Below, one piece after another: positions 1-64,000 of a DNA stretch of 64,000 nucleotides. Every line of letters starts with the position of its first letter. Positions within the stretch are counted from its first letter, which is position 1. The stretch is from the NCBI GenBank assembly GCA_963556145.1, contig OY744464.1:5766001-5830000 (forward strand). Reading direction: 5' to 3'. The DNA is from Hygrocybe punicea (taxonomy: Eukaryota > Basidiomycota > Agaricomycetes > Agaricales > Hygrophoraceae). Made by a program: the position numbers and the translations under genes. Under the pieces are notes generated by a model that had not been told where the DNA came from, searched no databases, and worked only from the letters and a program-made list of their open reading frames with translations.

Positions 1-500
1 TGTCGTTTGCGTTGCCACGTCGTTGGCGTTGCCATGGGCCGCTTGACTGCTGCCACCATCTTCGCATACACGTTGGCCCGCGTTTCGACGCCATTAGGCC
101 GCGGGCTTGCACTTGCGACTTCTTGGCAGCGGCGTCGTGGCTTTGAGCTGGTGTTGGTGCCCGATTGGCTGGGCATTGGTGCCAGCATTGTGGGATCGCG
201 GTCTGGGACGCGTTTAGACGCGTCCTCTTGCGGGCGTGGGGTTTTGGGTTGGGGTTTTCGTGGTGGTATGGTAATTCAATATTATCTAAGAAAAGATAGT
301 CAGTTTAATGTCAAATACAAAAGAAATGTACCTGAGGGCACGTAGCCCTGTTGTTGTCACCAACCCGTCGAAAACCGTGGTGTCGTGGGTACGGGTCACG
401 GTTTGGTTGCGGGTGCCAAATTTGGCAACCGTACCCGTACCCGTGCCACCCGTGACCTAAAAACCGCGGGTAAACCCGTACCCGTGGTCAACCTTAATTG
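1..500. repeat. GC-rich repeat DNA with ACCCGTACCC-type motifs
   Basis: No gene is supported here. From about 366 to 500 the sequence is a run of variants of ACCCGTACCC and GTGGGTACGGG on both strands. The same motif family occurs at 34126-34260 and 34980-35093, inside a hAT element with proven ends. This is probably the subterminal part of a related element, but I see no terminal inverted repeat or target duplication. The open frame covering bases 7-345 has no recognisable domain. Confidence 0.45.
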
Positions 501-705
501 AACCTGTTGATTAGATGGGCAGCTTGGCAGAGGTCTTCAGCCGTATTCGTCATGACACATTTCCCACGATCCCGGATCATGATACACGGTGGCAGAAAGT
601 TCCGGGTTTGGAAAGTCTGAGTCTGAGTCCACGTCTGAGTCCACAGCCGAGTGCCGGAATGCAGTCACGTGTACGCGTCAACAACCCCAACGCATCAACA
701 CAATG

Positions 706-895
706 AGCTCAACAGTCAACCACAACATCGCGCTGCCTCGTTGTCTCTCACTCACCACCCCACCCCGTTGTCTCACCACCCCCCTGCCCTGTTGTCTCGC
801 CCAACATCAACACAGCACATTCTCAAGCTCAACAGTCAACCACAACATTGCGCTGCCCCATTGTCTCACGCCCACCCTGCCCTGTTGCTTCGCCG
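706..895. repeat. Two-copy tandem repeat, unit about 120 bp
   Basis: The string AGCTCAACAGTCAACCACAA starts near 706 and again near 826. Each copy is followed by related text rich in GTTGTCTC. The overlapping short open frames here come from the repeat. The rest of 500-1074 holds nothing else I recognise, apart from a 27-base string near 612-638 (from GGAAAGTCTGAGTC) that recurs inverted near 5250-5276. Confidence 0.5.
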
Positions 896-1074
896 TGTGA
901 GGCTATCATTTGGTGCATCATGATCATGTACCCAGCGGTGAGTGCATCAACATCTCCACTACACCTGAACCTGACCGTTGTGCCACATAGACACCGGCTC
1001 ACTGTATCTACACCATGCTAGTCCATGCCTTTCACTTTTACAAGACCACACTACTGTATCTTTGCCTGAAAATC

Positions 1075-1543
1075 ATGTCGGATGAAGAAGGGGTACCCTG
1101 TGCAACGTGCCGCCACTTTATTCCCTATCGAGTGGTGAAATCGAACAAGAATGGCAACGCCGGGCGAAAGATGGCTATTGTAAGTTGAGTTTATCAGACC
1201 AGCGTGCTTGCTAGCTAACCAGGCCAAGTGTAAGGCATTTAATCAGGAGACGCAGGAGCAATGCCATTTCTTTCGAACGCAACATGGTTCTTGTTCAAGT
1301 GCTTCCCGCTCTCCTTCCCTTCCAACACCAAGCCAGCTTATGCTTCCTCCTGCCCCGCCGCAACCACCACCTTTGCTTCTATCTCAGGCTGTAATCCTGC
1401 AGAAAGAATTCTGCCCAGCTACAGGTTGCAAATCCTCCAGGATCCGGGCTGATTGCCGCCGCCGCTACTGCAAGACCCATTGCCGAGCTGCTGGTGGTTG
1501 CCTCAGCCCACCTCATTTTGTGTACTGGAGCGGCCCAGCATGA
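1075..1543 (+). CDS. Small cysteine/histidine-rich protein, probably 3'-truncated transposon gene
   Basis: Two exons are visible: 1075-1179 and 1223-1543. They are joined by a canonical intron (GTAAGT...CCAG) that keeps frame and gives 141 residues. The N-terminus has a CATC pair (PCATCRHF). The C-terminus has a cysteine cluster with CRRRYCKTHCRAAGGC, a pattern I know from uncharacterised agaricomycete proteins that often sit near transposases; I cannot name a function. The stop lies 8 bp from the truncated end of the oppositely oriented CxC gene (1551), so the two partial genes meet tail to tail and this one is probably cut short. It may be a relic. Confidence 0.45.
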
Positions 1544-2247
1544 GACACTTACCACAACCGTTGAAACCGCCTCGGCACCATAAAATGTCTCACGTGTAAG
1601 AATGATTCCACATGGGCAAACAATAATCTGCTCATTGTGTGTTCTCTTTCGAGTGAACTGGGCACGAATCTTCTTCGCCTTCGAGGGATTTGAGGCTGAC
1701 TGGTCATTGCTGTCAATGATAACCCGGCCATGAGTGTCAAGTTGAAAGTCCTGGTCGACAGCATCATCTGCTACAGATGACAGGTCAACATCAAGGGAAA
1801 TAGCATCATTGGGATGGGCTATCTGAGCTCGTTTCAGCCGCTCCTTCAACTGGAACTGGGCCTGTCCCCGCTCAGTGTGAATCCTCTCAATCTCTTGGTG
1901 CACTGGATTGTTACAGGTCTGTTTGTTGGCAGTAACAGGATTTCCACATCCAACAATTGCACAGACTGAGTGCAGATAGTAATGGTCCATGCAGTAGTGG
2001 TCATGGTTGCTGGAGAGGGGCATGTGACAGTTGTGGATTCCGCAACAGGGATGGCCAATCGTTATGCTGTCTGTTACCACTGCCGATACAGCCTGGGCAA
2101 CTGGAGTGCTTTGTGTTGAAACAAGGCACAGCAGATGAAGCTGGAACCACCATACCTCGTCCATCAGCCCCTGCATAAGTTCTAACACACTTCTTACAAC
2201 AGTGGCGAATCTCGGGTTGACAACACAGTTGCATATGAGCATTCCGT

Positions 2248-2405
2248 TGGAGTGGTACCGAGGTACCACTCCGGGGGCTCACGCAGGACTCGAGGGAAAG
2301 GTCGACTGGATAGGAAGGATGGACTGACTACTACATCTGGAAGGCTACTAACTAGGTCAAACCGTGGGAACCTGATCACGTGACTGACCAGGCACAACTA
2401 CTACA
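2248..2405. repeat. 5' LTR of element A
   Basis: 158 bp, TG...CA. It opens with a perfect hairpin: GGAGTGGTACC (2249-2259), GA, then GGTACCACTCC (2262-2272). Sixteen bases after the LTR is a second hairpin (2422-2443). Confidence 0.85.
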
Positions 2406-2421
2406 AGTGCCCCTCCTCCTC

Positions 2422-2443
2422 ATGGTGACGTCCTCGTCACCAT
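2422..2443. promoter_or_regulatory. Conserved hairpin just inside the 5' LTR
   Basis: ATGGTGACG (2422-2430), loop TCCT, CGTCACCAT (2435-2443). The related element has TGGCGACG-CCCT-CGTCGCCA at 31016-31035, and a third copy with ACGACG-CCCT-CGTCGC lies at 32575-32590. Paired bases change together, so the stem rather than the sequence is conserved. Its place, where a primer-binding site would be expected, suggests a role in priming or packaging; that is inference. Confidence 0.6.
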
Positions 2444-4085
2444 ACCGCTACTAAAAGAAAACAAAAAGCAAAACAAAACTGACCAAGAAAAAAACTCTCC
2501 AGTCACGACTCCCAGTCCCTCACGATGCCCCGGGCCTTACACGTGAGGCGGGACCGTATCGTCCTCCAAGATCGTTGGGGGTGGTAGATGACCAAACTGT
2601 AACTCTGCTCTGCTCCTCCATCCTCGAATGCCTCTGGGACTCACATCGCAGGGTAGGATAAAAACGTTCAAAACCATAAGTTCTTGTAGCCCAGGGTGTG
2701 AGTTCTTGTGATCCGAAAATAGACTGGGTGGTTCGTGCGAAAGTAAATAGGTACGGTGCTGTCGAGCAGTGATGGTTCGTAGATAGGTCGAATATCCAAT
2801 AAATGTCGAGGGTGGGGAAAGGGGATAGGACGGGACAAGGTACGGTGTAAACGGGGGAAAGGGAAAGCATACGGGTGCATTGGGCCATGCGGTGGCATCG
2901 GGGATTCTCGATATGAGGGGACTAGCGCTGGGGTGCTAAGTGGTCGCGGCGGTGACTCGTTTGGGTCCCTACGGGTCGGGGAAGTCGCCAGGGTCGAGAA
3001 CGAGGTTGCGGGGAGCTGAACGAGGGCTCGAGGAGCCGGGTATGGTGCAAGAATCCGGCCGAGAGATGGTGACGTGGCGGAACGCGGTGGGGGTCTGGGA
3101 ACGGTGGGCACGGTGGTATTGGATCGAGGTGGGGTGCTCCGGGATGGTGAACGAGTGGGCCGCGAGCTTCGTGAGTCGATCCGGGGCTGGGTATGTTGGC
3201 AGAATGGGGCCGCGCGATGGTGACGTGGCGCCTGGCCCAGGTGTCTGGAAACGACGGCGGGGGCTCGTTTGGCGCAATGGAGGGGGATGGGGGGTCCTGG
3301 CCGGTGGAACGAGGGCACGGGAGGTCGAATGGGTCCGTGTGAGGCTGGGGTACACGAAAGAACGGGGGGGCGCGACGGATCCGTGGTGTGACCAAAAACG
3401 GCGGTGGGGGCTCGTTCGGGGCGTTAGCGAGACGCAGGGTGCTCTGGGGGGTGGGCCGCGAGATTGGTGAGCTGGTCTGGGGCCGGTTGTGCTGGCAGAA
3501 CGGGGCCGCGCGATGGTGACGTGGCGCGTGGCTCGGGTGTCCGAAAACGACGGTGGGGGTTCGTTTGGCACAATGGAGGGGAACGGGGGGTCCTGGCCGG
3601 TGGGACGAGTGTGCGGGGAGTCGAATGGGTCCGTGTAGGGGTGGGGGTGACGAGAAACGGGGGGTCTAACAATGGTGACGTGGCAGATCCATGGGGCGAC
3701 CAAAAGGTGCGGGGCGGTTCGTTTGAGACGACGAGGCGCGACGGGGGGTTCTGGCAGATGAGCCAAGGGTGCGGGGAGTCGAACGCGTGCATTTTGGGTC
3801 CGGGGTGCATGAAAAAAACGGGGTCCGCGCGGCGGCGATGCGATTTTCGTTGGGTTGTCCAAAACTCGCAGTAGCGGGCCATGTGGGATCCTGATGGGGA
3901 ACGCGGGGCTCCGGAACGTCGAACGAAGTTGCGGGGGGTCGTGTGGACATAGCTGGGTCTAGGGAAAGTGAAAATTTGGGGGGTGGTGAGGCCGGAAAAA
4001 GTTGTCTCGCGAGAAAAAATGTAAGAAGTGGGAAAACCATGAGAAAAAGAGAAGCGTGGGTCGAAGAACACTCTCATCACCACGT

Positions 4086-4243
4086 TGGAGTGGTACCGAG
4101 GTACCACTCCGGGGGCTCACGCAGGACTCGAGGGAAAGGTCGACTGGATAGGAAGGATGGACTGACTACTACATCTGGAAGGCTACTAACTAGGTCAAAC
4201 CGTGGGAACCTGATCACGTGACTGACCAGGCACAACTACTACA
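4086..4243. repeat. 3' LTR of element A
   Basis: 158 bp, identical to 2248-2405 as far as I can align by eye, followed by the CCGT duplication. Confidence 0.85.
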
Positions 4244-5540
4244 CCGTTCATGCATGGCCCTGCGGAAACGGTCCTTCTGATTACCGGTATGTGGAACGAC
4301 AAGTGTTGAGTGACGTAACTGATGATCCTCTAACAGCGACAGAAGTAGAAACCCAGTGTAGACATGATCTGCCTTTAGGGTAAAACTGAATGGCCAGCCT
4401 TCAGGCGGATCACTAGTGTTGGAGAGTGCGAGGTGGTATGACCTGGCACAATTTGTAGCTGACTTCCAGGCGATGTTCATGTCGGTACGCCAAAGCCGGA
4501 TCACCCGGCACTCCACGAACTGATGTTCTCCAACCTGGAGAATGTCCAGGGCATCATCGTAGTAGATACGCTGACCACCTTTCACATAATAATCATGATG
4601 GTAGTTGGTTTGGCACGCTACAAAATATATTCACCATTGTTTCTCAGAGGGTGTCTATAAAACTCACCTTCGCAGTACAGATGGACTACCCACACAGGGA
4701 GGACGCCTCAATCAAGTGTGTACAGCACAGCTTGCCGTTTTTCAGCCTTGTGAAGCCTCAATCCCTTCCTCTTTCGATCGCAATCGACATTGGTGCAATA
4801 ATGTTGTGGTGGATACAGGGTCTGTGACGAAGCTAACACACAGACCATTTCACAAGTTAGTTCCATGCACACACGAAGCATATATCAAACTCACGGAAGC
4901 CAAGGCAATGGCCATACTCTCGAAACTTCACCTCCATTCCAGCTGAACCAGACAATGCTACCCCTGGTTGTAGCCAAACCACCTCCTTCATAACCTGCCA
5001 GCAAACAGAAACAAGAGCCACAGATAGCCTGCAAACGTGACTCAGGAAAAGGGTTACTGATGGTGGAAGTATAGCGGGTGGATCTTGTGCTCTGTGTCCT
5101 GCCAGCTGAGCTAATAAGATGTCGTCTCGTAACTGCCTAGCGTATATGTAGAAATCAAACAGCCGGGTGAGTGAATCACCATCAATAGCCTCAGGGTTGT
5201 GATAGAGCAATGCAAGCAGCGGCAGTAACATTGGGGATATCTGCAGACCGAGACGTGGACTCAGACTCAGACTTTCCAATACCGGAATGTCCTCCACGGT
5301 TGGAAACTGGTTTCCGGAGCATCCTCAGAGTTTAAGTACTGGACTGTCCACATGACACTGGATGGAGATTGAGCTCTAGGAGACGAATTCTCGGTTGAAG
5401 GGCTAGATAAGCCAGATTGTGCACTGGATTGTGCACTGGATTGTACGCCAGTCCCCAAGTGTTTCAGTCCAAGTTCTGTTCCTGGTATCATGGCGGATGC
5501 TAAGAGTGCCGGTCATGAGAATAAGAGATAGGGCACAAAA

Positions 5541-5951
5541 TTAAGATGAACTATTTAGCTTTGCGATGAACCTGAAGACAAGCCTGACTGTTACTTCATC
5601 CTCGTTTCTAGCCACCCTCCATTCATCCTTGTTGATGCCCCTTTCGAGGTAACCCCAAACTCCGAGTGCGCAGACCATTGCATGCATGTAAAATCCGACT
5701 TTATTGCTCCCATACGACAAAAGGAACTTCACTTTCCCCTCTGAGAAGGTCAAATAGGGCTGCCAGACGGGCTCCTCTTCATCAGAGCTGAAATGAACAA
5801 GAATTGATACCTCTCCAAAGTTGGACGCTGCTTTGAAAAAGTCGGGCTGGTTTGCCATTATGGCAGTTACTATTATAGGAGTAGAAGTGCTATAGGGGGG
5901 AAACTGATGTAACTGAGTTTGAAAAATATAATCATATGTACTCCTCTCCAA
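5541..5951 (-). CDS. Hypothetical protein, about 105-136 residues
   Basis: An uninterrupted minus-strand frame ends at 5541. The first methionine gives 136 residues. A second (MANQPDFFKAASNFGE...) gives about 105 and looks the more natural start, since the upstream part is untypical. The protein is mixed alpha/beta in composition, with an acidic patch (SSDEEEP) and no signal peptide, membrane segment or recognisable motif. It lies about 50 bp upstream of the broken CxC gene, in transposon-rich surroundings, so it may be a relic or a chance frame. Confidence 0.25.
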   Translation of the reverse strand: MERSTYDYIFQTQLHQFPPYSTSTPIIVTAIMANQPDFFKAASNFGEVSILVHFSSDEEEPVWQPYLTFSEGKVKFLLSYGSNKVGFYMHAMVCALGVWGYLERGINKDEWRVARNEDEVTVRLVFRFIAKLNSSS

Positions 5952-5976
5952 TGGAAGTTCAATGACAAACTGAAAT

Positions 5977-7670
5977 CTAATGCTCTACAAGACAAACAAT
6001 CTTGGTGGGTGTGGTATGCTGGACAGATTTTACAAGGTCATAGATCACGGTAAATGTTTCTAAGGCCGACTTTTTACTGGGAATCACGGTCGACGTTCTC
6101 CGCCACTGCAGCCAGTTGTGCGACCCAAGTGGCGGCACCATGCTTGCCCTTCCGAATTTAAAACCATATGCATCCAAATGAACATCCAGAGCATAACTGC
6201 TACCATTATGCCTACCAGAACGCGTGTCACCACGAACGCATGAGAGAAGCACGCAAAAAAGAAGGCAGCAAGAAAATAAATAACCCTTTCACAAAGCGCG
6301 TCAAAGAGATATTGCAGCTGGAAGTATTTTGGACGCCTACCCCCACTGAAGACATGCATAGGGAAGAGAGTACAGGATTGCGACTCTTTCCAAACCAAAC
6401 TTTGGATGGCGTACGTTGCTCAGCCACTGTTCCTACATTCGGAAATGGGTCTCATGAGTCTACCGGCGACAAGTTAAAAACATACCACATGTTTGGCCCT
6501 TTCTGGATGTCTAGTTGCACGACCATGGCAGAGCAGAAGCATTCCACCAATAATACTTCCAGAGCAGACTGTTACCGAACAATAACAGAAAGCCTGGGCA
6601 AAAAAAACATCAACAGCGGGTAGCGAGAGAAACGCAAGGTTGGTAGTCAGCAAAACGGTGCTCTAGATGAGATGTAGTGACTTTGAGAAAGATATTCGCC
6701 GTCGAGGATAACGTACTTGAAGAATAATTTCTTTCCACTCCGTGCCCATGTTGTCAATGCTATTGTTTCCAGGCTTGGCAGGTACGTAGGAGGTGAAGAC
6801 AAGAGAAGCATTGAAAAAACTCTGAAGAGGAGACTACCTGATGGACCATCGTCATCGGAACGCTGCACGCCTGAAGAATGTTGAGTGTTGAACAACTTGA
6901 GCAAGTGGGCCGGCATGATGCGACTGCGGTCTTGTGTTGCTTGGAAAGGCCCATTAAATGCTGTGCGACACGCTGAGGGCACGAAATATGCGCATGGTTT
7001 GGGAAAAAGGAACTCACGTCGGCTTCTCCCGCCTGGCGCCAAGTTGCAACATGGTGGTATTATTGTAATAATAACTATATAGCGGTCTGGTGCGTCAGCT
7101 ATTGGGCCTATGTCCCAAGTCTGTGGAGACGGAGTGAAAATCAAGTTGAAAAAGAGGAGAGAGGAGAGAGAAAGAGGGAGGGTATCCTAGACTTACCTGG
7201 CTACCAGTTGCAACTCTTTCTGCTGTAAAACCGGGTGAAACTATTCAGAAAGCGTGTGAACAACCTGGATGGCCCATGTCCTTTTTCGGAATCAAGTCCT
7301 TAGTCTCGAAAAGGCAGAGCTCTTTTTGGACTAAGGACCCAGCCAATCAAAATCAAGATGACACATCTTTCCGCGTTTTCGTCACAATCACGTTGTTATG
7401 TCATGTCGTCGTTGATCGCGAGTTTGCTGGATTCATTACCTGGGACGTCTCTGGCAGCACGACTCATTCCTGGCAACATCGCGTCTTACAGTTCAGTCTC
7501 ACAACAATCCAACAGCCGGCAATTTCAGCAACTTAAATCTTGGTGGCACCCATGGAGTGATTCAGGTTCAGCGGAAGGGATTGCAATGACGATAAAAGGT
7601 ATGTTAGCATTGTTTTACTTTCAATATACAGTCTCTGACTACTACGAGTTACAAAACAAATCTGTTAGAA
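5977..7670. other. Intergenic stretch without a supported gene
   Basis: Several short frames occur on both strands, but none has a recognisable motif or a convincing intron structure. A purine-rich run (AGAGGAGAGAGG type) sits near 7153-7180. A palindromic pair GTCCTTAGTC (7296-7305) / GACTAAGGAC (7329-7338) lies about 330 bp beyond the 3' end of the transposase-like gene, and a matching pair lies beyond its 5' end. Confidence 0.4.
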
Positions 7671-10600
7671 TCATGTCGGTCCCATTTCCGCAAGCCGCCG
7701 TTTAACTTCTTTTTCAGATATTCGGACCTTTTCTCCAGGCTTCAACTGAGGATGGTCACAGCTGCAACTATCACGACATCCACGGCCTGCGCACACAAAC
7801 CGCTTTGGGCAGAGGGCCTTCACACAGCGTGCGCATCGGTCCCCTTTCCTTCTGTCAACACCAGCACTCTCCCCAGCGGCCAGGAGCACAAACAAGCGAC
7901 GTGACGGTGATTCACCGGGTCCATCGAGATTCAGCACAGTTTGTGTGTTAGGCGGTGGTTGCATGTGCTGAGTTGCATGTGGCCGGTTTTCGAGCGGTGC
8001 GTTTTCTGGCTGCTGGGTTTCCGTTGGCATGGAAAGAGCAAGTTGTTCGGCTAGGTGAGGTATGGGAATAGAACTGTTTTCTGACGCTACTTGAATGTAG
8101 AGGGTGCCCGGCTGCTCGTGTGCAGGCCGTGGGTTGATGTGAGAATCAAATGTCAATGATTGATTGAGCGACATAAAATCTTGACGACGGTGAGGAAAAA
8201 ACATTTAATAGATCAATATAAAATCTCACCTTCTTCTCCGTAGCAATTGTCCTTCAGTCCAGCCGGTATCTCGGGAAGTATTGACGGTGGAAGTGTTGAC
8301 GTAGTGTTCTCATTTATTAATAGGTCACGGAACGGCTTCAAGGATTCCGCATTACCTCCCATCAAGATTGTAGCACATTCAGACTTCCAGTTAAGTGTCC
8401 TTTTGTAGTGTCGTTCGAGTTGTGATGGAAGTTTATAGTACAACCGTTTGTTAGAATCTGTCTCCGTGCGACTTTGGTTGTCGACCGCAGAGTTCCAGGC
8501 AATTGTGAGCTGGTGGAAGTCAACAGTCTTGTATGCCTCATGCGGAGGGTAAGTCTTCTTTAAATTCCTCTTCTTGAATTGGCGGTCATTGATTTCTTTT
8601 TTGAATTTTGCATACTCAGCAAAAGTATGAACTGGCGTGATAGGGAAGAGAGTGCGCTGACGAAGTTGTAGGTAGCGATATCGGTTCATCGGGGAGGTTG
8701 AGAGCCTCGTGAGAGTGTGGACAGGAACATCGTGATGATGTGGAATACCTGTAACACGTCGAATAGGTAATGCAGTAATGTTGTACTTTTCTGCCAGTTG
8801 TGTTGAAAGTGGAACAATGCCAAAAGTCTCTGAAGTAGCTATGCGAGTGACAAGAACAGGGGGAGCTGGGAATGAGGCTTTAACACCAAGCTCAGTAACA
8901 AGTTCAATGATTTCATCAGTGAGCCAGAGGTCAAAATGCCCATGATACTTTTGACCAGTCCGATTTCGATGGCCAACCTGAAAGAAAGCTATAAGAAATA
9001 GAGGGTGAATAAGTTAATACATACTGTCTTATTCCGACGTAATATCCAGTTCAGTAATAGAGACTCAGATAATTCTGGGGATGCCTGGAGTGATCCAAAT
9101 ATGCGACGGACTGCCATATGAACTCCTCCTTCAACAGAGTTTGTGCCACGAATTGTCCGATAAATGGGAAGACCATCTTTGTCAATGCCCATTTGATAGT
9201 AGAGTGGAATTCCAGGTGGGTCAGATAAATAGCCTAGCCGAGCTGTCTCAAGAAGACGTTGGGCCATGGACCAGGCCTCCTTGGAGAAGAAGAGTGCTGA
9301 ATGTCCTGTCAGAGTAGTACACAGTACATTTCGATAGCCATTGAACAGTTTTTCAAGCCGTGCGACAAGGATTCTGGGATTAGGGATTTCTCTTTGGATA
9401 TGGCGGTTGAGTGAAGATGCATTTGCTCGTACAGTGTAGTCCCAGTCAATATTCTTCAATTGAAGAACAGCTTTGACACGACGTACATCATCCTTGTCAC
9501 GGATAAAGATGGCTTCTGAAAAATCGTGAACAAACCGCCTATATGCACTATGCTTCTTTGCGAGAAGGCGCTCTAGACGATCCATAAAGTGAAAAGCATC
9601 ATCAAATACACGGGTTGGCAGTGTTAATGTTGTAGATGTCTCAGACTGCATTACAACATCCTTAAATGATATATGAGATATATTATTGAAGAAGAAAGAG
9701 GAAATAAATACCACATCATCTGCTGGTCCCTCATCATCAAGAGCATTGGCTGATTGGCCATCAGAAGGCTCAGGCTCGAAGTTGTCGTCGTCAGACTCTT
9801 CTCCTGTGTCAGTGGCAGGCGGAACAAGGCTGGAACCGGAACTCTCAGATTCAGATATTGAGAGTGTGAGTGGTTCAACCATATCAGCTGGTGTGGGAGA
9901 AATTGGGGCAGGAGATGCAAATGCACAAGCAAGTGATGCCTCAGATGTAGGGATAGACAGTGGAGATCTCTCGCTTCGTGTTCGTAGGGTTGAAGTTGTT
10001 ACAACTGCCAACTGTCCATGTGTGTAGATCCACTGAATACACTGAGAATGGATGGCATGAACATATCCTGGGACCAAAATGTGAGTGAGTTTGATGAGAG
10101 AGCGAGAAGCAGTGATATTGATTTTCCGAAGTGAACCAGCATCATCGTTCACTGCCTGTATGGATCCATCGTGAGGCCAGACAAGGATGGCTTCAGCCAC
10201 TGGCTTGTTGCTGTGGCAGAGAGTGACAGGAAGATTGTTGCAATTTTTCTGGTATGGTGCAAGAGGAAGTCCTACAGATTCCTGTTGGCCAAGGGAGAGA
10301 TAAACTTGCCAGATAGCCTCTATGTGGTGATGAAGTTGGGTTGTGTACTCTGAGTTCCAATAACCAGACGGGGGAAACACTGGAGGCACAAAGGACTTTT
10401 CAAGAACTGCTCCAACCAGGGTCTGAAGAGGTGCAGATCCATGAGAGACAAGACCCTTCAGCTTTGCATATTGGCCAAGCTCAATGTGGGATGAGTTTGA
10501 CTTCATTGCAGCCCGCTGGATCTCTATGTTGCCATATATGTTTGCAACATCAAGGAGAAGTTGTTGAACGTGACACCCCAATTTAAGAATTGACGTATTG

Positions 10601-12830
10601 GTGAGAATTGCTTGAAGCGAGGGAGGGAAATGAATATTTGCGGTGATATTAGAAGTCTATTATGCTTATGAGTACAGTGAGTGAATAAGCAGGAGGTTCT
10701 TGTTACTTACCCTGAATACAATATTCTGATCTTTTGTCCGGAGCTGAATCGCCTGAATAGTCTGGTTACCAGAGTCCGCTGAGCCACTTTCTGGCAAATG
10801 CGTCGTTTGTATTGACACCGCAACCACAAAATGTGACATGGGAGTATTTCTGACTTCCTCAAGGATGTCAAAGCAAAGCTCGTCCATCACAATAGTATCA
10901 TCAGTAAATTCTCGGTGAACCTCGTGTGCACATTGAAATTGGGGCAGATTTGTCCACAAAGTAATATGCTCAACATCTTGTCGTAAAGATGGAGTAATTG
11001 CTTCATGAAATCCTCGCTCAACTACAATACTTGTGAGATTTGTATCTGATTTAAAATAAATAAAATACCTTGTGGATTGTCTGTGTATAGAAGACTACAC
11101 AGCGGGTGTCCATTCTCAGCCAAACCAGCTGAAACGCCCTTCAGCTGATCTGTAACAAAGGAGAGTGATTTCGACGGGACTAGGGTGATTGACCGAACTT
11201 CCTCAAACTGGTTGACATTAGTGTACGAAGCCTCATGGATCTTTTGACCGTTAAGGCCTCCCATATATTTGAGATACTAATTGAAATTTTAGTATGCATG
11301 GACAGCGAATAAGAGGGATGATCTTACATCAAATGTATGATCAACCTTCATAACTGTAGCAGGGAGACATGCTTGTGCTCGTTCTATAAAGATACGGTGC
11401 GCTGTGACCCAATCAACAAACATTGCCTTCAGGTATTGCACTGAGGGCGGAGCACCCCCATATCGAAGAGGATCCTTGAATGAAGAGAATTGTGGAATCT
11501 GTTGAGGACCGTAAAGATTGTAGTGTCGAGCGGCATCGTAATACATCAGCTCAAGCTCTGCATGCTCTTTATGCTGAAGCTCGGACATCATAGCCGAAAA
11601 CGGCGCAGGTCCAAAGCGAGTTGCAAAATTATTGCACATTTGCGACATTGTCCTCTTATCAATTGCTCCACAAGCACTAATATATGCTGGTTACATGTGA
11701 GACATTACCTTGAAGTGTAGAATATATAGCAAAGACTTACCTGGAAACGCAGCTGAGACAAACCGTGGTAGTTGAGCAATGATATGCGGATCGGTACCCT
11801 GCCAGCTGGTGCCACAGCCAGCGTCATTGTCCCGCCGCTTATCACAAATGAAGCGGCTTGTGAGAATGTAGTAGTCTGATGGAAAGCATCGCACTCGACG
11901 GGCAATCGGGTCACTGTTATATCCTGAAATTGGAAATTAGATAGCGGACTGTGATGACCTCAAAGAAACATACCGTTTAATGACAACCGGCCATTACAGG
12001 TACACTTGAAGAAATCTGGCGCGCCTGGAAGATACGTAGGGAGCCACACAAAAATGTCACGAGAGCATAGACGATCCGGTTGAAGCCCCGTCAACACTGC
12101 ATCATGCAACGCAAAAACAGCATGCTTCGGACGGATAAAAAAATGACCTCGACGATAGCATGCAGGCTGTTTATAATCTCGAATGTCCTTCTTGATCTGC
12201 TTGAGAGCGGCACTCAGATGCTGGTGGACCACAGACTGTTCTCGGGCTTCAGAGAATTCGGTTTCTTCTTGAGCAATACGGGGCGCATCTTCATTTGTGT
12301 CAAGAATTCCATTAGATATGCTATCGTCGATTACTTGTACACCGTTCACAATGTCCCGATGCTCGTCGTTCTCCTTGATAAACGACATGGCTTCTTCTAA
12401 CCTGGTGAATTCTTCATGCGTCAGCGGCAAATTTGAGGCTGAAGAATGCGAAATCAGAATAGATTACACACAAAAGAATATGTAAATAATCACCGTTGTG
12501 ACCTTCTTCCGCACACAAGCCCCCCGACGATCCGTTCTCCAGGGCCTCACTCATTGGAGTTGCCTGGGATGCTCCAGGTTCAAGAGAAGCCGTTGTTGAT
12601 GGAAAAGGAAAGCTTCGACTTCGGTGCATGAAGAAAACGTCTGATTCTGCAGGCCGTACTGATTCTTGATCCATAGAAGTCGTCGCTGGTCCGGAATTTG
12701 TCATGGACCGCCCGAGTTTCTTCCTCCCCGCTCCCTCCCGAAAACCTCCCCAGTTCTCACCATACTTCCGCTTTGCAGGTTCCGTCCTTGATCCAGAGGA
12801 TGTAGCGGCCGTCACTGCTGATTGATCCAT
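7671..12830 (-). CDS. DUF6729-like transposase with WRN-type exonuclease region
   Basis: A multi-exon minus-strand gene starts at ATG 12830 (MDQSAVTAA) and stops at TGA 7671. Canonical short introns join in frame, for example donor GTGATT after 12494, donor GTATGT near 11973, acceptor CAG before 11923, and the final intron near 8170-8225. No internal stop was noticed; the product is about 1,500 residues. Visible order: basic N-terminus; a zinc/RNase-H-adjacent block (CYRRGHFFIRPKHAVF, DIFVWLP, FKCTCNGRLSLNGY, SRFICDK) resembling DUF6729; a TYLK/YMGGLNGQKIHEASY block suggesting an integrase-like core; a WRN-type exonuclease-like block (ILKLGCHVQQLLLDV, HIELGQYAKLKG, VGLPL) whose acidic residues look depleted; the motif GTNSVEGGVHMAVRRIFG; and a cysteine-rich C-terminus (CARCVKALCPKRFVCAGRGC). 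Family placement is by eye. It appears to be an intact transposon gene, but no terminal inverted repeats were confirmed. Confidence 0.65.
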
Positions 12831-12969
12831 GAAGAGACGAGCAAACGAGCGATATGAGTGAGCCTCATGTATGCTTAGTCATTGTCCTGGTGGCGGTGCA
12901 TGTCCTTAGTCCGGATTAAGACTAAGGTCTCCACAGGCCTGTTACATAGGCCAGCTATTGTCATGTAGC

Positions 12970-12998
12970 TTTGAAGCTTGAAGCTTGAAGCTTGAAGG
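12970..12998. repeat. 7-bp microsatellite (TTGAAGC)4
   Basis: TTGAAGC is repeated about four times between the transposase-like gene and the VIT/vWA gene. Confidence 0.7.
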
Positions 12999-13043
12999 TT
13001 TGCTACATACATTGCAATCATCATCGATGGCCCACGACTATAT

Positions 13044-16034
13044 TCAATCCCCCAGCACTTCCCTTACGAACATATCCAACCGTGCTATATCCTGATGTCC
13101 TACTTTCGCCACCCCGGCAATCCAATCTCTTGCCTTTTCCACAACCAATCCCCACACCTCCTTCTCACCTATCAGCTTGTCCTCAAACATAAATACAGCG
13201 AGCACTGTGGCCCACAATCTCCTCCTTTCCTCTCCCAGCAAACCATCACCAGCAACTGGAACGAATTCCATCAATTTCGCATCGAGGATTGTCAGGGAAA
13301 CCCCGAGAACCAACGCTAGAGCCTCTGTCAGCAAGAAGAAGCCCTCGAACGTCTGTAATGCAATAAGCGCCTTCGCTTGTTCGCGTGTGGTCAACAAAGG
13401 AGATGCTTCGCTGGACGAGGAAAAGGAAGAACCCGAAGACACCGCCTGTTCCGAGTCGAGAAGGAGAACATCTGACAGCAGTGCCTGCTTCGTCTTTTCG
13501 TAATTAGTCCTGTGTGACTTTCTCAAATGCATAGCTAGACTTACTAATTGGTCCACATGCGTAGCCACCCCGGCAGCAGCGGTGGCGTTATGCCCAACGG
13601 TGGACCCCTTGGTCCCATATTTCCAAACGGAGGCCGGGACCCATGAATTCTTCAAGGTGTCCATCTGTTGCATCGGCTGCGTTTGGGGCTGGATGCTTGT
13701 GACGTCAGGACTATTCTGTGGAAGCGAAGCGGGTAGGGGAAAGTAGTCCCTAGGTCTGTCCAGACTGTCCTCGACCACCTTGGCATCATTCATTTTCAAA
13801 CATTCTTCCCTCAAGAGCTTATCTTCCGGGTACTGGATGTAATCCACGTACTCGTCGTCGTCCACCTCGATCGCCGCCTCCATATACAAGGTGCTATCCT
13901 CATCCGCGGCCTCCAAAGACATATCATCCTCCATTTCCTCGTCATCCCGGCAGTCGTAATCCAGGTCTTCGTCATCGTCGCCCCCTTCCGTCACGGACTC
14001 CACATCCAAAAAACGCTCGTGTGCACTATGATCAACATCCTTTTCCTTCTCAACGGCAATAAAACTAGTCCAGTTACTCGCCAGCCCGTAGTGAGTCCCA
14101 ACTCGCACTCCCTCACGTTCCACCCAGTCTCCAAACGTTCCTGCATTCTTCTCCTTATCAACACCATAATAACCGCTATGAAGGTACCCAGTGCCTTCTT
14201 CAAGCTCCTGTAAGAGCTTCCGTGCTGCAAGTTGATGAATAGTCCGCCCGTTGTCAGCTAAGGGCAGAACGATAATCTCAAGTTCTAGCTCATCGCCCGA
14301 AGGAGTAGTGCCTCGCAACCAGACAGAAGAGGGGGGTGTCACGTTTCCGGAAAGGATGGCATAGACAGTAGAGCGTGAGAATGGGAACAACGGTGGTATT
14401 TTGTATGGTGTTTGAAGAACAATTGGAACGGCAAACTCGGGAAGGTGAGCGAAACGATCGGCGCCACTTGGAACTGAGGAAATGGAAGCATCTGTATCGA
14501 CTTGGGTGTCAAACAAGCTAATCTTCTTCTTCTTCACCCCTTCGACGCTAGACTTTCCTTTAACTGATGCTTGAACCTGCTCCTCGGTTGGCCGACCGTT
14601 CCACTCCAACCTGTAGTCCTTAACATGCGCACTCAAACCGCCCCTGAGCATGCGTACCACCTTTCCTTCCATGCCCTCCTTCTCATCTGAGACGATCTGC
14701 GCGAAGCCTTTGCCGACTCTGGCCATACCCTCGACCAGCGCATGACTCACGTCCTGGCCGATACCTAAACTAAACAAGCGTACGTCTCCCGTGGCGGTTG
14801 CCTGGCCGATGTACTCGAACAACGGGTTAGTGTCCCACACTTCTCCATCGGTAAGCACCATGATCTCAAGTGGGAGGTCTTTGTAACGCCTCGAGACTGT
14901 AGACTTGACAGGTGCGAGGATCTGCGTGCCACCGAGGTCGGCATCCATGAGCTCGACGTGTTGCTGGGCCTGCTCGAGTGTATCCGCAGAATAGGGCTGA
15001 GACTTACCCCACAGGAATGAGTGCGAAGAACCGAAAGAGCAGATGTTGAATTTAACCCCGACAGGAAGTGACTTGAGGAATACGCTGAGGGCAGATTTGA
15101 GAGATCTCATTCGGCCGTACATGCTGCCAGAACGGTCGACGATGAAGACAATTTCTGGTTTCGGCCCGGGTGGGAGAGTGAACTTGGGAACAAGAGTGAC
15201 CATGAGCGCCTTTGAATTCGGGATAGTGGGGTGGGTCTCCAGAAATGCACGAGGAGAAGAGAGGTCGGCACATTTAACAAGGAGAACGAAGTCTGCACCC
15301 AATTCTGCAGACGTCTGGCTGAGGGTTGCGAGAGCGTGCTTCGGGTCGAAAGCGTCGTCAGCGACGTTCGCGATGTGGCCGCCAAGATGTACAGATATGG
15401 GATGCGAAGGCGATTGCACAACCCGTATGTTGCTTGGCATCATGATTTGAACCGATATCCTCATCCCTCCGTTCACTGACTGGTTGTCGGAAAATGTTGT
15501 CAATTCGCCGGGCGCATCGCCGTATCGGGGCGCGATGCTGGTGGGAATTGTGAATCGTAAGCCATCAACCTCGGCATCGTGTTTTAGTTCCGTGATGTAT
15601 TCAATTTCGACCTTGACAGTCTCGCCGGCAGGGATATTGCCTAGAGATGTGCGAAAGACGTCGGGGGTGTTCTGTTCAAGGAGAGCGGCTGTTTCGCCTC
15701 GCGCAACGGCCTCTTTGAATTCTGTCTTTGCTTCATACTTTTCCTTTACGACACCCTCGATAAGCCGTTTACCGATGAAACAGCGGAAAGCGACGACAGC
15801 GCAATTCTCATACAAGGGGAAATTGTACTTGGCATTTTCAATCGCGGCGGATTGTGAAGGATTTGCGAAGGTTTGGGAGAGAATTGTCCTGGAGGAGGTG
15901 TCACAGAGGTTGGAAGTGGTGGAAAGGGACAATCGGGGTAGCCATGAGGGAGTTACTTTCGTGTAGGGCCCCACGATATTAATATGAGGGAAGTAAATGC
16001 CACAGTAATGGGGAACCCGGTAGAAAGATGGCAT
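13044..16034 (-). CDS. VIT and von Willebrand factor A domain protein
   Basis: A single uninterrupted 996-residue frame. A VIT domain spans about residues 30-170 (NFPLYENCAVVAFRCFIG, GVVKEKYEAK, ARGETAALLEQ, GNIPAGETVKVEIEY), followed by a vWA domain at about 290-460. The metal-binding motif DRSGS is at 300-304, and LTDGEVWD supplies a later acidic site. Further on there is a long acidic, probably disordered stretch (GGDDDEDLDYDC, DDEEMEDD) and a helical C-terminus. The order VIT-vWA matches fungal relatives of inter-alpha-trypsin inhibitor heavy chain and PARP4, but no PARP catalytic domain is present. No signal peptide is obvious, so an intracellular scaffold role is the likely reading; the substrate is unknown. 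It is transcribed away from the NADAR gene, with 288 bp between start codons. Confidence 0.88.
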   Translation of the reverse strand: MPSFYRVPHYCGIYFPHINIVGPYTKVTPSWLPRLSLSTTSNLCDTSSRTILSQTFANPSQSAAIENAKYNFPLYENCAVVAFRCFIGKRLIEGVVKEKYEAKTEFKEAVARGETAALLEQNTPDVFRTSLGNIPAGETVKVEIEYITELKHDAEVDGLRFTIPTSIAPRYGDAPGELTTFSDNQSVNGGMRISVQIMMPSNIRVVQSPSHPISVHLGGHIANVADDAFDPKHALATLSQTSAELGADFVLLVKCADLSSPRAFLETHPTIPNSKALMVTLVPKFTLPPGPKPEIVFIVDRSGSMYGRMRSLKSALSVFLKSLPVGVKFNICSFGSSHSFLWGKSQPYSADTLEQAQQHVELMDADLGGTQILAPVKSTVSRRYKDLPLEIMVLTDGEVWDTNPLFEYIGQATATGDVRLFSLGIGQDVSHALVEGMARVGKGFAQIVSDEKEGMEGKVVRMLRGGLSAHVKDYRLEWNGRPTEEQVQASVKGKSSVEGVKKKKISLFDTQVDTDASISSVPSGADRFAHLPEFAVPIVLQTPYKIPPLFPFSRSTVYAILSGNVTPPSSVWLRGTTPSGDELELEIIVLPLADNGRTIHQLAARKLLQELEEGTGYLHSGYYGVDKEKNAGTFGDWVEREGVRVGTHYGLASNWTSFIAVEKEKDVDHSAHERFLDVESVTEGGDDDEDLDYDCRDDEEMEDDMSLEAADEDSTLYMEAAIEVDDDEYVDYIQYPEDKLLREECLKMNDAKVVEDSLDRPRDYFPLPASLPQNSPDVTSIQPQTQPMQQMDTLKNSWVPASVWKYGTKGSTVGHNATAAAGVATHVDQLVSLAMHLRKSHRTNYEKTKQALLSDVLLLDSEQAVSSGSSFSSSSEASPLLTTREQAKALIALQTFEGFFLLTEALALVLGVSLTILDAKLMEFVPVAGDGLLGEERRRLWATVLAVFMFEDKLIGEKEVWGLVVEKARDWIAGVAKVGHQDIARLDMFVREVLGD

Positions 16035-16322
16035 AGCCGTTGAAGTTGAGGTGAACAGTCACGGTTGAGCCCTTTATATACCAGCTGCAGACTGTACTCG
16101 AGTCAACTGTAGTCACCTCCATGTCGTCCGAGTCGTTGATCAAGCCGTACTCGTGACCTCGACCGTTCTGGTTCGCTCGGTTCAGCTCACAATTTTCAAC
16201 CTTGTCTCCATTGGTTCATGAAGATCACAGTGCAAATGTCCATAAAGCAAGGAGATATAACAAGTTCTGTCGCCCATAAATATTATCAATCCCACCCGCG
16301 ATAGCGACTGTTACTGGTACTA
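16035..16322. promoter_or_regulatory. Bidirectional promoter between VIT/vWA and NADAR genes
   Basis: 288 bp separate the two start codons. On the minus strand, TATATAAAGG (16071-16080) lies about 40 bp upstream of the VIT/vWA ATG. On the plus strand, CATAAATATT (16275-16284) lies about 40 bp upstream of the NADAR ATG. Both are TATA-like and well placed; function is inferred. Confidence 0.5.
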
Positions 16323-17828
16323 ATGGGATTAACATCTTCCAAGTCGCAGCCCTTCAAACCCTATCCATTCCCAATCCCCTCATACGATCCAAATCCTTTC
16401 GATTACCCACAATTCAACCCGTTCAATGCCGGCCAGGGTGCGCAGGGGAAGGGACGGGTAGCCAACCAGGGCCTTTATCCCGCACCTACCAGCGGCTACG
16501 CATACGTCCCATATCGTGCGTACATGTTAATATATGCCAGTGGTTGGTGTCTTGTCTGTTTGCTGAAACATGTACTTAGAACCCGCATTCCACGGGCAAA
16601 GTTATCCTGCTTTTCTCATCCCGCCAGGGTCGCAAGCTCCATTCGTACCGCCCCCACCGCCCAATCGTCCTCCAACAGAACCACCCCCGCCGTTGTTCAC
16701 GCCCGCAGTGCAAAATCCTAACCTTTCATCTGTTCGGTCTCCTCAAGTCCCACCAGGATCTTCTCGCCGTGCCGCTACTCCACATCCATCAGCCTTTCCT
16801 TCAGCGATGGTTGAACCTCAGCCTCGGCTTCAGCCTCAACCTCAGCCTCAACCTCAACCTCAGCCTCAGCCTCAGCCTCAACCACCACCCCAACCTCCAG
16901 TGGTCCCAGTATTCCCTAATCGAGACATAAATCGAGTTCTGGAGCCTCTCGGGCCTGCCCATCCAAGTGCATTCGGTCCCCCAGGTCCAAATCTGCGCAC
17001 TCCCATCAGAAATCCACTTCCACCTCCACCACGAGACGTGTACGATTCCTCCCCCTATCGAACTCTTCTCAACCTACCTCAGACTACAGCCCTGCTGACG
17101 TCGACATATGGAACAGTCGCACCCCTACAAGATGGCACATCCGTCGGGCGTCAAAAATCACGCAAGGGTCTGTTCCATTCCCTCAGCTCTAAACGAAAAC
17201 GCCAGGATACATCTGTCTCCTTCATCCCTGTTTTTATCCCCCAACCACAGCCCTCCGTTCCTCCCACCACCACTGCGACAGCCCCGGAGCCCACACCTGT
17301 CCTACCCCAAGCCCCTCCGATTCGATTCGACCACCAGGGTGCCTTCGCCGGATTCATGAACTATTCCCCGCACAGAGTCCTATATCAGAACAAGACTTAC
17401 CCCAGCGCGCTCCACCTCCACGAGGCCCTCAAATTCATAGATCACCGCCCAGACCTCGCTGAACGGATCCGCAGCTGCGCACACGTGCACGATGTGTACC
17501 CCTTGTCTGCTACTCTTCAAGAATTCGTCCGGTCTGACTGGGGCCAGGTATTTCTGAAGATGGTACGTAGACTCGTTGGGCTAGTGCTCATTTCAGATTT
17601 CTGACTTGACGTCGTTCTGGTCAGATGGAAGACGTATTGTATTTCAAGTTCAAACAGCATCCTGACCTGCGCAGTCTTCTTATGAACACAGCTGCCGCAC
17701 AGCTTATTTACACTGAGGTCAATGATCCGTTTTGGGGCGAGGGCCCGACTGGCCAAGGCTCCAACGAACTCGGTAAGGCCTTGGTGCGCATTAGGGATCG
17801 GCTACGCTCAGAAGGGCATGGATTATGA
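16323..17828 (+). CDS. NADAR-domain protein (YbiA-like N-glycosidase family)
   Basis: Three exons (16323-16515, 16580-17562, 17625-17828) with GT...AG introns of about 62-64 bp give 459 residues. The first 310 or so are proline-rich and low in complexity, including a PQ-repeat tract from repeated CAGCCTCAACCT near 16820-16885. The C-terminal 140 residues form a NADAR domain: FAGFMNYSP, YPSALHLHEALKF, LAERIRSC, then after the last intron MEDVLYFKFKQHPDLRSLL and the typical ending WGEGPTGQGSNELGKAL. Known members cleave N-glycosidic bonds, either of riboflavin-pathway intermediates (YbiA) or of ADP-ribosylated bases or proteins; which applies here cannot be told. The gene converges on the LARP7-like gene, with 132 bp between stops. 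Confidence 0.88.
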
Positions 17829-17960
17829 TTTTTTTCCTTCTTCCCATGGCTTGTATCATCTGGTTCCAAAATTACTCTCCGCTACCAGGTTGGACCGCAT
17901 TGCTCTGTTGCCAAAAAATGACCATAACAAATGGAATGTATTCGATATCTGCACAGGAAA

Positions 17961-19330
17961 TTATGACTTGTCACGTTTTCGTCTTCGCTTTCGGGTCCCT
18001 GCCGCAATGTCTGCACGAGCTCCTTGAACGTCGTCAACGTCTACAGCAGGCTGTGCCTGGGCGACGGCCCTCTGTACGGCCTGTTGGCGCACTTTTTCAG
18101 GCACCTTTTCCCAATATACCTCTTCCCTTCTGCCATGCACAATTTCCAATTTGATCGCCTGGTTAATGTTGCTGGAGTCGTTCAAAGTCACACCCACGTC
18201 GTCGAGTCCTTGAGATTGTATTTTTGGATATGAGAAGTAGTCAACAAGGACTTGTGCATGTCGAGGAGTACTTAACCGTAGATGACACTACAAAAAAAAA
18301 AGATGAACGGGAAGACGTCACGCGACAACAAAAGAAGCCATACAGAATTCAAGCCCTTCTGGAAATCAACGTAGTCCAGTCCGTCGCTAAACAATTGCTT
18401 TGGTTCAGTATTTGCGCTAAATGCTGTAGAAAACAAAGTGCGAAGGGTGGTTTTGTTCGTCTCAGGATGGATGTTTCGCACAAAGACGAGGCAACCAAAT
18501 GGATAGGGAGAAAAGTGATCCGTAACGGGTTCAGCAGGCAAAGGGTGCCCATTCCGCGGAAGTGTAGGGGAGACTTCATGTTCGAGGGGCTTCGCCGAGA
18601 TTGGCAAACCCTCATTATGCGGTACACTTTCAAATGCTACTATTCCATCAAGGAGTCTCCGTCGGTAGGCGAGGTATTCCTCTTTCAACTGGTCCCATTG
18701 GTACTTCGGGAGTGTCCTGAAACCGAATTTCGTAGCCTCTCGGATCGCCACAGTGTCTTCGTCTTGATCAGTCCGAGATCTATTCCTATCCCAAGGCCAC
18801 TCGGTCAAAAGCTTTTCCACATCCTCAATGAGTGTAAATGTCACGAGAGCAAATCCTTTGCACTTGGGTTCATCGCCTGGTTTATCTTGTTGATGGGGAG
18901 GGAGTGTGACATTTTGAATATGCACTATAGAAGGAAGGGAGCCGGGATTTCGGGTGAGCAATGCAAGGCTGAAACGAGTAATCAGAGGGATGGTGCGGTA
19001 CTGTGGCGGAATGCTTTCCTGTCGAAAATCCACAATGCAGAATCACGGTATGCTCAAAACAATAGAATGAAGGTGACTCTGACGCACCAAATATATAGTA
19101 CGTCTCTCCCAGTCATCCCTCGAGTAGTCCCGAGAAACAACAGTGTGGACCTCTACAATGTCCTCCTCCTTAGCGGCTTTGTCCACTAGCTGTGGTCGCG
19201 AATGAGTCAGTGTAACATCGTCTACCGTGCGCTCGGTGGGCAGAACGGCAGGTTTCTGATCCTGGACGCTGCTGAATATCTGACTGTGGGCAAGCTTGGC
19301 GAACTTGCGCGGTACGAATGGGAAAGACAT
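17961..19330 (-). CDS. LARP7: La-related protein 7 / Pof8-like RNA-binding protein
   Basis: Three exons on the minus strand (19330-19088, 19018-18344, 18287-17961) join in phase 0 to 414 residues. A first RRM runs from RRTIYL through ESIPPQYRTIPL to KCKGFALVTF (about 76-160). The C-terminal xRRM has GCLVFVRNIHPETNKTTLR, then GLDYVDFQKGLNS joined by the second intron to CHLRLSTPRHAQVLVDYF (about 255-330). The tail is KLEIVHGRREEVYWEKVPE followed by a basic end. The xRRM with this continuation is the hallmark of LARP7, p65 and Pof8, which bind the 3' ends of telomerase RNA, 7SK or U6. I see no clear La motif in the first 75 residues, as reported for divergent fungal members. The A of the ATG abuts the TA duplication of a MITE, so the original 5' flank now lies beyond 30018. 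Confidence 0.85.
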
Positions 19331-19383
19331 TACAGCGTATTCGGCCAAACCAACTTTTTTTTTTTGAATATCCGACCGGTAGC
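19331..19383. mobile_element. Left fragment of a foldback MITE, split by the 10-kb hAT
   Basis: TA duplication, then CAGCGTATTCGGCCAAACC, a poly-T run and GACCGGTAGC. This is inverted-complementary to the end at 29965-30018 (GGTTTGGCC...GAATACGCTG, TA). Together with 29415-30018 it makes one 657-bp element. The hAT enters at CCGGTAGC. Confidence 0.75.
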
Positions 19384-19554
19384 TAGTGTTGCCACGGCGC
19401 GGTCCGGCTCGGCTCGGCTACGGCTAACAATGGCTAACCCATATATGGGTTATTAGCCGGACCGGACCGTTGTGGCAACGGCTAAACCGCGGTTAACCGT
19501 CCAAAAAAGGCAATTTGTAGTGTCACATATATAATTATTTTGTATTTACTGTTT

Positions 19555-20160
19555 GTCATCGCTCACCTGTACAAAGTACTAGTGAGTATTCCTAGACTCA
19601 TCGTTCGCCTGTACAAAGTACAAGTGAGCTTTTATCTTGGCTCAGGCGCTCCCTCGTTCCCTCGTTCCGTCCCCATTCGCCCATACAAAGTACATGTGAC
19701 CTCTAGGCAAATATTCTTTTAGGCATCCTTCTTGTTTGCCCATACAAAGTACCAGCGAGCTCCAGGCCCCTCTTGGCTCAGACGCTCCTTCGTTCCGTCC
19801 TCATTCACCTGTACAAAGTACACGCGGGCTCCAGGCAAATCTTCATTCGGGCACGCTTACTACGTTCTCATTCGCCCGTACAAAGTACCAGCGAGCTCCA
19901 GGCCCTCTTGGCTTAGATGCCCATCCTCATTCGCCCATACAATACATGCAGGCTCTCTCCGTTCAGGCACGCTTACTACGTTCTCATTCGCCTGTACACA
20001 GTACCAGCAAGCTCCAGGACCCCTGGCTCAGACATTCCCTCGTTCCGCACTTGCTGGCTCATACAAGCTATCAGTGAGCTCTAGACTCCCTTCGGCCTTG
20101 GCTTGAGTGCTGCCATCAGTCAATCCATTCTCATTCACCTATACGAAGTCCCAGCGAGCT
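19555..20160. repeat. Cluster of imperfect repeats around GTACAAAGTAC
   Basis: About nine degenerate copies of TTCGCCTGTACAAAGTAC followed by GAGCTCCAGGC lie 40-90 bp apart. GTACAAAGTAC is itself nearly palindromic. The cluster lies in the left subterminal part of the hAT. No coding function. Confidence 0.65.
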
Positions 20161-20286
20161 CGGTGTTCCATCATTTCTCGTCCTTGGGCTCCATCTTACA
20201 TTGCCCGATTCTTCCCTCCTTGGCATCCATATCTGTATGTACCATTTTTTTGGCACCTATTCTATTAACTCAAAAAGTGCTGTCAG

Positions 20287-22850
20287 ATGGAGTCGACCTT
20301 CAACACCTTCCTCCTTGATAACTTTGTGATCACCTCCCCAAACGCAGGTCCCTTAGCTGCCTTCCCCAGTTACCACAACTTTGGCTGCAACGATCCATCT
20401 CCAGAATGGACCTATAAGACGAACTGGGCCTGCAATGACTTTATACAGCTCCCATTTGTGCCCCGTTCAGTCTGATGGGATCATCCACTAATACAGCATC
20501 TAGTTTGTAATTACAAGTCGCTACCTATTGAACGCGTCGGTCTTCGCTTCCAATTATCAGTTGCTGTCCAACAAAAATGGCGTGATCTTGAAACTGCTCT
20601 CTTTGTGGTCGCTCAGGAATTGCTGGCATGAGCCCCAGCCTTTTTTTCACTTGAATCCAAATGTTTCCCCCTTCCACACACGTATGGCTACCGCCGCCTT
20701 CATACACGTGAACACGCTGCCAGAAAGTGTGCCATGACATCGCGAGATGCTTTCATACCATTGATGGCATGGTGTTCGATGGGCATCTCATTTTTCATAA
20801 CGAATCATGAACTATATGGCGATGACCCTAAGTGGGTGAAGATACTCATTGATGAAGCCAAGATCCACCCAGAGTGGGTCCAACAACTGCGAGATTCACC
20901 AATTGCTGACTTCACCGACAGTGTTCTGAAAGTAGGCGTTGTCATAGATGTACATGAATGCAAATGGTTAGGACACCTCCCAAGACTTATCAGAGCCTGC
21001 ATCCCTATCTGGTTCATATGGAGCACCCTCGACAAGCCCCTACTCACATCGCCGCAACCTGAGGTGGCAAAATACTTACCTAACAATGCACAAGTCCAGG
21101 CTGCATTACAGCAGCGGGAGTTGGAGCAGTTGCCTCCAACACCATCTGGCGCTACTGTCGATGTAACACCCTCCCCAGAGAAATTTCCTAAACCAAACCC
21201 AGGCTCTCGCCAGAAATATGGAGAAACTTGGCAGGAGTTCTTTGTTTGACAAGTGGTACGCCACGAGAGAATTGCTGCCATTGAGACTGCACAAGAAAAA
21301 GCCACTCGCTTGGCTCGCCAGAAGGAAAGTGAGCGCTATCGCGCACTGGGGAAGAGAGGGGCTGCTGTCTTCCGCAGGCTGGAAATGGATGGCTTTCGCC
21401 TCAGAACGAGAGTCAATTTCAGAGAGATAGAGGATCTTTGGGAAGAAAAGCCAGCGGAACATATGCGGTATAATGCTTTTGATTGGGAATGGGATATCTG
21501 TACCGAATTCAACCCTGATGCGCCAGACAACGAAGACCCATTTGGTAATGATGACTATGATGGCGAATACGATGATCCCGCCTTGGAAGAAGGTGAGATG
21601 GGGCAACCCACTGGTCAAACGGAGAGCCAATCGATACCGGCGGGTCCACTTCCCACGGAACACTGGCAGCGAGACGTACTGTCTATTCATGGTGTTGGCA
21701 ACCGCCACACGGATGCCGCAGCTCCTAAATTTCTAAGCACGCTTGACAGCCATCTTTACGATCGTTTTGGATTTGATTGGGATGACACTACCTACTTTGA
21801 GGGTCCTACACCGTCGGATGCTGAATGGGAACGGACTCTCAATATTTTGCAGGACCCTCGCCCTCAAGTGGCTTCAAAATACAAGGGCCCAATCTTCAAC
21901 TTCGTCACACGTCTACTCCATGAACCAGTGGACAGCTCATCAGCCATGCCATGGGATCTCAGTTCATCCAGTCTTTTTCCATTGCGTGAAAGACAGGACC
22001 ATTATCTGACGATTGAGCTGAAGGACATGGTAGGCAATACAGCGAAAAAATTATATTTCATTTACACTACGAAGGCTACCAAGGGTATTGATTGGCTGCT
22101 CGCAGTAGATAGTCCAGTTACTGCTATACAATGCCTCCGCTCGTGCAGAGATATCACAGAAGCTGTTCGGTATCTCATGGGACAAGGAATTCCATTCAAT
22201 ACTCTTAATCCTTGCCACGCGTTTCCACCTCCACTGACAGGCCCTCCACCACCTCCCGTCTCTCTTGGTGTGCGTCCAATCGGTTATCAGCCTGATGCTG
22301 CTGATTATGCCGCTTATGAAGCGGCTCGGGACCATTTTCTCCGTTCTTCACATGCCCGTGCAGCCATCCTCAAGGGTGGTATTGTCTGGCACCTCACAAT
22401 GGAATTCATTGGCCCCGGATGCATTCTTACTGGCCCCTCTGATGTCACCTCCTCCGAGGGACAAATATTCCATTTTACAGATGACACCATTTTCTGTGAT
22501 GATATCCTCAATGATGATGAGCTTGACCTCATATGTGGTGTATACAGAGTTTATACTGGTAGGTACCCTCTCTGGATTCAGTGGGTCATGTATTAATTCA
22601 ATGTGACGAAGGATCGAACCAGCAGGTCTCCCATCTTTCCTGGTGGCCAAAGCACTCGACTTGGCAGAAGAGTCTTTTCAACGTTGGCCACTGGACTCCT
22701 GCTGCTGAGGACTGGTTTCAGAAACGTCTCGAACTCATCTGGCAGAACAAGGCCCATGCAGGACTGCTGGCAAGTGGTATGAATCCGTTCTGAGGCATGG
22801 AAGGTCACTGCGTTTGGCTCAGAAGCTAGATGTGGCAGCAGGCCAATTTA
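20287..22850 (+). pseudogene. Uncharacterised agaricomycete protein family, broken copy
   Basis: Segments in plus-strand frames: MESTFNTFLLDNF (20287), SRDAFIPLMAWCS (20737), IHPEWVQQLRDS, KYGETWQEFF (21215), QEKATRLARQKE, MDGFRLRTRVNFREIEDLWEE, YNAFDWEWDICTEFNPD (about 21480), VYRVYTG then QVSHLSWWPKHSTWQKS and NVGHWTPAAEDWFQKRL (22625-22735). I recognise this as a common hypothetical family of mushroom genomes, with no function known to me. The copy is dead: an in-frame TGA after QEFFV (near 21247), several stops between 20475 and 20730, and a possible intron near 22560. It is carried inside the hAT on the strand opposite the transposase. Confidence 0.65.
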
Positions 22851-22992
22851 TAGAAGGAAAGATATTTCTGTAGCTTTGTTGGTCTCATGCCTTGCCCATC
22901 TCGTTTTTTTTTCTTGTGCTGTTACATTTTCCTTACCATTCATGTAGATCTCTGACTATCAATACTGTGTCATGAAAAATGGACTATTTATT

Positions 22993-25900
22993 TCACTGAA
23001 GCTTTTCTGTAAGACATTGAATGAACGAATGAATATCTTCCGGGAGTTGTATCTGCGTGTCATCATAAGTCTCCAACTCTTGAAGCTCCTGACCCCAATC
23101 TAGACCATCAGTAAAGTTAAGCCCACTTCCCTGCCGAATGGAATACTTCAAAAGTTGAAGCGCTTCCATTAATTCTGGTGAAATGCGATTTCGTCGTGCT
23201 GTCATGGTCTCCTTGCTTGATGAGAATACCCGTTCACAAAGTACTGCTGAAGCTTGTATCGGCAAAATGTCATGGCGAGAGGAAAATTCTTGGATAGTGA
23301 AGTTGATTTTCCTTGTCCCGCCCATATTTAGTATGAAAAGGATACACCGGTCATTGACCTCACATACCTGCCAGTATAAAAGACTATTTGTTGTTGGTTG
23401 TGTATCACGAAGGTATGCTGCAGCTTCACCCTCTATTGCCCATTGCGTAGCCAAGTGATTTTGATTACGGTTCAGGCCGAGAATGTCTCTTGCAGTCGGA
23501 CGTGGCTGTATGGCAGGTGGATCTGCATTGTTTACGGTAGGGGCCTCAGTTCCAGCATTAGGGATGGCGTTGTATGGGTGAAGCTACATAAGATAGAGTA
23601 ATGCAGCTGATAAAAGCAAAAAATGTTGGTACATACGGCATTAATAAACAACTCCTTCGCCCAATCAATCCGTTCTGGCTGGTACTCCTTGAACCACATC
23701 AATTTGACAGACGGATCCAGAACTGGGGAAGAAAACTGGTTAGCAAAAGTAAAGGATCAGTGAAATATGAACTCATAGCCAGTGTATAAGCAGAGACCAT
23801 GTCAGTTCGGCTACTATATTATTCGAGTTTGTCGATCCCATGTTGAACGATATCAGAAGTTTCCGGATTCTCATCTTGATGTACTTTCCAGACATTGAGC
23901 ATTGCTTCAAATGCAGGTACAGCATGACATAACATTGGAGTCTTCTCATGCGATAATATTTGTTGGAATGCGTGTGGAATCTGACAATGATAATGTGTTA
24001 TATACAAAAGCAACAATCAAATACACTAACCTGGAGAATAGAATAAAATATTCGAAGAGCATCCCAGTCGGATTCATCAAGCTTGAACTTGCGTAATTCA
24101 ACAAATTCCCGGCTTTCGAGGAAGGTGTCAAGAACCTAGGTAACCAAGTCAATATTGGCCATGAAAATTAGAAAGAAAAATACTTCTTGAAGGTCGATGG
24201 CTCGTTCAATCATGAGGAGTGTTGAAGACCACCTCACTTCCATGTCACATAGAAGCTGAAGCTCTTTCCGTTCTAGTCTCTCGAACAATGATGAAAAATA
24301 TTGTCGGTGCAGAGAAGATGATCGTATCTAGTATAAATTAATGTTTGCGCACCAAACAGTAAGTTGCTGTACAAGAAAGCAAAAGAGAGACACACCGCAC
24401 AAATGAGAGACCGAACTGTCGCAATAGGATCTTGGTCAAGTCCTTCCAAGAAGTTTGAAGGGTAAAAGTCTTCGGCAGTTTCGGCAACATAGTCGAGATT
24501 GGTGATTGCCGCTAGCATGGCCTTGCAGGCAAGATTGACGATGTGAGGAAAACATCTGGAGGCAAAGAGCATTAGTAATTACAGCGCAGCAACAATATCA
24601 TATCACATACCTAATTCGACATTCAGTTTTGTGAAATTTGATTTTTCATTGTCGAAGTTCATGTTCCAACATGGCCATGAATGTATTGTTGTTTGAAGCA
24701 TTGTCGAGAGTGATCCATCCGATCTAAAAGGATGCGGGTCAATGAGAATACTAAGAAAAAATTGAATACCTTATCAGTAATCAGAAGCCGATCGGTAACA
24801 TAGATGAATACATGGGCGAGATGTTTACCATCATGTTGCCTGGGAACACGATGAAATCCCACTAAGTCAGAACGTAATTTGAGAATGTGTTGAAGGCCAC
24901 TCGGGGTTTCTTTGGTACGTGATTGTATCCAATGAGCGGTGACAGCCATGAAAGGTGAGCGATTCGGATCAGACCACATGTCCATTGTGAATGAAATTTT
25001 CCCTAAAGAATGCTGTTCCTCCATTAATAAGATTGTCCAGAAAGTAGGTAGCAGCCACACTGACCTGCATGTCCCGACTTAGTTGATCTAAATGTTCTTG
25101 AAGTGTCTCTTCGATGTGTTTACGGATCGTGGTTCTACCAGGAATATCTGACTCCCAGAGTTCCTCTTGAAGCATCAGGAAAATTGCACGCAGGTGCGGT
25201 GATTCAACAACGTTGAGTGACTGAAATCATAATATCTCATCAATACAGGAATATAAAACCATATAAAAATATACTTGATCATCCCCAATGATGAACTGGA
25301 CGATCGCATCAATGAAAGCTTCCCTTGAGAATGGAGTCCATCCTTGTGGCACCAGTCCTGATGATTGCCCTTTGCCCTTTCGATATTCATGCAGGGCAGC
25401 CTGGGCACTCTTTGCCTTTATATTGACCCTGAACTCATCACAACGGGATACCCAAACGTCCATGTGCTCCTCCATCAAATGATGGCGAAGAGTCCTGGTG
25501 GATGTCTTGATACTAAATTTCGCAATCTGGTGGTTCAGATTCGTTGCATGGATAGTCCTATTAAAGTCGTCAAACATGATATAATAACCAGGCTGTTGAA
25601 AGAACATACCCACAGAAAGTACAAATCTGCTGGTTTCCCCTCCTTTCAAAGAAAGTCCACACGTCTGATGTGACGTGACAAGTCTTGTTGCCCGCAGGAC
25701 CATCCATTTGCGGTGAAGGAGCTGCTGGATTCGCTGCAGGTGGCCATTGGTTATGGGTGGATTTTGACCCAGAGCTGGACCCAGAGCTGGACATTGATGC
25801 TGGCGACATTGGTGGGGGCGTAGTATTTTCCAGATCAAAAAATGGGAGTGAAGGTGGTTGCTGTGAAGTTGAGGGTTGTGGAGGTGAAAGCGGGGAGAAG

Positions 25901-26435
25901 ATATCATTGTCATGAGAACTCGACGGTAACTGAAATGTGACATGTCTTGTAGGTATGATTGGACTTTCGGGAGAGGGTTGCTTGCGAGGGGTTGATGTAA
26001 CAGGCGTCTTCCTTTGCTGACGACGACCACGGCGTGAGCAGGGAGATGGCGTAAACAATATGTCGATAGCTGTTGCTACATTGTCCGGATCATTAGCTTT
26101 CGCAGAAAGAACCCTGCGCCAGGAATAACGTGATATCGTAGGCCCTGCTTTTGGCATGGGTGTAATGGGTTGAACAACGTGACTTGATAGGAAACCTGGG
26201 CCAAAGGTGTTGACTTCAAGATCCACTTCAACAGCCTTGCCTTTTCCCTTGTCTCGGCGGATCTGTTCAGTAGTTGCAGTGGATGGTTGAGGTACTAGAA
26301 ATGTATGCGAGTGTCAGTACCATATAGAAGCAGGTTTAAAATGAAATATATACCTTGAATTCAGAAGGATGTTTGAAGTGCGCCATTCGCAAAGGCAGTT
26401 GTCTTGGACTTTTTGGGTGCACGACGAGGAGGCAT
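22993..26435 (-). CDS. hAT (Ac-type) transposase
   Basis: A multi-exon minus-strand gene, about nine exons. From the N-terminus: a basic, serine/proline-rich leader (26294-25700); a BED-type zinc finger (ICTFCG near 25610, then after an intron TRTLRHHLMEEHM near 25480); and the catalytic core with FTMDMWSDPNRSP (near 24990, first Asp) and IGWITLDNASNN (near 24710, second Asp). Then come CFPHIVNLACKAMLAAI, EVRWSSTLLMIERAIDL, and the C-terminal dimerisation block LPIQASAVLCERVFSSSKET and RNRISPELMEALQLLKYS (23275-23135). The stop is near 22993. The ATG at 26435 opens a short exon with an in-frame TGA before its apparent donor, so the true start is either another donor or the ATG near 26226. It may be functional; exon edges are approximate. 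Confidence 0.75.
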
Positions 26436-27888
26436 GTTGAAGAGTTATGCAGAGTTTAGCTCTAAATAGCTGAATATATTTTGATTGATGACTAACATCA
26501 TTTTCAATTTACTGGACCTCCGGACATGGATAGCTCTACAACATTTCCAATGGTGTTGCCTCATGGCAAAGTGTCCATCTCAACCAACACGTATCGCAAA
26601 CACGTGTATCGTTGTATGAGTGTATCCTGCCACGAACCACGCCCTTACTGACAATTAATATTCCTATGAGACTGTGCCCCTGTATAACGTGGTGAACAGG
26701 TTGAATATGCAGATAGAAGGTGTTGGGTGAGTTTGATGGCGGACGTATGAAATACACATGAAACACAGATATTGGCAAAAGTACAATAGAAAAATGTGCA
26801 CATCTCAGCAGTGACGAAGCGAAAAGGCGAAGAGATTTAAAATGGTGGTACTAAATGCAGCAGCACGCAGACACATTGCAGACAACATTGCAATGGTGAG
26901 TTTGTGATCTATTCCTAGCGTCAAACGGGCAGATCTTGGTGAAAAATATGAATAAGAATGAACAAACCCATCATGAAGAGACATGGGCATAAGTCAACGT
27001 ACCCAGAGCAGGGGAAGCAAAGAGCAGGGAGAAGATGATGCCAGCCATAGCAAAATGGCAGATAAGAACCACAGCGTGTGGGTCGGCATTGATAGATAAC
27101 ACAGCCAAAGTCTCCCTACAATTCAATTGAGAGGAGAGAAGTGACAAGCCAGTGCGCCAAAGGTGGGGAAAGAGTCAGAAGACGATGCCAGCGGCCAGCC
27201 ACAGCAAAGAGTAGAGAGCGTCGACAGTGGCAGAAAATCTCCCTACGATTCAATTGAGGGGAGGAGCGTCGACAGTGGCAGGAAATCTCCCTACGATTCA
27301 ATTGAGGGGAGATGAGAGAAAAGACTTAGATGAGATGCGTAAACTAACCCAATCATGTGACCATGAGACTCAACTACTGGTAAGGGCAAAGCCTTTTCAA
27401 TCTCTTCGACTTCGACCAACTTTGCTGGTGCTGAGCACCAGCAAAATCTTGTCTCACCGCTTTCACTACCAACTTTGCCGGTGCTGAGCACTAGCAAAGT
27501 TTTGTCTCTGTTGTCTCTGTTGTCTCTGCATCTCCCTTTTTTTTGCTATCCTGATCTTGTTGTCTGGCCCACATTTTGCCTCCTTCTCTCCCTGTCTGTT
27601 TCGCCAGTGCTGTGCACCAGCGAACCTTTTCCTTGTCATCACCTTTTCATATCCCCCCGTGCACTGGCAGTGTCTTGGTGTGTTTTATGTGTTCTCTCGG
27701 CAACAAACTTGGCAATTTCGTGTCAACATGCATGTAGCTGATGTAGCAATGTGTTCACATTCTTCCTTTTGACAATTGTTTCGGCAGAATGTCTGGGACA
27801 TTTGCCCTGGGCCATGGTTCTTTCAAGGTATATCAGTCAAACAATAACGCATCACAAACATGTTGTCTAATTTCGATGGGATTAGCCT
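26436..27888. other. Non-coding interior of the hAT with small repeats
   Basis: No gene is supported. A 50-bp repeat containing TCCCTACGATTCAATTGAGG occurs at 27237-27258 and 27289-27310, with a variant at 27114-27133. Three palindromes of the type GCTGGTGCTGAGCACCAGC lie at 27423-27442, 27478-27497 and 27603-27622. Confidence 0.5.
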
Positions 27889-28444
27889 TTAGATCCCAGG
27901 TCTGAGATTTGGAGGGAACAATGGCAGGTGTGCATGTTCCCTCTCCGCACCGCCTTTCAGTAACAGATGGCTTTCGTCATCAAATGAGGCAATCAATTTC
28001 TGCATGGGTGGCTCATCATAGAAAACCAGACAGTCCATGACACGTTCACGATCGTCAAATTGTTGTAGCGCGGGTCGACGGTCTTTGGGGGGGAGGGCAA
28101 ATGTGAAGACGGTAGCCACCATGGTATTGTGAATCTTCTCGGTAAGTTCATCTGGACCTTCTGTCATTGCATTCGAGATGTACAACATTGTTGTTTTAAT
28201 GCAAGCTAGCGAGTGGGGAATGAATAAAGATTCAACTGCCGAGGTAGTGAATGTGCACCGATTCTGTGGGCAGCCTGAGAAGCGTGAGTTTATCAGCCAC
28301 GACATATAGTGTAAGACCTACGTGGACCATTCTATCCTCCTTCATGGCCAAACGTGCTTTCACCCAACATTTTTTCGGCCTGCTACAAGTGTTTTGGGTC
28401 TCAAGTTCAAGAAAAGAATGGCAGCTGACAATCTTGGTGAGCAA
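27889..28444 (-). CDS. Hypothetical protein fragment inside the hAT
   Basis: Two overlapping minus-strand frames (28444-28232 and 28305-27889) might be joined by an intron near 28290-28230. The readable part contains MLYISNAMTEGPDELTEK, ATVFTFALPPKDRRP and FDDRERVMDCLVFYDEP and ends in GI. Amino-acid usage is protein-like, but I recognise no family. It lies between the transposase and the right end of the hAT, so it could be a captured fragment or passenger. Confidence 0.3.
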
Positions 28445-28600
28445 TGATTCCTTTCAGCGTCTTATCTTGTGTGCTTAATGGATATCAAGTGTCTACATGC
28501 CGTTGGAGACAACACCGTTATTGGCGCAGGAGCGATCAACTCGGCTACACCCTATATAATCCTCGACGCCCGCACCGCACCCCTTCCTTACCCCCAGCCA

Positions 28601-28646
28601 TGCCCAGACCCTATTTCAAGATCCCAATTGGCGGTAGCCCAGCAGG
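28601..28646 (+). pseudogene. Possible first exon of a cyclophilin, captured
   Basis: A TATATAA box (28552-28558) is followed 43 bp later by an ATG encoding MPRPYFKIPIGGSPAG, then a consensus intron start GTATGT. YF-I-IGG-PAG matches the usual N-terminus of cyclophilin-type prolyl isomerases. After the likely acceptor near 28703 the reading no longer matches the family. Only promoter-like DNA and one exon remain, inside the hAT. The match is short, so this is tentative. Confidence 0.3.
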
Positions 28647-28809
28647 TATGTTGTCTTTGCTCTCCACCTGCCATCTCTCATCGTCATCACCATCCCAATC
28701 CCAGGCCACAACCTCAGCGACGCCGTGTTTTGTATTGCTTTTTCACCAAATGCGTCAATGCCCCATGAGTCATGTACGTCGTCGTTGAGAGTTACGTGGT
28801 TCATGATAC

Positions 28810-29280
28810 GATTAACGAATCCAGCAGAGTAAGATGCCTAATTGTCACATCAGACTTGACGGCTTGGACTTCGAGGTGAAACTTGGAGCGAGGCACATGT
28901 CGACACTACAGTAGAATGATAGAATAAGAAATTCGACCGTCCGGGAGTGCTATGCACAACTTTGAGTTGGATTGACCCCGATGATTTCACTGCTGATGAA
29001 CATGCTCCATGATGCGATGGTCGATAGGTTGGTTGCAGGCACGGTATTGTGGCAAGACCAATGAAAATGTTAATGGGCAGCTGATTCGTACCCTCTGCAC
29101 CAGTTAAAAGGGCATTGTATTAACTTTGACATTGTATTTTACACAAAAACCAATCTTGCATTAGTACAGCAGCTGTCTAGTGACATTGTGAGCCTTGGGC
29201 AATGCCAGACAACAAGCTGCAAGGCAGCAAACACACCGAAAACCTCAAATTTATTAAATTTCCTAATTTGGAAGTTTATA
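28810..29280. other. Stretch without a recognisable feature
   Basis: Interior DNA of the hAT between the last coding-like fragment and the GGCTNA-rich right subterminal region. Nothing supported. Confidence 0.4.
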
Positions 29281-29414
29281 ACGGCTAAAAACGGCTAGCC
29301 ATGGCTAAGCCAAGGTTTAACCATTAGCCAAGCAATGGCTCGGCTCAGCTAATCTTTGGCTTGGCTCAATCGGCTCACGGTTTCGGACTGAGCCGTGGCA
29401 ATACTACCGGTAGC

Positions 29415-30018
29415 TACCGACATGCAGTAAAGATTTGAATATTTTGTATTGGATCTCATGATACCATTTTACATGATGTGAGAGAGAAAGTTTATTTATT
29501 TTATGAGGGCTAGTCTCTCCCACATTGACTTCCTCAAAATTTCTAGTGTTTTGAAGGTTATAGGTGAAATATCATTATCTTAGGTTATCCTGACTTGTGT
29601 GGTTAATAGCTCCACAAGGCATGCTCAGGTCAACATGGTTTTAAGGAGAAACTTGTTCCATGTTCAGAGAGCTAAAAGACTACATACAATTATTTATACA
29701 TGTCTTTGATCTCAGGAAGTATTTGACAACATTCACTAAAATACCTAAGATAATGATATTTCACCTATAACCTTCAAAACACTAGAAATTTTGAGGAAGT
29801 AAATGTGGGAGAGACTGGCCCTCATAAAATAAATAAACTTTCTCTCTCACATCATGTAAAATGTCTTTCATGAGATCCAATACAAAATATTCAAATCTTA
29901 TCTAAGTCTTTATTTCCTAATTAGTTCAAAAATCGTGTGTTACTACATGTCGGTGGCTACTGGTCAGACATTCAAAAAAGAAAAGTTGGTTTGGCCATGC
30001 TTTTCTGAATACGCTGTA
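29415..30018. mobile_element. Main body of the foldback MITE (TA duplication)
   Basis: Long inverted arms (about 29415-29595 against 29748-29990) match over most of their length, including TTTATTTATTTTATGAGGGC and its complement, around a 150-bp centre. The right end GAATACGCTG-TA pairs with TA-CAGCGTATTC at 19331. Ends and the TA duplication suggest a Tc1/mariner or pogo-mobilised MITE. A decayed relative is at 44787-44978. Confidence 0.75.
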
Positions 30019-30316
30019 ATATTCAAGTTTCTTAGTTCGTTGAAGATGTGGGTCTGAGATTGAATTGGTACATTAGTGTTTTTGACTAGAGGGTCTTCAA
30101 CCCTCTGAGTCCATATCCTTGATATATCATGAATCCAGATGAACCCAATGCTCCCAACTCATGTTCAAATCCAACATAACCTGACGTGACCCAATGTAAG
30201 ATAGACCTCATCCACAAACAGTTACATCACATGAAATGGTGTGATAATGAAGTAAAATCTCTGTAGATAACTTTTGGAGATGTTTAAAAAAATCTGTCCC
30301 AGTAAAATGTTCAGAG

Positions 30317-30511
30317 AGTGGTTCCAGAGGGATCTGTGTATTCAAAAGTTGGATTTTCAATCATCTGAAAGAGGAGATAGATATTTGGTCTAACCCATTG
30401 GTGTGTGTTATGGAGGTGTCACAGTGGTTGATGGGTTAGACCAATATCTATCTCCTCCTTCAAATGATTGAAAATCCAACTTTTGAATACACAGATCCCT
30501 CTGGAACCACT
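30317..30511. repeat. Foldback hairpin with 83-bp arms
   Basis: AGTGGTTCCAGAGGGATCTG (from 30317) through CTAACCCATT (30399) is nearly perfectly complementary to 30430-30511, around a loop of about 30 bp. No coding capacity. Flanking duplications not identified. Confidence 0.7.
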
Positions 30512-30861
30512 GTATATGCAGGTTCGGGGTGGCTTCGGAAGATAAATCCTAACCTAGGGTGTCAGCATGGAAGTGACGGTGGATAACCAGTGTTGGGAAT
30601 AATAGTAAAAGTGGAAATAGAAGTAAAATGTAAAGCCACTGTGTAAAACTGGACAAATAATAACAAACCTGGTGATGAATGGACTGAAAATGGATAAATA
30701 ATAATGAACCTGATGATACTGACAATGTTGGGTATGGCAGGTTGGGTTGGGTCGTATTGGAGTGGAAATGATGACCAAATAATGATAAAGACAACAAAGT
30801 GAACTATAAAATCTAAGGGTCTACAAAGACAAGCATTTGAAGGGATTAGGCATCTACACGG

Positions 30862-33800
30862 TGGAGAGGTACCGAGGTACCTCTCCGGGGGCTCACGCAG
30901 GACTCGAGGTGGAAGTCGACTGGATAGGAAGGATGAACTCACTACTACATCGGGAACTGCTACTGACTAAGGGACTGGTCACGTGATCTACCACTACAAG
31001 TGCCCCTCCTCCTCATGGCGACGCCCTCGTCGCCAACAGCTACTGAAAGAAAACAAAAACCAAACAGGACTGACCAAAACAATCTCCAAATCACAACTCC
31101 CAGTCCCTCAGAATGCCCCAAGTCGCAGTCGAGGCCTTATATCGTGAAGCGGGACAATATTGTCCTCCGAAACCAATCGCGGTGCAGGGTGTGGGTTCTC
31201 ATAGTCCATGACTAGGCTGGGTGGTTGGGCAAAGGTAAATAGAACGGGATGATGTCATGGGCAGTGTATAGATAGTGTACCGAAGAGATGGAGGAAAACT
31301 GGGTCGAGGGAGAGCAGTGAGAAGCTGAAAAGGAAGAACTAAGGAAACAGAGAATATATACTGGGCGCTAGAGTGGGCGCCGGCGTCGAGAGACCTCTTT
31401 GCGTGAGCTCTGGGAAGCGGTTGCGAGGCCGCGGGGGGCCTCGCGAAGCTGCAAGGGCCGGGGGTGCGGAATGCGGGGGCCACGAAGTAGCGGTGCGGCA
31501 AAGGGGGTGGGGCCTGGAAAGTGGTGGCCCGGGTGAGCTGGGTGCTCCAATGCATCAGGCGTGGGTGCGGCGAGCTACGCGAGCGGGTGCGTGACCGTTT
31601 ATGCTGGAAAGTGGGGCCGTTTATGCTGGGAAGCGGGTGCGCGTGGCAACGACGCGGTATGTAGCTGGGGAGCCTAAAAAACAGTGGCGGGGGCTCGTTT
31701 GAGGTAACGAGAGGCGGCATGGGGCTCTAGCACATGGAGCAAGGCTGCGGGGGTCCGGTGTAGCTGTACGGTACCGGGGATAACGAGAATGCGGGGTCGC
31801 AACGTGGTGACGTGGCGCAATGTGCTGGGACGTCCAAACATGGCGGGGCGGCTTCGTTTGGGGCGACGAAGCGCAGCGGGGGGTTCCGGCAGGTGGAACG
31901 CGGGCACGGGGGGTCGAATGAGTGTGGGTTTGGGCTGGGGTACACGAAAAATGGGGGATCTGACAGTGGTGACGTGGCAGATCCGTGGGGTAACCAAAAA
32001 GGCCGGCGGCCACCGATTTGGGGCGGCGTAGGCGAGCGCGGAGCTCTGGTACGTCGAATGGGGGTCCGTGGGGTTGGATGAGCCTGCCTGGGGCTGGGAA
32101 TCGTGAAATAAGACAAAAAGAAATGAAAAACGGGGGGTCGAAGGTGATGACGTGGCAAAACGCCGGTGGGTCTTGAGACATCAAAAAACGGGGTCGACGG
32201 CGCTCTTGAGGTGACGTGGGGCACGGTGGGGCCGTACGACGTTGAACGACGGCACGGGGGATGGTCCTGGGTCTGGGGTTGCGCAAGCGATGGGTGGTGA
32301 GGCCGAAAAGAGTTGTCTCACGAGAAAAACCAGCAAGAAAGGTAAAAGGAGGAGAAAATCCAGAAAAAGAAAGGCATCAGTGAGTCGAAGACACTCTCAT
32401 CACCATGATGGAGTGGGTCTGAGGGTGCTCACGGAATCAGACAAGGAATCAGTCGGAATAGGATAGGATGGGATCTGTCTACTACAGGCAACTGCTAGAT
32501 AAGGGATTCAACCGTGGGACTGTGGTCATGTGATAGGACAGGCACCACTACTACAAGTGCCCCCCTCTCTCATAACGACGCCCTCGTCGCTAGCAAAAGA
32601 CAAGCAGAACAAAGAGAGCAGAAACAAGGGGAGGAAGGAAAGCAGGAAACAGAAGGGAACACAAAGCACACAAAAGAAAAGAAAAGAAAACAGGCAGACT
32701 AGTCTACCCCAGATGGATCTAATAATGGTGGATCATGGTGAAAAAACGGTGGGGAAACAGTGGTAGAATGTGGAAAAGGGGGCAGAATGAGACGGCGCGG
32801 AGTCGGTGGGTGGGTCGTTGGGCGTGAGTCGACACGAGGGGACATGGGGCTGCCATACGATGCGTGGGCAGGGCCGCGAACGCGTCCGTTTGGGGTACGG
32901 CCGTCGTAGTACGTCGTGTGGGTGGGGCAATGGGGGATCTGACCTCGGGGGTGCTGCGGATGGACTTGCGATGTCGGGTACATCGCTTGGGGTCGTCGTA
33001 TCGCGGGGATGGGCCATTGTGGTGGTGCGTAGACTTGTGGGGGTGTAGGACGTGGGGCCGTGTGTGTGGAAATGGGGTATGGTGGGGTGGGGCGTGCTGG
33101 TCGCGTTGGGTCGACTTTGTTGCCCGGTTCCTGCATGGGGGCATTTGATCGCGTTGGGAATGGGCGTATGGGGCCGTGAAATGAGCCGGCGTGGGGCTCG
33201 CGGGTTCTCGCGCGGGTAGCCCGTTGTTGCATTTCGTTGGGTGGGTTTGGACGCGTCGTTCGCGTGGGTATGGGCCGTTGGGTTGGTATGGAGATGGCAG
33301 GTGTGAGGGAGTGGACGCGGGCGTGTTGCACCGGGCCCATGGGATCGAGGAAGAAGGTGCCGACGCGGGCGAGGTTTGCCAGTCGATTTGGTGATGTGGC
33401 GGTTGGGCGACGTGGCAACGGATGGGTGGGCGTGAAAACGGAGATGCCGAAGACGGGGTAGGTGATGGAGTGGCTCGTGGGGCTGCTGTACGAACGCGGG
33501 GGGGTCTCGAGCGTCTGTGTATTCAGTAGTGAACCTGTGGGCGTCTGAATGAAAAATGGTGAGTCGAACACGGGGACGGTGATATTGAGGGCGTGCCGGG
33601 CTGCGCGACGGCGTTGTTGGATACGTCGTCCGGCTCGGCAACCTCTTGGGGGTGTTTTAACGAGGGTGGGGTGCTGTGGGTGTGCGTGGGTGGGCGGATT
33701 CTTGGTGGATGCAGTTGGTGATGTGGCTGTGCGAGGTGGCTGTGCGGATTGGTGAGGATGGGCAAAAATTCGTGAAGATGGTCGCGGGGCATGTAGAACG

Positions 33801-34121
33801 ATTCGGACGTAATGCTTGGGCCTTCGGAGACTGTTTTTCATATGGTTTTGCATTGGGGTGCTGCGTGGAATCGCGCAGGTGGGCTCTCGGGGGTGTTCTC
33901 TGTGCTCGAAAATCTCTGTTGCTGTACTCAAAAAGGGTCTGTGCAAGTGGAATGGTGTGGTCTCCGGTGGCATGGCTCGAATCGCGCTCTCATCACCACT
34001 GGAGAGGTACCGAGGTACCTCTCCGGGGGCTCACGCAGGACTCGAGGTGGAAGTCGACTGGATAGGAAGGATGAACTCACTACTACTGACTAAGGGACTG
34101 GTCATGTGATCTACCACTACA
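30862..34121. mobile_element. Non-autonomous LTR element B, with a third LTR inside
   Basis: Terminal repeats are 30862-30998 (137 bp) and 34000-34121 (122 bp, same sequence less 15 bp). The 4-bp duplication is ACGG (30858-30861 and 34122-34125). Same family as element A: TGGAG...CTACA ends, the AGTGCCCCTCCTCC leader and the post-LTR hairpin. A third, divergent LTR lies at 32409-32555, followed by its own leader and hairpin, giving LTR-interior-LTR-interior-LTR. Interior frames are proline-rich repeat translations; no reverse transcriptase or integrase. Confidence 0.8.
32409..32555. repeat. Divergent internal LTR of element B
   Basis: Starts TGGAGTGGG, ends CACTACTACA, followed by AGTGCCCCCCTCTC and a hairpin at 32575-32590. 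It shares TAAGGGATTCAACCGTGGGA-type text with the LTRs of A and B. Confidence 0.65.
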
Positions 34122-35204
34122 ACGGGTAACCCCCGGGTAACCCCCAGGTATTTCCCACGGACCCATACCCGATCGGACAAATACCCGTACCCAGGTCGTG
34201 GGTACGGGTCAGGCGGCGGGTCCGTTTGGATAGCTGGCGGGTTGGACGGGTATGAGATGGGTCGCAGGTAACCTGACGACCCTTGTATTACAATAATAAA
34301 TACATTTTATTAAAATAAAATAAACAGAGGGCGGGGTACTTTGCCCTGTCCTGCCCGTCCTTTGCGTTCACTGACCCTCCTCGTTCTGCTGTCACAGCTC
34401 CACCCCACTGTCCCCGTCATCCTCCTGTGTGCCGCTGTTTGTCGCTCATCCACGTCATTGGGCATGGGTGCTGGCAGCCGGCGCCTGAATGCGGGGAGAT
34501 GCGGTGTTGCAGCTGATGTCCCTGTCCACTCCTGTTGCATGGCCGTTGCCGCTGGTGTTGCCATTGCCGCTGCTGTTCGCGTTGGTGGTGGTAACCTTGG
34601 TGGATGGTGTTGGGTGGTGGTGGTGTTTGGATGGTGTTTGCGTTTGCGCGTTGGATGGTGTTGGCATTGGTGTTGGTGCTGCCGTTGGTGTTGGTGCTGC
34701 TGTTGCCATTGCTGTTGCCGTTGCCGTTGGTAGTGCCATTGGTAGTGCCATTTCCGATCGAGGTTGATGGTGTGGATGGTGTTGGATGGCGGTGTTGGTG
34801 TTGACTGGCTGTAGCCTAGCACCACAACATTGCACTAAAACAGTTTTAATTAGTAAATGTATAAATTTTCAATGAAAAAAGAGACTTACCTTGAGCAGAA
34901 TGGTTCGCAATCGCAAACCACTCTGCTCTGTTACTGTGTTGGGTGGTTGTGACAGGAAGTCACGTTTCAGTCATGGCTACCCACGGGTTGACCACGGGTC
35001 ATGGGTTTCTCGCGGGTTCGGATTTGGCTACCCGTACCTGACGGGTCAGGGGTACAAAACCCGCAGGGGTCTGTATACCCCTGCATATGCCTAGAAGGGA
35101 TTAAAAGATGATTCTGACTATAAGGAAATGGGGACTAAGGGTATCTTTTTTTTTTGTATGGTCCATTTTTATAGTACATGTATGGGTAGTCCACTTTTGG
35201 TCAT

Positions 35205-36000
35205 GTCTATTTTGGCTGATGGTAAACTACAAAGAAAAGTTGGAAAGGGGATGAGAAGAGGGGGGTTGCGATGCAATGAAGACAGAAAAATGGAGGGGAA
35301 AGCAAATATCCACAAAAAAGATGTAAAATGTCCTACATATCTCCATAAGGATGAGGGGATGCATATATTGGGCAAGTCCGAAGTCGGGAATCGAGTCTGA
35401 TGAGACCCATCTCCTATAATTGGAACTCCAGGGCTTATGAGGCTGCCTGATTTGGTCCAAAAGCAGCCATGATAAAGTGGCATATGTTGGGTCACATTGG
35501 GTTACGTCGGGTTGGAATGCGAGTTGTTTGGAGGCATCAGGTTTGTCCGGATTCATGATATATTGACGATACGGACTCAGAGGGACGTTGAGTCTCTACA
35601 CCACTCTTTGAACATTTCACTGGAACAGATTTTTTTAAAACATCTCCAAAAGTTATCTACAGAGGTTTCTCTTCATTGTCACATTGTTTCATGTGATGTA
35701 ACTGTTTGTGGATGAGGTCTAACTTATACTGACCTAACACAGCCACTCTCATACCAAATTTGCCAGGCTCCTAAGCCATGGAATTCCAAATACTAGGGGA
35801 TGGATCTCATCAGACATGATTTCTGACTTTGGACTTGTCCAATGCATGTATTTTCTCTTCCTTATGAAGATATGTATGACTTTTTACATGATATTCATTT
35901 TTACCTTCCATTTTTCTGTCATTGTTGCATCACAACCTCCTCTTTGTGTCCCTATTCCAATCTTTCTTTGTATCACCTCATTGGCTGAGCACTCTCAACT
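35205..36000. repeat. Diverged foldback repeat
   Basis: 35205-35450 and 35765-36000 are inverted copies, about 70% alike by eye (CATCAGAC...GACTT.GGACTTG..CAAT). The centre (35490-35740) is an inverted relative of 30080-30320 (CTCATCCACAAACAGTTACATCAC). No gene. 36001-36479 likewise holds nothing I recognise. Confidence 0.5.
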
Positions 36001-36487
36001 GAAAGTAGATAGCTATATTTTATACTATAAAAAGTGTCCAACAGCTGTATCAAATAAGAAATTCATCCTTTCTTTTTCCCCACACTCAAAGTCCTCCACA
36101 TAGTACAATCCTACTATCACTCCCTGTTCATTCTCAATGCTCTTCAACTCCATTTCTCTATACTGCTTGTCAGCTGCCAACCAACTTGCTGTACTCGACA
36201 CTGTCAGTATCATTGACTTATTTAGATTGTAGTCTTTACTCAGCAGCTTCATTTCTTTATCATGCCTTTCATTACCTTGAAGCTAAACAATAACTACTCC
36301 CTTGTCACTTCTATGGTGACACCCACAGGTTAGAATTTATATTTTGTAGCCACCCTGACCTCATCATTACACTGTGTCTTCTCCTTCACCAATGGAATGT
36401 TTGCAAATGGACTCCATGCCTGCTTCTTATTGATGATGACTGCTGTCTTTCTGGTTGGTCCTCACCTAGAGCTCATATTGAATCATG

Positions 36488-37590
36488 TAGGCAATGGCAC
36501 AGATACGGATAAATCCGTATCCGTGGGTATCCGTATCCGTGCGGGTATGGGTATGGATCGGGACTAGTGAGATCCGTGGACCCACGGATATGGATACTGC
36601 CGGATATGGCAATAGTGACAACTAACTACTTTAGCAGGAACCACCACCAGATCGTAACAACAACGAGAACGCGACAACAATATCAATGCAACAGAAGGAG
36701 AATGGCCAGGAGGGTGGTGCGCCCACCGAATGGCCCAGGTACGTACCTCCAACCCAGCCTCTAAGACTCAGGCTTTGGCTAACCCTCCCAACAACCACGC
36801 CTCCCAACGATGACGCCTCGCAACAACCGTGCCTCGCAACAACCACACCTTGTGGACACGCGTCAATGCATGTTTGTGAGGTCTCCAGCACAGAATACAG
36901 GGACAGAAGACTACACAACGACCTTGCAAACACGCGCTGATGTGTCGACTGATGCATAGGGCTCACGCGGTGCCCCCACCCCTCACGAACAAGGTTAACC
37001 CCGAGTGTGAAGCCCACCCGAGACACCACCTCGCGAATGAGGTTACCTCCAAGTGCGAAGCCCACCAGAGCCCCCCCCGTCTACCTCGCGAGGGTGACGA
37101 CCATGTCAATTGACGTGCGTCTGGCCTGCGCGAGGTGTAGGGACCGGTGGGAGGACACATTCCAGGATGGCGACACGTCGACTTAGGTGTCGCATCAACA
37201 ATGACAACGACGGCAACACCAGCGACCCGTCGACAATGGCAGTGACGTGTTGACAATGGCAGTGACGCGTCGACAACAGTGGTGGCGCATCGACAATGGT
37301 GATGGTGTGATGTGTCGACTTGGACACGGCGGGATGTTCGCGAGAACAACACTGGGCTGGCAACTGCCCAATGTAATTGTAGTATATACTGTATATTTAG
37401 TAGAAAAATAATATCTAGATATAATTATAATACTCACAGTACCCATACTTGTACCCATGGATAATCCGTATCCACAGGTAAAGTATCCGTGGGAAAAATC
37501 CATGCCTGACGGATACACAGGTACAGATTTTCACAGATATGGATATGGATCAGAAATTTTGTATCCACGGAGTATCCGTGCCATTGCCTA
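36488..37590. mobile_element. hAT element D, TAGGCA family, 1,103 bp
   Basis: TAGGCAATGGCAC...GTGCCATTGCCTA, perfect 13-bp terminal inverted repeats, flanked by the 8-bp duplication GAATCATG (36480-36487 and 37591-37598). Subterminal arrays of ATCCGTATCCGTG on both sides. The interior has the ATGTCAATTGACGT core (37103-37116) between ACCTCGCG and CGCGAGGT, and a 20-bp GTCGACAATGGCAGTGAC repeat (37210-37310). No transposase. Confidence 0.9.
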
Positions 37591-37598
37591 GAATCATG

Positions 37599-39030
37599 AT
37601 GTCATTTAAGTTCTGTTCACCTTTATAGTCACTTTTGTCATTCTTATCTTGGTCCTTACTCTTAAGACATGGGCCTCATTGGCTACTGCTATACCTTGGA
37701 CTATATCTGATAGCCTGTAACCAACCTATAATCACATTCAGTGAGTCTTGACATATAGGGTACTGGTCATTGATAATGTTATATTATAGTTCTTCATTAC
37801 CACCTCTCCTTCAATTCCACTATTCTAAATGCTCTGGCTTGATTTGTTGGGTTCACTACTACCTTGGTTATTTTGAATTGCTCTGTTGTCAGCAAAAGCC
37901 TTAACCTTAGCATATATGAACCTTTGCATAATGATTTCACCTCATGTATTTGAAATGCACTCAACTTGTTCTTCCATCTGCCTTCTCATGCACTCAATGT
38001 CATATCTGCTATCTCAAAAAAGTGAAGTCTGACCAAAATTATAAATGTTGCCTATTCATATCAGTCATTTGGGCTTGCAATATTTTAAAATTTGGTTAGA
38101 TTTTGCTTTTTTGAGACATTCTCATACAAAAAGAAACAATTAGGCTGGCTTCTCAAGTTTTCAAAATGTAAATGTTTCTATTCAATTTTGCATGTTGGAC
38201 TTTCCCTTAGATTTTGCAACCATGCAAAATCTTTCCAAAATTATAACAGTCTGCGCATCATCTTAGATAAGATTTTAATGACTCAGACTTGTGCTCCAAA
38301 GATCAGCTCCTGCTTGTCATGACTGTCACTAATGGTCTTGTGTGTTTCACGAACTGTGTGTTATCACTGGAAGATGGAAGTTTAATTGAAAAGGATCTGT
38401 GGATTGATGGTATCGTTTTGGATGCTCAGGTAGCAGTAACTCGCAATGTGTCCTGTGGATCAATTGTTAACCACAACTGGCATCATTGCAGAGCACCTTT
38501 TTCACTGGAAAAGAGAGGCAAGACCATATAATTGATGGGAGGGAACATCCTGAGGTGAGGAAACCATTTATGCTGTCATTCAACCTGTAAATTGCAATGT
38601 GCCGAACAAATTGATTTTATAATAACTTCTGGCATCACTATTACCAGCCTGGGTTTTTAGACATTCAGATCAATGGACATACAGGGTTGACTTTTCGGTT
38701 TATGATGGAAATTATCCCACCTAAAATCATGGTCTGAGGGCAGTGACTGAGAAGATCATTGAAACCAGGGTGATGTTGTATGTCCAGCCCATCCCTTTCT
38801 CCTGTTTAGAGATTGATATCAAACCTTCTGGAAAAGACTGGTACCAACCATCATTATGAGTTCATTTTCTTTGTGGATGGTCATGGAATTGGGGCATAGT
38901 GAGCAAACAAGATCAGTCTCTCTGTTCACCAAGTGAGATCTACTACCTAACTAAAATGTGAAAAGTGATTCACACTAGACCAAGGCAGTTCCTAGAATGA
39001 AATAATGTAAGACACAGAAATTGGCTGCAT
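37599..39030. other. Stretch without a supported gene
   Basis: Moderately AT-rich. The frame at 38289-38531 (plus) has no recognisable motif. Possibly an old transposon, as a hAT transposase relic follows. Confidence 0.35.
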
Positions 39031-39240
39031 GGTGAATAGCTGTTAGCCAACCCATCCTTGATGACCAGCCATATGGCCCTGCTGCTCAGCCGACCCACGC
39101 TCTATAGCCAATGAATATATCCAGTGGGTTGGCTGACCTGGGCTGGGCTAGGGCCAGCCTGTTTTTGACTGACCCTGACCCTGACCCTCTAGGGCCGGGC
39201 CATCTCAGACTGGCCCTGGCCCTGACCCGAGACTCTACAT
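39030..39240. repeat. Subterminal GGGCTAGGGCCAGCC repeats
   Basis: Multiple CCAGCC, CTGACCC and AGGGCC motifs, as in hAT subterminal regions. The tract lies just beyond the 3' end of the transposase relic at 39290-40200, so it is probably that element's right end. Confidence 0.45.
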
Positions 39241-39289
39241 AGCTTCTTATGAGTTGAAAAATTCTGTATTATTATAGTATAAACTAATC

Positions 39290-40200
39290 TATGTAATCTT
39301 CGTCATTAAACTCAAAATCACCAATATATTTCTCCATGATATCTTCTTCCACATTGAGCCTTCCATCCATATATGCAGCCCACAACTTCTGAAGGTCTCC
39401 AAACTTTGTTTTCTTCATTTGTCGTCACCAGGGATCATCTGTATGGGCTGAGAGTGAAAATGATCGCTCTGCAATACAGGTAGTTGCTGGTATAGCAAGG
39501 TAGTCACGAGCCATTGCATGAAGAACTGGATATTCAAATTGATACTATAAAACAAACATATTAGTAGAATCCATGGCAATCAGGAAACACACTTACTCCC
39601 CACTAGGGGATTGGATTTGGACAGTCTTCTCATTGTAACCATGGGTGCTTAAGATAGTGGTCAAGCTCCTCAAAAGGATCCATATTCCCATAAGAGGACT
39701 CGGCACTGAGAGTCTGGGATTGGCCCTTTTTCTTCTGCTTTTTCTTGATCAAGGACTCCATCCATGAGTCCGTCGAGGAAAGGGCTATAACCATGTTAAC
39801 AATGACATCAATACAAATATAAAAGCATACCCGGTGTGAGTGTTGATGAAATGGGCACAGATTTCTTATGTGTCACTTCATGCTTTGCCTTATAAGCAAG
39901 AAACTAACCGGTATAAATATCAGATCTATGAGTAGAGAGCACACACTTACCTGTGCCTTGAACTGTGCCATATCTATATCCAAATATTGACAGTCCCAAG
40001 CAGCCTCTAGATATTTAAGTTTAAGAACCAGATCCAAGACTAATATTACAGAAAATATTAGTTGCATTAACTGAAGTGACAGCGGGACTTACTGTGGGCA
40101 ATAAAGTAAACATCTGTGTCATCAGCACAGTGGTAGTACTTCTCAAGCAAGGTGATGCTGGCCCTGAGTGCATGGTACCAGTTCATACTCTGATTCCTCT
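39290..40200 (-). pseudogene. hAT transposase, C-terminal half, truncated
   Basis: Minus-strand exon-like segments: WYHALRASITLLEKYYHCAD (about 40150), LKLKYLEAAWDCQYLDIDMA (about 40000), SWMESLIKKKQKKKG and GNMDPFEELDHYLKHPW (about 39750-39640), PNPIPWWG (near 39605). Then, after an intron, the dimerisation domain YPVLHAMARDYLAIPATTC followed by AERSFSLSAHTDD (39545-39440), ending in YMDGRLNVEEDI. A TAG/TGA-type stop interrupts after DDPW (near 39428) and another lies before EDCPN. The N-terminal half and catalytic first Asp are missing. A separate hAT-like element starts 48 bp upstream. Confidence 0.75.
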
Positions 40201-40247
40201 AACAAGTCCTCCAATTCTGACATTAATAGTTCAAGCATGGGTAGGAC

Positions 40248-41312
40248 TAGGCTATTGCACAGATACTCCATGGATATATCTGAGGCTATCCATATCTGTA
40301 TCCATCAATATACATACCTGAGCCACGGATACGGATATGGATATGGATTTCATCACAGATACAGATGGATTTACCTCGCATTCACCACACCAATGTCAAT
40401 TGACGTTGCAGTGTGCTTGCACGAGGTAAAATAGGCCCATACCCATGGTAACTGCCCCTGTCCCAGTGATGGGGTACCAAGCCACACCCGTTGATGGTGG
40501 GTGCCCATGGTTTCCATGCCAGACACCTTGCGAATGCCATGCGCACATCAATTGACGTGGATGTGCGTGATCACGAGATGGTCGCAAACGTGGTTGCAGA
40601 TGTGTGTGTTTGCGAGGTGGTTGTGTTTGTGGATGAGCCATGAGCCATGGCAATGGGAGCATGGGCTACACCCACACTCCCATCATCTGTCTTGGTGCCA
40701 GGTACATTGCAGTCAGGTCTTGAATGGGTCGGGTTGGCTGACACCGCACCTGTACCCATAAACACCGTACCCATGAACACCATACCCATGAACACCGTAC
40801 CCGGGGTGGTGTTCACCTGCACCCGCACCCAAACATTGGACGCATTGTTGTGTGTCTGTGAGGTGGACAAGAGGGGGACACGTTGTCATCATTGCTGTTG
40901 CATGTAGGTGGACGAAGGGAGATGTGTCATTGTGTGCTGTCACCCCATGTTGTTGTTGTTGTCGTAGCATAGTAAGCTAGAGTTCCTTACTTGATGAAAA
41001 ATGGAGACTTACCTGTAGGCCAGGAGGTGGGAGCATCACCCCCAGCTGTTTTCCTGCTCCTTCTGTTGTTGTTGTCTGGTCGCCGCATGCACACTCACCC
41101 TTGTGTAGCCATCAAGGGTGTGGTGGTGGTTGTGTAATGCTAGTTGGTGATGTTGATGTGTGATGTGGGTACTGTGACACTGCCCAAATAGGGACCACGG
41201 ATCGCCAGATATGGATACATGGGTCAGCAGATACCAAAAATGATATCCATACCCATATCTGCGGCAATCTGTATCTGTGATTCGTACTGATCCAAATCCA
41301 TGCATTTGCCTA
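40248..41312. mobile_element. Probable TAGGCA-family hAT, 1,065 bp
   Basis: Left end TAGGCTATTGCACAGATAC and right end ATCCATGCATTTGCCTA, with ATATGGATACGG-type subterminal repeats and two copies of the CAATTGACGT core (40393-40406; 40545-40558). No matching 8-bp flanks (GGTAGGAC against ACCCCCCC), so the ends may come from two copies or the flank has decayed. A 15-bp repeat ACCCATGAACACCGT lies at 40754-40802. Confidence 0.6.
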
Positions 41313-41397
41313 ACCCCCCCTCTTAGCAGTGTTGTCTTAGTTGTAAGCAACAATGAAAACTGCTGTCTTCTCACCTGGAAACTGATCCCCTAGTTAA

Positions 41398-41441
41398 GTT
41401 GATTGTTGCCAGAGCCCACTGCAGAAGCAATCCATAACATC
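41398..41441. repeat. Possible 3' end of a decayed LTR
   Basis: TTGTTGCCAGAGCCCACTGC...AGCAATCCATAACA resembles the last 45 bp of the solo LTR at 56984-57558. The remainder is not recognisable. Confidence 0.35.
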
Positions 41442-41572
41442 TGCCCACGTTATCCGCCTCCATCTCCCTATATCGCCCTATCCAATACCGCCACACCAAC
41501 CACCTGTTTCCCACTCCCTTGACCTTTTGCCACATCGAACAGCCCCACATAACCATGGTCGACCCATGCAGC

Positions 41573-43239
41573 CTAGTGTTGCCTCAGCTCAAGCCGATGT
41601 TTTTCAAAAAATGGCTATAACATTGTAAATAAAATAAGGATAATTACCAAAATATTTGAGTACATAGATCACACCCAAAGCCGATAGGTCCTCTGCCAAC
41701 ATTAGTTGATCTAAGCAATATCTAGTCACTTATCAGACCAACTTGGAATTTCAGCTTGACCAAAAATGTAACCGAGACCGAACCTAACCGGACCGAAAAT
41801 AACCAGACCACTGGTCTTGGTTATGTCATGTCTGATTTATGGTCAGTCTCGGTTAGCAACTCATGGCTGAATTTCTGGGACCAGTTAGGACCAGTTAGGA
41901 CTGGTTTAAACCAGTAAATCACCAAAACTGTGAACTCATCCTATGTAGATACTGAAATTATTATTATTATAATTTTTGGGTTAATGAAAATGCGGGAACT
42001 TAGGTCATGTGATTTTCAATGTAGACGCAAAAAGTTGACTCAACAACAAGAACAGCAACACTCATTAAGAAACAACAGTAACATTGGTAAGTAATCAAAT
42101 AATTTTCAGTTTACTGACATTTCCTTACACAGAGAAGCACGATGAGGATGGCCAGCAGCAACAGTAGCAATGGCAGCACCATCATCGCCCACACCCACGC
42201 CTGCCCATGCCCATGCCATCACCACCAACACCATACCTACGTCCACACCACGCTGAGGATGGGAACCAGGGATGGTAGTGAGAACAGGACACAGCGAACA
42301 GGACACAGTGGGGAGTGGTGCGCCCACCCCTGCTGCTAAGATACATTGTCTTTATGATTTATTATATCTCATTTATTTATCTATACACCCACACCCACGA
42401 GCATGGATGTAGCAGCAGCCCCATGGCAACTCCAGCAGTAGTGGCAGCAGCCAAGGCTGTAATGAAAATGGCAGTGGCAACAACCACAGCAGCAACCACA
42501 GCAGCTACAGCAGCAGCATCGACAGCAGCAGCAACGGTGACAGCAGCTGCTGCAGCGACAATGGAAATGGCAGCAGTAGCAACAACAGCACTGGCAGAAA
42601 TGCAGCACCAATGGTAGCAGTGGCCACTGCAGCTGCAGCAACAGTGACAACACAGCAAAATGAAGGTCCCCCTTCCTCCCCACCCATCCCAATTCCTCGC
42701 AACCCCAGGCCCACATCAATTGATGTGGTGCTGTGGCTTGCAAGAAAATTTGAGGGTAGAAGAGGACAGTTCGAGGTCCAAACCATGTCCAGATGCAAAC
42801 CGAACTGCATGGAACAGGGGTCCCAGTTCCAGTTCTGCAAGGAAAGATGGTGTTGTAGATCTCATGTGATGGAACTCTTCAGAGGTTGAAGACATTGAGC
42901 TTGAGGATTTCATGGAGTACTTGAATGCAGACTTAGAGAGGGATAAGTGGGACAGTGAGGCTATTTAGTGCCATTCAGTGAATGCCAAATACATTAAATA
43001 TACCAGTATGTGAGTCAGAGACTGGTTTAGACTGGTCATATAACCAGTTACAACCAGTTTGGACCAGCCACAGTTTGAACTGGTCAGGATCCGATTAAAC
43101 CGACAGTCAGCAGCTCAAACCAGTTGCCAATGGTCCGGTCTCAGTTCTGTTATAACTAGCTGGATAAGTAACTGGTCTCGGTCTCGGTTAGGCCTAAATT
43201 CAGCAAAAAACTGGACCTAACTGGACCTTAAAACACTAG
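41573..43239. mobile_element. Possible element with CTAGTGTT/AACACTAG ends
   Basis: Short inverted ends, and on both sides diverged arrays of ACCAGT, CTGGTC and CGGTCTCGGTTA motifs (41760-41930; 43010-43220). Inside is a GCA-rich tract (42400-42640) and an ACATCAATTGATGT palindrome (42713-42726). No transposase and no clean target duplication. Confidence 0.4.
42395..42650. repeat. GCA/ACA-rich low-complexity tract
   Basis: Runs of GCAGCAGC and AACAACAGC yield poly-Ala/Thr or poly-Cys frames in every register. Not a gene. Confidence 0.75.
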
Positions 43240-43240
43240 G

Positions 43241-43577
43241 GTTGACCCAGGGCCAGCCATTCATGCAATGTAGGTTGAACTGGTTTCAGCTGCTGCTGCA
43301 GGACTGGGTTGATCATGGTCCAGCTCTTACTGCGGGATAGGGTTGACCTGTCTACAGCTATTACTAAAGGATTGGGTTGACCGGGTCCCAGCTCTTGCTG
43401 CAGCACCAGGTTGACCTGGGTCCAGCTCTTGCTGTGTGATCAGGTTGACCAGGGTCCAGCTATTGCTGCAGCACTGGGTTGACCTAGGTCCAGCGCTTGC
43501 TACAGGGTAGGTTAACCTGGGTCCAGCTATTGCTGTGGCATCGGGTTGACCTAGGGGCAGCCATTGCTGCAATGCGG
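43241..43577. repeat. 34-bp minisatellite, ten copies
   Basis: Unit approximately GTTGACCTGGGTCCAGCTNTTGCTGCAGCACTGG, copies 33-34 bp long, starting at 43241, 43274, 43308, 43342, 43376, 43410, 43444, 43478, 43511 and 43545. The unit is not a multiple of three, so the frame across it is incidental. Confidence 0.85.
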
Positions 43578-44786
43578 GCCCATGTTGGTCCACAGAATTG
43601 AGCCACATACCAGTCTGCAAGCATACATTTAATGTTGACAACATTGACAAAGCTCACAACAGCTGAAGCCATTATTTATTGAGAAACTGCTATCTAAATA
43701 ATCAGAATGTCTCTTTTTGTAGATCACATATATGTCCCCTGTAATATAATTTGAAATTCAATTATTATATGTAAAGGCAATAGCAAAATTCTTCTTTTAC
43801 AAATCCACAATATCTCATCCTTAGCCTCAGCTCTTACAGAAGCTCCTTATATCCAATGACAATCTATACCAAAATCAGAACATACCCCACATGGAATATT
43901 GTGCTTTTTTATTTACAGTGAGTTCTGAAAGTAATGGCCGCACCAAAATTTTTTTTTTTTGAGGCGCTTACAAAGGCTCGGTCAGTGCCATGCCAATGTG
44001 GCTGAGAAACAAGAAATATGGTTTATATGAGATTTATGGCAGCTATTCGTAATGCAGCTCTACCTTAAGCCTAAATAAACCTATCTACACCTTACAACAC
44101 CTTGAAATACTATCCTAACTGAAGGAAGTACAAAATAACTGCACAGATTAAATTTCCTTTTTGGTCACGAGATAATCGGAGATATTAGCTTGTTTTGGAA
44201 AATTGGCTTGTTTTGGAAAGTCTTAAAATCACATTTGATAATACTATTTTGGATGTCAAAAACTAGTTTACCTTTTAGTTTATTCATAGCTCACCATATA
44301 CTAAATATTGTCCAAATATAATTACAGCAGTATGTAGTCCTTAAATAATAGTACAACTTTTCCTTTATAACTAACTTAATCCATACAGTATTTCATAAGA
44401 TACAAGATTCAGCACTTAAAAATTTTACTAAGTCAAAATTTCTCAATTGAAAAAAAAAAAAAACTAGGAGTACCATAAATTACTAAATGACTGTAATGTA
44501 CCAAAAGCAACAAAATCTGAAAAGATATTGCATAACTTTTATATATTTTCAACAAAAATATAATGAACCAATAATCTATTACTTTGAGTAGTTGGTGAGT
44601 GACTTCATTCTTTATTTTATAACAATCATTATATTTGAAATAATACTTTAATTAAAATTATGTAAAAATACCACAATATATTTTCAGAATATTTCTTCTA
44701 AATATGTGTTGAAATAATTTAATTTAATTTTAAGATAATTTTTTCAAAATTTTTATCAAAATATTACACCATGTATCTAATGTTAG

Positions 44787-44978
44787 AAATTCTGGAGAAG
44801 TATATGCAAGAAAGACTAGCTCTCATAAAATAAATAAACTTTTTCTTTCTCATCATATAAAATGGTATAATATTTCATAAGATCTAATACAAAATATTTC
44901 GATCTTATCTAAGTCTTTATTTCTAATATCATGTGTTACTATATGTTAATGACTACTAATCAGACATTAAAATTAATT
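44787..44978. repeat. Decayed copy of the foldback MITE
   Basis: Aligns by eye with 29795-29975 (shared CTCATAAAATAAATAAAC and CTTATCTAAGTCTTTATTTC). Most differences replace G or C in the better copy by A or T here. Confidence 0.65.
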
Positions 44979-45070
44979 AATTAATTAATTAATGAATTTA
45001 ATTATACTTCTTCAAATACCCTGTAAACAATGATATAAAAAATTAAATATACATAATAAACATTTAAATA

Positions 45071-45522
45071 TAAGGTAGTTCTATCTGGCACCTCGAGTGC
45101 ACCTAACCTTCTATACACCTTTATCTTATATAATGGTAGCTAAATGGAATAAATCTAATGAATCAGTTTTAGTCCTGTTGATGATAAAATCACAGAAAAT
45201 CTTGCATGAGTAAGTTTACACGTTTTAGGTGTTGATAGAAAAATAATGTTTTGCTTTGATTGAATGGTTGCCTAGAAATAGAGAACTTATCTGGAATTGA
45301 TGCTTATATTTAAATATCAACTAAACAGAATTTAAAAAAAATTAGTTTTTTCATGTTATAATCTTCACACTGTATAAAAATAATTTTTCAGTCATTTTAT
45401 CACCAGTAGAACTTGAGTTAAAATTGATTAGTGAAAATTATTTTATATAGTTATCACCTTACAAGGCAAGAGGTGTGTGGAAAGTTAGGTGCACTTCAGA
45501 GAGCCAAATAGAATAATCCTTA
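45071..45522. mobile_element. MITE, 452 bp, inverted ends about 60 bp
   Basis: TAAGGTAGTTCTATCTGGC...AGTGCACCTAACCTT pairs with the complement of 45462-45522 (AAAGTTAGGTGCACTT...AATAATCCTTA). A TA or TTA duplication is possible. No coding capacity. Confidence 0.6.
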
Positions 45523-46892
45523 AATAGAATAATACTAAATTCAATGATTTAACAGATCTGATTTAATAAAATAATATTTAAAAGATTTAATATAAAATTT
45601 AATTTATGTATATAAAGCTTTAGAAAAGTACAAGAAATTTATCTTATTAATTATAATATTAATATAACAATTATTTATTCAATACTTACTATATCATTAA
45701 AAATATAGAATATTAATTCTCAAAATATAAATATATCTATATTAAAAACTAAAATTTATCTATTTGGATCTTTAAGAAGCTGCTTAGTTATCTGATACCC
45801 TGTTTCTCATATAGTTATAGTTAATTGACCTGATTAAGATAAATCAATTTATGCTTGTTCGTTACTTGAAAATAAACTTAAGAGAGTTAAGCAATGCAAC
45901 ATGCAATAATGTTAGATCTTCAGAATAAATAATAATAAGGTTTAGTAAAGTATGTGGTAAAACATAAATTAACTTTTTATCTATATTTATTGTTTCACTA
46001 TATAAAAGATGACAATTATTTTGCGTCAGTAATATATACTTATAAATTACTTAAATCTAATTTTACTATATTTTTGCTGATGATATTTCAAAGACATTTA
46101 TTTATGTATTTTAATTAGGCTACTTAGCTAGCTATGACTATATATAAGGAACAAGATATTAGATGACTAAGCAACTTCTCGAGGAGCCAAAGAGACACCC
46201 TCTCAAAAGTAATATTGATAATTTTATTAGAAAAAGTTATTTCAAATGTGATAGAAATTATTATAAAAATAGCTTTATCTGTGAATATTTTAAGTTGAAA
46301 AAAAAATAAGTCTTATGTTGTGAACAGATATTATCTGAGAGCATTAGGATTATTTGAATGGTTAGTGGTCAATGAGAAAGTGGTAAACTGGATTTATAGA
46401 AGAGCAGAAGTTACAAAAAAGTGAGAGAGATGTTATAAGTGGTATGATCTGAATCTGAATCTGTAATTCTTATAGGAGCCAAGATACAGATTGATAAAAG
46501 TTATTAGAGTTATATATATTTTATTTCTTAGAGGTTTTTACATATCAGTTTTATACTGCAAGTAAATTAGTCACTGAAGCTTATCATTTTGTGAATCACA
46601 GGATTTCAATAATTAAATGTTAGTACTGGTAATGAAACTGATACCTAGGAATTTAGTAGTAGAAAACACATCTAGGAGTCAGAAATTTAGATGGTTATAA
46701 AGTTACAAAAAAATTAACATGAGTGAGAGACCAGAAAAATTGAGTAAAAATAAGAAAGTATAGCCAAGCAATTAGAATAATCATTCTCGAGGAAGACATC
46801 CAAAGGCTGAAGCCAGTAGTCCTTGGACTCCTTAAATATCAGCTTGTTGTCTCAGGGGCAGATACATAAATCCCTTAGGACCGAAAGTACCT

Positions 46893-46974
46893 GGCACAGT
46901 CTTGAACTCGGGAGAGAGTCACGTGACAGCCTCAATGCACTCCGTAGAGTGTTTAATCACTAAGCTATGTTACC
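46893..46974 (-). other. tRNA-like sequence (SINE or tRNA relic)
   Basis: Complement of 63909-63990. It has box A-like TAGCTTAGTGATTAAAC and box B-like GAGTTCAAGAC, about 55 bp apart. The acceptor stem pairs poorly, so a working tRNA is unlikely. Confidence 0.35.
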
Positions 46975-47614
46975 AATAATATAGATGCCAACATAACATG
47001 TTTATAGTGCTAACAATATAAATTGTAATAGACTAGATAGCTGACTACAGAGTACTTCTACGTGCAGTCGCGAAGGGGTGGTCAACCGGGGGTTATAGCT
47101 GTGCCAGGTGAAAAAGGTTGGACAGGTGGATTGGAGCTAGTTGGCGGTTGGGACATTTAGGAAGCCCCACCCAGTCATTTCCATCATGAAGGAGGTGCAA
47201 GTTATCCATTCAAACCGTGGGTGGTTAGTGTCAGGGTTCTGGCTGAAAAAAGCTAGGGGGGTTGGAGACAAGTTGGTAGCGCTGATAATTGGAAGGTCGC
47301 ACCACTTTGTTTCCATTGATAAGGAGGTGCGGGGGGCCACTTAGGCTGTGGGTGGTTGCAGTTGGCCGGAGGAAACCGCGGTTCTGGCTAAAAAAGTTGG
47401 GGAGGAGGGTCAGAGACAAGTTGACAGCGCGGGAAATTAGGATGCTCTATCCTCTTGTACCCATCATTTCATGCTTCTGGGGTGTTCATTCATCTTCCAG
47501 GTGGTCCATTTCACAGTAGGAGATACCTAGTGTCGAGAGAAACATGGGGGACACAAGTCTTGTTCCGTGTTTTATTTGGTCACGCCGCGTCACCTTTTCT
47601 GCGCTTGCTCCACA

Positions 47615-48741
47615 ATGGCCCCTACTAAGTTCACTAAAGTAACTGCTGCTGCCCCTAAAAGGCTTGTTCACTCTTTCTTAGCTACAGCTGTGAGTATTAT
47701 TGTTTCTTTTGTTGCCCTATTTCACTTTTTTTGTTTAGATAAACAGTCAAAGATCTACTTCTGGCTCCAACCCTGGCCCTGCTTCCACCCCTGCTCCTGC
47801 TGCTGCTGTATTTGGCTTTGCTCCTTCCAGCCCTGCCTCCTCTCCCTCTCCCTCCAGGTCTCCCACCTCTGTCCCCTCCAAGCCTGGGGCTAGAAAGCTG
47901 GTTAGCTCCACCTCTGAGCTGATCAAGTCTCTGAGATCTAGAAAGGTAAGTTGCTAACTCTACCCCTTCTGTCTCCTTTATTTTCAACACAAACTCATCA
48001 TTCTCACTAGAATCTTGGAGCCAAAACTGCTGCTGTCAAGCATTTGGCCAATATAGCCAAAGATAAGAAAGCAGGTACAAGTTGTTATCCCCCCACGAAA
48101 AAGGGCATTATCAAGATGTTGGAACATGAGATCATGTCCAATTTGCGTCAAGTATTTCTCAAATGGCCTGTCTCCGCTTCCCAGATGGATACGTTATGTT
48201 ATGCTATGACTTGTCTTGTAGGTATGTACTACTAAATTTTTTTAATGAACTATTACAACCAATTACCTCACCCAGATAACAAGAAGCTTCTTGCAGGTTC
48301 TTATGTCCTGTCTCGCCATCTTGGTTCGATGACTATCAAGGTCTGATTTTATTTTTGTATACTATGTATAATATTTACTGATAGTAATTTTCATAGGATC
48401 AAACCACCTTTCGTGATGTCTACTATCATTTGGGCTGTATCACAGTGCCGCAATACAAGTGCTTCGCTGCCGATAACGGCTCTCTCAAGGCTAATGTCCA
48501 TCTTCACGATACCCTTAATGCTGCTACCTTGACTCTAATCAAGACCAAAATCACCAATGCTCATGCAGCCATTCTGCCTGTTCGTCCTGCTCCTACTGAG
48601 TTAGAGGTGGAGCAAAAACGTGTCAAGGCCAAGGTAAGGCACCTTCGTCATTTGGCCAAGAAAGGTTCGCAGATGGTACATGGGTTCGATACATCTGATG
48701 GGGAAGGAAATGGGGATGACTATGAGCCTGACAACAACTAA
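47615..48741 (+). CDS. Unrecognised 300-residue protein, five exons (left copy)
   Basis: Exons 47615-47689, 47739-47945, 48011-48221, 48276-48340 and 48397-48741 all have GT...AG introns of 49-65 bp and join without a stop. The N-terminus is MAPTKFTKVTAAAPKRLVHS. Residues 30-75 are rich in Ser, Pro and Ala. The middle is helical and basic (KHLANIAKDKK, TKKGIIKMLEHE), then DVYYHLGCITVPQYKCFAAD, a charged helix (ELEVEQKRVKAKVRHLRHLA) and an acidic tail ending EPDNN. No family recognised. It converges on the helicase half-gene (224 bp between ends). Its open frame contrasts with the decayed helicase beside it, suggesting selection or recent duplication. An identical translation is encoded at 62142-63268. 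Confidence 0.75.
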
Positions 48742-48965
48742 TCACTCCTGTCAGATTTGTTGGCCCATCGGTATTATTTTTGTATACCACTATGTCCATA
48801 TTATATCATCACCAGTTTCCTTGCTCAAATTCATAAACACGCCAGATTGTTCATAAGCAAAGTAAAATGATATTTTCAAATCTACATTCTGTTACGATGT
48901 AGCCATAACCATACAATCAACTCCAAGCCATTATAAAATGATCCAGGATTGGCCTCTTCCTTGGC

Positions 48966-50919
48966 TCACATCCCAAATTCCTGGATCCTCATTCCTTTTT
49001 TTAGACCAGGAAAGGCTTTTGTAGCCGCTGTAAATATAGCTGGATTGATAAAGACAAACCAGCAAAGCACCGCAACAAAATCTTCAAATGGACATGCCAC
49101 TGTCTTTTCAGGAGCAAAAACAGGATGTGTCGATGGCAAATATTGTCCCTGAGATAAGCCACATTGCCAGCAATATTCGTACTTTTGAAAAGATCTGAAG
49201 TAGTTTTTATTGAGATCAAACCATCGGATGGCGTTGTTGACAAAGACATCTTCTGGACTACGACAGCTGATGAAGTAGATATGGTTTGGGGTCTTAACCA
49301 CATCGCAACGTCCTTTCCATGCCCAACAAATGATGCACTTTCCATAGAGATATCTTGTCATGGCTTCAAGTTCTGCAACCTTTGCCTTCCTGCTTTACAT
49401 ATGTTGTGCATAAACAGCTGCATCTAGCTGCATGGCCATCGATGGTCAAATACTGATTGGCAGAATGATTGTTGTAGGAGGAAGTACTTGAGGTGTAGGT
49501 TTTGTTACTGGTCCTGCAGAACCTGTTGCGACTGGCGATGTTTGAGGTATGGGCTCAGTAGATGGACCTGAGGAGGATGAGACAACATTGGAGCTGAGTG
49601 GGGCTCCACACAATGATTCCATATCAATGTTCATGAGTGATGCGTCATCCCAACCTCCCAAGTCATAATTGTCCTTGATATCCATAGTATTTGATCGTGA
49701 TATTTGAGGTGTGTCCTTAGCCATGAGTTTTCTGACTGCATGGAGAAGCTCCATGGTTGGATTACAAAGTTCGCACTGCTCTACACCTTCTATCTCAGTG
49801 CAATCCATGTTATCTCTACCATCCATGAGACGAGTCATAACTTTTCTTCAACATTCTATATTGGTTTGTGCTCATTCTCCAGCTGTCACAATACATTGAT
49901 GGTCCTCCCAGCCATCAACCGAACAGAATATGGTGTTGTTGCTGTGAAGCAAAAACACAAATGCGGGTTGGCCACTACATCCTGCTCGTCCTGTACCTTG
50001 TTCGATGTTGATGGCACCAAAAGGTATTTCAATGAACAAAATGGCTTGGACATCTAGATGATCAATGCCATATATAAAGCCAGAGGTTGCCACCATTCAC
50101 TGGTGATGTCCTTGATACCACGACTCTTGAAACTGCACCTTCAGGTCAGATGGCATCTGGGAATGAGATTTGCAGTCTCCAAAATGTTTAGCAATTTCGT
50201 TGACAGTTGGGATGTCAATGCAGAAGATGATACCACGCGATTAAGAGGTGAAGGTGGTTTGTTGCAAATATGAAGTCAGGTCAATGGCTATTTGGTTCAC
50301 TGGTTTCATTTGGTTGTTGATGTGCAAGACATGGTATCTGATGTTTGGACATGTGGTGGGGGCCCCGATGAACTGTGTCGATGAAGGCATGCATGTTTCC
50401 TCCAACAAAAGTTTTTCATGAGTCACTGGCAATGTGGCTGTGAGGAAGATTTTCATCATGGGGTAGAAAGCAAGCTCTTTGACTCGAGCAAAGTCTCCAC
50501 GATACATCACATCGGTGAAGATCTTATGAGCTTCATCAAACACCCATCGAACAATCTTTCCTTCTTTTTGGCGATACCATCTGGAGATTTAATTCAATAT
50601 GCAACGATGTCATTACTGGCTTCTTGAGTGGACTTACTCTTTGAAACCCAATGAGATCACTGATTCCATGACCAGATACACCACATGTGCATCGTCTATC
50701 TGATGATGGGCAGATGTCCATTGACAGGTAGGTATTCCATATGCCTTGGTTTTACGAATCATATCCAGTAGTAGCGTCTTGTTTGGAATGACTACCAGAG
50801 TGATGAGATTTGTTTCAAGCAAGGCTGAAAGTAAAAAGACCACGCTTTTGCCACCACCAGTTGGTAAAATACCCACAAAACTTCTCTCTTTTGACAGTGA
50901 AAGTTCGATCATCTGTCAT
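48966..50919 (-). pseudogene. RecQ-type helicase half-gene (left copy)
   Basis: Minus strand from 50912: Walker A FVGILPTGGGKSVVF, then after a short intron FDEAHKIF (DEAH box), IFLTATLP, APTTCPNIRYHVL, a second RecA-like part RGIIFCIDIPTVNEIA, VATSGFIYGIDHLDVQAILF and NIEQGTGRAG, a cysteine pair CTEIEGVEQCELC, and a C-terminal region with CIICWAWKG and YCWQCGLSQGQ. Broken by stops after TTFTS, after GHHQ and after VTAGE. CAG at 49149-49151 is read through here, where the right copy has TAG. The start abuts a hAT end and its target duplication; the missing 5' part is the gene at 55691-59222. Confidence 0.85.
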
Positions 50920-50964
50920 TAGGCAAATGCACGGATTGGGCGGATCAGCGTGGATCACGGATAC
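50920..50964. mobile_element. Isolated 45-bp hAT end (left arm)
   Basis: TAGGCAAATGCACGGATTGG... is preceded by TCTGTCAT (50912-50919). It matches the first 45 bp of the element at 51784 with three changes, then stops abruptly. Mirrored at 59919-59963. Confidence 0.75.
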
Positions 50965-51777
50965 TCAGTTAAATTTTTCTTAGCTATACAAACTTTTCAC
51001 ACTTGCATCACAAGATGAACAAACGCTCCATTTGCCACCAATCTCTTTCAAAACATAAAAATGCATTGCCAAGTCATATCCTCCAAAAACACTGAATTGA
51101 TAATCCTTGCAAAATTAATGGTGCTCTATTGCCAACATTTAAGTCAACTTGAAACATACTTACTGGTGTTTCTTAGGAGTTACTTGGACAGGTCTCCGAG
51201 AGAGTCCCGTTGATCTGATACAGTGTCTTATTGCCATCTGCTCATGGTTAGGTCATGACTATCATAAATTCAAAATTAACCCAATGACCAACATTTCACT
51301 TTGTCGCCATTACCTTGGAATGGTTGCTTGCCAACACCTACCGCTCCTTCCAATGAACCAGGTGCAAGTTCCTCTGCCCCCAAGGATGATGTTGTTAAGC
51401 ATCATCATCATCATACAATCTTGTGTTATCATCCTTATTTCAAGCCATCCTCAGATCTAGCAGGCCTATCTAGAAGTGGTTCAGATGTCAGGAATATCAC
51501 TGAACACCAATCTGAAATGGAGATCAACTCAACTGGTAGGCATTCTCCTGAGCATGTCAACTAAGCTAATGTGGTTGCATCTAAAGAGATTCAAATTGAC
51601 AATCCCACTGCAATTGAGGATAGTTTGACCAGTCAGTATATGTGATATCCGAGTCATGGAGTGCCAAGCATTTTAATAACATTTCTAGTAACTGCCTTTC
51701 CATATCACCTAGATGGTTCCAAGTCATATTTGACCACCAATAACATCTTTACATTTATGGGAGTTCGATTCCACATC
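50965..51777 (+). other. Duplicated 5' region of the C2H2 gene (left copy)
   Basis: Mirror of 59106-59918. On this strand it carries the upstream part and the first roughly 115 bp of the C2H2/recombinase-like gene (reading ...LITFLVTAFPYHLDGSKSYL to ...VRFHI), then breaks at 51777. Frames at 51149-51564 include a histidine run and NITEHQSEMEINSTGRHS but no recognised domain. Confidence 0.65.
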
Positions 51778-51907
51778 TGTCATTAGGCAAATGTACGGAT
51801 TGGGTGGATCAGCGTGGATCACAGATACGGATCGCCTTGGATACGGGTCCGGATCAAGATTTCCCGATCTGTGCACCTGTGTATCTGTAATCGGTCCCTA
51901 TTTTGGT

Positions 51908-52007
51908 NNNNNNNNNNNNNNNNNNNNNNNNNNNNNNNNNNNNNNNNNNNNNNNNNNNNNNNNNNNNNNNNNNNNNNNNNNNNNNNNNNNNNNNNNNNNN
52001 NNNNNNN
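51908..52007. other. Assembly gap, exactly 100 N
   Basis: A round gap length typical of scaffolding with unknown distance. It lies 130 bp inside the left arm's outer junction, so linkage between the two arms depends on it. Confidence 0.98.
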
Positions 52008-52953
52008 GAACCAACAACAAGAACAGTACATATAGTGGCTGGTCTTGAGGGGAGGTAAATAGGAATACAACCATGAAGCCACAACATGTCCAACTCTACC
52101 ATGTGTTCACCATGAGGCATACATGAGGCGTCCTCATGTCGATGTTCTCGCGATCCAACTGGAGGCCCGGGTGTCATTGAGGATAGAAGAGGTCCAGATG
52201 ACTCGGATGATTTGTCATCGGATCATGTGACATGCAGAATTGCCAATTCGGGGTCTACACTTGCTGTAATGGGCAAGTACGCAGTTTGGCAAGTGCATTG
52301 CATGGTCGGGTCGAAGATGGGTATCGTCCAGTGTAGGATTGGTGATGAGAGTGTCTTGAGGTAGCAGGGACATAGCGACAAGGTCGGTATAAAGGAAAAC
52401 AAAGGAATGTATGGAGGGAAAACCAACTAGGATGGTGGGATAGTCGAGGTCAGACATATGAACAGCATAAGCTGTACCGGATGACGATGTCTGTGTCAAT
52501 GACGTATCGAGGGGTGATGTCTTGTCCTGTCTGTGGAACAATGCAGTCCACCTGATGTTGGTATTCATCCAAGAAAGGGTATTGTTGTAAACGAGTGTGG
52601 GAGATATCAAGGTTATAGATGGAAAAGGGTAAATGAATGTGGGTCCAGGTTTCGAGTCATGGCACAGGTGACAAGCTGTGGGAACAAGTCGTCGGGTACT
52701 GCAATGAAGCGATGTCGTGCGAACAATATGCGATAGGGGTTGGTTCACTGTTTGGGAAGTCGTATGGTCTGTGGTCGAAGTCCAAAAGAATGTGCTTCGG
52801 CGATGGTCGGATTAGAGAGAACAGTGAAATGTCTTGTGATCGGGGATTGTTCAGAGTTCGCATGCAGGTGAGGAATGTCGTCGGATTGTCAGGGAGGATA
52901 ATGGTGGGCACAGGGTACGAATATGGAAACCAAATATCCGGGAATGGCAATTG

Positions 52954-53124
52954 TCAATTATGTGTCGATATATTGTCGAGGTGGAAGTCAGAAGTATCAA
53001 TGGCGGAAGGGTTTCGGTGCCGATGCCAAAGATAGATCATAACAAGGTAGAAACCGATCAGGAAGGTGATGGCAATGCTGCCAATAACAATTACGGTAAT
53101 GAGCTGTGTCGGGAGTACAGCCAT
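52954..53124 (-). CDS. Possible 56-residue membrane protein
   Basis: Short minus-strand frame from ATG 53124 to TGA 52954: MAVLPTQLIT, then a strongly hydrophobic stretch (VIVIGSIAITFLIGFYLVMI), then YLWHRHRNPS. One predicted membrane span. It sits within non-autonomous hAT F. Surrounding frames at 52215-53439 (minus) have protein-like composition but no recognised family. May be chance. Confidence 0.2.
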   Translation of the reverse strand: MAVLPTQLITVIVIGSIAITFLIGFYLVMIYLWHRHRNPSAIDTSDFHLDNISTHN

Positions 53125-53623
53125 TGGGAATCGGTTTGTCGTGGGATGAAGTCAACAATATGTCAGGGCGAGGGAAAAGACAATAGCGATGATGTCCGTC
53201 GGCAAGGAGACTATTCGGGTACAGCAAGGTAACGTGGGGATGTGTCCATGGTCGGTCTGGATTGTTCTAGAAGAAGAAAGGATGAAAAGAGAACAAGAAC
53301 AAGAATAAACAATGATGTCCAAAAGAAGACAAAAGGCAAAGGGGAACGAAAAAGGAAGGTATGGTAAAGTGGAATCGTCATCGTGGGTAGCGGAGTCGGA
53401 ATCGGAGTTGCGGAGTTGAAAAATGTAACATGCACCCACCTCCCGTTGCAGTAGATTTTTTGTTTTTTTGTTTTTTTTCTTAGCTACTAATTACACAAAC
53501 GACGACAACGGCAGTACCAACAACACAAACACCACACACCTGACGAGGACAACAAGCGGTAAGGACAAGGGTGACAACGGCGGCCACCACGATGACGACG
53601 ACAACCTACATCTCTCCAAATAG

Positions 53624-53624
53624 G

Positions 53625-53661
<37 letters not shown>

Positions 53662-53740
53662 CCACCACGACCACCACAGTGACCATGACCACGACCACTA
53701 GCACGACCACTAGCACGACCACGACCATGACCACGACCAC
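53624..53740. repeat. (ACA)n and (CCACGA)n microsatellites
   Basis: About 13 ACA units, then variants of ACGACCACTAGC and CCACGACCATGA. Confidence 0.85.
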
Positions 53741-55110
53741 TGTTATGTGAATGTTTGTTTCACCAAGAATTACCGGAGTTGACTTTGTTCAGGTACCTTC
53801 TTGTTGTTCGTGGGTTTCTAATATTTAAATAACCTATCAGGAAGGGGTTTGTGGGTATATGTACTATATGAATCAATAGAATGTAATAGTGAGGTCTCTT
53901 CAATTAAGAATTGAGACTTTGAGTAGGTATGAATAGTAATTGGGTGTGTGATGTATTGAAAATACTAATATTCACTACTGGAATATAAAAATATGAACTA
54001 ATGAATACTGATAACAATATTCACCAGTTGAATATGGACAGTTTTGGCTACAGGGCCTATTCAATCAAGAGTATCTCTGGGTATTATAATATCTGACTTA
54101 AATCCGAAGCTTCAAACGCACATTGGCTACTAGTTCAGGGATATCTTTAATACCTTTTGAATACTCTGTTTTGTTTAGGATGAAACCTTAACCTTAGAAG
54201 TGTATCTAGCTGACTAATGCTGACTAATGAATTGATTGAACTGAGTGAACTGGGTGAATTCTCCTTGATGACAAGGGGAACTCAGAGAATGATAGAATAA
54301 GAGTGAACTAGACTGGATTGCAAGCACTAGCTACTACAATGAGTAACTACTAGTACTAAGAGAATGAGGGATCACACTGTGTGAACCCAACTGAGAGTGA
54401 CTACTGAGTGGTGAGGGGGGAATCCTACTGACTACTGGAATTTGGGGGCCCTATTTATACTGTTGGAGAACAATGGGGGACTGAGAACAATGGGAAAGTG
54501 AGAACAATAGGACTGAGTCATGAGAACAATGGATGGCATCAAAGAGGCTGTGAACAATGGGCTCTATCTCCATTTGGACTGTTTAGAACAATAGACTGCT
54601 CAGAACAATAGACCATTATCTTTATGTAAGCAGAATATCACAATCACTCTCTGATGCATCCTATCTTATCATTATCTTATCATCCTCTTGTTCACATCTT
54701 ATCTAATCATTTCCCATTATCTAGCTGAGTTGCTTTTGATCAATACAAGTAAACAAGATTTGTAATCAATCCATTACTGCTAATATAGGTAAGAATGCTA
54801 GTTGGGCTTGTCTCCTTGCACGCGCAATACAGAGAAATATATAATAAATACTAATGAGTGGGGGATGTGCCTCTGTACACCATACATAAACGACTAGGTC
54901 TGGGCATTGCTAGTGAAGCCATAATAAATGATATAAAAGTAAGCATAAATGCTAATTGTGTCTGTTCACTAGCATGCGTAATGTGGAAAGGCATAGAATG
55001 GGTACTAATGAGTGTAGGTGTGCATCCATAGTGTTGCACTTAAATATCTAAGTCCGTGGTCCGATGGTAAACCCATGACATTACACCCAAAAACACTTGG
55101 GGTCATGACA
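53741..55110. mobile_element. Possible solo LTR inside hAT F
   Basis: Starts TGTTATG and ends CATGACA, short near-inverted ends around 1,370 bp of non-coding, AT-richer DNA unlike the GC-rich flanks. It includes an imperfect tandem duplication (about 54790-54890 and 54940-55040, both with ACTAATGAGTG). An alternative right end is ATTACA at 55085. No target duplication found. Confidence 0.3.
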
Positions 55111-55690
55111 CCGCGACCGCGATGAAGGCCACAGCCATCTCGCCACCAACATACCTCGCGGATGCGCACTGTCACGTCAATCGACGTTGGCGCTGCAACC
55201 GCGAGGTAACCGGGAGGATGGTGGTGTGCCTACCACCTGGTCGCGGCCAACCCACCCCCTGCATCGCGTTCACGTTGAGACCGGGACAACGGGGAGCCCA
55301 ACTATGTCACCTCGCTGTCTTTTGCCCCAAACCCCACCCCCACTTGGTCAACACCCACGGCACCTGTTTCCCATCCATTTTCGAGCACCCCCAACTCACT
55401 TGCACACCACCACGATGACCGGCCATCACCGCTGCCTCGGCCACCATGCGGCCGACCTCCCATTGCACCATGACACGTCTGCATTGTGCCCCGAGCATGG
55501 TGCAGATCTGTCCTCGGCCTCAGTTACCTCGCGCGAGCACGCCGCAACGTCAATTGACGTTGGCGCGGCGAACATGAGGTAAATACCGTATCATATCCGT
55601 ATCCGTGGCTCGGATACGGATATTGATGGATATGGATACAGATACCAAATTCGGCACCCGCGGATGATCCGTGCAGTTGCCTATCTGTCA

Positions 55691-58600
55691 TTATTGTTCT
55701 ATTAGAAAAGTGACATCTGGATTGTCCGGAAAGATTTGCTGCAGCAGACGCAATGCTACATCATCCACAGGTTGATGATTTGGATTGATGTCCAATGGTT
55801 GATCCAAGACATAGATGTCATCAAAGTCATCAACATGTCCTGAGCTTGTTTCGTTGCTTTGAAGAATCGGAGGTGGTTCCAATATGACTTGTTGGTTATT
55901 GTGGACTGGAGCAACCAACACATTTTGTCTCTGCATAAACTCTGCAATACCTGCAGCAACACCAATTTGAATCTGCTGCTCCAGTTCCATTTTCATCTGG
56001 GTAACAGAAGTTGTGATGACTCCTGTCAGTTGCTCCACTAGCCGCCCCAAGTCCACAGTTGTTGACGATGGTGAGATGGTGTTAATGGTGGTTGATAATG
56101 ATCTTGGTGTTTGAAAGCTTTCACGGATTTTTCTGCGCTGACGTAGAGGCAAAAGTGGGACACCATTGAGATAAAATCGAGTCAGACACCACCACCATTC
56201 AGAGGCATGACCAAATTGAAGCATGAGGTCACTTGAGACACCAGGAAGTAAACCACACTCTATGGCATAATTGTTATGACGTGCCATTGTAGAATGGCCG
56301 GTCTGTTCTGCCAAGACGTCAACCTCGTCTTCTTCATAAATTTCATATTCTGAACCCAGGTAGACTTTTGCAATCAGCACAACCAGCTGCCGGTATGGCC
56401 AAATTGTTAGAGATGTGCCAAAGTATGTCTCTGACACAGACTGCAAAGTGGAGGAGAATTGTGACTCAGTCATGTGCTTGCCAAAATGCATGAAAAGGTA
56501 TTCATGATAGAGCACCACAACTTCTTCTCCCCACAGTTTGCGTGCCAAGTCGACTTCCAGCTGACAAATGATGAGGAGGTAGAAATCCACTAGTTCTTAC
56601 AGTTCTGGAGGTAGCTTGCTTGGGATGAAGACCTCTCTGCGAATCTGGTTTTCATATTTGACATGACGAGTTACAAGCCAGTCTGCACCATGGTTGCGAA
56701 AGAATGTCCATGGACGAGTTGAGTTGTGTATTTTGGAATCCATTAGCTCTGATATTCTGGAAGGCTGTCCAGGAAGGGTGTGGCATAGAACCGCTATGTG
56801 GCCATTAATCCTGGTTGTCTTTTCCATGATGCGAAGCATAGCACCTGGCATGAAAATGAGGCCATCCTTGCCCTTGGTGCAAAGATCAATGGATGAATCA
56901 TTCATTAATATCTGTATGAGGGCTCTGTCTTTGACAAATTTGCCATTGTTGAGCCATCCATAACCACGAGTACGTTCCGTCATTGTTACTTTTCACCCCA
57001 ATCTAACCCCCGCTTCTGACCCCGTTTCTAACTCTATGTCCAACAATGATGTCATAACATGGGTCCAGAACATTGTCGACGACAATCGACAGCGATATCC
57101 CAATCCATATAATTATCCTCATCATCTGACCACCGCTGACAAGTCACTGTCTTCACACACGCTCATACACGCACTCAACAATACCGCATAGCATAACCAC
57201 CGAATCAGTTGTCTGCTGACACCAGACCCACAACGCAGTCGTTGGCCACTATAATGGCACCCTAAAACGTGTAGACCACGAAGCAAACTAAGACACCGTT
57301 CATCTCGGAGCTTATCCTCCTCACAGCCACGAATGACGAAGAAGTCTGCCCTAAAGTCTTTGTAACATATATAAACCCGAACACTTGTAGTCAGTAACTT
57401 TAAGTTTAGTCTAGCTACTCTTCCCTCGACCGCTACCAGAAACTGAAACTCCCCCTTTCTCTTTACTTTACCCTATCCATACTCACTTCCTCTCTTAAAA
57501 ACATCCTTGTTTGGTTTGTTGTTGCCGGAGTCCACCATAAGAACAGCAATCCATAACAGTCATGTCATCTGAAATGATGTCTGGAATATTGATGGTAATG
57601 CAACTGTTGTTGCAAAGGTTGGTGAAATCTTCCTTGACATCGGAAAATAGCTTCCTGAGACCAATGATCCAGCGCTTCACCTCCATGGTCTTGTCCTTGT
57701 ATGTCACGATCGTCCCATCCTCATTTACAGTAGCGGTTGGAGGGCGAGTGTTGGCATATGACAATGATGAGGCAAACTGCTGATAGTCCACAACTAAGTT
57801 GTATGGAGAGAAAACGCCTGGACTTAGATTCTGCATGCAAAAATACTCAAGGGACCTGATTTACTTGTTACTCAACTATTAGAAGATCACTTCAAGTCAT
57901 CACTCACTTGTATGCAAATTGTGGAGCTCACAGAATGCCTTGGTACAATGTGCTCCCTCAGCAAATATACTTCCAGATTGAAAATGGCTTTGTTAGCTCA
58001 TGAGCATCCTGGAAATTGCCATCAGGAGTTATGTTCCCAATTGCCAGGTAGCACTCCAAGACTTCCAACCACTTGCTGTACTCTCCTTCTTGTTGCTGCA
58101 TGGACAAAAATGGATATATGAACTCATGCAGAATGGTGACTGCTTTGTTGTCTTGACTTGGATCGTCCAATAACTTCAAGAGCTTTCTGCCGATGACACG
58201 AGTGCCCTGAGATATGGTGAAGGAATAGTTGGAGGAATGAGGATCCAAAGTTAACAATACTGCTTGAGCTAATGTATGCAGCGGTTGACCATAATGATAG
58301 AGAGTCTCATCATCGCTGTGGGGTTGCCAGTGCTTGCAATTCTGTGTGACTCTGTGATCAAACACAAGTTGAAACATATTAGAATTTGTGGAGGTAACAT
58401 ACCGAGGGCATTCCATGAGCAGACATCTCATGGCAACTGTAGAATTTATAGCCTTTGCTTGAATGTCTTTCAAGTAGTCAGTAACGATGTCGCCCAGGTG
58501 ACCCAGTCCTTATTTTAAGATATGAGTCGGTAGTGTGACGAGAGATAAGAGGTGACCCCGTATATGATAATCCTGGCTGTAGTCTTGTAGATGGATGTGC

Positions 58601-59222
58601 CATTGTGTTAGTTGAAGCATAGGAGGGACTTCATAGGCATGAGCAGGTGCAGTTGCTGGGAACACAGGAAAGTTGGAGACTTCATCTCGCATGTATATCG
58701 TAAACATGTCATCAGATGAAAGTTCGCTGAGCAAAGAATTGACTTCAAAGTAGCATTCTCCTACGGGCCTGAAAAATGTTTGCAAAGTGCCCAAGTGATG
58801 ACGGTATCCAGGAAGTATCATCAAGTCTTATACCAGTGATTATCAAAGGATTTCTTTTTGGGTGCACAGAAAGTGCAGTAATTGCAACAGAAGTCATCTG
58901 TGACCTGATCTAAAAGCTCAATAGGAGGGCCTCCCGGTGGAGGCTTTGTGACCTCATGATTATCTGTAATGTCCAGATCTTCCACTATTTCTCCAAAGGC
59001 TAATATCTGTGGATTGGTTAATTGAATGCCATGATGCTGAATGTGAGTGATTGTGGTACTAGGAAGTTGAGCGATGCCACAAAGACAAATGAGCTTTTTG
59101 AAATGGATGTGGAATCGAACTCCCATAAATGTAAAGATGTTATTGGTGGTCAAATATGACTTGGAACCATCTAGGTGATATGGAAAGGCAGTTACTAGAA
59201 ATGTTATTAAAATGCTTGGCAC
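55691..59222 (-). pseudogene. C2H2/recombinase-like 5' half of a RecQ-helicase element gene
   Basis: Minus-strand segments: a zinc region (LICLCGIAQLPSTTITHIQHHG and FCCNYCTFCAPKKKSFDNHW, 59110-58830) typical of the DUF3505-like N-terminus; then LGTLQTFFRPVGECYFEV and PPMLQLTQWHIHLQDY (58800-58560); GTIVTYKDKTMEVKRWIIG (57715-57660); TERTRGYGWLNNGKFV (56980-56930); LVTRHVKYENQIRREVF; YHEYLFMHFGKHMT; WPYRQLVVLIAKVYLG; and the recombinase-like AEQTGHSTMARHNNYAI (56310-56260). It ends VTFLIEQ then TAA TGA at the hAT duplication. Read past the hAT, the frame continues as QMIELSLSKERSFVG into the helicase half. A solo LTR splits it at 56984-57558, and other breaks (near 58820, 58500, 57900) look like introns or decay. 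Confidence 0.75.
56984..57558. mobile_element. Solo LTR, 575 bp
   Basis: Begins TGTTACTTTTCACCCC and ends CAATCCATAACA, flanked by the perfect 5-bp duplication GTCAT (56979-56983 and 57559-57563). It contains a TATATAA box near 57368. The C2H2 gene reads through in frame when it is removed (ISDDMT-ERTRGYGW). Confidence 0.85.
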
Positions 59223-59918
59223 TCCATGACTCGGATATCACATATACTGACTGGTCAAACTATCCTCAATTGCAGTGGGATTGTCAATTTGAATCTCTTT
59301 AGATGCAACCACATTAGCTTAGTTGACATGCTCAGGAGAATGCCTACCAGTTGAGTTGATCTCCATTTCAGATTGGTGTTCAGTGATATTCCTGACATCT
59401 GAACCACTTCTAGATAGGCCTGCTAGATCTGAGGATGGCTTGAAATAAGGATGATAACACAAGATTGTATGATGATGATGATGCTTAACAACATCATCCT
59501 TGGGGGCAGAGGAACTTGCACCTGGTTCATTGGAAGGAGCGGTAGGTGTTGGCAAGCAACCATTCCAAGGTAATGGCGACAAAGTGAAATGTTGGTCATT
59601 GGGTTAATTTTGAATTTATGATAGTCATGACCTAACCATGAGCAGATGGCAATAAGACACTGTATCAGATCAACGGGACTCTCTCGGAGACCTGTCCAAG
59701 TAACTCCTAAGAAACACCAGTAAGTATGTTTCAAGTTGACTTAAATGTTGGCAATAGAGCACCATTAATTTTGCAAGGATTATCAATTCAGTGTTTTTGG
59801 AGGATATGACTTGGCAATGCATTTTTATGTTTTGAAAGAGATTGGTGGCAAATGGAGCGTTTGTTCATCTTGTGATGCAAGTGTGAAAAGTTTGTATAGC
59901 TAAGAAAAATTTAACTGA

Positions 59919-59963
59919 GTATCCGTGATCCACGCTGATCCGCCCAATCCGTGCATTTGCCTA
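59919..59963. mobile_element. Isolated 45-bp hAT end (right arm)
   Basis: ...ATCCGTGCATTTGCCTA followed by ATGACAGA (59964-59971), the complement of TCTGTCAT. Mirror of 50920-50964. Confidence 0.75.
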
Positions 59964-61917
59964 ATGACAGATGATCGAACTTTCACTGTCAAAAGAGAGA
60001 AGTTTTGTGGGTATTTTACCAACTGGTGGTGGCAAAAGCGTGGTCTTTTTACTTTCAGCCTTGCTTGAAACAAATCTCATCACTCTGGTAGTCATTCCAA
60101 ACAAGACGCTACTACTGGATATGATTCGTAAAACCAAGGCATATGGAATACCTACCTGTCAATGGACATCTGCCCATCATCAGATAGACGATGCACATGT
60201 GGTGTATCTGGTCATGGAATCAGTGATCTCATTGGGTTTCAAAGAGTAAGTCCACTCAAGAAGCCAGTAATGACATCGTTGCATATTGAATTAAATCTCC
60301 AGATGGTATCGCCAAAAAGAAGGAAAGATTGTTCGATGGGTGTTTGATGAAGCTCATAAGATCTTCACCGATGTGATGTATCGTGGAGACTTTGCTCGAG
60401 TCAAAGAGCTTGCTTTCTACCCCATGATGAAAATCTTCCTCACAGCCACATTGCCAGTGACTCATGAAAAACTTTTGTTGGAGGAAACATGCATGCCTTC
60501 ATCGACACAGTTCATCGGGGCCCCCACCACATGTCCAAACATCAGATACCATGTCTTGCACATCAACAACCAAATGAAACCAGTGAACCAAATAGCCATT
60601 GACCTGACTTCATATTTGCAACAAACCACCTTCACCTCTTAATCGCGTGGTATCATCTTCTGCATTGACATCCCAACTGTCAACGAAATTGCTAAACATT
60701 TTGGAGACTGCAAATCTCATTCCCAGATGCCATCTGACCTGAAGGTGCAGTTTCAAGAGTCGTGGTATCAAGGACATCACCAGTGAATGGTGGCAACCTC
60801 TGGCTTTATATATGGCATTGATCATCTAGATGTCCAAGCCATTTTGTTCATTGAAATACCTTTTGGTGCCATCAACATCGAACAAGGTACAGGACGAGCA
60901 GGATGTAGTGGCCAACCCGCATTTGTGTTTTTGCTTCACAGCAACAACACCATATTCTGTTCGGTTGATGGCTGGGAGGACCATCAATGTATTGTGACAG
61001 CTGGAGAATGAGCACAAACCAATATAGAATGTTGAAGAAAAGTTATGACTCGTCTCATGGATGGTAGAGATAACATGGATTGCACTGAGATAGAAGGTGT
61101 AGAGCAGTGCGAACTTTGTAATCCAACCATGGAGCTTCTCCATGCAGTCAGAAAACTCATGGCTAAGGACACACCTCAAATATCACGATCAAATACTATG
61201 GATATCAAGGACAATTATGACTTGGGAGGTTGGGATGACGCATCACTCATGAACATTGATATGGAATCATTGTGTGGAGCCCCACTCAGCTCCAATGTTG
61301 TCTCATCCTCCTCAGGTCCATCTACTGAGCCCATACCTCAAACATCGCCAGTCGCAACAGGTTCTGCAGGACCAGTAACAAAACCTACACCTCAAGTACT
61401 TCCTCCTACAACAATCATTCTGCCAATCAGTATTTGACCATCGATGGCCATGCAGCTAGATGCAGCTGTTTATGCACAACATATGTAAAGCAGGAAGGCA
61501 AAGGTTGCAGAACTTGAAGCCATGACAAGATATCTCTATGGAAAGTGCATCATTTGTTGGGCATGGAAAGGACGTTGCGATGTGGTTAAGACCCCAAACC
61601 ATATCTACTTCATCAGCTGTCGTAGTCCAGAAGATGTCTTTGTCAACAACGCCATCCGATGGTTTGATCTCAATAAAAACTACTTCAGATCTTTTCAAAA
61701 GTACGAATATTGCTGGCAATGTGGCTTATCTTAGGGACAATATTTGCCATCGACACATCCTGTTTTTGCTCCTGAAAAGACGGTGGCATGTCCATTTGAA
61801 GATTTTGTTGCGGTGCTTTGCTGGTTTGTCTTTATCAATCCAGCTATATTTACAGCGGCTACAAAAGCCTTTCCTGGTCTAAAAAAAGGAATGAGGATCC
61901 AGGAATTTGGGATGTGA
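59964..61917 (+). pseudogene. RecQ-type helicase half-gene (right copy)
   Basis: Same content as the left copy, on the plus strand: GILPTGGGKSVVF near 60010, intron 60247-60300, FDEAHKIF near 60345. Stops at 60640-60642 (TAA), 60784-60786 (TGA) and 61009-61011 (TGA). It also has TAG at 61732-61734 where the left copy reads CAG, and CGG at 61781-61783 where the left copy reads CAG. It runs divergently from its own 5' half (55691-59222), separated by a hAT end, so it cannot be expressed as the original fusion. Confidence 0.85.
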
Positions 61918-62141
61918 GCCAAGGAAGAGGCCAATCCTGGATCATTTTATAATGGCTTGGAGTTGATTGTATGGTTATGGCTACATCGTAACAGAATGTA
62001 GATTTGAAAATATCATTTTACTTTGCTTATGAACAATCTGGCGTGTTTATGAATTTGAGCAAGGAAACTGGTGATGATATAATATGGACATAGTGGTATA
62101 CAAAAATAATACCGATGGGCCAACAAATCTGACAGGAGTGA

Positions 62142-63268
62142 TTAGTTGTTGTCAGGCTCATAGTCATCCCCATTTCCTTCCCCATCAGATGTATCGAACC
62201 CATGTACCATCTGCGAACCTTTCTTGGCCAAATGACGAAGGTGCCTTACCTTGGCCTTGACACGTTTTTGCTCCACCTCTAACTCAGTAGGAGCAGGACG
62301 AACAGGCAGAATGGCTGCATGAGCATTGGTGATTTTGGTCTTGATTAGAGTCAAGGTAGCAGCATTAAGGGTATCGTGAAGATGGACATTAGCCTTGAGA
62401 GAGCCGTTATCGGCAGCGAAGCACTTGTATTGCGGCACTGTGATACAGCCCAAATGATAGTAGACATCACGAAAGGTGGTTTGATCCTATGAAAATTACT
62501 ATCAGTAAATATTATACATAGTATACAAAAATAAAATCAGACCTTGATAGTCATCGAACCAAGATGGCGAGACAGGACATAAGAACCTGCAAGAAGCTTC
62601 TTGTTATCTGGGTGAGGTAATTGGTTGTAATAGTTCATTAAAAAAATTTAGTAGTACATACCTACAAGACAAGTCATAGCATAACATAACGTATCCATCT
62701 GGGAAGCGGAGACAGGCCATTTGAGAAATACTTGACGCAAATTGGACATGATCTCATGTTCCAACATCTTGATAATGCCCTTTTTCGTGGGGGGATAACA
62801 ACTTGTACCTGCTTTCTTATCTTTGGCTATATTGGCCAAATGCTTGACAGCAGCAGTTTTGGCTCCAAGATTCTAGTGAGAATGATGAGTTTGTGTTGAA
62901 AATAAAGGAGACAGAAGGGGTAGAGTTAGCAACTTACCTTTCTAGATCTCAGAGACTTGATCAGCTCAGAGGTGGAGCTAACCAGCTTTCTAGCCCCAGG
63001 CTTGGAGGGGACAGAGGTGGGAGACCTGGAGGGAGAGGGAGAGGAGGCAGGGCTGGAAGGAGCAAAGCCAAATACAGCAGCAGCAGGAGCAGGGGTGGAA
63101 GCAGGGCCAGGGTTGGAGCCAGAAGTAGATCTTTGACTGTTTATCTAAACAAAAAAAGTGAAATAGGGCAACAAAAGAAACAATAATACTCACAGCTGTA
63201 GCTAAGAAAGAGTGAACAAGCCTTTTAGGGGCAGCAGCAGTTACTTTAGTGAACTTAGTAGGGGCCAT
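62142..63268 (-). CDS. Unrecognised 300-residue protein, five exons (right copy)
   Basis: Mirror of 47615-48741: exons 63268-63194, 63144-62938, 62872-62662, 62607-62543 and 62486-62142. I saw no difference in the encoded protein. In both arms the gene converges on the helicase half, which suggests it belongs to the RecQ element rather than being captured separately. Upstream (63420-63750) lie three degenerate copies of a 133-148-bp tandem repeat. Confidence 0.75.
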
Positions 63269-63419
63269 TGTGGAGCAAGCGCAGAAAAGGTGACGCGGCG
63301 TGACCAAATAAAACACGGAACAAGACTTGTGTCCCCCATGTTTCTCTCGACACTAGGTATCTCCTACTGTGAAATGGACCACCTGGAAGATGAATGAACA
63401 CCCCAGAAGCATGAAATGA

Positions 63420-63750
63420 TGGGTACAAGAGGATAGAGCATCCTAATTTCCCGCGCTGTCAACTTGTCTCTGACCCTCCTCCCCAACTTTTTTAGCCAGA
63501 ACCGCGGTTTCCTCCGGCCAACTGCAACCACCCACAGCCTAAGTGGCCCCCCGCACCTCCTTATCAATGGAAACAAAGTGGTGCGACCTTCCAATTATCA
63601 GCGCTACCAACTTGTCTCCAACCCCCCTAGCTTTTTTCAGCCAGAACCCTGACACTAACCACCCACGGTTTGAATGGATAACTTGCACCTCCTTCATGAT
63701 GGAAATGACTGGGTGGGGCTTCCTAAATGTCCCAACCGCCAACTAGCTCC
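63420..63750. repeat. Degenerate tandem repeat upstream of the 300-residue gene (right copy)
   Basis: Three related blocks, mirrored at 47138-47465 on the left. On the left they start near 47138, 47271 and 47419, with shared AGTTGG.AGCGC..G.AATT and TTTCCAT.AT.A.GGAGGTGC. They may be promoter-associated. Confidence 0.5.
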
Positions 63751-63908
63751 AATCCACCTGTCCAACCTTTTTCACCTGGCACAGCTATAACCCCCGGTTG
63801 ACCACCCCTTCGCGACTGCACGTAGAAGTACTCTGTAGTCAGCTATCTAGTCTATTACAATTTATATTGTTAGCACTATAAACATGTTATGTTGGCATCT
63901 ATATTATT

Positions 63909-63990
63909 GGTAACATAGCTTAGTGATTAAACACTCTACGGAGTGCATTGAGGCTGTCACGTGACTCTCTCCCGAGTTCAAGACTGTGCC
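63909..63990 (+). other. tRNA-like sequence (right copy)
   Basis: GGTAACATAGCTTAGTGATT...CCCGAGTTCAAGACTGTGCC has box A and box B likeness. It is repeated in the left arm and may mark an outer part of the duplicated element. Confidence 0.35.
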
Positions 63991-64000
63991 AGGTACTTTC

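Follow-up and report, generated by a model that had tools for sequence, protein, structure and literature searches.

Origin of a palindrome beside a hAT insertion in a helicase-family gene: probable fold-back copying

Described inverted duplications and the present palindrome

Two described systems come close to the locus considered here. In reversed-ends transposition of maize, a target duplication of 8 bp is created afresh at each new joint and lies exactly at the transposon termini (available parts of PMC3744419 and PMC8225341). Maize duplications attributed to this route contain a second hAT copy with a one-sided common target-site duplication (TSD), and fractured elements occur (excerpts of PMC3744419). 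Human fold-back inverted duplications have spacers of 766–70,466 bp in 21 sequenced junctions, and 13 of the 21 show inverted microhomology of 2–8 bp (relevant part of PMC3907307).

We analysed a palindrome in a window of 64,000 nucleotides (the whole stretch of DNA under study), whose right arm runs past the window end; its features are listed in Table 1. Like the fold-back inverted duplications of humans and of Sae2/Mre11-deficient yeast, as described in the available parts of PMC3907307 and PMC10622511, it combines inverted arms, a kb-scale single-copy spacer, a short inverted microhomology at the inner arm ends and an imperfect repeat that was resolved in favour of the template. It differs from them in being small, interstitial, fungal and located beside a hAT element, with a second joint copied within the arms. 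With the maize Ac/Ds rearrangements, in the same parts of PMC3744419 and PMC8225341, it shares the proximity of rearranged DNA to hAT ends with identical flanks of 8 bp, but it lacks a new target duplication at the joint, its joints lie off the transposon termini and its outer ends give no hAT match. The locus looks like a natural instance of a repair accident of known type and not like a new mode of transposition.

Table 1. Positions of the palindrome arms, gene parts, hAT sequences and 8-mer copies in the window
Feature	Positions	Strand	Remarks
Left palindrome arm	44233..51777	-	7545 bp, 3 mismatches to 59106-66650; contains truncated fold-back repeat end, helicase half, 8-mer, 45-bp hAT end and inverted X copy
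TCTGTCAT beside helicase half	50912..50919	+	palindromic counterpart of the 59964 copy
hAT left end (45 bp) in left arm	50920..50964	+	then joint to X
Inverted X copy	50965..51777	+	from 59106-59918; ends at CATC 51774-51777
TCTGTCAT, left TSD of the fuller hAT	51776..51783	+	joined to X via CATC
Single-copy spacer between arms	51778..59105		7328 bp as assembled, including 100 N
hAT element	51784..55683	+	~1.1 kb hAT sequence, by alignment with 7 complete copies; hAT bases 1-124 = 51784-51907, ~261-565 = 53431-53739, rest = ~55110-55683
Run of 100 N	51908..52007		inside hAT, 124 bp from left end
Nested high-copy repeat 1	52008..53430		left part apparently within N run
Nested high-copy repeat 2	53741..55110		boundaries approximate
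TCTGTCAT, right TSD of hAT	55684..55691	+	
Gene 5' and middle part (OrsD-like domain and region before helicase)	55692..59918	-	~93-96% to paralogs
Insertion interrupting 5'/middle gene part	56984-57558		
Right palindrome arm	59106..64000 in window, on to 66650	+	7545 bp in all
X, outermost portion of 5'/middle gene part	59106-59918		
hAT left end (45 bp) in right arm, inverted	59919..59963	-	joined to X with 1-bp overlap
8-mer, inverted (ATGACAGA), beside helicase half	59964..59971	-	
Helicase half	59972..63648	+	~93-96% to paralogs

The interrupted gene and its hAT element

The OrsD-like domain scores 22.1 bits in the window piece, under the Pfam cut-off of 26.6, and is over the cut-off in a paralog at 28.8. 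DEAD is likewise under the cut-off in the window piece (15 of 26 bits), and in the paralog both DEAD and Helicase_C are over it. In all six paralogous genes examined the site is unoccupied and reads TCTGTCGT without hAT, in agreement with the single original 8-mer site that the initial annotation had proposed for this gene. In P0001, which at 96% identity is the closest protein (a single JGI contig of 8612 bp), the frame runs unbroken across the site. Because all six paralogs have the unoccupied site, one ordinary hAT insertion into the helicase gene with an 8-bp target duplication, as had also been proposed, is well supported.

The element shows two features of the hAT superfamily. The 8-mer flanks the window copy on both sides, and short terminal inverted repeats (TAGGCA...TGCCTA) are present in this copy and in the seven complete copies of 984–1293 bp, which had been picked for their matching flanks. 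Twenty-eight other hAT left ends were read from 27 loci, with two loci yielding none; a matching flank at a right end was found at 8/8 positions in 5 and at 7/8 in 2 of them, the remaining 21 having no right end in the stretch examined or at least two flank mismatches. The "full element" of the initial annotation does link the second and third 8-mer copies; it is not intact, being a hAT interrupted by two nested repeats and the N run. No transposase domain was detected in four open stretches of one hAT copy (longest stop-free stretch 218 aa), and the tested window ORF at 52215–52811 lies inside the first nested repeat, outside the hAT.

The 8-mer copies and the two joints

All four 8-mers and both 45-bp hAT ends were located where they had been annotated, as was the overlap of CATC with the duplicated gene at the left inner junction. 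From base composition ~2.06 copies of TCTGTCAT are expected by chance in the window. The window has two more, at 28160 and 35915, which adjoin no hAT end; we infer that the exact contact of four copies with hAT ends is not due to chance. The 8-mer does not mark every junction of the palindrome, as had been claimed: of the four arm ends, 51777 alone touches it, with no contact at 44233, 59106 and 66650.

The first joint (J1, at 50964/50965 and 59918/59919) lies within the arms and not at their ends. Here inverted X is followed in the assembly by the 45-bp hAT left end, the 8-mer and the helicase half, with the break at hAT base 45, inside the element. Among the 42 matches listed J1 was found in the two arms only. 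The two 45-bp ends are mutually identical, and 42 of their 45 bases match the left end of the fuller element. An origin of this end from an unrelated hAT copy is disfavoured, since the end is bordered by the same 8-mer at the helicase half and has GT at hAT positions 31–32 in common with the fuller element, a feature found in only one of 28 other copies. Of these 28 copies, 17 differ from the 45-bp end at three sites or fewer, one of them at a single site.

The second joint (J2) is formed by the inner arm ends, which fall exactly at the CATC/GATG microhomology. The break at 51777 falls inside the 8-mer, 6–10 bp outside the hAT terminus, and the native X sequence at this place is CACATCCATTTC, not TCTGTCAT. 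Because the joined DNA is natively CACATCCATTTC and the break falls within the 8-mer, the copy at 51776 is the old target duplication carried along with the hAT end.

This bears directly on the mechanism put forward in the initial annotation, in which reversed-ends (alternative) hAT transposition would have built the palindrome. The same 8-mer accompanies hAT ends at four places, as this mechanism would have it, and the second maize hAT copy with its one-sided TSD, together with the fractured elements, superficially resembles the 45-bp ends (excerpts of PMC3744419). PF05699 (hAT transposase-type) domains are also abundant in the genome, with at least 152 matches. Against it stand the 8-mer at 51776, which is not native to X while the joint is within or beside it, and J1, which breaks 45 bp inside the element. 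At the joint no hAT terminus abuts new target DNA through a fresh 8-bp duplication, the rearrangement breakpoints do not coincide with transposon ends, and two hAT copies (L051 and L060) used as queries gave no match at 44233, 59106 or 66650, which includes the outer ends of the palindrome. Alternative transposition was rejected on the native CACATCCATTTC at the joint, and we regard it as highly improbable that it produced the palindrome. The locus provides a base-level rule for distinguishing alternative transposition from fold-back repair next to a transposon, namely to check whether the DNA brought to the joint natively contains the 8-mer.

The hAT left-end copies differ at 3 of 45 positions and the arms at 3 of 7545 (Fisher p = 3.8e-6); because of these frequencies J1 and J2 seem to be of unlike age. 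One locus offers two joints of apparently different age, with unoccupied paralogs available to polarise them.

The age argument depends on 45 bp, and the 45-bp end is as near to many other copies as to the fuller element. Transitions make up most of the divergence among hAT copies (1843 of 1959 pairwise differences), so an element that decays fast could give a false impression of age. Equal arm identity would also result from gene conversion if the arms were older. Both joints could also stem from a single event with several template switches.

Formation of the arms

We consider it probable that the hAT left end was first rearranged and that recent fold-back or template-switch copying, primed at CATC/GATG, came afterwards. 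J1 would be the older product, formed by end joining or a template switch. In the later event a DNA end close to the left end of the hAT, at the border of helicase half and 8-mer, would have folded back or switched template onto X and paired at CATC/GATG; repair synthesis would then have copied 7.5 kb of the right arm in inverted orientation, and this copy would have been joined to the left flank. A broken DNA end with a hairpin or dicentric intermediate may have been the origin, as a hypothetical step. The additional copies of 8-mer and hAT end would be passengers of the copying and not transposase products, a caution for other rearrangements at which target duplications are repeated. For J1, inversions with flanking inverted duplications after breakage and end joining, as described in part of PMC12368964, could explain the duplicated 45 bp and 8-mer; the scheme in that part covers J1 only and not the 7.5-kb arms.

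Folding back is in line with the single-copy spacer between the arms and with short inverted homology at their inner ends, which consists of CATC/GATG and the nearby AGTTCGAT. The latter is common to X and the helicase flank; it immediately precedes CATC in the flank and stands 4 nt ahead of it in X. Among 200,000 simulated junctions, in a test chosen post hoc, a shared 8-mer as near as AGTTCGAT occurred in a fraction of 0.0005 and the overlap was at least 4 in 0.017; the 4-bp overlap alone is weak evidence. The left arm is probably the copy and the right arm the template, because the outer end of the right arm falls within a repeat that is complete on that side and cut at 44233 on the left. 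The outer left joint at 44233 has no bases in common at the junction, which counts against folding back. We also considered that the inverted copy had been inserted so as to separate X from Y, its natural neighbour, and rejected this, as Y was not found near the locus; on C6 only one Y, at 7.92 Mb, is among the matches listed.

The AGTTCGAT..CATC likeness between X and the helicase flank would also be expected if the helicase half had already been on the left. An old inverted duplication with J1 may then have been altered by SDSA conversion, which copied 864 bp (8-mer, 45-bp hAT end and X) from right to left, re-annealed at CATC by the TSD and homogenised the arms. Compared with helicase half, TSD and hAT, the left arm indeed has exactly one 864-bp insert, contiguous in the right arm. 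This course of events would require recent conversion over the whole 7.5 kb to both outer ends, whereas folding back takes one step, and we consider it rather improbable.

Of the three differences between the arms, each arm has the derived state at one, and the third could not be polarised. Two haplotypes would give the same pattern, and the sole N run of the 94 kb examined falls in the palindrome spacer, so that its two sides could come from two alleles or loci and the palindrome be a scaffold join. The hAT pieces flanking the run are complementary (bases 1–124 on the left, ~261 onward on the right), do not overlap and have the same outer 8-mer; J2 lies wholly to the left of the run; and the gene orientation is opposite to that near both C2 ends, which does not fit a simple head-to-head join of two such ends. 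We consider an assembly misjoin or mixture of haplotypes rather improbable; the 100-N run inside the hAT leaves room for a misjoin as the less likely reading. The run blocks reading the molecule through. A false head-to-head join of two chromosome ends was rejected, since the gene family near both C2 ends has its helicase half pointing outward, the opposite of what is needed. Two-unit TTAGGG- or TTAGGGG-type arrays were absent from the 94 kb, from 10 kb near the C2 start and from the last 27.6 kb of C2, a weak result given that exact motifs were searched and the C2 end itself shows none.

Returning to fold-back copying, the hAT left end might be a recurrent break site at which abortive hAT cleavage seeds fold-back inverted duplications, a suggestion we regard as doubtful. 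If true, it would provide a route from cut-and-paste transposons to palindromes without new target duplication, and the outcome could pass for alternative transposition. The distance between J1 (45 bp inside the hAT end) and J2 (6–10 bp outside this end) is no more than ~55 bp, although the two seem to be of different age.

Insertion of the hAT element into a helicase-family gene

The sequences flanking the hAT element on its two sides belong to one gene family, with copies near both ends of contig C2 and several on contig C36 of the same genome (~93–96% identity to the window). In six of six paralogs examined the two halves run uninterrupted across TCTGTCGT without hAT; this count leaves out the copy on C39, which is cut by the contig end. 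An open stretch of 624 codons spans the site in the C2 left-end copy, with the 8 bases at codons 530–533 and GILPTGGGKS starting at codon 546. The unoccupied paralogs and the open stretch across the site indicate that hAT inserted at a single site into a region that is coding in the paralogs, and the 8-bp site that the initial annotation placed between the gene halves is thus borne out.

The C2 left-end paralog shows OrsD, DEAD and Helicase_C above the Pfam cut-offs (one further piece of it gave no Pfam match), and the window's broken gene pieces reach OrsD and DEAD scores only below them. Protein matches with a species name (3 of 55) were from Agrocybe and Hebeloma, with 35–39% identity over the aligned parts, pointing to a probable mushroom-forming fungus. 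We take the family to be telomere-linked-helicase-like. Near-identical OrsD/helicase genes (L032–L038) were noticed near both C2 ends and, four of them, on C36; over 3705 bp compared, a C2 copy and a C36 copy differ at a single position, a sequence similarity that suggests recent exchange within the family. The window gene also carries a 575-bp insertion (TGTTA...TAACA, GTCAT on both sides) that is missing from the paralogs compared and looks like a solo LTR-type element.

Left ends of hAT were compared for 28 other copies from 27 loci plus the two window ends (30 loci were taken; L049 and L062 gave no row). Among the 28, flanks were identical at 8/8 bases in five copies and at 7/8 in two, the other 21 having no right end within the stretch covered or two or more mismatches. 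The window element aligns to the seven complete copies compared (984–1293 bp) as three pieces. Those on either side of the N run are complementary without overlap, which favours a correct assembly join without proving it; with exactly 100 N the run has the conventional look of an assembly gap, and Ns could also replace existing sequence. No transposase domain was found in four open stretches of one hAT copy. A diverged copy of the same family (~69–75% identity in the end regions) lies ~3 kb left of the palindrome in opposite orientation.

Features in the window (C6:5766001-5830000; assembly of 92.2 Mb in 42 contigs) and its right flank
Feature	Position	Remark
Left arm	44233-51777	
Right arm	59106-66650	
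Palindrome spacer	51778-59105	7328 bp as assembled
100-N run	51908-52007	inside spacer; sole N run in 94 kb examined
Gene segment X	59106-59918	inverted copy X' at 50965-51777
8-mer TCTGTCAT	50912, 51776, 55684	direct
8-mer TCTGTCAT	59964	inverted
45-bp hAT ends	50920-50964, 59919-59963	
Fuller hAT	51784-55683	
hAT piece 1	left of N run	element bases 1-124
hAT piece 2	after nested repeat 1	element bases ~261-565
hAT piece 3	after nested repeat 2	rest of element
Nested repeats	52008-53430, 53741-55110	distinct repeats of high copy number inside the hAT; 98% identity to their best copies elsewhere
Diverged hAT copy	40287-41312	
Insertion in window gene	56984-57558	
Fold-back repeat	66386-67174	L009:2386-3174

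Two joints at the hAT left end

A self-comparison of the window extended by 10 kb leftwards and 20 kb rightwards gave a single large palindrome with arms of 7545 bp and three mismatches. The 8-mer was found at all four positions claimed initially. We infer that the copies at 51776 and 55684 are the original pair; the one at 59964 would have travelled with the duplicated hAT end at joint J1, and that at 50912 would be its palindromic copy.

At J1, segment X (the outermost part of the gene) is followed, in inverted orientation, by 45 bp of hAT left end, the 8-mer and the helicase half instead of sequence Y, into which X continues in the four paralogs compared. The switch falls exactly where the paralogs pass into Y, with an overlap of one base. 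Y was not found near the window locus, and among the 42 matches listed, J1 was seen in the two arms only.

Into J2, X' reads AGTTCGATTCCACATC, then TGTCAT and hAT; the native sequence of X at this site is AGTTCGATTCCACATCCATTTC, that of the helicase flank AGTTCGATCATCTGTCAT. These sequences place J2 inside or next to the old target duplication, 6–10 bp outside the hAT terminus. CATC, common to X and the helicase flank, is the switch point of J2, in agreement with the microhomology to the duplicated gene proposed earlier. In 200,000 simulated draws an overlap of at least 4 bases at the junction had a chance of 0.017 and the extra shared AGTTCGAT one of ~0.0005, both tests having been picked post hoc with the sequence already seen.

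Relative age of J1 and the arms

Three sites separate the 45-bp hAT end from the corresponding bases of the fuller hAT, against three in the 7545 bp of the arms (Fisher p = 3.8e-6). J1 therefore seems, by divergence, to be much older than whatever event formed the arms or last made them equal. Gene conversion between older arms is a serious rival explanation. Since 1843 of 1959 differences among hAT copies are transitions, rapid decay could make J1 look older than it is. GT at positions 31–32 is common to both ends and recurs in one of the 28 other copies. At one of the three sites the fuller hAT is the outlier (T versus C in 29/30 ends), and at the other two it has the minority base (10/30 and 9/30). 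As a point against the age difference, seventeen of the other 28 copies come within three differences of the 45-bp end, and one of these differs at a single site, so that sequence alone does not tie this end to the fuller element; the tie rests on its position beside the same 8-mer.

Relative to the paralogs, the derived state lies on the left for one arm difference and on the right for another (the third could not be polarised). Derived differences on both sides make the arms probably two separate sequences and not one copied by software, a pattern that two haplotypes instead of true arms would produce equally.

Origin of the palindrome

The initial annotation had invoked alternative (reversed-ends) hAT transposition as in maize. 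The maize survey does hold a likeness: PMC3744419 describes fractured elements as well as second hAT copies that have the shared duplication on just one side, at first sight similar to the 45-bp ends. In the maize cases of PMC3744419 and PMC8225341, the 8 bp found where new joints form are a target duplication newly made right at the transposon termini, whereas the 8-mer at J2 is the old duplication. It is not native to X, J1 breaks within the element, and with two hAT copies as queries the outer ends of the palindrome gave no hAT match, contrary to the claim of hAT ends at every junction. Alternative transposition is rejected on these grounds.

In our verdict, hAT inserted conventionally and two repair joints then arose at its left end. 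A bolder reading, based on J1 and J2 lying within ~55 bp of each other, is that the hAT end itself might be a recurrent break site. The best reading of the palindrome is copying by fold-back or template switch, which would have switched at CATC. The case belongs to a known kind. For human inverted duplications PMC3907307 gives spacers of 766–70,466 bp across 21 sequenced junctions, of which 13 have 2–8 bp inverted microhomology, three ~300 bp homologous repeats and five insertions. The locus agrees with these in the length of its spacer, in having CATC/GATG at the inner ends and in keeping the X version in the left arm.

The outer right end of the palindrome lies inside a fold-back repeat of ~790 bp with many genome copies; at the outer left joint (44232/44233) there are no shared bases. 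This repeat is complete on the right and cut at 44233 on the left, which points to the left arm as the copy. Its left copy covers bases 1–364 of the 988-base query at 100% identity, and the longest copies elsewhere cover bases ~101–888.
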